This document shows, in pieces, positions 1-40,956 of a stretch of 40,956 nucleotides of DNA. Positions within the stretch are counted from its first letter, which is position 1. Every line of letters begins with the position of its first letter. The stretch spans positions 2,858 to 43,813 of the forward strand of contig JAOZUK010000021.1 of NCBI GenBank assembly GCA_029938715.1. The letters are read 5' to 3'. The notes beneath the pieces were generated by a model that ran no database searches, was not told the DNA's origin, and was given only the letters and a program-made list of their open reading frames with translations. The stretch comes from Bacteroidales bacterium. Lineage in GTDB: Bacteria; Bacteroidota; Bacteroidia; Bacteroidales; GCA-2748055. Position numbers and translations under genes: made by a program.

Positions 1-777
1 TCTGAATTCGGAAAGGAATTGTGGCTGGCCTCTCCGCTGGGGGCCACCGTTGCGTCCATACCTGTTGATGGTAGATCTGGGGCTACAACGTATTATTCAG
101 ATAATTCAGCCATTATCAGTGAGAATGTTTTATCCGTAGCCGTGGGCAAAGGTTCATTGCGATGGTTCGGGACGGACAAAGGGATATCAGCTTTCCAACA
201 CGATACATGGCTCACACCTGCATATCAAAGAAAATATCCTGAATACATGTTCCAGGACTTTCCAATTACCGCTATGGCAACCAGCCCTGGTGGTGATTCA
301 CTCTATGTGGCAACAAAAGGAGCAGGAGTTTCCAGGATTTATCGCAATGACGTGGATGCCATATCAGGAGCTTCCGAATATGCACGATGGGGTCCCATTC
401 AAATACCCTCAGACAATATAAATTGTATATGTATCGCGCCTGACGGGACACAATGGTTTGGTACCGATAGGGGAGTGGCCAGGCATATAGGCAATGAGAC
501 CCTGGATAACTGGTTCTCTCTGAGGCATAGGGATGGATTGGTCGACAACTTTGTTCAGTCCATTGCCATCGATCATCAGGGGAGAGTCTGGATCGGAACA
601 AAAGGGGGTGTAAGCATTTTTGAGAATAATTCTCTGAGATCGATAACCAAAGATGATGGATTAACCAGTAACAATGTATTGTGTATTTCGGTGGATAAGG
701 AAGGTGTTGTATGGCTGGGGACCGAGGCAGGTGTAACAAGTTATAGTGAAGGTGAAATCACAAAATACACTCAATAA
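1..777 (+). CDS. Two-component-regulator-type beta-propeller protein (5' truncated)
   Basis: The reading frame is open from the first base, so the gene starts outside the window; 258 C-terminal residues are visible. Four blades carry the signature of ligand-binding sensor propellers (Reg_prop): WFGTDKGISAF, WFGTDRGVAR, VWIGTKGGVSIF and VWLGTEAGVTSY. Such propellers usually form the periplasmic sensor of hybrid two-component systems that control glycan loci. Here the protein ends about ten residues after the last blade, with no membrane helix, histidine kinase or DNA-binding domain. It is therefore a propeller-only protein, or the kinase was lost or sits elsewhere. The TAA stop (775-777) is one base before the ATG of the transporter, which suggests translational coupling. 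The ligand is unknown. The propeller fold is secure, the sensing role is inference. Confidence 0.8.
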   Translation, partial: SEFGKELWLASPLGATVASIPVDGRSGATTYYSDNSAIISENVLSVAVGKGSLRWFGTDKGISAFQHDTWLTPAYQRKYPEYMFQDFPITAMATSPGGDSLYVATKGAGVSRIYRNDVDAISGASEYARWGPIQIPSDNINCICIAPDGTQWFGTDRGVARHIGNETLDNWFSLRHRDGLVDNFVQSIAIDHQGRVWIGTKGGVSIFENNSLRSITKDDGLTSNNVLCISVDKEGVVWLGTEAGVTSYSEGEITKYTQ

Positions 778-778
778 A

Positions 779-2038
779 ATGAATAATCCTATAGAAAAAA
801 CACTCTCAATAAAACGTTGGTATCGACTGATACCTATCGCTTTTATTACCTATAGTCTTGCTTATCTGGATCGTGCAAATTATGGATTCGCTGCGGCAGG
901 CGGAATGGCTAAAGATCTGGATATTTCAGCAGCTACCTCCTCTTTGTTGGGGTCGCTGTTCTTTTTGGGATATTTCTTCTTTCAAATTCCCGGCGCCCTG
1001 TATGCTGATAAAAAAAGTGCCAAGAAATTAATTTTCTGGTCTTTGATTCTATGGGGATTTCTTGCCATGGCTACTGGTATGGTCAGTAATGTAAATGGAT
1101 TAATTGTCATTAGATTTAGTCTGGGTGTGGTGGAGAGTGCAGTAATGCCCTCCATGCTTGTGTTCCTGAGCAAGTGGTTTACAAAAGCTGAACGTTCAAG
1201 GGCCAATACTTTTTTGATTCTTGGCAATCCTGCAACCATATTATGGATGTCTATTTTGTCTGGCTATTTAATAGATTCGGTGGGTTGGCGCTGGATGTTT
1301 ATTCTGGAAGGGTTCCCAGCCATAATCTGGGCATTTTTGTGGTGGCGATTGGTTGTGGACAGGCCAAAAGATGCCAGTTGGTTAACAAATAGAGAAAAGG
1401 ATGATCTACAGGCACAACTGGATATTGAGCAAAAGGGGATAAAGCCGGTTAAGAATTACGGTGTGGCATTTAGATCCAAAGTGGTGATCATGTTGTGTTT
1501 TCAATATGCTTTATGGTGTATTGGTGTATACGGATTTGTTATGTGGCTTCCCTCCATAATTAATGCAGCTCCCGACGCCAATATAGTAACTACCGGGTGG
1601 TTAGCCTCTGTTCCCTATGTACTTGCTATTATTGGTATGTTAGTTGCGTCGTATTTCTCCGATAAAACATTAAACAGAAAATTATTTATCTGGCCATTTC
1701 TGTTGGTGGGATCTCTGGCATTTTACGGTTCATATTTGCTGGGTAACAGTAACTTCTGGTTATCTTTTGTATTGCTGGTTATTGCAGGAGGCGCCATGTA
1801 CGCTCCATATGGGCCATTCTTTGCGGTGATCACTGAAGTTTTACCGCGGAATGTATCAGCTGGTGCAATTGCATTGATCAATAGCATGGGTGCTCTGGGA
1901 TCGTTTGTGGGTGCTTACATCGTGGGCTATTTAAATGGAACTACAGGTGGCTTTGGAGCCTCCTATATATTTATGGCAGGTTCCCTTTTTTTATCAGCAA
2001 TTCTAACGATGGTTGCCATAAAAAGCAACAAAGGCTGA
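779..2038 (+). CDS. MFS transporter, anion:cation symporter (ACS) family
   Basis: This 419-residue inner-membrane protein has about 12 hydrophobic segments. An upstream in-frame start at 746 exists, but the ATG at 779 directly follows the preceding stop and gives the usual N-terminus. Family marks are YLDRANYGFA in the first helix, the RFSLGVVESAVMPSM stretch near residue 120 and WRWMFILEG before the central loop, which begins DRPKDASWL. The ACS family, which includes ExuT, GudP and RhmT, imports sugar acids such as hexuronates, galactonate or rhamnonate with protons. The neighbouring sulfatases, rhamnosidase and UxuA-like dehydratase make a desulfated uronate or deoxy-sugar acid a likely cargo. 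It is the only transporter in the left block, where a SusC/SusD pair would normally be expected. The family is confident, the substrate is inferred. Confidence 0.85.
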   Translation: MNNPIEKTLSIKRWYRLIPIAFITYSLAYLDRANYGFAAAGGMAKDLDISAATSSLLGSLFFLGYFFFQIPGALYADKKSAKKLIFWSLILWGFLAMATGMVSNVNGLIVIRFSLGVVESAVMPSMLVFLSKWFTKAERSRANTFLILGNPATILWMSILSGYLIDSVGWRWMFILEGFPAIIWAFLWWRLVVDRPKDASWLTNREKDDLQAQLDIEQKGIKPVKNYGVAFRSKVVIMLCFQYALWCIGVYGFVMWLPSIINAAPDANIVTTGWLASVPYVLAIIGMLVASYFSDKTLNRKLFIWPFLLVGSLAFYGSYLLGNSNFWLSFVLLVIAGGAMYAPYGPFFAVITEVLPRNVSAGAIALINSMGALGSFVGAYIVGYLNGTTGGFGASYIFMAGSLFLSAILTMVAIKSNKG

Positions 2039-2100
2039 CGGCGCTCCTGCATTTAAGTATTAATTAATCAATTATTAAGCTTGGGAGATTAAATTTAAAG

Positions 2101-3519
2101 ATGCGTCAATTCAGTATACTAAGGCAGTTGATAAGTATATTTTTTCTCATCTTAACTCTGGTATGCCTCACAGCATGCATACCCTCCGTGGAAGACGGAG
2201 AGGGGAAGCAAAAACCCAATGTATTAATCATTCTTACCGATGACCTGGGCTACGGGGATATCTCCTGTTATGGACAAAGAGGTTATGAAACGCCAAACAT
2301 CGATTATCTGGCCAAAAATGGGGTGAGCTGTTCAGACTTCTATGTACCCACGCCCTATTGTGCACCCAGCAGGGAGACGCTACTTACAGGGAGGTTCCCT
2401 CTCCGGCATGGATTGATTAGAAACCCCACCCCCGATGCGGGGATTAATGATGTGGGCATCTTACCTGGAGAGATCACACTTGGGGAGGTTCTTCAAGAAG
2501 CCGGTTATAAAACAAAATGCATCGGGAAGTGGCACATGGGACACACTGAAGAGTTCTTTCCTGTAAAACATGGATTCGATGAATACTTTGGGATTCTCTA
2601 TTCCAATGATATGAGACCAGTACAGCTGGTGGAAAATATGGACACACTTGAATATCCTGTGGATCAAAATTTTCTAACGAAAAGATATACAGATCAGGCC
2701 ATTGATTTTATAGAGCGAAATAAGAACAATTCTTTCTTTCTTCATCTGTGCCACGCCATGCCCCATAAACCCCTTGGTGTCAGGGATGAATTTTATACTC
2801 CGGATACCCCGGACGACCTCTATGCAGATGTGATCCGGGAGCTTGACTGGTCCACAGGTGAAATAATCAAGACCTTAAATGAGTTTGAAATCCTGGATAA
2901 CACCATCGTCATTTTCATGTCGGATAACGGCCCCTGGTACGGGGGGAGCACAGGCGGATTAAAGGGGATGAAAGCCACCACCTGGGAAGGAGGAATCAGG
3001 GTGCCATTTATCGTCCATTATCAAAAGGAGTTTGCAGCCAATACCAGTGTGAGTATACCCTGCTGGTCGCCCGATATCTATCCAACGCTACTGGCATTAA
3101 CCGGGGTAGAACCATCAAAAGAGAATTTACTGGACGGAGAGGATATCAGCGAAATATTGAAAGGAAATCAAACAGAACATGCGCCTGTCTTTAGTTTGCA
3201 TAACGAACACATTATGTCTGTAAGGAAGGGAGACTGGAAGTTGTTTGTCAGAAAACCAAGAGCTTACAGGGAGGTGGATCTGAGTACCTGGACCGACAGG
3301 CGTGCTGCAGATGGTACAACCATCCTGGCCAGGATGGAAGGGCAGGCCACACCGGCACAATATCCAGGTATCATCCCGGAAAATCCCGCAAATGACATCC
3401 AACTATTTAATCTGAGAGCTGATCCCACCGAATCATCGGACCTGTCCGGCGAAAACCCCGATAAGGTGGAGGAACTACTGAAGGAATACAATAAATTCAC
3501 TAACTCACTAACTCACTAA
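2101..3519 (+). CDS. Sulfatase (S1 family, Cys-type), lipoprotein
   Basis: This 472-residue protein should hydrolyse sulfate esters, probably on a glycan. It has a lipoprotein signal (LTAC, Cys26), so it is probably membrane-anchored. The metal-site Asp pair is in ILTDDLGYGD (Asp47, Asp48). The formylglycine motif is CAPSR (Cys87) followed by LLTGR, and the later metal ligands are SDNG (Asp275, Asn276). The downstream KGMKATTWEGG stretch is typical of arylsulfatase-A-like S1 members. Cys87 must be oxidised to formylglycine by a maturase not present in the window. The last six residues and the TAA stop are read out of an 8-bp tandem repeat (3497-3568), so the extreme C-terminus is not a normal protein end. 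It is the first enzyme after the transporter and 62 bases separate them. Confidence 0.93.
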   Translation: MRQFSILRQLISIFFLILTLVCLTACIPSVEDGEGKQKPNVLIILTDDLGYGDISCYGQRGYETPNIDYLAKNGVSCSDFYVPTPYCAPSRETLLTGRFPLRHGLIRNPTPDAGINDVGILPGEITLGEVLQEAGYKTKCIGKWHMGHTEEFFPVKHGFDEYFGILYSNDMRPVQLVENMDTLEYPVDQNFLTKRYTDQAIDFIERNKNNSFFLHLCHAMPHKPLGVRDEFYTPDTPDDLYADVIRELDWSTGEIIKTLNEFEILDNTIVIFMSDNGPWYGGSTGGLKGMKATTWEGGIRVPFIVHYQKEFAANTSVSIPCWSPDIYPTLLALTGVEPSKENLLDGEDISEILKGNQTEHAPVFSLHNEHIMSVRKGDWKLFVRKPRAYREVDLSTWTDRRAADGTTILARMEGQATPAQYPGIIPENPANDIQLFNLRADPTESSDLSGENPDKVEELLKEYNKFTNSLTH

Positions 3520-3568
3520 CTCACTAACTCACTAACTCACTAACTCACTAACTCACTAACTCACTAAC
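3497..3568 (+). repeat. Nine perfect copies of an 8-bp tandem repeat (TCACTAAC)
   Basis: TCACTAAC is repeated nine times without a mismatch. The array begins inside the last codons of the upstream sulfatase and runs into the 74-base gap before the GH71/99-like gene. Because 8 is not a multiple of 3, every reading frame meets TAA within 24 bases, so the array works as a three-frame stop. Loss or gain of copies would change the distance to the next gene without changing the sulfatase stop, as long as about three copies remain. Slipped-strand length variation is expected for such arrays but cannot be seen in one sequence. Confidence 0.97.
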
Positions 3569-3593
3569 CTATTAACCATTAACATATCATATC

Positions 3594-4868
3594 ATGAGAA
3601 AAATGATCACATTGTTACTGCTCACCTCCGTTCTGACCGGATTTTCACAGGAGGCAAAGAAAAAGGAACCCATGTTCCCTTCTTACAAAGGACTGATTAT
3701 GTCTGGTTACCAGGGTTGGTTCCGGGCCGATGGAGATGAGGCAAACCAGGGCTGGGGCCACTTTGGCAGGCGTGGAGAATTCGATGTGGAAAATAACACC
3801 ATTGACATCTGGCCCGATGTAAGCGAATACGAAAAGACGTATGCGACCAGTTTCAAACATGCCGATGGGACCCCGGCCAGGGTATTTAGTTCACTGGATG
3901 AAAGTACCACCGATCTGCATTTTAAATGGATGAAAGAGTATGGTGTGGATGGGGTATTTATGCAGCGCTTCTATGGGGTCACAAGGGGTGGCGACCGCCG
4001 CAAGCATTCGGACCAGATTCTGAATAACGCCTTTAAGGCTTCCCAAAAGTACGATCGGGCCATTGCTGTGATGTATGATCTTTCAGGTTTACAACCCGGA
4101 AAGGATGACTGTTCCACGGTCATCGAGGACTGGAAGCACCTGGTTGATGATCTGAAGGTGAAGGATTATGGAGATAAGCAAACCTACCTGCACCACAGGG
4201 GCAAACCTCTGGTGACCATCTGGGGAGTGGGATTTCCTGATCGTTCTTACAATATCAGGGACATTGGGTTGAACCGCCTGATCGACTTTTTGAAAAATGA
4301 TCCGGTCTATGGGGGGTGCTCAGTGATGTTGGGTGTTCCCACCTACTTCCGTGAATTGAACAAGGATTGTCTTCCCGATCCCTACCTGCACGAATTAATC
4401 GAGTCGGCCGACATTGTGCTGCCTTGGATGGTTCAACGCTTCACCCCACTGGTCCACTTTCCCATGGGCCATCTCCGGGACCATATCATGGCCGATATCA
4501 AGTGGGCTCAGGAGCGCGGAGTAGACTATGCCCCCATAGCCTGTCCGGGTTTCAGCTGGAAGAACATGAGAAAAAATGATCCTTCCATCGTATATGATGC
4601 GATTCCCCGCATGGGAGGTAACTTCCTCTGGGACCAATTGGTAACCATGATCAATGCAGGGTCTGAGATGATCTATGTGGCCATGTTCGATGAGATCGAT
4701 GAAGGTACAGCGATTTTCAAGGTTTCCGACAACCCACCCAACAGCGATGGAGCCCATTTTATCGACAACGACGGGATGCCTTCTGACCAGTACCTGTGGA
4801 TAACCGGACAGGGAGCAAAGATGCTGAGAAAAGAGATTCCTGTAATTAAAAAGATGCCCGAAAGATGA
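3594..4868 (+). CDS. Glycoside hydrolase family 71/99-like protein, secreted
   Basis: The 424-residue product begins with a Sec signal peptide, probably cut in TGFSQEA near residue 19. Mature features are the MSGYQGWF stretch close to the N-terminus, a TIM-barrel-like pattern through the middle (WMKEYGVDGVFMQRF, IADIKWAQERGVDY-type segments) and MFDEIDEGT near residues 364-372. The last resembles the acidic motif following the final strand in GH99-type enzymes, where paired Glu residues act in catalysis. Bacteroidota homologues are often labelled GH71/99-like or xylosidase/arabinosidase, and I know of no firm activity for this subgroup. The stop overlaps the next start as ATGA, so it is co-translated with the following sulfatase. 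The fold family is fairly sure and the substrate is not known. Confidence 0.72.
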   Translation: MRKMITLLLLTSVLTGFSQEAKKKEPMFPSYKGLIMSGYQGWFRADGDEANQGWGHFGRRGEFDVENNTIDIWPDVSEYEKTYATSFKHADGTPARVFSSLDESTTDLHFKWMKEYGVDGVFMQRFYGVTRGGDRRKHSDQILNNAFKASQKYDRAIAVMYDLSGLQPGKDDCSTVIEDWKHLVDDLKVKDYGDKQTYLHHRGKPLVTIWGVGFPDRSYNIRDIGLNRLIDFLKNDPVYGGCSVMLGVPTYFRELNKDCLPDPYLHELIESADIVLPWMVQRFTPLVHFPMGHLRDHIMADIKWAQERGVDYAPIACPGFSWKNMRKNDPSIVYDAIPRMGGNFLWDQLVTMINAGSEMIYVAMFDEIDEGTAIFKVSDNPPNSDGAHFIDNDGMPSDQYLWITGQGAKMLRKEIPVIKKMPER

Positions 4869-6268
4869 GACATTATTGGATTGTATTGGGATTGGTGATC
4901 TCCCTGTCTGGCTGTACAGGACAGAATGAGAAATCAGGAGGTGCTTCGGAGCTCACTGACAAGAATCTATTGTTTATTGTGGTAGATGATCTGACCAAAA
5001 CGCTGGGTTGCTATGACCATCCGGTGGTAAAAACCCCTAACATAGATCATTTAGCCGAAATGGGGATACAGTTTAATCATGCCTACTGTAATTTTGCAGT
5101 ATGTAATCCCAGCCGCTCCTCATTTTTAACCGGGATGACTCCTGAAACTACTACCATACAGGACAACCGGGTGGCACTTCAATCGGTCATTGGCGATTGG
5201 GTAAGCCTGCCAGCTCTCTTTAAGCAGAATGGCTTTTATACCATGAGTCTGGGTAAAATCTTTCACGGAAGGGATCCTAAACACAACGATATGAAGGGTT
5301 GGGATGAGCTTTACGGCTATAGAGCAACCGAAACAGGTAAAAAGGGAGAGGGAAGGAATCTCACAGACGGAGTATTGAAATGGTGTCACTGGCTGGCTGC
5401 TGAAGGGGATGATGAGGATCAGGCAGACGGACAGATAGCCAAAAAGGCAGTGGAGTTTATCAAGTCCGATCATGAGCAACCCTTCTTCCTGGCTGTTGGA
5501 TTTCACAAACCACACGATCCCTTTATAGCACCCAAAAAGTACTTTGATATGTACCCCCTTGAGGAGTGCAATCCCCCCATTTTACCCGATGGATGGGAGC
5601 CTCCCTACGGTTTTACCCTTCCTGGGGAAACCCGAGAGTTCAATAAGTTTACAGATCAGGAGAGAAGGGAGTTCCTTAGATCCTACTATGCCTGTAGCAG
5701 TTTTATGGATGCCCAGGTGGGCAAATTGTTGGATGCCCTTAAAGAGTCCGGACAGCTTGACAATACGCTCATAGTCTTCTTTGGAGATCATGGCTATCAC
5801 CTGGGTGAGCACAACTGGTGGAATAAGGTAACCATCTTTGAGAAGGGCACCACTGCACCCTTTATTGTGGCAGGCCAGTCGGCAGGTGAGAAGGGTGTAG
5901 AGTCTGATGCCATGTTTGAGTTTATTGATATTTATCCCACACTGGCCGAACTGTTTGACTTAAAGAATACTCCGGAATACCTGGAGGGGAAAAGCTTCGC
6001 AAATGTGATTCAAAATCCCTCAGAATCTTTTCGGACCGAGGTTCGAGCCATCACCAGGAGAGGTGAGATGACAGGCAGCACAGTGAAAAATTCCAAATGG
6101 AGATACAGCGAATGGGACGAAGGAAGAGAGGGAAGGGAACTCTATGATCAGCTCCGAGACCCAATTGAATACAATAACCTGGCGGAGGATCCGGAATATG
6201 CAGAGGTTGTGAAGGAGATGAAAGTACTGCTTCACAATGATCCAAGATTCTCCAATAGTAACAAATAG
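4865..6268 (+). CDS. Sulfatase, iduronate-2-sulfatase-like (S1 family), lipoprotein
   Basis: The 467-residue product is a predicted lipoprotein (SLSGC, Cys17). Asp41 and Asp42 (VVDDLTKTLGCY) and Asp308-His309 (FFGDHGYHLGEHNWW) are the expected metal ligands, and Cys80 in VCNPSR is the formylglycine precursor. The LGCYDHPVVKTPNIDHLA, CNPSRSSFLTG and DHGYHLGEH stretches are characteristic of iduronate-2-sulfatase-like S1 members, which in algal-glycan degraders often act on uronate- or rhamnose-containing oligosaccharides. The ATG at 4865 overlaps the preceding stop by four bases, which fixes the start. The C-terminus has the usual substrate-proximal ELYDQLRDPIEYNNLA pattern. The subfamily call is by eye; the exact sulfate position removed cannot be told. 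Confidence 0.92.
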   Translation: MRHYWIVLGLVISLSGCTGQNEKSGGASELTDKNLLFIVVDDLTKTLGCYDHPVVKTPNIDHLAEMGIQFNHAYCNFAVCNPSRSSFLTGMTPETTTIQDNRVALQSVIGDWVSLPALFKQNGFYTMSLGKIFHGRDPKHNDMKGWDELYGYRATETGKKGEGRNLTDGVLKWCHWLAAEGDDEDQADGQIAKKAVEFIKSDHEQPFFLAVGFHKPHDPFIAPKKYFDMYPLEECNPPILPDGWEPPYGFTLPGETREFNKFTDQERREFLRSYYACSSFMDAQVGKLLDALKESGQLDNTLIVFFGDHGYHLGEHNWWNKVTIFEKGTTAPFIVAGQSAGEKGVESDAMFEFIDIYPTLAELFDLKNTPEYLEGKSFANVIQNPSESFRTEVRAITRRGEMTGSTVKNSKWRYSEWDEGREGRELYDQLRDPIEYNNLAEDPEYAEVVKEMKVLLHNDPRFSNSNK

Positions 6269-6296
6269 CTATCAATTTGTGTTATTGAAAACGCCT

Positions 6297-7898
6297 ATGC
6301 AAAAAGCAGTCATCGGTTTGGTCTCGATTATTATTTGGGTCGGAACCGCCTGTACAAACAGAACCGGGACGGAGTCGTCCGAAAGTAAGCCCAATGTGAT
6401 CATCCTCTTCTCTGACCAGCACAATAAGAAGGTGATGGGTTTTGAAGGACATCCGGATGTAATCACCCCTAACCTGGACCAGTTGGCCAGTGAGGCTGTG
6501 GTTTTTGATCGTGCTTATTGCACGCAGGGAATTTGCGTTCCGTCCCGTTCATCCTTAATGACAGGTTTGACCCTGCGCACCATGGGATTTATCAATAATT
6601 CGGGTCATACCTCCGTGATGGATGATGCAGTTTCCATGGCTAGTATATTTAAGAAAAACGGCTACAAAACCTATGCCTTCGGAAAAAGACACCTGAGGGA
6701 TGCCATTGATGAGGGGTGGGATGTGAAGAAGGGCCATAGTTACAACCCCGATGACGATGACAACTATGTGAGCTGGATCGAACGAAATGGCTATGCCAGG
6801 GAGTTTGCAGAGGATTGGGCAGCAGAATTTGGAAAAGGACCCAGGGGATCCTCTGAATTCGAGTCAAAAATACCAACAGCCGACCTTGGAACCCGCATCT
6901 CAAAGCTTCCTGAGGGCTTTACCATGGAGGCATTTACGGCTATGGAAACCATTAAAATGATCAAAGCGCATGCAAAAAATGACAGTGCGTTTTTTTGTTG
7001 GGCAAGCTTTTATCGGCCCCATCAACCCTATAATCCATTGCCAAAGTACATGGATATGTATGATGTGTCTCAATGGGGTGATGGAACAGGGAGTGGCAGT
7101 GGCATAAAGAAACCTGCAAATTTCTATGAACCCACTGAGAACCTGCCTCCCCAGTTACAGGATCAGCGAAATGGCGGGAATAAGGTCTGGAACATGGACA
7201 AAGCCTTTCAGGATGAACAGCTTTGGAGAAACTACATTGGGGGCTATTATGCGCTGGTTACAGAGATTGATCATCATGTGGGAGAGATTCTGAAGGCGCT
7301 GGATGAATCCGGATTGGATAATGAAACCATTGTGATCTACACTTCAGACCACGGTGATTTTGTGGGAAATCATGGGATGGTAGAAAAATGTGCATTTGGA
7401 CAGAATGTATATGAAGACATTTTAAATGTCCCTCTCATAATAAAGTATCCGGGTAAGACGAAAAATGGAAAACGAATTGGGGAGCTGGTGACCCTTGCCG
7501 ATGTGCTGCCCACCCTGATTGAACTGGTGAATATGGAAGTACCTGATTTAAAATACCCCATACAGGGTGAATCCATGGTGGATGTGATGCTGAATAACGG
7601 ATCAATGAACCGAGAGTATATCGTATCGGAGAGCTGGTCCCAGGCTGCAGTGATCACCAAAGATTATAAGCTGGGTATCATGCTGGATCCAACATCGGCT
7701 CGTAAGGATCTGGATTACCGCGATTTTGGAGATATGTTTTTTGATCGGAGCAAGGATCCCCTTGAGATAGAGAATGGCATTGACGATCCCACCTATAAGG
7801 ATCAGATCGATTTGCTTATGAAATACTATGATGAGTATGTGCAAAATACACCTGCTACCGGTAAAGATGAGATGATTGAGAAATTGCTGGAGAAATGA
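6297..7898 (+). CDS. Sulfatase (S1 family, Cys-type), lipoprotein
   Basis: The frame is open from 6237, but the ATG at 6297 gives a normal lipoprotein signal (VGTAC, Cys19), so I place the start there, 28 bases after the previous stop; the product is 533 residues. The metal site begins with ILFSDQHNKKVMGF (Asp40, Gln41), the formylglycine motif is ICVPSR (Cys80) with SLMTG after it, and the distal site is YTSDHGDFVGNHGMVEK. Compared with its neighbours it has a longer middle part carrying substrate loops around residues 170-300. It is probably on the cell surface or periplasmic side of the membrane. The stop overlaps the next gene's start (ATGA at 7895-7898). The sulfated sugar it acts on is unknown. 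Confidence 0.92.
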   Translation: MQKAVIGLVSIIIWVGTACTNRTGTESSESKPNVIILFSDQHNKKVMGFEGHPDVITPNLDQLASEAVVFDRAYCTQGICVPSRSSLMTGLTLRTMGFINNSGHTSVMDDAVSMASIFKKNGYKTYAFGKRHLRDAIDEGWDVKKGHSYNPDDDDNYVSWIERNGYAREFAEDWAAEFGKGPRGSSEFESKIPTADLGTRISKLPEGFTMEAFTAMETIKMIKAHAKNDSAFFCWASFYRPHQPYNPLPKYMDMYDVSQWGDGTGSGSGIKKPANFYEPTENLPPQLQDQRNGGNKVWNMDKAFQDEQLWRNYIGGYYALVTEIDHHVGEILKALDESGLDNETIVIYTSDHGDFVGNHGMVEKCAFGQNVYEDILNVPLIIKYPGKTKNGKRIGELVTLADVLPTLIELVNMEVPDLKYPIQGESMVDVMLNNGSMNREYIVSESWSQAAVITKDYKLGIMLDPTSARKDLDYRDFGDMFFDRSKDPLEIENGIDDPTYKDQIDLLMKYYDEYVQNTPATGKDEMIEKLLEK

Positions 7899-9565
7899 TG
7901 AATGTGATTCAGAGAAAACTATTCGTTGCTATATCCATCTTCAGTGTATGCCTGCCACATGCAATGGGCCAAAATAAAAAAAAAGATCGTCCAAACATCA
8001 TTTTCATTATGACCGACGATCAGAGTTCCCTTGTTCCTGTGAAGGAAGATGCAAAGTTTGAATTCTCGGATGGTAATGGCGCAGGTGTTCAATCACATCC
8101 TTTTGGTTTTAATGGAGATCCCGATGTATATACCCCAAATATTGATCGCCTGGCACAGAACGGAATGATTTTTAGCCAGGCCTATGTATCAAGTTCAGTG
8201 TGTTCTCCAAGCAGGTATACCACCTTAACAGGTCGGTATGCCGGAAGGTGTGAGAGCAAAAGCTTCCTTAGTCAATTTCCTTTAGGTCAGATGACACGGA
8301 TTGAAAATAATACTGAACTGGAGGAAAGCAAGGGAAACCTGCCTCGCCTTTTGCAAAGTGCCGGCTACCGTACTGGGTTCGTTGGAAAAAGCCATGTGAT
8401 TGACCATCATATGCTCAGAAAGGCTAACTGGGAGGAAAACGGACTGGAAATCTATGAACAGGGCGCAGATCCAAACAAGAAAGAGGTTTCAGTGAAAATG
8501 GCTCACAACCACCAAATCTGGGTAGAGCGGATTAAAGAGTTTGGATTTGATTATGCCAATGGTATCTATGCGGCCAATTTAAAGGAGTTGAATAACGATT
8601 CGCTGAATGTACACAATGTGGAATGGAAAAATAAGGCAGCACTTGAGTTTATTGAACAATCCGGCGATGAGCCTTTCTTTCTCTACTACAGCGAAACAGT
8701 ACCACACGGACCGGCACCCTGGATTAAAAAGAGTGGTAATTATGTGTACGGACTGGATGCCAATCCTCGATTTACAGGAGAAGGATTGGTAGATGGGGAG
8801 TACATTAATATGCCTGACCGGGAGCAAATTAAGAAGGAAGTGATTGCAGCCGGAAAGAATCCCGACCATGCCTGGTTATTTTGGTTTGATGAAGCAGTGG
8901 GCGCAGTGGTGGAGAAATTGAAAGAGAAAGGGAAGCTGGAGAATACACTGATCATTGTTACCTCTGACCATGGCAATTACAATTACGGAAAATCAACCAT
9001 TTACCAGGGGGGAGTAAAAGTTCCATTGATGATGTACTGGCCGGCTGGTATTCAACCCGGTTCAAGCTATGACGAGCTGGTCCAGAACATAGACTATACA
9101 CCCACCTTTCTGGAGCTTGCAGGTCTAAAGTTAAATTCCGTACTTCAATTAGATGGCGTGAGCCTGAAGAATACCATGATGGGGGACCAGGAACCGGTAC
9201 ATAAATACCTCTTTTTTGAACTGGGTTTTGCCCGTGGGGTGATGACCAAAGAGTGGAAATACATCACTGTCCGTTACGATGAAAGATCTGAACAACAGGT
9301 CAAAGACGGGGTTGTATTTACAGGTTGGAACGGACACAAGTACAAACAACCCTACTACATCCGTAATACGCATCTGGGTTATCATGCAGCCTTATTAAAT
9401 GAGCATTATTTTGAGAGAAATCAATTATTCGACATGATTAATGACCCGAAGGAAAATTGGAATATTGCTGATTCTAATCCGGATACAGTAAAAGAGATGA
9501 GGAAGATGCTTGTTAAAAGTCTGAAGTCATTTCCGGATAGACCCTATGGAGAATTGGTAAACTAA
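7895..9565 (+). CDS. Sulfatase (S1 family, Cys-type), secreted
   Basis: This 556-residue sulfatase has a Sec signal peptide ending about AMGQ (residue 25-26) rather than a lipobox, so it should be soluble in the periplasm or outside. Asp41-Asp42-Gln43 (IMTDDQSS) starts the metal site, Cys103 in VCSPSR is the formylglycine precursor and SDHGNYNYGK supplies the distal ligands. About 36 residues lie between the DDQ motif and YTPNIDRLA, roughly twice the usual spacing, so this subfamily has an extra N-terminal loop. The start may be the ATG at 7895, overlapping the previous stop, or the adjacent ATG at 7898. A fossil of another sulfatase follows 30 bases after its stop. Confidence 0.92.
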   Translation: MMNVIQRKLFVAISIFSVCLPHAMGQNKKKDRPNIIFIMTDDQSSLVPVKEDAKFEFSDGNGAGVQSHPFGFNGDPDVYTPNIDRLAQNGMIFSQAYVSSSVCSPSRYTTLTGRYAGRCESKSFLSQFPLGQMTRIENNTELEESKGNLPRLLQSAGYRTGFVGKSHVIDHHMLRKANWEENGLEIYEQGADPNKKEVSVKMAHNHQIWVERIKEFGFDYANGIYAANLKELNNDSLNVHNVEWKNKAALEFIEQSGDEPFFLYYSETVPHGPAPWIKKSGNYVYGLDANPRFTGEGLVDGEYINMPDREQIKKEVIAAGKNPDHAWLFWFDEAVGAVVEKLKEKGKLENTLIIVTSDHGNYNYGKSTIYQGGVKVPLMMYWPAGIQPGSSYDELVQNIDYTPTFLELAGLKLNSVLQLDGVSLKNTMMGDQEPVHKYLFFELGFARGVMTKEWKYITVRYDERSEQQVKDGVVFTGWNGHKYKQPYYIRNTHLGYHAALLNEHYFERNQLFDMINDPKENWNIADSNPDTVKEMRKMLVKSLKSFPDRPYGELVN

Positions 9566-9579
9566 TCAATCACATATGA

Positions 9580-9666
9580 ATAGCAGATTGTCAAAAGCCA
9601 AATATCCTCTTTATCTTGTCCGATGATCATAGCCAAACACTGAAAAAATTAAACCAACTAAACTAA
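9580..9666 (+). pseudogene. Fossil of a sulfatase N-terminus
   Basis: Between the fourth sulfatase and the first Gfo/Idh/MocA gene, one frame reads KPNILFILSDDHSQTL (9595-9642). This is the classic first strand and metal-binding Asp pair of an S1 sulfatase. A stop (9577-9579) precedes it and another (9664-9666) follows about eight codons later. A nearby ATG at 9576 is in a different frame and gives only 16 codons. No formylglycine motif remains. I read this as the residue of a sixth sulfatase gene lost by deletion. Chance similarity cannot be fully excluded for 16 residues, but the match and its location are telling. Confidence 0.7.
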
Positions 9667-9675
9667 ACATACCTT

Positions 9676-11139
9676 ATGAAACGTAGAAATTTTATTAAAA
9701 ATGTGAGTGCCTCCAGCCTTGCATTTACAGTAGTTCCAAGTTTTGCGGTATCTGGCCTGGGCCATACTGCTCCAAGTGATAAGTTAAACATTGCCGGAGT
9801 TGGTGTTGGAGTCGGGGGAAAAGGGAAAGTAAATCTGGAAAATATGGTGGAGCAAAACATCGTTGCCCTGTGCGATTGTGATTATGCTTACGCTGATTCT
9901 GTTTTTAAAACCTATCCCAAAGCCAAAAAGCACAAAGATTATCGCAAGATGCTCGAGAAACAAAAGGACATTGATGCGGTTGTCATTGCCACCCCAGATC
10001 ATACCCATGCAGCCATTGCTGCAGCGGCGATGGAACTGGGGAAAAATGTGTATCTGCAGAAACCTCTGACTCATTCTATCTGGGAGTCTCGATATCTCAC
10101 AGAGTTAGCCAGAAGAACAGGGGTGGTTACCCAGATGGGAAATGAGGGTCACTCAAACGATACAGTTTATGAGGTGGCCGAAGTAGTCCAGAGTGGATGT
10201 CTGGGCACAATCAGGGAAGCTCATGTATGGACCAACCGGCCCATATGGCGTCAAGGTATGCGAAAACCTTTGACGGAAGTATCCATCCCGAAAACACTGG
10301 ACTGGGATCTTTTCATTGGTCCGGCCAAAATGCGCAACTACAACCCTGAATATCACCCATGGATATGGCGTGGTTGGTGGGATTTTGGTACAGGAGCCCT
10401 GGGTGATATGGGGTGCCACCTGCTCGATGTTCCAAACTATGCCTTAAAACTGGGACAGCCTGTTGCTTTCCAGGCAAGTTCTTCCCTGGTCAACACAGAG
10501 AGTGCCCCGGTTGCAGCCAAAGTAAATTACAAGTTTCCTGCACGAAAAAATCTCCCGTATTGTGCCTTGCCTGAGCTGGAAATGACCTGGTACGATGGAG
10601 GTTTTATGCCTGCACGTCCCTACGACCTGCCCAATGATGCGCCCATGAATCCGGGTGGAGGTTTTATGTTGATCGGATCAGAAGGCACTTTAATTGCCAC
10701 GGCTTATGGAGGTAACTGGAAAACCTATAAAAATGGGAAGGAGTTTATACCGCAAACAAAAGTAGATTTAGGCAGAATTTCTGATCATCCGCTAGGAGGG
10801 GGAAGGCACGAAATGCACTTTGTGGAGTGCTGTAAAAGCGGGGATACACCAGCCTCAAATTTTGACTATGCAGGTCCCTTCAATGAAATGGTGGTGATGG
10901 GCAACCTGGCGGTCAGGTTACAATCACTAAAAAAGACCTTGTTGTGGGACAGCGAAAACATGAAAGTGACAAATATTGGTCCGGAGGAGAAGATCAGGAC
11001 AGCACAACTCTTCCCTTATTCCAGTGATGTGGTAAGTAAGGGGGTAGACGATGCATCCCGAAAATGGGTGGAGCAGAACGCATTGGAGATGAGCCAGGAG
11101 TGGATCAAACATGAGTATCAGAATGGATGGACCTTGTAA
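9676..11139 (+). CDS. Tat-exported Gfo/Idh/MocA family oxidoreductase
   Basis: The 487-residue protein opens with a twin-arginine signal (KRRNFIK), so it is folded and cofactor-loaded before export. A Rossmann segment starts at about residue 37 (LNIAGVGVGVGGKG), then come ATPDHTHA and the family's catalytic-Lys motif as LQKP (Lys129; QKP rather than EKP, common in exported members). The C-terminal sheet domain carries GDMGCHLLDVPNYALKLG. Family members oxidise or epimerise sugars with NAD(P). Exported ones may carry a tightly bound nucleotide and act on glycan ends in the periplasm. Location in a sulfatase/glycosidase operon supports a role on the released sugar. The reaction is not known. 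Confidence 0.88.
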   Translation: MKRRNFIKNVSASSLAFTVVPSFAVSGLGHTAPSDKLNIAGVGVGVGGKGKVNLENMVEQNIVALCDCDYAYADSVFKTYPKAKKHKDYRKMLEKQKDIDAVVIATPDHTHAAIAAAAMELGKNVYLQKPLTHSIWESRYLTELARRTGVVTQMGNEGHSNDTVYEVAEVVQSGCLGTIREAHVWTNRPIWRQGMRKPLTEVSIPKTLDWDLFIGPAKMRNYNPEYHPWIWRGWWDFGTGALGDMGCHLLDVPNYALKLGQPVAFQASSSLVNTESAPVAAKVNYKFPARKNLPYCALPELEMTWYDGGFMPARPYDLPNDAPMNPGGGFMLIGSEGTLIATAYGGNWKTYKNGKEFIPQTKVDLGRISDHPLGGGRHEMHFVECCKSGDTPASNFDYAGPFNEMVVMGNLAVRLQSLKKTLLWDSENMKVTNIGPEEKIRTAQLFPYSSDVVSKGVDDASRKWVEQNALEMSQEWIKHEYQNGWTL

Positions 11140-11223
11140 CGCACTGAGTGATAAAGTTGGCCAATATGTTTTATCTTTATAGGTAGACGTCAGAATAATT
11201 ATTTACTCTTAACACCAAAAATT

Positions 11224-12306
11224 ATGAGTTATTTTGACCGCAGAGGTTTTATCAGGACTTCAGTACTTGGGGGAGTTGGGATGACATTTCTTAAAAGTGT
11301 AAGCGCTGTTTCTCCCCTGTTGAATTTTGATAGTCGGCCTGCCCAGGTTTCAATCACAACGGGAGATGATCGGGCTGACCTGGTATTTCGCGCGCTTGTA
11401 CCTTTCGCAGATGAGATAAAACAAGCCATTGGAAACCGTCGTGTCGTTATTAAGCCGAATAATGTGCTTATTTATGTTCCACTGGCATGCACTCATGTCG
11501 ATACCCTGGAAGGGATTTTGGAGTTTCTTAAATCAATCAACAAATTACAAAATGTCATCATTGCCGAATCTTCGGCAAGTGGTTCGACACTTATCGGATT
11601 TGATAATTACGGGTATTACAATTTGATATCAAAATACCCTGTCAAACTTGTTGATCTCGATAATGAGCCATCTGAAAGTATGTATGTTTCTAATGAAAGA
11701 GATTTCAGACCCCATCTTGTAAAGGTGTCGAGTATAATCCTTGATCCGAATTCTTATAATATATCGGTTGCAAGAATGAAAACTCATACTGCCGTTGGCG
11801 CCACCCTGTCTCTCAAAAATCTCGTCTTCGGAGCGCCCGTTAAAGATCCTGGATTTACACTTTATCGTGAAGATATAAGGTTTTCCCCACTGGCACAAGA
11901 GTCGAAACCGGGTACAGTAAGCCATAAGAGACCAATACATGGTGGCGGATTTTATGCAGTTAATTATAATATAGCCATGCTGGCTCAAAAGTTACACCCG
12001 GACCTTGCAGTTATTGATGGTTTTGAGGGGATGGAAGGGAATGGCCCTACAAAGGGAACAGCCATTGACCACAGAGTTTGTGTTGCAAGTCAGGATTGGC
12101 TGGCTGCTGACCGGGTGGGAATTGAATTGATGGGAATAGATTTTTCTAAAATAGGATACCTAAATTATTGTGCTCAAATGGGTTTGGGAAATTCCGATTT
12201 AAATGAGATTGAAATTATTGGGGAAAATATAAATGAGCATATTATGGCCTATAAACTTCCGGACAATTTCGACGAGCAGACAGTATGGATGAACCCAATA
12301 TCTTAA
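11224..12306 (+). CDS. DUF362 family protein with Tat signal
   Basis: The 360-residue product starts with a twin-arginine signal (DRRGFIRTSVLGG). The body has DUF362 hallmarks: VVIKPNN near residue 75, ARMKTHTAVGATLSLKN about two thirds along, AVIDGFEGMEGNGPTKG, and ADRVGIELMGID near the end. Some DUF362 proteins are fused to ferredoxin-like iron-sulfur domains, but no Cys cluster of that kind is present here. The biochemical role of the family is not established. It lies between a Tat-exported oxidoreductase and a Tat-exported dehydratase-like enzyme, so a joint periplasmic task is likely. A second, larger DUF362 protein occurs at 23701-25641. Base composition of this gene looks more AT-rich than its sulfatase neighbours, by eye only. 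Confidence 0.82.
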   Translation: MSYFDRRGFIRTSVLGGVGMTFLKSVSAVSPLLNFDSRPAQVSITTGDDRADLVFRALVPFADEIKQAIGNRRVVIKPNNVLIYVPLACTHVDTLEGILEFLKSINKLQNVIIAESSASGSTLIGFDNYGYYNLISKYPVKLVDLDNEPSESMYVSNERDFRPHLVKVSSIILDPNSYNISVARMKTHTAVGATLSLKNLVFGAPVKDPGFTLYREDIRFSPLAQESKPGTVSHKRPIHGGGFYAVNYNIAMLAQKLHPDLAVIDGFEGMEGNGPTKGTAIDHRVCVASQDWLAADRVGIELMGIDFSKIGYLNYCAQMGLGNSDLNEIEIIGENINEHIMAYKLPDNFDEQTVWMNPIS

Positions 12307-12364
12307 AGTCCAGATTTAGATTTACAAGTAAATTACTGTTAAATAAACCTTTATCTATTTTGTG

Positions 12365-13501
12365 ATGAAAGAAAATCGTAGAGATTTTATCAAAAAAAGT
12401 TCAGCACTAACTGCACTGACTCTTACCGGAGTCGGGACTGCCGGAACCGCTATGATCGGTTGTACTGACCGTGTTGAAACTCCTTTTAAAAGCGTTGAAA
12501 AAACTCCACCTGTAAAATCTGGAATGAAGATTGCTTTACAGGCCAGGACTGAACCCACTGAAGAAGACATAGCGTTTATTCAACAAATGGGTCTCGATCA
12601 GGTTGTGCTCTGGACGGATGCCTCAAAAGCCAGTGCTGAATACTATGCAAGTCGTAAAAAAATTTATGGAGCTGCTGGGATCAATGTCTTTGGTTTTGGA
12701 AATAGAAGTGTCCATAACCAGGATTCAATTACACTCAACCTGCCAGGCAGAGATGAAAAAATAGAAGAGTATTTAAGCCATCTCAGGAATTTAGGCAAGG
12801 CAGATATTGCTTACACAACCTACGCACATATGGGAAATGGTATCTGGAATACCGGCAGGGAAACCACCCGTGGCGGTGCCAGTGCTAGAGCTTTAGATCT
12901 TGCTAAACTTGAAACAGATGGGGCCGGACATTGGGATGGAGAACTATACAAGACACCTTTAAGTCACGGCCGCGCGTATACTCAAGATGAGATTTGGGCC
13001 AATTATGAATATTTTATAAGGAAAGCTGCCCCTGTAGCAGAAAAAGAAGGTGTCCATATCGGGATACATCCCGATGATCCACCTGTACCAGAACTCGCCG
13101 GTATACCCCGTTGTATTTTCAGCAGTTTTGATGGCTATAAAAGGGCCTTGGAAATTGCCGACAGCCCAAATGTTGGTATATGTCTTTGTGTTGGCTGCTG
13201 GCTTGAGGGCGGTACTCTAATGGGCAAGGACGTGTTAGAAACGATTGACTATTTTGGCCGGAAAAAGAAAATATTTAAGGTTCATTTCCGAAATGTAGAC
13301 CAACCTTTACCACACTTTGTCGAATCCTTTCTCGATGACGGGTATGCTGATATGTACAAAATCTTAAAAGCCTTAAAAAAGGTAGATTTCAATGGAGTGT
13401 TTATTGCAGACCATATTCCCAGAATGGTAAACAATTCAGGAACCGCTTTTTCAGTAGGTTATATGAAAGGTTTACTTGAGCGCGTGATCGCTGAAGGCTA
13501 A
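12365..13501 (+). CDS. Mannonate dehydratase (UxuA)-like enzyme with Tat signal
   Basis: The 378-residue protein resembles UxuA, which dehydrates D-mannonate to 2-keto-3-deoxygluconate, normally in the cytoplasm. Seen here are IGIHPDDPPVPELAGIPR (residues 232-249), Cys275 in ICLCVG, His307 in KVHFRNV, and Asp349-His350 in FIADHIPRM. The Cys/His/Asp/His set matches the metal-ligand pattern of the family. Unusually, the N-terminus is a twin-arginine signal (ENRRDFIKK), followed by AMIGC (Cys33), which may be a lipidation site. It would then work outside the cytoplasm. A GTG at 12362 just before the ATG is an alternative start. Residues that set substrate choice may differ, so mannonate itself is not assured. 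Neighbours on both sides are also exported sugar enzymes. Confidence 0.75.
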   Translation: MKENRRDFIKKSSALTALTLTGVGTAGTAMIGCTDRVETPFKSVEKTPPVKSGMKIALQARTEPTEEDIAFIQQMGLDQVVLWTDASKASAEYYASRKKIYGAAGINVFGFGNRSVHNQDSITLNLPGRDEKIEEYLSHLRNLGKADIAYTTYAHMGNGIWNTGRETTRGGASARALDLAKLETDGAGHWDGELYKTPLSHGRAYTQDEIWANYEYFIRKAAPVAEKEGVHIGIHPDDPPVPELAGIPRCIFSSFDGYKRALEIADSPNVGICLCVGCWLEGGTLMGKDVLETIDYFGRKKKIFKVHFRNVDQPLPHFVESFLDDGYADMYKILKALKKVDFNGVFIADHIPRMVNNSGTAFSVGYMKGLLERVIAEG

Positions 13502-13518
13502 AGAATCAAAAAAATAAT

Positions 13519-15093
13519 ATGAGAATAAAACTACTGATTGCGTCGACCATCTGTCTGCTGTCTGTTGCGACTAGCGCACAACAGAAGAAGAACTTTTTGT
13601 TTATTATAACCGATCAACAGCGTTATGATGCCCTGAGCATGGCTGGGAATTCTGTATTGGAAACCCCCAATCTGGATAGACTGGCAAAGCAGGGAGTCTA
13701 CTTTGAGAATGCCTATTCGGCATGTGCCGTGTGTGCACCTGCCAGGTCCTCTATTCTTACAGGTTGTACGGTTGAAAGGACGGGGATGCGAAGAAACGAC
13801 CGGGCTTATTACTATGAAGATGAACCTGTGATGACCATGCCAACCTTTGATGAAATCCTCGCAGAGAATGGATATCACTGTGAGTATTATGGCAAATGGC
13901 ACAGTCAGACTTCTCACACTACTGTTTACCAGAATCCAAAACAAGCCTCGAAAAACGGGAAATCCGTTTTTGGGCCCGGCGGACAGAAGTTTGTTCATCT
14001 CGACTATCTGGATGAGCAGGTTCCAAAAAGAGAGCTGAAGCCGGGTGAACTTTACGATACCATGACCAAGAGGCCCTATGAAACCGACCCCATGGATAGC
14101 CACCATGGAATGACAGATGCCGAGCTAAAGGCACTTAAGGAAAGATTTCCCCAATGCGATATGCACGGGAAACTTCAAATACCCAAAGAGCATACCCTTA
14201 CTGCATTCCAGGCTAAAGAGACCATAGAGGCGATAGAGCGATTAAAGGACAAACCCTTTAGCATTACCTGTTCTTTTCACTTTCCCCATGCGCCCATGTT
14301 GCCGCCCGAACCTTATTACAGCATGTATCCGGCTGAAGAGATGAAACCTCCGGTCAGTCTGCAGGATGAAATGGACAACTCTCCCTATAAAAGTGCCAAT
14401 GGAAGAATGGGGCTGCCTGACTATTCTGATCCGGAAAAAATAAAATACATGGTATCCAATTATTATGGGCTGGTAAAGGAGATTGATGACTGGGTTGGTA
14501 AAATACTTGAGAAACTAGATGAGCTTGGCCTTGCTGAGAACACATTGGTTATATTTAGCAGCGACCATGGGGAGATGCTGGGTGCTCATGGACTGAGGGA
14601 GAAGAATGTATTCTACGAAGAGTCGGCACACATTCCTCTCTTAATGCGTTTTCCGGGTGAAATAGAGAGGAACACCAAAGTGGATGGATATGTTTCCCAT
14701 GTGGATCTGTTTGCCACCATACTCGATTATCTGAAAATCGAAGACTTTCCTTCGGATGGGGAGAGCCTGCGTGGATTGATTGAAGGAACAGATAAGGAGT
14801 ATGGAGAGTACGTGGTGACAGAGTGGAACTACAGGGGGGATATCTCACCCAACTATTTGGTAGTCAAGGATGGATGGAAATTAATGATCCCCTACTCAAA
14901 GAGTTCAGAGGTCATTAATGCCATGTATGATCTGACCAACGATCCTTACGAGATGAATAACCTTCTTGGTAAAAATCCTGAAAGAGCTCTATATGAGGAT
15001 AGGGCGGAGGAACTCCGTAAGTGCCTGCTGGAGTGGTTGGAGAAAAATGGATCGAAACACATTGATGGTGTGAAGGAGAGGAAATTAATCTAA
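13519..15093 (+). CDS. Sulfatase (S1 family, Cys-type), secreted
   Basis: This 524-residue protein has a Sec signal peptide probably cut after VATSA (residue 20). The N-terminal metal site reads IITDQQRYDAL (Asp32, Gln33). The formylglycine motif is VCAPAR (Cys72), with Ala where most of the window's sulfatases have Ser, and SILTGC following, which lacks the usual Arg of LTGR. SSDHGEMLGAHG gives the distal metal ligands, and EESAHIPLLMRFPG is a typical S1 stretch. It lies 17 bases after the UxuA-like gene and 64 bases before the GH106 gene, so it probably belongs to the same transcript. CxPAR motifs are known to be matured, so activity is expected. The substrate is unknown. Confidence 0.92.
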   Translation: MRIKLLIASTICLLSVATSAQQKKNFLFIITDQQRYDALSMAGNSVLETPNLDRLAKQGVYFENAYSACAVCAPARSSILTGCTVERTGMRRNDRAYYYEDEPVMTMPTFDEILAENGYHCEYYGKWHSQTSHTTVYQNPKQASKNGKSVFGPGGQKFVHLDYLDEQVPKRELKPGELYDTMTKRPYETDPMDSHHGMTDAELKALKERFPQCDMHGKLQIPKEHTLTAFQAKETIEAIERLKDKPFSITCSFHFPHAPMLPPEPYYSMYPAEEMKPPVSLQDEMDNSPYKSANGRMGLPDYSDPEKIKYMVSNYYGLVKEIDDWVGKILEKLDELGLAENTLVIFSSDHGEMLGAHGLREKNVFYEESAHIPLLMRFPGEIERNTKVDGYVSHVDLFATILDYLKIEDFPSDGESLRGLIEGTDKEYGEYVVTEWNYRGDISPNYLVVKDGWKLMIPYSKSSEVINAMYDLTNDPYEMNNLLGKNPERALYEDRAEELRKCLLEWLEKNGSKHIDGVKERKLI

Positions 15094-15157
15094 TTGAATA
15101 CTGGCCGAAAATGCGGAAAGCTGATGCCGATGAATAATAGAAACAAAAAGTGTTAAT

Positions 15158-18109
15158 ATGACCATATTTCGCTTCCGGTATGTAGTGCTCCTGCTGATCT
15201 CTATCTCATTGTTAAGTTGCAGGAATGAAAGACCTGAATCTCAGAGCTCAACTGAATTATACAACTATCTGAAAGAAAACTTCAAGTCCCCTCCGGCAGA
15301 GTATGGAGTAAACTGCTGGTGGTGGTGGCTAAATGGCAATGTAAGCAAAGAGGCAATTACCAGGGATCTGGAAGCCATGAAGTCAAGGAATTTTCAGGGA
15401 GCTATGATCTTCGATGCCGGAGGGCATAATCAAAGAGGCAATAAAGATATTCCATCAGGACCTTTGTTTGGTTCGGATGAGTGGAATAATCTCTTTGTTT
15501 TTGCCCTTGATGAGGCCAGAAGGCTGGGCTTGGAAATGGGTTTTAATATCCAGAGCGGGTGGAACCTGGGAGGTCCGAGGGTAACACCCGAGTATACGGC
15601 AAAGCAGATTACCTATTCGGAAACAAAAATTGCAGGGAACAATAATATTTCAGTAAAGCTAGAAATGCCAGAAACCAGAAAAGATTTTTACAAGGATATT
15701 GTGGTATTGGCATTTCCCGTTTCAGCCGGGAATGAAACCAACAAGCTGATTTCTGATCTGGATTTGAAACTTGGTTATCATGAGCTTGGTGGTTCAGCTC
15801 CCGATTGTCGGTTTATGCTTGGTAATGTACCTCGTAACCCTGAGAATTCTGGGGACAAAACCACCCATATTCTCAAAAGGGAAGAGATTTTGGATCTGAC
15901 TTCCATGGTGGATGGGGAAGGTGTCCTGAGCTGGAATGCACCTGAAGGAGATTGGAGCATCATGCGAATTGGTTATACATGTACGGATTCCCATGTTTCA
16001 ACCTCAAGTGGGGATTGGCAGGGAAGTGTACTTGACTATATGAGTCAGGAGGCTTTTGATTTTTACTGGAAAGATGTGGTAGACCCCATATTTAAAGCAG
16101 CCGGTGATCATGTGGGGACGACCCTTACTTATATGGAAACCGATAGCTGGGAATGTGGAGGAATGAACTGGACAGATAATTTTCCTGAAGAGTTCAAGCA
16201 ATATCGGGGTTATGACATTCTCTCCTATTTACCTGTGGTTGCAGGATATATAATTGAAGATATAAACAGATCCAATGCCTTCCTGGCCGACTTTAGAAAA
16301 ACCCTCGGTGACCTGGTAGCTTATAATCATTATGCCCGATTTTCTGAATATGCACATAAATACAACATGGGCATACAGCCTGAATCTGCTGGTCCTCATG
16401 CTGGTCCCATGGATGGGATAAAGAATTACGGATTCAGTGACATTGTAATGAGTGAATTCTGGTCCCCCTCACTTCACCGTCCCAAACCGGAGAATCGATT
16501 CTTCCTGAAACAGGCCTCCTCTGCAGCTCATATCTACGGCAAAAAGATTGTGGGAGCAGAATCGTTTACAACCATTGGGCCACAATGGAATGATGAATTG
16601 TGGCACGATCAGAAGTCAGCTTTTGACCATGAGATCTGTGCAGGACTAAACCGTCTGTATTTTCATACATTTACCTGTTCACCCACAGAAATGGGACTAC
16701 CCGGTCAGGAGTATTTTGCCGGCACTCACGTGAATCCTCAGGTTACCTGGTGGAGTCAATCGGGTGCCTTTATCGATTATATGCACAGAACACAACTGCT
16801 TGTACAGGAAGGTAAATTCGTCGCCGATGTTTTGTACTACTACGGAGACCATGTACCCAATGTATTCCCGTATAAACATTCCGATCCGGCCGGAGTTCTT
16901 CCTGGATTTGATTACGATGTTACAGATGAGACGATCTTCTTACGTCTAAAAGTAGAAGATGGTAAATTGAGAGTGCCCGGAGGAGTAGAGTATGGGATTT
17001 TGGTATTGCCCGACCATCAAGTGCTCTCGTTGGCTGTTTTGAAAAAAGTGGAAGAGCTATTGCAACAAGGAGCACATATAATTGGATATAAACCTGAAAG
17101 TTCGGTTAGCCTGGTTGGAGGAATAGAAAATAGAAATCAGTTTGGCGAACTGGCAGATAAAATTTGGGGAGACAATGTTTCTGAAAAAGGAGAATTGAAG
17201 CATGGCAAGGGAATGGTAGCCTGGGGCCTCTCTGCAAGAGACTATTTATTGTCAAAAAACATGCCTGCAGATTTCAATGTTGTTGAGAGTGATAGTAAAA
17301 CAGATTACGATTTCATTCATTACACCCTTGATGAGAGCGATCTCTATTTTGTCACCAATCAAACAATTGACAGACAAATAATCAAGGCTCAATTCCGTGT
17401 GTCAAGAAAGCAGCCCGAACTTTGGGATGCCTTAACAGGAGAAATTCGGGAAGCCTCAGCCTTCAGTCAAAAAAATGGACTAACAACCGTGCCCTTAACC
17501 TTAGAGCCTTATGGATCCACCATGGTGGTCTTTAACAGGCAAATTGATAAGAATATGCAGGGTGTAGCAGAGCGCAATTATGCTGAATATGAGGTAGTTA
17601 AAAACATTATCGGTAACTGGGAAGTAAACTTCGACCCCAAATGGGGTGGTCCCGCATCTGTTACATTCCCTGAGTTACTGGATTGGTCTACTCACCCCTA
17701 TGAAGGTATTAAGTATTACTCAGGCCCTGCAGTTTATAATAAGATCTTCCAAATAGACTTTGAACTACAAAAAGGGGTGTCATATTTCTTACAACTGGAA
17801 AGTGTAAAAGATGTTGGCATTGCAGAGGTTAAGATCAATGGACAAGATAAAGGTGTAACATGGACAAAACCATTTAGGCTGGACATAAGTGAAGAGCTGC
17901 AACAAGGAGAAAATAGACTTGAAATTAAAGTAGTGAATTCATGGTACAACAGGGCAGCCGGAGATCAAACATTTCCAAATAAAAAACAATTCACCAAAAC
18001 AAATATTAGCCTCAAACACGATTTCAGAGGACGCAGACTGGAAGAGATCCCTTTGGAACCATCAGGATTGTTAGGGCCAGTTACTATTCAGCAGGCTGTG
18101 AGAAAGTAA
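15158..18109 (+). CDS. GH106-like alpha-L-rhamnosidase, lipoprotein
   Basis: The 983-residue product has a lipoprotein signal (SLLSC, Cys21). After it come YGVNCWWWWLNGNVSKEAI and TRDLEAMKSRNFQGAMIFD, the N-terminal signature of GH106. METDSWECGGMNWTDNFP plus the following EEFKQYRGYD about one third along is also characteristic. The C-terminal 200 residues include a galactose-binding-like jelly roll (VKINGQDKGVTWTKPFRLD and ENRLEIKVVNSWYNRAA). GH106 enzymes remove terminal alpha-L-rhamnose with inversion of configuration, and characterised ones act on complex pectins and sulfated algal glycans. Its length agrees with the family. Together with the GH78 gene at the right edge it points to a rhamnose-containing substrate. 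It lies 64 bases after a sulfatase gene. Confidence 0.85.
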   Translation: MTIFRFRYVVLLLISISLLSCRNERPESQSSTELYNYLKENFKSPPAEYGVNCWWWWLNGNVSKEAITRDLEAMKSRNFQGAMIFDAGGHNQRGNKDIPSGPLFGSDEWNNLFVFALDEARRLGLEMGFNIQSGWNLGGPRVTPEYTAKQITYSETKIAGNNNISVKLEMPETRKDFYKDIVVLAFPVSAGNETNKLISDLDLKLGYHELGGSAPDCRFMLGNVPRNPENSGDKTTHILKREEILDLTSMVDGEGVLSWNAPEGDWSIMRIGYTCTDSHVSTSSGDWQGSVLDYMSQEAFDFYWKDVVDPIFKAAGDHVGTTLTYMETDSWECGGMNWTDNFPEEFKQYRGYDILSYLPVVAGYIIEDINRSNAFLADFRKTLGDLVAYNHYARFSEYAHKYNMGIQPESAGPHAGPMDGIKNYGFSDIVMSEFWSPSLHRPKPENRFFLKQASSAAHIYGKKIVGAESFTTIGPQWNDELWHDQKSAFDHEICAGLNRLYFHTFTCSPTEMGLPGQEYFAGTHVNPQVTWWSQSGAFIDYMHRTQLLVQEGKFVADVLYYYGDHVPNVFPYKHSDPAGVLPGFDYDVTDETIFLRLKVEDGKLRVPGGVEYGILVLPDHQVLSLAVLKKVEELLQQGAHIIGYKPESSVSLVGGIENRNQFGELADKIWGDNVSEKGELKHGKGMVAWGLSARDYLLSKNMPADFNVVESDSKTDYDFIHYTLDESDLYFVTNQTIDRQIIKAQFRVSRKQPELWDALTGEIREASAFSQKNGLTTVPLTLEPYGSTMVVFNRQIDKNMQGVAERNYAEYEVVKNIIGNWEVNFDPKWGGPASVTFPELLDWSTHPYEGIKYYSGPAVYNKIFQIDFELQKGVSYFLQLESVKDVGIAEVKINGQDKGVTWTKPFRLDISEELQQGENRLEIKVVNSWYNRAAGDQTFPNKKQFTKTNISLKHDFRGRRLEEIPLEPSGLLGPVTIQQAVRK

Positions 18110-18188
18110 ACATGAAATATATGAAGCTGCTGAATACGTTATGAGGGCTTAATGAAAGCACAATAGAAAAACTGATAAATGCAGAATT

Positions 18189-20114
18189 ATGATAAAATCC
18201 GGTTTCGTAACTCTATTATCTCTTTTAATGTGTCTCAATATCTCAGCGAAAGAGTATCATGTAGCCAAAAATGGAAGCGATCAATATTCAGGAACCCGGG
18301 AAAAGCCTTTTCTAACCATTCAGGCGGCGGCAAATATGGCCATGGCCGGTGATGTGGTTACGGTACATAAAGGAGTCTACAGAGAACGGGTGGATCCGAA
18401 AAATAGCGGTCTCAATGACCTGCAAAGGATTATCTACCGGGCTGCAGAAGGAGAAAAGGTAGTGATCAAGGGCTCCGAAATAATTCAGGATTGGGAGAAG
18501 ATTGATAAATCGGTTTGGAAGGCAGTGGTACCAAACTCCCTTTTCGGGGATTACAATCCTTACACAGTATTGGTTGAAGGAGACTGGTTTAATCCTGAAG
18601 GCACTGCGCATCACACCGGAGAGGTCTATATCAATGGAAGCTCTCTGTTTGAGCAGAACTCCATGGAAGGAGTCAAAAGTCCGAAGGAGTATGCCAGGGC
18701 AGTAGATATATCTGCTTCAATATATACCTGGTATGCAGTAGTAGATGCTGAGTATACAACCCTATGGGCTAATTTTCAAGAGTTCAATCCCAATAGAGAG
18801 GTGGTGGAAATCAATGTTCGGGAGGCCTGTTTCTATCCCGGCAGAACCGGAGTCAACTACATTACAGTAAGGGGTTTTGAGATGTCCCAGGCGGCCACAC
18901 AGTGGGCTGCACCCACCGCTGAACAGATCGGACTCATTGGGACCCACTGGAGCAGGGGATGGATTATTGAGAATAACATTGTAAGCAATTCAAAAAGCGT
19001 GGGAATTGCACTGGGCAAGGACAGGACTACCGGACAAAATGTATGGATGAATAATCCACAGAAAGATGGGGCTACCCACTACAACGAAGTTATATTCAGA
19101 GCATTGGAAGCAGGGTGGTCCAAAGAGAAGATCGGCTCTCATATGGTAAGGAACAATGAAATATTTTCCTGTGGTCAGGCCGGGGTTGTGGGGAGCCTGG
19201 GAGCTGTTTTTAGCAAGGTGTACAACAATCACATCTATGATATTTACACCAAGCGAACCTATTCGGGCGCTGAGATGGCAGGAATAAAAATTCATGGTTC
19301 CATTGATATGCTTATTGAGAACAACAGGATTCACAACGCCTTTATTGGAATCTGGCTCGATTGGATGGCCCAGGGAACCAGGGTAACCAGAAATATTCTG
19401 TATGATAATTCACACCACGATTTTTTTTCCGAGGTAAATCACGGTCCCTATCTGGTGGATAACAATCTCTTCCTGACCCGGGAGGGGCTTTCCATTCAGG
19501 ATGCCTCAGAAGGTGGTGCATTTGTACACAATCTGTTTGCAGGTAAAACAAAATCATTTAATGTACCGAACCGTGTAACACCCTATCACCATCCACACTC
19601 CACCGGGGTGGTCTGTTTAAGGAATATCAGGGGAGGCGATAATCGCTTCTTCAACAACATTTTTATCAGGACCATGGATTTTGCCGATGAAAGAGTTACC
19701 GACAGGGCCGGACAGAACATTTCCATTGGATACGGGTTAAATGGCTACGACCAGTCTGAGTATGAAAGCATCACAGATGGCAACCTATTCTACAACGGAG
19801 CCAAACCCTATAAAAACGAAGTGAATTATTTAGAAATACCAGGATTTGAACCCACCATTGAGATTGAAGAGGGGGTGGATGGGGTGTTTTTAATACTGAA
19901 TTTTGACAGCTCTCCAGATAAGCTTAAAACAGAATTGGTTGACACCCGAAGACTTGGTTCCACCATTGTGTCAGAGGCCATCTTTGAGAGCTTCGACAGT
20001 ACTCCCTATCTCATTAACAGGGATTACTTTGGAAACTCCAGAGATGAAACCCATCCTGGGACAGGCCCATTTGAAACCCTGGAAGTTGGAAAAAGCAGAA
20101 TAAAAATCTGGTAA
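18189..20114 (+). CDS. GH120-like beta-xylosidase, right-handed beta-helix
   Basis: The 641-residue product has a Sec signal (LNISAKEYHVAKNGSD). It matches my memory of GH120 enzymes such as Thermoanaerobacterium XylC: AAEGEKVVIKGSE, AGWSKEKIGSHMVRNNEI, IGIWLDWMAQGTRVTRN and NHGPYLVDNN. In GH120 the nucleophile is the Asp of LDW and the acid/base the Glu of EVxHGPY, and both are present (Asp391, Glu415), with a spacing of 24 rather than about 23 residues. The repeated Asn-rich turns (ENNIVSN, RNNEIFS, YNNHIYD, ENNRIHN) fit a parallel beta-helix. It should release beta-linked xylose, which agrees with a xylose-containing sulfated glycan. Other beta-helix families (GH141, polysaccharide lyases) fit less well. 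Confidence 0.85.
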   Translation: MIKSGFVTLLSLLMCLNISAKEYHVAKNGSDQYSGTREKPFLTIQAAANMAMAGDVVTVHKGVYRERVDPKNSGLNDLQRIIYRAAEGEKVVIKGSEIIQDWEKIDKSVWKAVVPNSLFGDYNPYTVLVEGDWFNPEGTAHHTGEVYINGSSLFEQNSMEGVKSPKEYARAVDISASIYTWYAVVDAEYTTLWANFQEFNPNREVVEINVREACFYPGRTGVNYITVRGFEMSQAATQWAAPTAEQIGLIGTHWSRGWIIENNIVSNSKSVGIALGKDRTTGQNVWMNNPQKDGATHYNEVIFRALEAGWSKEKIGSHMVRNNEIFSCGQAGVVGSLGAVFSKVYNNHIYDIYTKRTYSGAEMAGIKIHGSIDMLIENNRIHNAFIGIWLDWMAQGTRVTRNILYDNSHHDFFSEVNHGPYLVDNNLFLTREGLSIQDASEGGAFVHNLFAGKTKSFNVPNRVTPYHHPHSTGVVCLRNIRGGDNRFFNNIFIRTMDFADERVTDRAGQNISIGYGLNGYDQSEYESITDGNLFYNGAKPYKNEVNYLEIPGFEPTIEIEEGVDGVFLILNFDSSPDKLKTELVDTRRLGSTIVSEAIFESFDSTPYLINRDYFGNSRDETHPGTGPFETLEVGKSRIKIW

Positions 20115-20128
20115 TAAATTTTAATGAT

Positions 20129-21964
20129 ATGACAATTAGACTCAATAGAGCTTCCTTCTTTGGATTACTGTTCTTCATCATTGCCTTTACCACGGAAGCA
20201 CAGGAAGCTTTCTCGTTTGTTCAGTTGTGTGATCCCCAATTGGGGATGGGTGGTTACGAGCATGATGTAGAATCATTCCAAATGGCCGTAGATCAAATCA
20301 ATGAACTGAATCCCGAGTTTGTGGTTATTTGCGGTGATCTTGTCCATCATGCAAATGATAGCAGTTATGCCGATTTTTTAAGGATCAGAGAGGGGTTCAA
20401 TATGCCCAGTTACCTGGCTCCGGGTAACCACGATGTTGGGATGACACCCAATGATACCACCCTGGCATATTACAGGACAACCGTAGGGGAGGACTATTAT
20501 GATTTTCTGCATAAGGGATACGCATTTGTAGTCACCAATTCCCAGTTATGGAAGGCAGATGTGGAGGGAGAGTCGGAGAAGCATGATCAGTGGTTCAAAG
20601 AGACACTCACCAAACATAACAAGAACAAGCCAACCTTGATTGTCATAGGCCACATTCCTCTCTATATTGAGCAAACCGATGAAGAAGAGAACTATTCTAA
20701 TTTTCCTCTGGACAAAAGGAGCGAACTCTTAGAGTTATTTGAACAGCATGAAGTGCTGGCTTACCTGACAGGTCATACACACAGTACCATTATTCACAGG
20801 TATGATAACACCCAGCTGGTAAGTGGCGAAACAACCAGTAAAAATTTTGATAACAGACCCATGGGATTCAGGCTCTGGGAAGTTTCACCGGATACAATAA
20901 AGCATCATTTAGTTGCCCTTCAGCCAAGCATTGGAGAGATTCTCTTAATCGACACCACATTGAACGAAATTCAGAATCTCTTCCTCAATAAGCAGGCCGA
21001 GGCGCTGCTGGGTCAGGTAAATCAGGTCCTTGTCAACTATCTGCCAGATTGGCCGGAGCCGCCAGCAAGAAAAAGTGCATTATTGCTTCTGGATGGTGTC
21101 CTGCATGATGTATATGCTCCACAGAGACCTCCTGTTCAGTCTTTTCTAAAGGATCGGCTGAGGATGGCAGCTGAGGATATTGAGCAGACAGAGGTATCTG
21201 AAGGTGCCCGTATATGGAAATTGTACAACCATGGGTTCATCGTTCGTACCCGGTCAGTGACTATCGGTTTTGACCTGGTAAGCATAAAATCTGCAGGGAT
21301 TGATGGATTTTGCATAGATGATGATGTAATGCAGAGGTTTGTTAATCAATGTGATGCGCTTTTTATAAGCCATTATCATGACGATCATGCTGAGGAGTGG
21401 GTGGCTCAATCTTTTATTGATCAGGGAAAGCCGGTGGTAGCTCCACCCGACGTTTGGAATGACAGATCTATCCACGCAGAAATGACGCATCTGGACAGAG
21501 AGCCACATACCCTGCAGGCACTTTCTGTGCAGAATGAGCAAAAGGAGTTGCAGGTGGTGGTTTATCCAGGTCACCAGGGAGCCGATATTGAGAACAATGT
21601 AACGCTTGTTATTACCCCTGAGGGACTTTCATTTTCACAAATGGGTGACCAATCCAATGACCAGGACTTTGAATGGATCGATGAGGTAGGTAATCATCAC
21701 CTGGTGGATGTCCTCATGCCCAATTGCTGGACCACAGATATAGCGAGGGTGGCAAAAGGTTTTAATCCGGCAATTATTATAACCGGACATGAAAATGAGA
21801 TGGGCCACACCATTGATCACCGTGAGCCCAACTGGCTGACTTACCAGCGGAAGGAGGGATCAGACAGGTTTGGGGGAAGCGTGGATGTGGGATACCACCA
21901 CCCTTTGATACTGATGACATGGGGGGAGTCTTACCACTATAGAAGAGCGAAGTTTCCAAGATAA
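20129..21964 (+). CDS. Metallophosphoesterase and metallo-beta-lactamase-fold fusion protein, secreted
   Basis: The 611-residue protein has a Sec signal cut near FTTEAQ (residue 25). Residues about 28-270 form a calcineurin-like metallophosphoesterase: QLCDPQLG (Asp35), ICGDLVHH (Asp70), PGNHD (Asn100, His101), IGHIPLY and LTGHTHST. After a linker, residues about 370-605 form a metallo-beta-lactamase fold: FISHYHDDHAEEW (His415, His417, Asp419, His420), VYPGHQGAD and ITGHENEMGHT. Both metal centres look complete. Targets could include phosphate esters, phosphodiesters or lactones; the sequence does not tell. It starts 14 bases after the GH120 gene and is followed by a Gfo/Idh/MocA gene, so it belongs to the glycan operon. 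Calling either half inactive would not be supported. Confidence 0.85.
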   Translation: MTIRLNRASFFGLLFFIIAFTTEAQEAFSFVQLCDPQLGMGGYEHDVESFQMAVDQINELNPEFVVICGDLVHHANDSSYADFLRIREGFNMPSYLAPGNHDVGMTPNDTTLAYYRTTVGEDYYDFLHKGYAFVVTNSQLWKADVEGESEKHDQWFKETLTKHNKNKPTLIVIGHIPLYIEQTDEEENYSNFPLDKRSELLELFEQHEVLAYLTGHTHSTIIHRYDNTQLVSGETTSKNFDNRPMGFRLWEVSPDTIKHHLVALQPSIGEILLIDTTLNEIQNLFLNKQAEALLGQVNQVLVNYLPDWPEPPARKSALLLLDGVLHDVYAPQRPPVQSFLKDRLRMAAEDIEQTEVSEGARIWKLYNHGFIVRTRSVTIGFDLVSIKSAGIDGFCIDDDVMQRFVNQCDALFISHYHDDHAEEWVAQSFIDQGKPVVAPPDVWNDRSIHAEMTHLDREPHTLQALSVQNEQKELQVVVYPGHQGADIENNVTLVITPEGLSFSQMGDQSNDQDFEWIDEVGNHHLVDVLMPNCWTTDIARVAKGFNPAIIITGHENEMGHTIDHREPNWLTYQRKEGSDRFGGSVDVGYHHPLILMTWGESYHYRRAKFPR

Positions 21965-22089
21965 ATAGACGTGTTAATTTAAAAAAATGAGAATTACAGT
22001 AATTTACCCCTGGTATCGAAATGAATTAACTAAATTTCAGGATTAACAGTGCACATCCTGATTATTAACTGCACCAAATATCTTTCAAC

Positions 22090-23424
22090 ATGGAATCAAG
22101 AAGGTCCTTTATTAAGAAAACTGCCACTGCCAGTTCTGCTGTAATTGTTGCTCCAACCATTATTCCAGCCAGTGCCTTTGGTGCCAATGACCGCATTAAT
22201 GCCGCCGTTCTGGGCGTAAATGGTAGGGGTAAGAGCCATATCAAGAGCTTGATGGTTCAGGATAACGTTCAGGTTACCACCCTGTGCGACCCGGATATGA
22301 ATATTCTAAAACAGCGGCAAACCGACTTTAAAGAGACCTACAAGAAAGAGGTAGCGCTTGAGCAGGATCTTCGCAGGGTGATGGACAATCCGGATATTGA
22401 CGTGGTAAGCATCGCTTCTCCCAACCACTGGCATGCGCTCTCCGTAATTTGGGCCTGCCAGGCAGGTAAGGACGTCTATGTTGAAAAGCCAGGGTCACAT
22501 AACATCTGGGAGGGCCGGAAAATGGTTGAGGCTGCACAAAAATACGATCGCATTGTTCAACATGGCGTGCAACTGAGGAGCTCGCCTGCCATTAATGAGG
22601 CTATTGAATTGATGCGTGACGGATACATTGGAAGGGTATATATGGCACGAGGCCTTGTATTTCGCTGGAGAGGGGATATTGGCGACCAGGGTTTCTCTCC
22701 CGTTCCTGAGGGTGTTGATTATGACCTGTGGACCGGTCCTGCACCCAAGCGTCCCTTTACCAAAAACCTGGTCCATTACAACTGGCACTGGCACTGGGAT
22801 TATGGAAATGGCGATGTGGGCAACCAGGGCATTCATGAAACAGATCTTTGCATGTGGGGACTGGATGTGGGACTGCCCACAAAAATTACCTCCATGGGAG
22901 GAAAGTTCCTCTGGGATGACTGTAAAGAGGTTCCTGAAGTTCTTACTTCGGTCTATAACTACCCGGAGGAGAACAAGATTATTCAATTTGAAGTCCGCCC
23001 CTGGTGTACCAACACCGAAGAGGGCGCTACTGTGGGCAATATTTTCTATGGCGACAAAGGGATCCTGGTTGTGAATGGCTATGATAAATACAAGACCTAT
23101 CTGGGACAAAACAGGGAACCTGGAAAATCGGGAGAGGATGGGGGAGAATCCGGAACTGGTATGGACAGAGGCGCCGGTGGAACTGATGGGCACTTTGCTA
23201 ATTTTATTGAAGCAGTACGCAAGCACGATAAGTCCATATTAAATGGTCCGGTGGAAACGGCTCATCTCGCTTCCGGATTGGCTCATCTGGGTAACATAGC
23301 ATACAGGATGGATCGTGTTTTGACTTTCAATCCCGGTTCGGAAAAGTTTGTGAATGATTCAGAGGCAGACAAGATGCTGACACGCAACTATAGGCCCGAT
23401 TTTGTGGTGCCTAATAAAGTATGA
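22090..23424 (+). CDS. Tat-exported Gfo/Idh/MocA family oxidoreductase
   Basis: The 444-residue protein starts with a twin-arginine signal (ESRRSFIKK) and a hydrophobic stretch to about residue 30. The Rossmann segment begins INAAVLGVNGRGKSH (residues 36-50), followed by IASPNHWHA and the catalytic-Lys motif YVEKPGSHNIWEG (Lys133). The C-terminal domain includes NQGIHETDLCMWGLDVGLP with the usual HxxD-type acid and His. It is a different subfamily from the enzyme at 9676 (EKP against QKP, different C-terminal domain), so it is not a recent duplicate. It is separated from the upstream fusion gene by 125 bases and may have its own promoter, though I found no clear one. The likely role is oxidation, reduction or epimerisation of a sugar outside the cytoplasm. 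Confidence 0.88.
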   Translation: MESRRSFIKKTATASSAVIVAPTIIPASAFGANDRINAAVLGVNGRGKSHIKSLMVQDNVQVTTLCDPDMNILKQRQTDFKETYKKEVALEQDLRRVMDNPDIDVVSIASPNHWHALSVIWACQAGKDVYVEKPGSHNIWEGRKMVEAAQKYDRIVQHGVQLRSSPAINEAIELMRDGYIGRVYMARGLVFRWRGDIGDQGFSPVPEGVDYDLWTGPAPKRPFTKNLVHYNWHWHWDYGNGDVGNQGIHETDLCMWGLDVGLPTKITSMGGKFLWDDCKEVPEVLTSVYNYPEENKIIQFEVRPWCTNTEEGATVGNIFYGDKGILVVNGYDKYKTYLGQNREPGKSGEDGGESGTGMDRGAGGTDGHFANFIEAVRKHDKSILNGPVETAHLASGLAHLGNIAYRMDRVLTFNPGSEKFVNDSEADKMLTRNYRPDFVVPNKV

Positions 23425-23436
23425 TGAGGTCAGCAT

Positions 23437-23518
23437 TTAGTCGTTGCAACATAGTTCAATTGCGCACTTAACTTCATCAGCCGCGCTTGAGATAATCCCT
23501 CCTGCAAATCCGCTGCCT
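23437..23518 (-). pseudogene. Remnant of a FAD-dependent oxidoreductase 3' end
   Basis: Read on the - strand this encodes GSGFAGGIISSAADEVKCAI and a short tail to a TAA stop (23437-23439). It matches the last residues of the intact flavoprotein gene at 26476-28005 (GSGFAGGIISSAADGVKCAM). At DNA level 56 of 59 bases agree (23460-23518 against 26493-26551). Just upstream of the homology the frame hits a stop (23527-23529) and similarity ends abruptly. Two of the three differences are synonymous, which suggests it was once coding. Confidence 0.88.
23460..23518 (+). repeat. 59-bp direct repeat, left copy
   Basis: Left member of a directly oriented pair (right copy 26493-26551) with three mismatches. 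It corresponds to the 3' end of the flavoprotein gene and brackets about 3 kb holding the T9SS-tagged DUF362 gene and the small lipoprotein gene. No integrase or inverted repeats are seen beside it. Confidence 0.92.
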
Positions 23519-23700
23519 GACTCTGGTTACACCAGATACAGAACAATAGACATGAAGAAGAGTTTCTATTTCACCAAGGTGAAGCCCCTGATAAACTTTG
23601 GGGGAGCAAACAGGATAATTTTCCTTATTCATTGAGCGTTGTGGATTAATATGCAAATGACTATTTTGTGAACTTATAGAGGTACCGAATTCCAAAACTC

Positions 23701-25641
23701 ATGAGCAAAGAACAAAAAAGGGGAGGACTTCCTGCGAAATTCATTTTCATCATGTTGGGTACTCTATCCACAGTTTGGTTTTTATTTCGGGTTATACCAA
23801 AGCCCAGCAGGGCTGCCTATCCGTGCATGAGAGCCGCAGCGCCTTTAATGTCAGGATTTGTACTCTATATATTGGGTTTGATGTCCACCCTGCTGGTTTT
23901 TAAGCGAGCCAGAAAGTACCTGTATCAATCCAGGTATCTTTTATTCTCTGGCACATTGATGGTGGGCCTGGCCTTAGGCATCTCTACCCTGGTTTTAAAT
24001 CATCAAAGGGCCCTGGCTGGAATTGGAGCGGAGCTGGAAGGTCCAAATATGCCCATAGGGATCGGAGTGGGGATTCATCCGGGAAGGGTTGTCTGGGTTC
24101 ACGACGAGGATGCTACCAACGAAAATTGCATGAATACAGAAGGTGATTTCTGGAGCGATGACACCAACACAGACCAGGTGGTGGTGAATCAAATGGTTTC
24201 AGCTGCTTTGCAGGGATTAAGTAACTCCTTAACAGATGAGGATGCATGGGATGCAATTTTCAAATACCACAACCGGAATCACAAGAAAGGAGAAGTGGGA
24301 TACAGCACTGGTGAAAAAATCGTCATTAAATTAAATATGAATACAGCCTCAAAAGATGAGAGCCCCACCAGGAATGATTACAGAACCGTGGATACTTCTC
24401 CCCAAATTGCCTATGCCATCCTCCACCAGCTCATCCATGTAGTTGGGGTGCAACCCTCTGATATATCCATTGGAGACCCTGGACGTACCATTGACAATAT
24501 ATACTGGAATAAATGCCATGGTGATTTCCCGGATGTTAAATACTGGGGTGAAGCTACAGGCAGAACACCCGTGGTGGCCTCCGATGAGAAGGTATTGCAT
24601 GCCAGCGATGGTTCTGTCAGCGAGTTTTTGCCTAAGAGCTATGTGGAAGCAGAATATATGATCAATATCCCGGTATTGAAAAAGCACCACCGAGGTGGAA
24701 TTTCTCTTTCCAGTAAAAATCATTTCGGGACCTTTGTTCCATTCAGTGGTAGCGCATTCCATCTGCATCCCAGCTTACCCTGCCCAAAGGGAAAGGCAGA
24801 TGTGAGTAATGGCGAGTATGGAGCCTATCGGATTTTTGTTGATTTCATGGGCCATAAAGATATGGGGGGAAAAACCATCCTCTACCTGATGGACGGGCTA
24901 TGGACCACAACCAATTGGGCACATCCGCCCATCAAATGGGGGATGACCCCGTTTAACAATGACTATCCGTCATCCATATTTGCTTCCCAGGATCCGGTTG
25001 CTTTCGAGTCGGTGGGATTCGATTTTTTGCGAGAAGAATTTGATGTTGATCATCCCACAGAGGGCGCCTACGATCCTACCGACCATACAGGGCCCTTCCC
25101 TCAGTACGCGGGTGTTGATGATTTTCTTCATCAGGCCGCCAGTTCGGAGAATTGGCCAGCTGGCCTTATCTATGATCCTGAAAATGACGGGACTCCATTA
25201 CCGGAAAGTTTGGGTGCACATGAGCACTGGAACAATGCCACCGACAAGCAATACGCACGTAATCTGGGAGGAGAAGCAGGAATTGAGCTTGTCTACATCT
25301 ATAAGTCCTCTGCGGTTCACACTGAACATCAAAAATCGGATGACTCGCAGGGAGTGTTGAGCGTGGACCCGAATTATCCAAATCCATTTAGCTCAACCAC
25401 ATCCATAAAATTCAACCTGGCGGCTTCAGCGAACATTAAAGTGTCGGTGTACGACATGGGCGGAAAGCTTGTTAGAATTCTATTAGATGACCACAGAGAA
25501 AGGGGTGACTACCTTCTGGATTGGGATGGGGCAAATTCAGGGGGTTCACTCCTACATTCGGGTATTTATTTCTGCACATTGGAAGCTCAGACAAAAGGAC
25601 GAATGTACAGGCAAACCCGGGAGATGATTCTAAGTCGCTAA
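23701..25641 (+). CDS. DUF362 protein with N-terminal membrane helices and T9SS sorting domain
   Basis: The 646-residue protein has three hydrophobic segments at about residues 12-30, 48-67 and 78-99, then an extramembrane part. DUF362-type marks are VIKLNMNT, DISIGDPGRTIDN, INIPVLKKHHRGGISLSSKN and SQDPVAFESVGFDFLREEF. The last 85 residues are a T9SS type-A sorting domain: VDPNYPNPFSSTTSIKFNL, VSVYDMGGKLVR and HSGIYFCTLEA. Such domains route proteins through the type IX system to the surface and are normally combined with a cleavable signal peptide, so three N-terminal helices are unexpected. An alternative is that only the third helix acts as a signal. It is followed at 9 bases by a lipoprotein gene. 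The enzymatic role of DUF362 is not known. Confidence 0.8.
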   Translation: MSKEQKRGGLPAKFIFIMLGTLSTVWFLFRVIPKPSRAAYPCMRAAAPLMSGFVLYILGLMSTLLVFKRARKYLYQSRYLLFSGTLMVGLALGISTLVLNHQRALAGIGAELEGPNMPIGIGVGIHPGRVVWVHDEDATNENCMNTEGDFWSDDTNTDQVVVNQMVSAALQGLSNSLTDEDAWDAIFKYHNRNHKKGEVGYSTGEKIVIKLNMNTASKDESPTRNDYRTVDTSPQIAYAILHQLIHVVGVQPSDISIGDPGRTIDNIYWNKCHGDFPDVKYWGEATGRTPVVASDEKVLHASDGSVSEFLPKSYVEAEYMINIPVLKKHHRGGISLSSKNHFGTFVPFSGSAFHLHPSLPCPKGKADVSNGEYGAYRIFVDFMGHKDMGGKTILYLMDGLWTTTNWAHPPIKWGMTPFNNDYPSSIFASQDPVAFESVGFDFLREEFDVDHPTEGAYDPTDHTGPFPQYAGVDDFLHQAASSENWPAGLIYDPENDGTPLPESLGAHEHWNNATDKQYARNLGGEAGIELVYIYKSSAVHTEHQKSDDSQGVLSVDPNYPNPFSSTTSIKFNLAASANIKVSVYDMGGKLVRILLDDHRERGDYLLDWDGANSGGSLLHSGIYFCTLEAQTKGRMYRQTREMILSR

Positions 25642-25650
25642 TAGGTACAC

Positions 25651-26319
25651 ATGACGCGTAATTTAAAAACCCGAAGTTACCTGCTGCTTTTCGTGATGGT
25701 CTTAATCTTCAGTAGCTGTGAAAAAGAGAGCCACACAGAAACAGTCGTGAAAGGTACGGTAAGAAACCAGGTAGACGGAAAGGCAATATTCCCTGCCTTT
25801 CTGATCCATGGAGACGAATTATTGGCTACCGCCCATGAAGATGGCACCTATGAAATAACAGGCCTTGATCCAGGTATCTATTCCCTGGTTTGTTCTGCTA
25901 TTAATTATGGAGATAAAACCGTACAGGTGGAAGTGGCTGATAGGAAAACTCAATTCAATGATGTTCATCTGTCACCAGATAAACAAACCGGAAGAGTATA
26001 TGGTGAATTTCACGATAAAGTGCTCTACCAGGATCAATTAATTTCAGATCCGGCAAAAGTGGACTGGAGCGACAAGGAGCTTTTTGATGGAGTGAGTGGT
26101 GCTACCATACAAACCTCTTTTGATATGCCCTCCAGTGAAATTTATGTGGGCGATTCACTATTCGCTTATTCCGATGGCTACGGACAATTCTGGTTTGATA
26201 TTCAGTGTGGCACCTATCCGATAACAGGCTCTTCTTCCGGCTATTCTGATACCTCGCATATCATAAGCATTGAACCAAATAGCGAAGTATATGTCCACTA
26301 CATATTATCGAGGCAATAG
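25651..26319 (+). CDS. Small lipoprotein with carboxypeptidase-regulatory-like domain
   Basis: The 222-residue product is a predicted lipoprotein (IFSSC, Cys24). Residues about 32-100 follow the CarboxypepD_reg-like beta-sandwich pattern: VVKGTVRNQVDGKAIFPAF, HEDGTYEITGLDPGIYSLV and a regular strand spacing. The rest has a second, similar all-beta pattern (GYGQFWFDIQCGTYPITG). Such domains are binding or structural modules in Bacteroidota surface proteins, not enzymes. It starts nine bases after the DUF362/T9SS gene and is probably co-transcribed with it, perhaps as an anchoring partner. The two genes lie between the 59-bp direct repeats. No closer family is recognised. Confidence 0.72.
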   Translation: MTRNLKTRSYLLLFVMVLIFSSCEKESHTETVVKGTVRNQVDGKAIFPAFLIHGDELLATAHEDGTYEITGLDPGIYSLVCSAINYGDKTVQVEVADRKTQFNDVHLSPDKQTGRVYGEFHDKVLYQDQLISDPAKVDWSDKELFDGVSGATIQTSFDMPSSEIYVGDSLFAYSDGYGQFWFDIQCGTYPITGSSSGYSDTSHIISIEPNSEVYVHYILSRQ

Positions 26320-26475
26320 TAATCCCGGGTAGCCCTTGACTTGGCCACTGTAAGTGGTTAGGCACTCCTGGAGGAATCTTCTGAGGAACCCTATACAGTT
26401 GATGGGGGATCCGGTTCTGGAAGAGTTTGGGGTTTTGCCTTCCGAATATCCAGGTTAAATAAGAAGCCGAAAAGT
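26320..26475. other. Intergenic region between convergent genes
   Basis: These 156 bases separate the + strand lipoprotein from the - strand flavoprotein gene. A weak 5-bp hairpin (CCACT-AGTGG, about 26345-26357) is present, but no strong rho-independent terminator. One + strand frame (26354-26458) reads a peptide-like string ending VLEEFGVLPSEYPG and a stop. It may be the end of a lost gene or chance. Confidence 0.5.
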
Positions 26476-28005
26476 TCAACAAGTCAGAGTCATTGCACAC
26501 TTAACTCCATCAGCCGCACTTGAGATAATCCCTCCTGCAAATCCGCTGCCTTCACCAACGAAGTAGAGATTCTCGAAGTCTGTGCACTTTCCAACTCTAT
26601 CGCGTGAAACTTGAATGGGAGAGGAGGTTTTACTTTCCAATCCCATAAGAAGACCCCGGTCGAACCCATGCAGTTTTCTGCTAAAATCTTTTATTCCATC
26701 CGTTATAGCCTCACTTACCATTTTGGGAATCAGATTAAAAAGAGGTGCGGATTGCAATCCCAGGGGGTAGCTGCTATTTGACAGAAGCTTCGATTCGCTC
26801 TTTTTTATATAATCAGCTGCCATATTTGCAGGAATCATATAGCTGTTGGAAATAGTAAAAAAGCTTCCCTCCAGCTCGTCCATATAGTCCAGTATTTCCC
26901 TTGGAGAGCATTTATGTCCCAGTAGCATATCAGGATGAACCCCTGCCACACAACCTGCATTTGCAAATTGGCCATTACGCAGATAATTACTCATTCCATT
27001 GACCACACTTTTTTCTTTATACGCTGCAGCCGGCACCACCTTTCCGCCGGGACACATACAAAAACTATACACTCCCAGTCCCGATTTCGACTTTGTACTT
27101 AAGCGGTATTCAGCAGCTTTAACGCCGGGCAAAGTTTCTCTGCCCCACTGAGCCTGGTTAATAAGGCTTTGCGGATGTTCGATCCGGTGACCAATGGCGA
27201 AATTCTTGGTGCCAAACTGAATCCCCTTTTCTATGAGCAAGCGGTAGGTATCATAGGCAGAATGACCCGTTGCAAGTATGAGGTGATCCGCTTCCATATC
27301 GCCATTGTTGGAAACAACACCCTTTGCCCTATTACCTTTAAAAACAATGTCCTTAAGTTGAGTTTCAAACAGGAATGTTCCTCCGTTATCAAGAAACTGC
27401 TGACGAAGATGGGCCACAATTATTTTGAGATTGTCGGTCCCCACATGAGGGTGGGTCATGTATACAATTTCTGCCGGTGCACCAGCCTTTACATATTCCG
27501 AAAGGATGAAGTTACGTTCCCTGGAGATGTGCTTTGATCTTGAGGTGAGCTTCCCATCTGAAAAGGTTCCGGCACCTCCCTCCCCAAATGCGTAATTATT
27601 CAGGCCGCTAAATTCCCCTTTGCTTTCCAATAACCCAATGGCCCTGGAACGCTGCTCCACTTCCGATCCGCGTTCAATAATAGTTACCTTAAAACCAGAC
27701 AGTTGCAAAACATGTGCAGCGAAAAAACCAGCCGGGCCACTCCCAACCACAACTACCTTTTCTGTTCGCTTTTTAAATGGTATTACCAGCGGTTCAGGAG
27801 CCACAAAATCACTACCCCCTATTTTCTCCGATGAAACAACCAGTGCCAATAGCCAATGTATATTATTATTCTTTCTGGCATCCAGGCTCTTCTTCTCTAT
27901 TTGGAAGGAAAAATCCTTTACCCCAAGTTGCTTTCCAATGGCATTTCTGACCTGTTCCTGGGAATAATCTGTTGGCACCTTAATTTGTATGGTTTTATAA
28001 CCCAT
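26476..28005 (-). CDS. NAD(P)/FAD-dependent oxidoreductase
   Basis: The 509-residue cytoplasmic flavoprotein has an N-terminal extension of about 80 residues (DYSQEQVRNAIGKQLGVKDF). Then comes the dinucleotide-binding motif VVVVGSGPAGFFAAHVL with IIERG at the end of strand 2. Further marks are ALFGEGGAGTFSDGKLTSR-like NYAFGEGGAGTFSDGKLT, LILATGHSAYDTY, and the C-terminal FAD contact FVGEGSGFAGGIISSAADG. This architecture is that of the large uncharacterised FAD-dependent dehydrogenases common in Bacteroidota and Firmicutes. The physiological substrate is not known. It is the last gene of a - strand group with the MORN lipoprotein (17 bases upstream) and CotH-like protein. The final 59 bases of homology are duplicated at 23460-23518, so this gene's 3' end may have been rebuilt by a recombination event. 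Confidence 0.9.
   Translation of the reverse strand: MGYKTIQIKVPTDYSQEQVRNAIGKQLGVKDFSFQIEKKSLDARKNNNIHWLLALVVSSEKIGGSDFVAPEPLVIPFKKRTEKVVVVGSGPAGFFAAHVLQLSGFKVTIIERGSEVEQRSRAIGLLESKGEFSGLNNYAFGEGGAGTFSDGKLTSRSKHISRERNFILSEYVKAGAPAEIVYMTHPHVGTDNLKIIVAHLRQQFLDNGGTFLFETQLKDIVFKGNRAKGVVSNNGDMEADHLILATGHSAYDTYRLLIEKGIQFGTKNFAIGHRIEHPQSLINQAQWGRETLPGVKAAEYRLSTKSKSGLGVYSFCMCPGGKVVPAAAYKEKSVVNGMSNYLRNGQFANAGCVAGVHPDMLLGHKCSPREILDYMDELEGSFFTISNSYMIPANMAADYIKKSESKLLSNSSYPLGLQSAPLFNLIPKMVSEAITDGIKDFSRKLHGFDRGLLMGLESKTSSPIQVSRDRVGKCTDFENLYFVGEGSGFAGGIISSAADGVKCAMTLTC
26493..26551 (+). repeat. 59-bp direct repeat, right copy
   Basis: Right member of the pair described at 23460-23518. It lies within the coding end of the intact flavoprotein gene and covers the FAD-contact glycine stretch. 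Identity is 56 of 59 bases. Confidence 0.92.
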
Positions 28006-28022
28006 GGTATTGATTTGTCAGA

Positions 28023-28763
28023 CTATTTATTATTCCTGGCGGTGAGGTGATAGGTATACCTTTTTGCATATACATTTCCCAGTTCTGTTGGAAACTCAGC
28101 CATGATTTCAATTTTTTTGCTTAGAAATTCTCCCGGTTTTAAATAGAACTGAATTATTGCGGAGCCCTTTTCTGTTATCAGGTAGGTTCGACTCTCTTTT
28201 CCCTGGTCCGATTCAAGAAGGAAGTATTTGGTACCATTGTACTTTTTCGTGCAGTTCAGTTCCAGATCAATTCGATTGTGGGAGGCCATGTGATTTACCT
28301 CTTTGAACTCTACCGTGGGGTAGGAGTTGATCAGCTCACCTTCCTTGTCATACTCTTTTAATCCGACCATGGCGATACCCTGATTGTATTCAAACTCAGC
28401 CAGCAGCTTCCCATTCTTATAGTACTTTTTCGTGAGGCCGTGTTTTTCTCCATACTCGAAGCTGGCATGTTCGTAGATCTGACCATTGTTGTAGTATCGG
28501 ATGGAAGGTCCGTGTTTCTTTCCATGGTCAAAAGTGAGTTTGGTGTAGATGGTTTTCCCATCGGCAAAATAGGTGACTCTTACTCCATGAACCCTGCCTA
28601 TCTCATCCACCTGGTTGACGCTCGACAGGGTGCCGTCGTCTCTTTTCTTAACTACAGTGCTGGATCTTTTATCAAGATCTTTCTCCTCCTTGTTTTCGGA
28701 TGCACGGTTGCAGGAGAAGCTTATCAGAATTAGCAGGAGTAAACCTGATTTCTTTATTACCAT
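28023..28763 (-). CDS. MORN-repeat (YwqK-like) lipoprotein
   Basis: The 246-residue product carries a lipoprotein signal (LISFSC, Cys18). The centre has at least four MORN-type repeats: GRVHGVRVTYFADGKTIY, GKKHGPSIRYYNNGQIYE, GEKHGLTKKYYKNGKLLAE and the degraded KEYDKEGELINSY. The C-terminal 80 residues look beta-rich and have no family I recognise. Proteins of this kind are often annotated as YwqK-family antitoxins, but no toxin partner is visible here and the label should not be taken literally. The gene sits 19 bases after the CotH-like gene and 17 bases before the flavoprotein gene, so the three are likely an operon. The function is unknown. Confidence 0.8.
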   Translation of the reverse strand: MVIKKSGLLLLILISFSCNRASENKEEKDLDKRSSTVVKKRDDGTLSSVNQVDEIGRVHGVRVTYFADGKTIYTKLTFDHGKKHGPSIRYYNNGQIYEHASFEYGEKHGLTKKYYKNGKLLAEFEYNQGIAMVGLKEYDKEGELINSYPTVEFKEVNHMASHNRIDLELNCTKKYNGTKYFLLESDQGKESRTYLITEKGSAIIQFYLKPGEFLSKKIEIMAEFPTELGNVYAKRYTYHLTARNNK

Positions 28764-28782
28764 CTACTTTTTTGCTATAAAT

Positions 28783-30966
28783 TTACTGCTTAACGATTTT
28801 CCTTACTCCCACAAATTTACCATCCACATGCAGATTCAGGATGTAGATACCGGATCGCGGCATGGCCTCATATACAATATCTGCGCCAAAATAAATGGTT
28901 TGTGAGCCAATTTCCAGGTCAAAGCTGGCCCTGTAGGTTGTTTGGGCAAGCAAATTCACAACTTCGATCTGCAATTCTGAACCCCAATCAACATTCAGTG
29001 CCAAACTGAATTCGTTGTTCACCGGATTTGGGAAGATCTTCAGATACATGCCTTCCGGATCAGCATTTCCAGGGACAGAGTTTGGGAACAGATGCCTGTC
29101 CAGATTACTATCCATCCAGGCCATGCGGTCAAAAATCCAGTTTTTAAGGTAGTTGATTTCATTTGCATAGGTTCCACCTACATAATTATTGGGCCAAATA
29201 TGCCTGTCTAATATGGGAAAAGCGGAGAAGTTTCGCTGCTGAGCATCTGCCAGTAAAGTTGTCAGTGAATCAATGACCTGATCTACCCGGGTTTCCGATA
29301 AAATTGTATTTCTATATGTATTCCAGGAGCTCTGCAGGAGATGTAAATACTCCGGATCCTCTTTAAATCTTGTCCACCAGAAAGGTGGTGAGCGATCACC
29401 TGCTGGTTGTTCACTTTGCCACCCTGAAATTACAGAAGCATCTAAATAGTTTGCATTTCCAAAAGCAATGTTGAAATCCCAGACAGGACCTGCCTTGATG
29501 GGACTAACCCTGTCAGTCTTGTCTTTATCTTTATGGAGATAGGTACTGATTCGATAGCCATCCACATTCTTCGATACCTCATTGACCAGGTAGAAATCCA
29601 CAAAGGACTGCATATCGATATAGGGTTTATAGCCCAGTACCGGATCTTGAAATTGAGCCCCGGCAAGTGCATTTTCAAAATCTGTCACAAAATCCTTGAT
29701 ATAGTCTTTTTGAACTACGGGCATCATATACGGATCGGGATAGTGATAGAGGAAATTGAGATCAGTGTTATTGATTGATGCATAGGGCGAGGTCCAGTAA
29801 GGTTCATTACCCTTGTCAATTTTAAATATATATCCGCCGGTCAGGCCCCTGCCGTTTATTTCATCAGGAGTAAGCTTTCCCACATCCACACGAAAGGTAT
29901 CTTTTTTAATCTTTTCAACCAATACATATACGCCGGAATACGTGTTGTTTAAGAAAAGCTCACACAGTCTGGTCCTGGGGGCATATTGTCCCATTTCCCG
30001 AGCAAAGTGATAGGCCAAAACGTTTCTGATTAGGGATTTGTCAGAATAGGGTCCATGCAGAACCCAGTCATTTTCAGGAGGCATTCCCAGGAGTGGAACA
30101 TTGTTATTCTCCCCGGTTTCGAGCCGGGTTTCAAGCCCGTAACCTTTCTTAGGGAAGCCCATAGAAGTCTGTCCTCTGAGTTCTATTCCAATCTTGCCAT
30201 CGTAACCGTTATAATTGCCAGGATATTTATTCATACCATCTTCATTGTCAACAATGCCCATGTGGGCATCTATTTTTGGCTCATCGGGAACCGACTGACC
30301 ATTTGCAGTTTCAATCGCGATGATGGGCAGGTTGCTTTCATATATGGCATCAGGATCCACAAACCACTGCGGGACGTCTTCGTACACGATACCTGCTGCA
30401 TCAATCTTCACCTGAAGAAAGGGAGCCAGGGAAAAATCACTTGAAGTCGGATTCACATTGATCCCCTGTACGGCAATTACATTCTCTCCCTCGACCAGAT
30501 GACTGTTAGGTATGCCAACACGAGAAGGTTGTTGCCCTAAATACATAAGGGCCTCGTGGTCTATGGTCGGAGAATAGTTGTAAGATGGAAAGTCAGTTTC
30601 CACATTGAAGGACCTTGAAACCAAGGAACCATTCAGATAAACCACATAGGCATCATCATAGTCGATATCCAGTATCAGACTATCAATAATCGATTTGTCG
30701 CTAATGGTAAAGGAATGTCTGATATAAAGTGAATATCTTATGGTTAAGACAGTCGCATCATCTCCATCGCCAAAACCGAAGCTGCCCTTTGCTGTTTTCC
30801 ACAAACTGTCGTTATAGCCATTGGTATACCAGCTGGCAGGTGCTTGTGAATCGCCTATGAGGTAGTTCCAGTTGTGATCGGCCTTCACCATGGTTTCCCA
30901 ATGTGGTTGAGCAAGTAGCATGCTTCCCAGAGAGGTTAGCAAAAAGAGTGTGAAAAACTTATACAT
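28783..30966 (-). CDS. CotH-like kinase domain protein with T9SS sorting domain
   Basis: The 727-residue product has a Sec signal cut near MLLAQ (residue 19). Residues about 25-200 are a carbohydrate-binding-like beta domain (SLILDIDYDDAYVVYLNGS). The CotH domain follows: IGIELRGQTSMGFPKKGYG, NDWVLHGPYSDKSLIRN, ELFLNNTYSGVYVLVEKIK and the acidic motif VWDFNIAFGNANY. The C-terminus is a T9SS type-A sorting domain (LKIFPNPVNNEFSLAL to RSGIYILNLHVDGK). CotH is an atypical protein kinase family known from spore coats, and other members occur in secreted proteins of many bacteria, where the substrates are mostly unknown. The protein should end up on the cell surface. It leads the - strand operon with the MORN lipoprotein and flavoprotein genes. 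Confidence 0.85.
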   Translation of the reverse strand: MYKFFTLFLLTSLGSMLLAQPHWETMVKADHNWNYLIGDSQAPASWYTNGYNDSLWKTAKGSFGFGDGDDATVLTIRYSLYIRHSFTISDKSIIDSLILDIDYDDAYVVYLNGSLVSRSFNVETDFPSYNYSPTIDHEALMYLGQQPSRVGIPNSHLVEGENVIAVQGINVNPTSSDFSLAPFLQVKIDAAGIVYEDVPQWFVDPDAIYESNLPIIAIETANGQSVPDEPKIDAHMGIVDNEDGMNKYPGNYNGYDGKIGIELRGQTSMGFPKKGYGLETRLETGENNNVPLLGMPPENDWVLHGPYSDKSLIRNVLAYHFAREMGQYAPRTRLCELFLNNTYSGVYVLVEKIKKDTFRVDVGKLTPDEINGRGLTGGYIFKIDKGNEPYWTSPYASINNTDLNFLYHYPDPYMMPVVQKDYIKDFVTDFENALAGAQFQDPVLGYKPYIDMQSFVDFYLVNEVSKNVDGYRISTYLHKDKDKTDRVSPIKAGPVWDFNIAFGNANYLDASVISGWQSEQPAGDRSPPFWWTRFKEDPEYLHLLQSSWNTYRNTILSETRVDQVIDSLTTLLADAQQRNFSAFPILDRHIWPNNYVGGTYANEINYLKNWIFDRMAWMDSNLDRHLFPNSVPGNADPEGMYLKIFPNPVNNEFSLALNVDWGSELQIEVVNLLAQTTYRASFDLEIGSQTIYFGADIVYEAMPRSGIYILNLHVDGKFVGVRKIVKQ

Positions 30967-31056
30967 TGATTGGCTTGATTTATTGGATTACGTGAAGTAA
31001 ATAAAAATATGGATGGGGAAACGATTACAGGGATAATTATCTAGTATTATTATCCT

Positions 31057-31064
31057 TACATTTG
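31057..31064 (+). promoter_or_regulatory. Possible Bacteroidota -7 element
   Basis: TACATTTG is an exact TAnnTTTG match about 59 bases before the start of the Mpv17-like gene. No TTG lies 19-21 bases upstream, so support is partial. Confidence 0.3.
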
Positions 31065-31122
31065 GGCTTGTTTACTCAGAAAATAGTTGCAATAAGACCC
31101 TTGACTTATTAATAGTGTACGT

Positions 31123-31815
31123 ATGATTATTCGAAAAGACCTCCTTTTTCTGCTTGGGCTTATGGGCTTCTTTCTGCCCTTTTTTATTTTTAAGGAGCTA
31201 TTTGAGGCCTATTACCAGTTTAATCTTGAACATGGCCTGTTGATGAGCTTTATCAAGTTTGCCTTACTGGCAACATTGGGTGAGGTTATTGGACTTAGAA
31301 TAAAAACCGGCAACTATCACCAAAAGGGATTTGGCGTACTCCCCCGTGCCATCGTCTGGGGATTTCTGGGAATGACCATTTACATGGCCTTTGCTATTTT
31401 CTCCTCAGGAACGCCTGTTTTACTGGAGAGAATCGGAATTAGAGATGCAAGCTCTGTCTTGCATGCGGAATTAAGCTGGAAAAAAGTCTTTGTTTCCTTT
31501 AGTATCTCCACTGCATTGAATCTATTCTACGCGCCTGTGATGATGACCTTTCATAAGATTACGGATCTGCATATCGTGAGAAATGAGGGGACCTTGAGGG
31601 GATTCTTCAGGCCCATCCATTTTGCTCAACTATTCAAAGAGATTAACTGGGAGGTGCAATGGAATTTTGTGTTCAAAAGGACTATTCCGCTTTTCTGGAT
31701 TCCAGCCCAGACCATTACGTTTTTATTGCCAGAGGAATACCGGGTGTTATTTGCCGCCTTCCTGGGCATTGTTCTGGGGGTACTTCTTGCCATAGCAGCG
31801 TTGAAAAATGCTTAA
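31123..31815 (+). CDS. Mpv17/PMP22-like integral membrane protein
   Basis: The 230-residue protein has about five or six hydrophobic segments. Its C-terminal part, LFWIPAQTITFLLPEEYRVL, closely follows the Mpv17/PMP22 signature W-P-x-x-Q-x-x-x-F-x-x-P-x-x-x-R-V known mainly from eukaryotic mitochondrial and peroxisomal proteins. LATLGEVIGLRI near residue 50 also fits the GD-x-x-x-Q region of that family. I recalled this pattern by eye and did not search. The role of bacterial versions is unknown; channel activity has been proposed for the eukaryotic proteins. It is divergent from the CotH gene, with 156 bases between the starts, and is followed by a small hypothetical gene. Confidence 0.55.
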   Translation: MIIRKDLLFLLGLMGFFLPFFIFKELFEAYYQFNLEHGLLMSFIKFALLATLGEVIGLRIKTGNYHQKGFGVLPRAIVWGFLGMTIYMAFAIFSSGTPVLLERIGIRDASSVLHAELSWKKVFVSFSISTALNLFYAPVMMTFHKITDLHIVRNEGTLRGFFRPIHFAQLFKEINWEVQWNFVFKRTIPLFWIPAQTITFLLPEEYRVLFAAFLGIVLGVLLAIAALKNA

Positions 31816-31961
31816 TTGAGAACTTTTTGTCTTTCAATTTTACCTGTTTAACCCATAAAATTTGGCGTTTTATCAATCCCATGAGTTTATTCGAAACGTA
31901 CCATTCACCTGTGTCGTAAAAGTACTCAGAGTTCACTAAGTAAATTAAATCTGGTACAACC

Positions 31962-32228
31962 ATGATAACACAGAAGATGAACCGGGCAAGGTTCCTAATG
32001 ATCACTGAGGCACTCACTGACTACCTCGAACATTACTGCGAGGAAGAACATGAGCCTTTTGATGTATCATACTTAGCAAATGATCACTTTGATGAATTTG
32101 TAAATTGGGCATATGATGATTTAATCATAAGCGCAGGTGAACGGGACCTCTTACTAAATAGACTGGAGCGGAAGCTGATCAAAACCATAAAAATGAAGGC
32201 TGTCAGGGGCTATCTGATGAGCGCATAG
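31962..32228 (+). CDS. Small hypothetical protein
   Basis: The 88-residue product is acidic in its first half and basic at the end (LNRLERKLIKTIKMKAVRGY), and it looks mostly helical. There is no signal peptide or membrane helix. I do not recognise a family. A second ATG at 31977 gives 83 residues. The gene ends seven bases from the convergent S9-type hydrolase gene, tight packing that favours a real gene. Codon use looks like that of the neighbours, but the evidence is limited. Confidence 0.5.
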   Translation: MITQKMNRARFLMITEALTDYLEHYCEEEHEPFDVSYLANDHFDEFVNWAYDDLIISAGERDLLLNRLERKLIKTIKMKAVRGYLMSA

Positions 32229-32235
32229 TTGCTTA

Positions 32236-33228
32236 TTAGTCTTGAAATTCAGAACCTGTATGCCTGTCGAAAGAGTGCCCTCCGGGTATCTCATGGTAAA
32301 TCTCATACTCAAATTTCTTATTCTCGGATTTGAGTGCTTTGATCAGGTGTTCCACTTCCAATACATTCACATCATCGTCGTTGGTGTTGGTATGAATAAG
32401 CAGAGGTACATCCTTCATTTTGTGTACGTTCCAGGCAGGCGACCTTCGGCGGTACTCATCCACGTTTTCATAAGCAGTCTGTCCTATGTGATAATCAGCC
32501 GAATACAAATCCCGATAATCCTGTGTTTGATATCCCATGCGGGCAATCAGATCGCTGACCGGGACACCGGCAAATGCAACCTGGTAATCGTTAGGGTGAT
32601 CGAAAATGTTCATAAGTGCAATCAATCCTCCGTGGCTCCAACCCATAATTCCCACACGCCCGGCATCCACAATATCAAAATTTGCAATCATGTAATCGCG
32701 GCTGGCCTTAACATCCTCTACCTCAAGTCCGCCATAATCAATTTTTTCGTAATGACCCTTTCCATAACCTGTGCTGCCCCGATACTCCGCAGCTACAATA
32801 ATATAGCCATGGGCGATCAGTTCGCGCACAATGTGGGTGTAATAGGTTGAAAAATCCGAATGAACTCCGCCATGAGGCAATACAATTAATGGATACTTTT
32901 TGGCGGGGTCAATATTTTTTGGAATGATGGTATAGGTCCAGAACTTCACCGGATTTCCTGCGCCCTGGGCATCTGGATTCTCCTCTTTCCACTTTGGTGG
33001 CCCATAGATGTAAACTTTATCCACCCATGCCACATCCTCAAGTTTTTTAATCCACAGAATATCATCAATCTTTTTGTTGAGTACATCAAAGGTATGCTCC
33101 ATGCGGCTAATCTGATGATTAAGAGTTTCAATTTGTTCCTGAAGCTCATCCATGGACTGGGATTGGAGGTTTGAAGTGAAGAGCACCATAAAAAGCAGCA
33201 CAATCCAGGGAAACATATTCCTATTCAT
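32236..33228 (-). CDS. S9-type alpha/beta hydrolase (prolyl-oligopeptidase-like), secreted
   Basis: The 330-residue product has a Sec signal cut after about SNLQSQ (residue 24). Residues 26-60 form a heptad-like coiled coil (MDELQEQIETLNHQISRM). The hydrolase core then follows with LIVLPHGGVHSDF (oxyanion hole), AAEYRGSTGYGKGHYEKIDY, the nucleophile elbow GWSHGG (Ser198), NTNDDDVN (acid, about Asp284-286) and PGGHSF (His318). That catalytic core is typical of peptidase family S9, whose members include dipeptidyl peptidases and esterases. The enzyme lacks the N-terminal beta-propeller of classical S9 peptidases, so small esters or short peptides are likely substrates. It is convergent with the small hypothetical gene and divergent from the glycyl-radical enzyme gene. 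Confidence 0.83.
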   Translation of the reverse strand: MNRNMFPWIVLLFMVLFTSNLQSQSMDELQEQIETLNHQISRMEHTFDVLNKKIDDILWIKKLEDVAWVDKVYIYGPPKWKEENPDAQGAGNPVKFWTYTIIPKNIDPAKKYPLIVLPHGGVHSDFSTYYTHIVRELIAHGYIIVAAEYRGSTGYGKGHYEKIDYGGLEVEDVKASRDYMIANFDIVDAGRVGIMGWSHGGLIALMNIFDHPNDYQVAFAGVPVSDLIARMGYQTQDYRDLYSADYHIGQTAYENVDEYRRRSPAWNVHKMKDVPLLIHTNTNDDDVNVLEVEHLIKALKSENKKFEYEIYHEIPGGHSFDRHTGSEFQD

Positions 33229-33314
33229 AGCATTTGGGTATTTAGGATTCTCAGACCAAGGTAACCTTTAGCAGGATAATTTGAAAGAATATATGTACTT
33301 CCATCAGGCAGCAC

Positions 33315-33347
33315 TTGAGTGTCAAACATGTAAAATGACTATATTTA
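33315..33347 (+). promoter_or_regulatory. Weak promoter candidate for the glycyl-radical enzyme gene
   Basis: TTG (33315-33317), 22 bases, then TATATTTA (33340-33347), one base off the TAnnTTTG consensus. It ends 19 bases before the start codon. Both the spacing and the last base are imperfect. Confidence 0.3.
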
Positions 33348-33366
33348 GGTGGTTAAGTGAAAGGGT

Positions 33367-35742
33367 ATGGAACTGACAGAGGAGATAAGGAAACTGGAAC
33401 GAACTGAGCGGATATCTTCCCTGAAGGAAAAGACATTCACCTTCCCGAGATACATGTCCGTGGAGCAGGCCAGGATCATCACAAGAGTCTACCAGGAGAA
33501 TCCAGCCCTTACAATACCCATTAAAAGGGCGACAGCCCTTGCCAGGTCGCTGACTGAAATGCCCCTTTCTGTTGATCCGGAAGAGTTGATTGTTGGAAAC
33601 AGAACCCCGGGAATAAGGGCTGGGGTGGTTTTTCCTGAAGCAGGGATCTCCTGGATCACTCACGAGCTGGATACCATTCATTCCAGACCTCAGGATCCTT
33701 TCCGGGTTCGTGAAGAGGATAAAAAGATCTTCCTGGATGAGATAGAACCTTATTGGTCGGGTAATACCATGGAGGACCATATCTATGGGGATTGGGGAGA
33801 AGAGCTAGGGGCCATTGAAAAGGTGGTGAAGATCAACCAGAAGGATCATGCCCAGGGACACATCTGTCCCCATGTGGAGAAATGGCTGACCTTCGGACCA
33901 GCCGGCCTGCTAAAGATAGCCGGGGATGCATTTCAGGATGCCGCGGACCACCAAAAAGAGTTTTACAAGGGTGTGTGTATCGCCCAGGAGGGTGCCATCA
34001 GGTTTATCCGCCGCTATGCCCGGTTGGCAGGTTCTCTTGCAGAGAAAGAGAAGGAATCTGCTACCAGGGAGAACCTGGAGGAGATCCGGAAAACATGTCT
34101 TCACCTGTCGGAGAGTCCGCCACGGACTTTCAGGGAGGCACTTCAGTCCACCTGGTTCCTGTTTGTTATCCTTCACATGGAATCCAATGCCTCCTCTTTT
34201 TCCCCGGGGAGGATGGACCAGTACCTTTACCCTTATCTGGTGAAGGACCTGGAGGAAGGTATCCTTGATATGGAGCATGCCATTGAGCTGATCGACGCGT
34301 TGTACATTAAGTTCAACCAGATTGTTTACATGAGAAACGCTCACAGTGCGAAATTCTTTGCCGGGTTTCCCATCGGATTCAATGTGGCCATTGGAGGGCA
34401 GACCCGCGACGGCAAGGATGCCACTAACCTGCTCTCATACCTGCTGCTGAAAGCCCAGGACCATATTGGCTTACCACAGCCCAACCTCACAGCCCGTTTG
34501 CACAAGGGTTCCCCAGATGATTTTGTAGGTGAGTGCACCCGGGTCATTGGCCTGGGAAGTGGGATGCCACAGATTATGAATGATCAGAGCATTATCCCCT
34601 CATTGGAATCGGCGGGGATTGCCCATGAAGACGCCATGGACTATGCGGTGGTAGGATGTGTGGAACTGAGCTGCCAGGGCAATTACCTTGGCTGGAGCGA
34701 TGCCGCCATGTTCAACCTGGTGAAAGTGCTGGAGCTAACCCTTAATAATGGCAAATGTTTCATCACGGGAAAGCAATTGGGGCTAAGGACCGGAACACTG
34801 GCGGACTATACCTCATTTGAGGATCTGGAGATGGCATTGGGTCGACAGATCGACCATTTTACAGAGAGAATGATCAGATCTTGCGAAGTGGTTGAGAAAG
34901 CACACCAGGACCACATGCCTTCACCCTTTCTTTCAGCTGTGGTAAACGATTGTTTGACGCGGGGCACTGATGTGACTGCGGGAGGGGCAGTCTATAATTA
35001 TTCGGGGATACAGGCCATACAGGTGGCCAATGTGGCAGATAGCCTGGCAGTGTTAAAGACACTTGTTTTTGAGAAGGAAATATTTGATAAACAGGAATTT
35101 CTGCATGTGCTTCAGAATAATTTTGAGGGTGAGGAAGCCCTCCGTATCCGGTGCCTTGAAGAGGTCCCCAAATACGGCAACGATGTGGCCTGGGTGGATG
35201 AACTGGGAGCCAAATGGATAGACTATTTTCACCGGAAGATCACCTCCTTCAGGAATTACAGGGGAGGGGATTTTCTCCTTGGACTTTATACGGTTTCCGC
35301 TCATGTTCCCATGGGGCAGAATGTGGGAGCCACACCCGATGGAAGGCTGGAAGCCACACCACTGGCCGATGGCGGAATCTCGCCCATGTACGGGCAGGAC
35401 TTGCATGGTCCCACAGCGGTTCTGGGTTCAGTTTCCCGTATGCCTTCCATTCTGGCTGGGAACGGAACTTTGCTGAATATGAAATTCCTTCCTTCTTTCT
35501 TTCATTCAAAAAAGGATCGGCAGAAATTTTCTTCTTTCCTGAAAGCATTTGTGCGCATGCCCATTCATCACATACAGTTCAATGTGGTGACCCGGGAAGA
35601 TCTGCTGGAGGCAAAGAAACATCCGGAAAAATACCTCGGTTTAACCATACGTGTGGCTGGTTATACAGCCTATTTTGTGGAACTGGCGGGGGATTTACAG
35701 GATGAGATCATTGAACGGACCTTTCATGGTGAGGTGCTTTGA
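33367..35742 (+). CDS. Glycyl-radical enzyme (pyruvate formate-lyase-like)
   Basis: The 791-residue cytoplasmic protein has both essential sites of the family: the thiyl Cys in VVGCVELS (Cys431, with Glu433) and the glycyl-radical loop RVAGYTAYF (Gly765), 26 residues from the C-terminus. The N-terminal fold shows the usual PF02901 pattern (ELIVGNRTPG, FREALQSTWFLF). The GCVE type, rather than the Cys-Cys pair of true pyruvate formate-lyase, is that of dehydratases and other eliminases such as CutC, glycerol dehydratase and HypD. The substrate cannot be read off. No radical-SAM activating enzyme lies in the window, so one must be supplied from elsewhere. It is coupled to a ROK kinase (TTGA overlap), so a sugar or sugar phosphate is a fair guess. 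Its requirement for anoxia implies anaerobic growth. Confidence 0.9.
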   Translation: MELTEEIRKLERTERISSLKEKTFTFPRYMSVEQARIITRVYQENPALTIPIKRATALARSLTEMPLSVDPEELIVGNRTPGIRAGVVFPEAGISWITHELDTIHSRPQDPFRVREEDKKIFLDEIEPYWSGNTMEDHIYGDWGEELGAIEKVVKINQKDHAQGHICPHVEKWLTFGPAGLLKIAGDAFQDAADHQKEFYKGVCIAQEGAIRFIRRYARLAGSLAEKEKESATRENLEEIRKTCLHLSESPPRTFREALQSTWFLFVILHMESNASSFSPGRMDQYLYPYLVKDLEEGILDMEHAIELIDALYIKFNQIVYMRNAHSAKFFAGFPIGFNVAIGGQTRDGKDATNLLSYLLLKAQDHIGLPQPNLTARLHKGSPDDFVGECTRVIGLGSGMPQIMNDQSIIPSLESAGIAHEDAMDYAVVGCVELSCQGNYLGWSDAAMFNLVKVLELTLNNGKCFITGKQLGLRTGTLADYTSFEDLEMALGRQIDHFTERMIRSCEVVEKAHQDHMPSPFLSAVVNDCLTRGTDVTAGGAVYNYSGIQAIQVANVADSLAVLKTLVFEKEIFDKQEFLHVLQNNFEGEEALRIRCLEEVPKYGNDVAWVDELGAKWIDYFHRKITSFRNYRGGDFLLGLYTVSAHVPMGQNVGATPDGRLEATPLADGGISPMYGQDLHGPTAVLGSVSRMPSILAGNGTLLNMKFLPSFFHSKKDRQKFSSFLKAFVRMPIHHIQFNVVTREDLLEAKKHPEKYLGLTIRVAGYTAYFVELAGDLQDEIIERTFHGEVL

Positions 35743-36866
35743 TCCAGACTAAAGAATCATATGAGAAAGATGGCCGGGTGGTCATGACTCTGGATGCAGG
35801 GGGAACCAACCTGGTGTTCAGTGCCATGAGGGGAGCCCGTGAAATGGTGGATCCTTTTGTGCTTCCGTGTATTCCGGATGATACGGACTTTACCCTCAGA
35901 ACCATAGAGCGGGGATTCAGAGAGGTCGCTTCCCGTGTGAATGAGGAAATACACGCCATCAGTTTTGCTTTTCCCGGGCCAGCCAATTATGAATTGGGAA
36001 TTATTGGTGACCTTCCCAACCTGCCCGCATTTCGAGGGGGAGTGGCACTTGGCCCTTTTTTGCAAGAGGTGTTCCAGTTGCCGGTATATATTAATAACGA
36101 TGCCAACCTCTATGTGCTGGGAGAGTATGTGTTCGGATTTCTTCCTGAAGTAAACCGGGCCCTGAGGCAAAGGGGGAGTGAGAAGGAATACCGGAACCTG
36201 GTGGGCATTACGCTGGGGAGCGGTTTTGGTTGCGGGATCATGATCAACGGGCTTTTAAATACCGGTGACAATTGCAATGGGGGAGAACTCTGGCTAATGC
36301 GTAACAAATTGTTTCCGGATCTTTGCGCAGATGCCTCCATTGGGCAGGAAAAAATCAGGCGTTTTTATGCCGAATTTGCGGGTGTAAGCCTCCATGAGGT
36401 TCCTGGGTCTGAGGGGGTGTTCAGAATTGCAAAGGGGGAGGTTGAAGGAAATAGAGAAGCTGCCAGACGAACATTTACCACCGTAGGTGAGATCATCGGA
36501 GATGCCCTGGCCAATACCTCGGTACTGGTCGACGGCCTGATCGTGATCGGTGGAGGACTAAGCGGAGCCCATGAATTTCTCATGCCGGCGATTATGAAGG
36601 AACTTAACGGAACCATCGAACATCTTGACGGAGTACTGCATTCCCGCATTGCCCAGATTGCTTACTTCCTGGATCAGGAAAAGGAGATGGAACTATTCCT
36701 TGAGGGTGATCCCAGGACCATTCCTGTTCCCTTCACGGATAAGATGATCGCGTATGATGCCAGTCCCAGAATCGGTCTTGGCATTTCCAGGCTTGGAGCC
36801 AGCAGGGCAATTGCACTGGGGGCATATGTATTTGCGGTGTCAAGTGATGACCCACTATTCTTTTAG
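35739..36866 (+). CDS. ROK-family sugar kinase-like protein
   Basis: The 375-residue product has the ATP-binding LDAGGTN near residues 18-24, FAFPGPANYELGIIGDLPNL, the INNDANLYVLGEY acceptor stretch (catalytic Asp in NND), ITLGSGFGCGI and GGELWLMRNK. I place the start at the TTG at 35739, which overlaps the previous stop as TTGA and is preceded by GGTGAGGTG. The ATG at 35784 would leave almost no residues before the first strand. Helix-turn-helix residues are absent, so it is a kinase type rather than a repressor. The zinc-binding Cys motif of many ROK kinases (CxCGxxGC) is not evident, as in a divergent subgroup. Its coupling to the glycyl-radical enzyme suggests phosphorylation of that enzyme's substrate or product. 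The last 12 bases overlap the convergent PHP gene. Confidence 0.83.
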   Translation: MIQTKESYEKDGRVVMTLDAGGTNLVFSAMRGAREMVDPFVLPCIPDDTDFTLRTIERGFREVASRVNEEIHAISFAFPGPANYELGIIGDLPNLPAFRGGVALGPFLQEVFQLPVYINNDANLYVLGEYVFGFLPEVNRALRQRGSEKEYRNLVGITLGSGFGCGIMINGLLNTGDNCNGGELWLMRNKLFPDLCADASIGQEKIRRFYAEFAGVSLHEVPGSEGVFRIAKGEVEGNREAARRTFTTVGEIIGDALANTSVLVDGLIVIGGGLSGAHEFLMPAIMKELNGTIEHLDGVLHSRIAQIAYFLDQEKEMELFLEGDPRTIPVPFTDKMIAYDASPRIGLGISRLGASRAIALGAYVFAVSSDDPLFF

Positions 36867-38471
36867 TTCTTCAATGATCTCCCTGGTCTCTTTAATTCTG
36901 GTTTCCAGTCCCTTTTTATACCAATAAGCCCTGTATTCAAGATTTTCGTGGGGAGATTCAAGTTCCGCCTCCAGCTCCTCAAGATATTTCTCATTCAGGA
37001 ACAGATAATCTGAGTAAGTTTTGGAATTTTGAAACCCACCTCCATTTACCGTTACGTAAACCGGTGTGGTATGGGCCGCCTGGGAGGGTCCCGCGTAACA
37101 CCTTGCAGCAATCCATACCCCCTGATCTACCGGCAGGTCAATTTCAATGGACATTATTCCTGCGGACTGGTTTGGATCATTCAATGTAACTGAATCGATT
37201 ACCTCTCCGTGGGCGATGATTTCCAATTTTGACAGAGGGACCTGATCAGGATGGCCATAGCCCTTTGCCTCTATGGTAAGCGTAGAAGCTTTTTTCAGAT
37301 CGATCTGATCGCCTGGAATCTGACCGTTCACCTTGAAATCGATCATTGGCCCCGACGAAACAAAAGTATGCCCCTCTTTCACGTTTTTCTTCCATCGTTT
37401 GTAACTGAATTCATTGCCTATATGGGTGTAGAACCGTACGTTTCCTATGCGTGCGTTCCATCCAGAGCCCTCCACTCCAAACGCCGGTCCGTTGCCACAC
37501 CATGGAAAGTCCGAGCCTGCCGTGGCAGTCAATTTGAATCCCAGGTCAAGAAAATGGTAGTAGTGCATGGTTAGGAGGGGACCACCTTCTGCACAAAATT
37601 GTAATATCTCCAGGAAGTCAACCCTGTTGCTTAATACATCCATGGTCATCCCTCTGTATCCCTGGAAAAGAACTCCCTGGTGCGCATAGCCCGTAATACC
37701 ACTGAGCTCATGAACCCGGTCGAAAATTTGATCATAGTTGTAGTATTTATTTTCCATGCGGACAAACTCATCAGCCATCAGGGCAATCGTATGCCCCACC
37801 TGGTGCGTGCGTGGCTCTTCCTGTCCTGGTGACAATATGTGATTGCCTTCCTGGTATACACCCTTATCTCCAAATGCAAATTGGCCGAAATAGGTGTTCC
37901 GGAAATCACCCATCTGAAGCAAGACCCCCACATGGATATCTTCCGCTTCCATCCACTTAAGAAGCAGTGGATTCTCTCGGGGAGATCGTCGTATATGGAT
38001 ATGTTCATCTCCCGAATACCATCCCGAATCTGCCATATGAATCCATCTCTCCATGGTAAATATTTTCTGGTGTTCCTCCTGGTCTAAATGTACCATGTGC
38101 AGCTGTTCGAGATATTCCACTCCTTTTGAAAGAGAGATAAAATAGATCCCGGTATCCAGCTCAAGGGAGAATACTCCATCCACATAAAAAGAACTATCAG
38201 GTTGATATTCATACATTTCAGGTTTGTCGTTCCTGCCGTACATGATGGAGATGGCTTCATGGGGAATGTGGGTAGTAATACCATCTTTGTCCGTAACATG
38301 CACCCGGACCGGAGTAGGTTGACTGGATTTTTTATCCAGAATAGTGACCTTCAGCTGCGATTTTGCAGCCTGTCCGAAGGTTCGATTGGAATTTGACAGG
38401 AATGCACAAAGAAGAATCATTGTCCACAAAACCCGTGTTGTAACTTTCATTCTGAAATGTTTGGTTTGCAT
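36855..38471 (-). CDS. CehA/McbA-family metallohydrolase (PHP domain), secreted
   Basis: The 538-residue product has a Sec signal ending near RTFGQA (residue 35; a second ATG at 38450 gives a shorter signal). Residues about 38-130 look like a beta-rich accessory domain. The PHP-type metal site begins GWYSGDEHIHIRRSP (His157, His159), followed by VGVLLQMGD, GITGYAHQG and TATAGSDFPW. CehA/McbA is a PHP subfamily that includes carbaryl hydrolase-like enzymes; members probably hydrolyse esters, amides or phosphoesters. The final 100 residues are beta-rich, and the last 40 are a basic and acidic helix. The gene has its own upstream promoter (38529-38559). The substrate is unknown. Confidence 0.78.
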   Translation of the reverse strand: MQTKHFRMKVTTRVLWTMILLCAFLSNSNRTFGQAAKSQLKVTILDKKSSQPTPVRVHVTDKDGITTHIPHEAISIMYGRNDKPEMYEYQPDSSFYVDGVFSLELDTGIYFISLSKGVEYLEQLHMVHLDQEEHQKIFTMERWIHMADSGWYSGDEHIHIRRSPRENPLLLKWMEAEDIHVGVLLQMGDFRNTYFGQFAFGDKGVYQEGNHILSPGQEEPRTHQVGHTIALMADEFVRMENKYYNYDQIFDRVHELSGITGYAHQGVLFQGYRGMTMDVLSNRVDFLEILQFCAEGGPLLTMHYYHFLDLGFKLTATAGSDFPWCGNGPAFGVEGSGWNARIGNVRFYTHIGNEFSYKRWKKNVKEGHTFVSSGPMIDFKVNGQIPGDQIDLKKASTLTIEAKGYGHPDQVPLSKLEIIAHGEVIDSVTLNDPNQSAGIMSIEIDLPVDQGVWIAARCYAGPSQAAHTTPVYVTVNGGGFQNSKTYSDYLFLNEKYLEELEAELESPHENLEYRAYWYKKGLETRIKETREIIEELKE

Positions 38472-38482
38472 ATATCTGTATA

Positions 38483-38494
38483 TTGATTAATCAA
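38483..38494. promoter_or_regulatory. 12-bp perfect palindrome in the PHP gene leader
   Basis: TTGATTAATCAA equals its own reverse complement. It lies between the -7 element (38529-38536) and the start codon of the - strand PHP gene (38471), so it is transcribed. It could be an operator for a dimeric regulator, or chance in AT-rich sequence. Confidence 0.35.
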
Positions 38495-38528
38495 TCCGAT
38501 TTATTGGCGCATTACCTGGTATCTCAAT

Positions 38529-38559
38529 CAAATATAGCAGGAAAAACAAAGAAAGTCAA
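38529..38559 (-). promoter_or_regulatory. Bacteroidota-type promoter of the PHP metallohydrolase gene
   Basis: On the - strand TTG (38559-38557), 20 bases, then TATATTTG (38536-38529). This is an exact match to the Bacteroidota consensus TTG-N19-21-TAnnTTTG. The start codon at 38471 would have a leader of roughly 50 bases. Confidence 0.65.
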
Positions 38560-38617
38560 TGAACGAAAATGTTGCCATGGAGTGTTATCTTTATCAATGC
38601 TGATTTAAATACGGATT

Positions 38618-40956
38618 ATGAGACTAACACAAAATAGAACTGACTGGTTATTGTTGTGGTTCTTTCTTCTTCTAATGTTTCCCCTGGGTTTAAAGGGGCA
38701 GGAATATGAAAAAATCAATCCTTCCATACTTAATAATAAATGGGATGCACAGTGGATTACTTATCCTGGTGTTTCATTGACGGATTATGGCGTATTTCAT
38801 TTTAGAAAAACATTTAATCTGGAGCTTCTACCGGATGAATTTATTATTCATGTCTCCGGTGATAATCGTTATAGATTGTATATAAATGGAACTGAAGTTT
38901 GCAAAGGACCTGCCCGTGGAGATCTTGCTAACTGGCGTTTCGAAACAATAGATATTGCAGAATATTTAAGGCCGGGTGAAAACCTCCTTGCAGCTGTTGT
39001 ATGGAATTTTGGTGAGTTTAAACCGCTGGCCCAGGTATCAAACAAAACTGCCTTTATTGTTCAGGGAAATAGCAGCTCAGAGGAATTGGTAAATACTGGT
39101 AGTAGTTGGAAGGTAACTAAAAACGAGGCCTATGTTCCTCCTGTTATCCGATCTTCTCATACAGTAGTAGGCCTTGGTAATGAGGTGGATGGCTCCAAGT
39201 ATCCTTATGGATGGGAGTTGATGGATTATATTGACAATGAGTGGAAGAATCCTAAAGTTCTGGGTAACGGAATACCAAATGGAAAGTTTACTTTCTGGGA
39301 TTGGAACCTTGTTCCCCGAAATATTCCCTTTATGGAGCACAGGTTTCAGCGAATCAAAGAGGTGGAAAGGGCTGAGAATATTCAGGTTGGAGAACATTTT
39401 TTGGAAGGGAATTCTCCATTGCATATTCCGGCCCATCAGGAAGTAAAAATTCTATTTGATCAGACTTATCTTACCACAGCTTATCCCGAGATACTGGTGA
39501 GTGGCGGCAAAGGTTCAACCATCGAAATTAGTTATGCTGAAGCATTGGTAGATGAAAATGGGATCAAGGGCAACCGCAATCAAACCGAAGGCAAAACAAT
39601 GTTGACCTATTATTCCGATAAATTCAGACCGGATGGAGGAGGGGACAGGCGCTTTCAACCCTTGTGGTTCAGAACATATCGTTACATAGAACTGACTGTG
39701 GTGACCCAGGATAATCCATTAATTATCGAAGATCTTTATGGATATTTTACAGCATATCCATTTGAAGAGAAAGCTTATTTTAGAAGTGGTGATCCTGCAT
39801 TACAAGCTATATGGGACGTAGGCTGGCGGACAGCTCGCTTATGTGCAGGGGAAACTTATTTTGATTGCCCCTATTATGAGCAGTTGCAGTACATAGGAGA
39901 TACCAGAATACAGGCATTAATTTCGTTATATGTGGCCAACGACGACAAATTGATGAGAAACGCAATTGACCAGTTTCACAATTCACTTTTGCCGATGGGT
40001 CTTACGCAGAGCCGCTACCCTTGCTCTGAACCACAGGTAATTCCAACATTCTCATTGATCTGGATAGAGATGATACATGATTTCTGGATGCATAGGGATG
40101 ATCAGGAATTTGTGAGAAAGCAGTTGAACGGGATTCGAAATGTTTTGTACTGGTACGGGCAGCAGATTGATGAAAACGGTATGTTGGGACCTATGGACTG
40201 GTGGAATTTTGTGGATTGGTCATTTGGACCATGGGATAGCCAGAAACCTCTTGGAGGAACACCCAATGGAGCCATCGACGGGAATTCTTCGATTATAACA
40301 TTGCAGTATGTTCATGCTCTTCAAGTGGCTTCAGAGCTGTTTGAGGCGTTTGGAGATCAGCATCAAGCCGGGGAGTACAGGCAGCTTTCTAAATCCTTGC
40401 TGAGGAGTAGTTTCCAACTTTGCTGGAGTGATGAAAAGGGGTTACTGGCCGATACGCCAGAGAAAACCTCTTTTAGTCAGCATGCAAATGTCCTTGCAAT
40501 ATTAACGGGTATTCATAAAGACCAGGAAAGTGCAAATATATTTGGCAGGATACTAGCTGATAAAGACTTGATTCAGACCACCCTCTATTTTAAGTTTTAT
40601 ATGATCGAGGCCATGAAAGAGGCAGGTTTGGCTGATGCCTATCTCAGTAACCTTGAATCGTGGCAAGAGATGATTGATATGGGTCTTACCACTTTTGCTG
40701 AGACTCCGGAACCTACCAGATCTGATTGCCATGCCTGGAGTGCCAGTCCAAATTATCATTTCCTTTCTCTTGTATCTGGTATTGAGCCTGCATCTCCCGG
40801 GTTCAAAACGGTAAAAATTGAGCCACACCTCGGACCATTAAATGAGTTTGAATGTAAAATAGTACATCCCAAAGGAGAGATTATTGTTGAGCTGAAAAGG
40901 AGAGGGAAGGAAGGAATTAAAGGAGAGATTATTTTACCAGAAGGTTTACCGGGAAA
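38618..40956 (+). CDS. GH78-like alpha-L-rhamnosidase (3' truncated by window end)
   Basis: The frame opens with ATG at 38618 and stays open to the last base, giving 779 residues without a stop; the gene continues beyond the window. A Sec signal ends near LGLKGQ (residue 33). The N-terminal part is a jelly roll (SGDNRYRLYINGTEVCKGPA). The (alpha/alpha)6 catalytic part shows DCPYYEQLQYIGDTR, whose Asp416 and Glu421 have the five-residue spacing of the GH78 acidic pair, and LTTFAETPEPTRSDCHAWS, with Glu695 matching the second key Glu. A C-terminal beta-sandwich begins near residue 730. GH78 removes alpha-L-rhamnose by inversion, complementing the GH106 enzyme at 15158. The last few residues of the protein are not seen. 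Confidence 0.85.
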   Translation, partial: MRLTQNRTDWLLLWFFLLLMFPLGLKGQEYEKINPSILNNKWDAQWITYPGVSLTDYGVFHFRKTFNLELLPDEFIIHVSGDNRYRLYINGTEVCKGPARGDLANWRFETIDIAEYLRPGENLLAAVVWNFGEFKPLAQVSNKTAFIVQGNSSSEELVNTGSSWKVTKNEAYVPPVIRSSHTVVGLGNEVDGSKYPYGWELMDYIDNEWKNPKVLGNGIPNGKFTFWDWNLVPRNIPFMEHRFQRIKEVERAENIQVGEHFLEGNSPLHIPAHQEVKILFDQTYLTTAYPEILVSGGKGSTIEISYAEALVDENGIKGNRNQTEGKTMLTYYSDKFRPDGGGDRRFQPLWFRTYRYIELTVVTQDNPLIIEDLYGYFTAYPFEEKAYFRSGDPALQAIWDVGWRTARLCAGETYFDCPYYEQLQYIGDTRIQALISLYVANDDKLMRNAIDQFHNSLLPMGLTQSRYPCSEPQVIPTFSLIWIEMIHDFWMHRDDQEFVRKQLNGIRNVLYWYGQQIDENGMLGPMDWWNFVDWSFGPWDSQKPLGGTPNGAIDGNSSIITLQYVHALQVASELFEAFGDQHQAGEYRQLSKSLLRSSFQLCWSDEKGLLADTPEKTSFSQHANVLAILTGIHKDQESANIFGRILADKDLIQTTLYFKFYMIEAMKEAGLADAYLSNLESWQEMIDMGLTTFAETPEPTRSDCHAWSASPNYHFLSLVSGIEPASPGFKTVKIEPHLGPLNEFECKIVHPKGEIIVELKRRGKEGIKGEIILPEGLPG

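Follow-up and report, generated by a model that had tools for sequence, protein, structure and literature searches.

A glycyl-radical enzyme joined to a ROK kinase in a Bacteroidales bacterium: a candidate PTS-independent entry into anhydrohexitol breakdown

A glycyl-radical enzyme (GRE), by nature sensitive to oxygen, that is encoded together with a sugar kinase raises a double question: which compound it acts upon, and which activase switches it on when none is encoded beside it. Such a pair lies in a stretch of 40,956 nucleotides from a Bacteroidales bacterium (contig JAOZUK010000021.1), the whole of which is referred to here as the window. A first-pass annotation had placed the pair at 33367-36866, in exact agreement with the ORF calls, and had described an eliminase-type GRE that is coupled to a ROK kinase, has no activase nearby and plausibly acts on an anhydro-sugar or its phosphate. 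The gene descriptions held up, and the proposed type of substrate is favoured, as the GRE groups with PflD and its relatives carry sugar-phosphate genes.

The gene pair and the family of its radical enzyme

Table 1. Features of the gene pair (positions in the window)
Feature	Position	Strand	Remarks
GRE ORF	33367..35742	+	791 aa; sister lineage of PflD; Pfam matches, alignment, tree
ROK-family sugar kinase ORF	35739..36866	+	375 aa; TTG start; Pfam ROK
Purine-rich GGTGAGGTG (35728-35736), then CT, then TTGA (35739-35742)	35728..35742	+	

The two genes are joined by the TTGA, a four-base overlap that holds both the stop of the GRE and the start of the kinase. The purine-rich GGTGAGGTG ends two bases upstream of the TTG and, judged by its letters, could be a candidate ribosome-binding site for the kinase. 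In Pfam, the GRE matches PFL-like (672.7 bits) and Gly_radical (95.6 bits), and the kinase matches ROK PF00480 (68.8 bits). Genes on the opposite strand lie on both sides of the pair. The other window genes around it concern polysaccharide that is sulfated and contains rhamnose, and offer no evident source of anhydrohexitols, a setting that counts against an anhydrohexitol reading.

The catalytic residues of the GRE are complete, with Cys431 and Glu433 in the active-site loop VVGCVELS and Gly765 in the radical loop RVAGY. Pyruvate formate-lyase carries two adjacent cysteines at its active site; the GCVE found here, together with a TIGR01255 score of 159 bits against a cut-off of 994, sets that identity aside and agrees with an eliminase. 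The GRE belongs to a clade spanning five phyla, whose sister is the E. coli protein PflD, described in PMC12441222 as the 1,5-anhydromannitol-6-phosphate (AM6P) lyase. PflD and 17 clade rows stand together at 98/95 in a tree of 34 rows, with the diol-dehydratase-type, YbiW-type, HypD-type and other GREs outside. Support for the grouping was 99 in a 33-row quick tree and only 81 in a 63-row quick tree that included distant, very long branches. The 33- and 34-row trees had been thinned and most of the very long branches left out. Six broken or partial frames (L034, L052, L053, L054, L057 and L059) and ten duplicates were dropped; xL082 was omitted from the first tree and, together with xL064, xL078, xL083 and xL084, from the conservation count. 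Across 42 clade rows, 237 positions of the window GRE are conserved at a level of 95% or more; PflD has the identical residue at 183 of them, and YbiW and the HypD-type row C830 at 135 each. The best PDB sequence matches are E. coli PflD (8yjo, 632 bits) and 8id0 (615 bits), by its title a PflD homologue of Streptococcus dysgalactiae with AM6P bound, followed by diol and glycerol dehydratases (551-567 bits) and YbiW (484 bits). Since the GRE scores 745.6 bits against the NCBIfam pflD equivalog PRK09983, below the cut-off of 1109, it is called a sister lineage and not PflD. A one-residue insertion, DGGxSP, was dropped as a PflD signature, being present in another GRE group (L045b/L039b) as well.

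The pocket, read from alignments, holds SSFS (276-279), FAGFPIGF (331-338) and D445, and the window GRE and PflD have SSxS, FAGFPxG and Asp445 in common. YbiW-type enzymes carry His-Ser at 276-277 and no Asp at 445; with their separate clade and the Ser276-Ser277 and Asp445 of the window GRE, this speaks against a YbiW-type AG6P lyase. A diol or polyol dehydratase, similar to propanediol or glycerol dehydratase and lying next to an unrelated kinase by chance, deserves consideration on structural grounds. The structure model (pLDDT 89.7) finds GREs as its best fold matches, with propanediol dehydratase 5i2g first in whole-fold comparison (Z 49.5), 9rcp tied at 48.7, and PflD at 48.1 and 48.0. 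With 5i2g 1.4 Z above PflD, the placement beside PflD rests on the trees and pocket residues, not on the fold. The dehydratase sequence scores also fall only about 65-81 bits under the PflD match, and GWxDAAxFN is common to the clade and the diol-dehydratase-type rows. However, those rows fall outside the PflD clade at the 98/95 node. The key residues of glycerol dehydratase are His281-Ser282-Asp447. The window GRE keeps the Ser and the Asp, but all 42 of 42 clade rows have Ser in place of His281 (Ser276 in the window). Several kinds of kinase, moreover, recur beside the clade, and the ROK is co-inherited, so that a dehydratase with a chance neighbour is very unlikely. Clustering with a characterised non-sugar GRE was not seen, as the enzyme falls with PflD, and we judge it probable that its substrate is a phosphorylated 1,5-anhydrohexitol. 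That this substrate is AM6P in particular has about even chances.

The doubt about the exact isomer arises from the pocket itself. Where E. coli PflD reads YGLHDIA, the clade reads LGWSDAA; Ser444 and Asp445 occur in 41 of 42 clade rows and Trp443 in 38 of 42, in place of Leu-His-Asp, and this W443-S444 change means that the substrate may differ. The clade could thus keep the same architecture and cleave another 6-phospho-1,5-anhydrohexitol, for instance a C3 or C4 epimer, to a 1-deoxyketose-6-phosphate that would require an epimerase before glycolysis. An Rpe/AlsE-type epimerase near the GRE in 9 of 47 loci fits this proposal, as does the long branch that separates PflD from the clade (42% identity to the window GRE). 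The remaining pocket motifs, on the other hand, are identical to those of PflD, and relatives have an Fsa neighbour as at E. coli ybiW and a Frw PTS as at pflD. Another stereoisomer is therefore rather unlikely, albeit the strongest of the rivals.

Supply of an activase

Genome-wide, 22 radical-SAM matches were obtained (E up to 0.001), none of them on the window's contig, and a tblastn search of the window for an activase or its remnant gave weak matches, with nothing better than E = 0.027. The missing activase is no contig-end effect, because the GRE abuts the ROK gene and opposite-strand genes flank the pair. The search of the rest of the genome that the first-pass annotation had suggested found three activases, each beside another GRE (one HypD-like, one YbiW-like and C240). 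As all three adjoin other GREs, we consider it quite likely that the window GRE is activated in trans.

An adjacent activase is present in 41 of 46 relatives. A decayed activase lies next to an intact GRE in one relative (L016), and four more relatives have no adjacent activase. These cases could be read as decay, with the activase lost and the GRE of the window an unactivated relic that is decaying into a pseudogene. Yet the GRE of the window is intact and lacks none of its catalytic residues, a 73% relative keeps an intact GRE frame although about 550 bases downstream of it show no activase, and the genomes of the five relatives with no adjacent activase each encode at least one activase above the cut-off; a relic is most improbable.

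Activation in trans could also take a more specific form. For three of the relatives that lack an activase next to the GRE (G455, G457 and G459, genomes for which completeness is not stated), the only above-cut-off activase in the genome adjoins a GRE of the C830 type, which is HypD-like by reading of its sequence alone. A single clade for the four Bacteroidota rows that lack an adjacent activase was not rejected (p-AU 0.576), nor was it demonstrated. It is possible, though doubtful, that a Bacteroidota PflD-like branch has lost its activase for good and relies on that of HypD (trans-4-hydroxyproline dehydratase) to be switched on, the GRE-ROK overlap being an operon closed after the loss. If true, anhydrosugar breakdown would depend upon the radical starter of an amino-acid pathway.

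Kinase, neighbourhoods and proposed route

The kinase has the DxGGT motif and the catalytic Asp of its family, with D19, G21, T23, N120 and D121 conserved across 11 aligned ROKs. The zinc motif of ROK proteins, CxCGxxGC, is missing in the window ROK and in the other 16 full-length subfamily rows, and the ExGH histidine is lost as well; these losses are common to the subfamily and thus no sign of a new substrate. At a threshold of E 1e-10, 3mcp (BDI_1628, 385 bits) is the sole PDB match. In the ROK tree, the window ROK is sister to the GRE-linked ROK of Pontiella (99/100), to the exclusion of four Pontiella paralogues and eleven Bacteroidota ROKs, which suggests that the GRE and its ROK are inherited together. 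The gene order in Pontiella is GRE-activase-ROK. A stop inside its activase match is best read as the ordinary end of the gene, as the alignment is stop-free to 13190 and the ROK runs from 13193. At loci of the ROK subfamily, where 10 neighbours were compared with Pfam, GH92 mannosidases lie near 4 of 16 and a GH2 mannosidase-like gene near one more, a fit with a manno-configured substrate.

Neighbours of the GRE were mapped by tblastn at 47 loci, the window included. A sugar kinase is near the GRE at 14 loci (8 ROK, and 6 with a ROK-like protein of 590-614 aa), while homologues of FrwC/FrwB, from the PTS that E. coli encodes in its pflD operon, are within 6 kb at 6. No locus has both (0/47), a weak mutual exclusion, and 27 loci, some on short contigs, have neither at the distances used. 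Such a kinase accompanied none of 12 GREs of other types (13 loci, 12 of which had flanks no longer than about 1.5 kb), and both YbiW-type loci have a ROK. The ROKs at L036 and L046 are weak matches (35% and 30%), with a stop in the L046 alignment. Fructose-6-phosphate aldolase (Fsa), a neighbour common to the E. coli ybiW locus and some clade loci, is within 3.5 kb of the GRE at 12 of 47, one being a 73-aa fragment. A pathway for another substrate was not seen in close relatives, where the neighbours of L015, L018 and L043 are annotated only in part. A spirochaete GFO/IDH gene adjoining the GRE was considered as a 1,5-anhydrofructose reductase; this was weakened by a score of only 86 bits for that reductase. 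The gene does far better with two PDB entries, 4h3v (270 bits) and the levoglucosan dehydrogenase 6a3f (223 bits), and with the model for levoglucosan dehydrogenase in NCBIfam, where its score of 254 stays short of the cut-off of 650.

No PTS EIIC gene and no HPr gene were found in the window genome, and no EIIC in four of the five genomes with a ROK-linked GRE (the window genome, Pontiella, Mariniphaga and Alkalispirochaeta); the fifth, G465, has one EIIC gene. Two genomes with Frw-linked GREs have 8 and 7. The window genome yielded no aldolase of the TAL_FSA family; the step known to follow is therefore either absent or left to another enzyme. The genome holds a second pair of GRE and kinase, a YbiW orthologue (57%) with an activase and a glucokinase-like ROK.

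We moderately favour a role of the GRE-ROK operon in feeding anhydrohexitols into radical breakdown without a PTS. The ROK would transfer phosphate from ATP to O6 of a 1,5-anhydrohexitol, with 1,5-anhydromannitol the most likely candidate. One of the three activases beside the other GREs would install the Gly765 radical in trans, which would pass to Cys431 as a thiyl radical and abstract hydrogen from the substrate. Breakage of a C-O bond would then open the ring and yield a 1-deoxyketose-6-phosphate, in parallel to the conversion of AM6P to 1-deoxyfructose-6-phosphate by PflD. The substrate, the reaction, the choice of activase and the order of these steps are what we infer for this route.

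If true, this route would extend the recently described radical breakdown of 1,5-anhydrohexitols from PTS-using bacteria to PTS-free ones, with kinases recruited more than once. Kinase-linked members may already be mentioned by Ma et al. (JACS 2024). The window pair would also provide a well-defined system in which to ask if a single GRE activase can serve several GREs, and linked kinases offer a way to assign GRE substrates. Such kinases are also a possible handle for clearing 1,5-anhydroglucitol; in two human neutropenias, the 6-phosphate of this compound is toxic (PMC12441222).

Comparison with known systems

The nearest known system is PflD, which shares with the window GRE the clade, the SSxS, FAGFPxG and Asp pocket motifs and GCVE, with Frw PTS and Fsa beside some clade relatives. 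The window GRE differs in being 42% identical, in WSD for LHD, in a kinase for the PTS, and in having no activase of its own and no Fsa found in the genome. E. coli YbiW, the 1,5-anhydroglucitol-6-phosphate lyase, is likewise a ring-opening GRE on an anhydrohexitol-6-phosphate, and its orthologue in the window genome also precedes a ROK. However, YbiW is 37% identical to the window GRE, has His for Ser276 and no Asp445 and belongs to a separate clade, and the orthologue has its own activase. For the kinase, the closest system is the ROK subfamily of 3mcp, annotated as glucokinase, which it resembles in score and size (375 versus 366 aa), whereas the window ROK and the GRE-linked ROK of Pontiella form a separate subclade.

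An apparent two-gene operon and a polysaccharide island

The glycyl-radical enzyme (GRE, 791 aa) and the ROK-family sugar kinase (375 aa) of the window had been described in the first-pass annotation as coupled genes with no activase nearby, and this is borne out. Both genes are intact, TTGA forms the overlap between the end of the first and the start of the second, and upstream of the kinase two bases separate the purine-rich GGTGAGGTG from the TTG start. No radical-SAM match was found on the contig (C503), and no activase remnant within the window (best E 0.027). The two genes have neighbors of the opposite strand on both sides and appear to form an operon of their own. Much of the remaining window is filled by a polysaccharide-degradation island with five sulfatases, GH106-type and GH78-type rhamnosidases, a GH120-type protein and two GFO/IDH oxidoreductases. 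The island would serve the breakdown of a sulfated rhamnose-containing polysaccharide, and gives no pointer to the GRE substrate.

Features of the window and of related loci (L-numbers)
Feature	Locus	Position	Strand	Remark
GRE	window	33367-35742	+	intact
ROK kinase	window	35739-36866	+	intact; same direction as GRE
S9-type hydrolase	window	upstream of pair	opposite	
CehA/McbA-type metallohydrolase	window	downstream of pair	opposite	
Polysaccharide island	window	2101-22000		five sulfatases, GH106-type rhamnosidase, GH120-type protein, UxuA-type and GFO/IDH proteins
Activase, YbiW orthologue, ROK	L002 (G000:C595)	519-4855		second GRE-kinase pair, in a row
DeoR regulator	L012	18763-19509		next in that row
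Decayed activase	L016	3913-4309		N- and C-terminal pieces, directly after intact PflD-like GRE
PQQ-type beta-propeller protein	L023	7253-9976		directly upstream of GRE; Pfam match
PQQ-type beta-propeller protein	L018	2123-4807		directly upstream of GRE; by clustering
PQQ-type beta-propeller protein	L043	1-2412		upstream of GRE; by clustering
GRE of another group	L045	16531-18933		also L039b, L055b
590-614-aa predicted ROK-fold protein	L045	13242-15014		beside GRE of the clade; also L055, L039, L048, L032, L026
Rpe-like epimerase and GFO/IDH gene	L030	8014-9992		upstream of GRE-activase-ROK
Rpe-like epimerase and GFO/IDH gene	L031	1325-3270		upstream of GRE-activase-ROK

A sister lineage to PflD

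A tree of 34 rows was built from 17 window-type GREs (the clade) with PflD, YbiW-type, HypD-type, diol-dehydratase-type and other GREs. Support is 98/95 for the grouping of PflD with the clade and 100/100 for the clade alone; the closest row to the window GRE is L015 (73%), the nearest three being L015, L043 and L018. Because the window GRE falls short of the NCBIfam PflD model (745.6 vs 1109 bits), it is treated as a sister lineage and not filed as PflD. The fold comparison counts against a PflD-like placement, as propanediol dehydratase 5i2g (Z 49.5) ranks ahead of PflD (48.1, 48.0).

Pocket positions were taken from alignments, with the Clostridium butyricum glycerol dehydratase numbering counted from the alignment. 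Ser276-Ser277 and Asp445 of the window GRE align with the pocket residues His281-Ser282 and Asp447 of that enzyme. PflD has the same Ser-Ser and Asp; in YbiW the pair is His-Ser and the Asp is absent (Cys in one alignment; gap placement varies). Phe331, Gly333, Phe334, Pro335 and Gly337 are invariant across PflD and all 42 clade rows, and the FAGFPxG(F/Y) stretch was seen in none of the other GRE types compared. Ser444-Asp445 occurs in 41 of the 42 rows, and position 443 is Trp in 38 and Phe in 4, a fairly consistent difference from E. coli PflD, which has Leu-His-Asp. The window GRE probably works like PflD.

According to section 5.1 of the review PMC12441222, YbiW cleaves 1,5-anhydroglucitol-6-phosphate and PflD 1,5-anhydromannitol-6-phosphate, with 1-deoxyfructose-6-phosphate as the product, both substrates being phosphorylated beforehand by a PTS. 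The ligands in the titles of 8id0 and 8id7 are consistent with these substrates.

Rarity and the missing activase

Relatives were collected by scanning genome_contigs, described by the tool as one genome for each of 84,980 species, with a pattern. The 46 loci obtained are a sample rather than a full count and fall into Bacillota (25), Bacteroidota (14), Spirochaetota (4), Kiritimatiellota (1) and Planctomycetota (1), with 1 unassigned. Whole-genome searches at E 1e-200 or better matched in 2 of 61 genomes (the source genome, G000, and a same-genus genome with the ORFs of L015), and a phylum sample at 1e-180 in 1 of 395, G000 itself; the gene therefore looks rare in Bacteroidota. Among the same relatives, the frames of the PflD-like GRE look broken or split in L034, L053, L057 and L059 (assembly error or pseudogene).

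An activase adjoins the GRE in 41 of the 46 loci, some cut by contig ends. L016 has one in pieces only, the middle missing, and none is adjacent in L015, L018, L043 and L056, where the sequence after the GRE is only ~550 bases in L015 and ~1.9 kb in L018. Each of the five genomes holding these loci has at least one activase above the cut-off, and in G455 (L015), G457 (L018) and G459 (L043) the sole one adjoins a GRE 66-82% identical to that of C830, a contig of G000.

Four GREs, the window's included, are encoded in G000, a genome of 6.2 Mb for which the tool gives 97.36% completeness and 4.3% contamination. An activase sought elsewhere in this genome was found three times above the family cut-off, once beside each other GRE: that of C830, taken for a member of the HypD clade; a YbiW orthologue on C595 (57% identity), with a ROK kinase and DeoR regulator; and a distant GRE on C240 with a class II aldolase-family gene. 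As all three adjoin other GREs and none lies on C503, activation of the window GRE in trans is probable, barring an activase missed by the assembly.

The distant GRE (L004/L014) is 36% identical to a Pontiella GRE in L131, a locus with an activase and without a match to such an aldolase. Among 13 genomes, 12 from Bacillota and one Treponema, at least 8 also have a YbiW-type GRE (classification covered 30 loci), as do 2 (G000, G456) of a set of 11 genomes. Large PQQ-type beta-propeller proteins lie upstream of the GRE in three loci, and none upstream of the window GRE; another GRE group (GQNGSS / GSTNAGMFN motifs) lies near window-type GREs in three.

Kinases, phosphotransferase systems and a proposed pathway

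Neighbors were counted within set distances in 47 loci, the window included. A ROK kinase lies near the GRE in 8 (window, L023, L027, L030, L031, L036, L046, L049; L036 and L046 are weak matches), and a 590-614-aa protein in 6. The Pfam scan of one member (L045) gave no match; profile comparison with a ROK-fold kinase (probability 71, E 3.8e-5) and a structure model (pLDDT 78; closest in Foldseek to glucokinase 2qm1, E 1.6e-10, and ROK glucokinase 3vgk, 1.8e-10) predict a ROK-fold kinase, and these proteins are a probable new sugar kinase family. An Rpe/AlsE-type epimerase accompanies them in 5 of 6 loci, and an ABC transporter gene in some. Counting them with the ROK loci, a sugar kinase is found in 14 of 47 loci and the Frw-type PTS, as in the E. 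coli pflD operon, in 6 (L029, L034, L050, L058, L059, L060), with both together in 0 and neither in 27. As controls, such a kinase lies beside GREs of other types in 0 of 12 (13 loci, most with ~1.5 kb flanks) and a ROK beside YbiW-type GREs in 2 of 2.

A search for EIIC, the PTS family presumed to include FrwC, gave no match in four genomes, G000, Pontiella (G458), Mariniphaga (G463) and Alkalispirochaeta (G461), one match in G465 (L030), and 8 and 7 in G474 (L058) and G475 (L060), both with Frw beside the GRE; G000 also showed no HPr. Across the seven genomes examined, a GRE linked to a ROK mostly goes with absence of the PTS. Other neighbors are a fructose-6-phosphate aldolase (Fsa; 12 of 47, the L042 copy a 73-aa fragment), an Rpe/AlsE-type epimerase (9 of 47) and a GFO/IDH oxidoreductase (3 of 47). 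In the spirochaetes L030 and L031 the latter is nearest to levoglucosan-dehydrogenase-type proteins, hinting, with the epimerase, at an oxidized or epimeric anhydrosugar upstream; L049 has the GFO/IDH gene too.

The order in Pontiella sulfatireligans L023 is GRE, activase, ROK, and its second GRE of the clade (L130) also has a ROK. The ROKs of the window and L023 are sisters (99/100, 34-row tree), apart from four Pontiella paralogues and eleven Bacteroidota ROKs, and the Pontiella GRE branches next, outside the Bacteroidota GREs. Most simply, the ancestral operon would have been GRE-activase-ROK and would have shed its activase in the lineage leading to the window; other histories may apply, since in L015, L018 and L043 the GRE has no activase and no ROK at its side. 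In 4 of 16 loci of the wider ROK subfamily (L116, L123, L125, L129; in L129 the ROK is a contig-end fragment) GH92 mannosidases are nearby, and L115 has a GH2 mannosidase-like gene, which suggests manno-configured substrates; 1-deoxymannopyranose is 1,5-anhydromannitol. The ROK beside the YbiW orthologue instead comes close to the ROK glucokinase model (229.9 bits, cut-off 260). We infer that the manno-type GRE pairs with a mannose-like ROK, and the gluco-type with a glucokinase-like ROK.

By homology and established GRE chemistry, a radical installed in trans at Gly765 would give a thiyl radical at Cys431, which would take H from an anhydrohexitol-6-phosphate, and the ring would open by C-O cleavage to a 1-deoxyketose-6-phosphate. 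Fsa, the usual next enzyme, was not found in G000, and the class II aldolase on C240 adjoins a different GRE; this step is the weakest link of the proposed pathway. The earlier interpretation of an eliminase-type GRE, plausibly acting on an anhydro-sugar (phosphate), stands, and our verdict on the GRE-ROK pair is that of a kinase-fed, activase-less variant of the recently described radical pathway.
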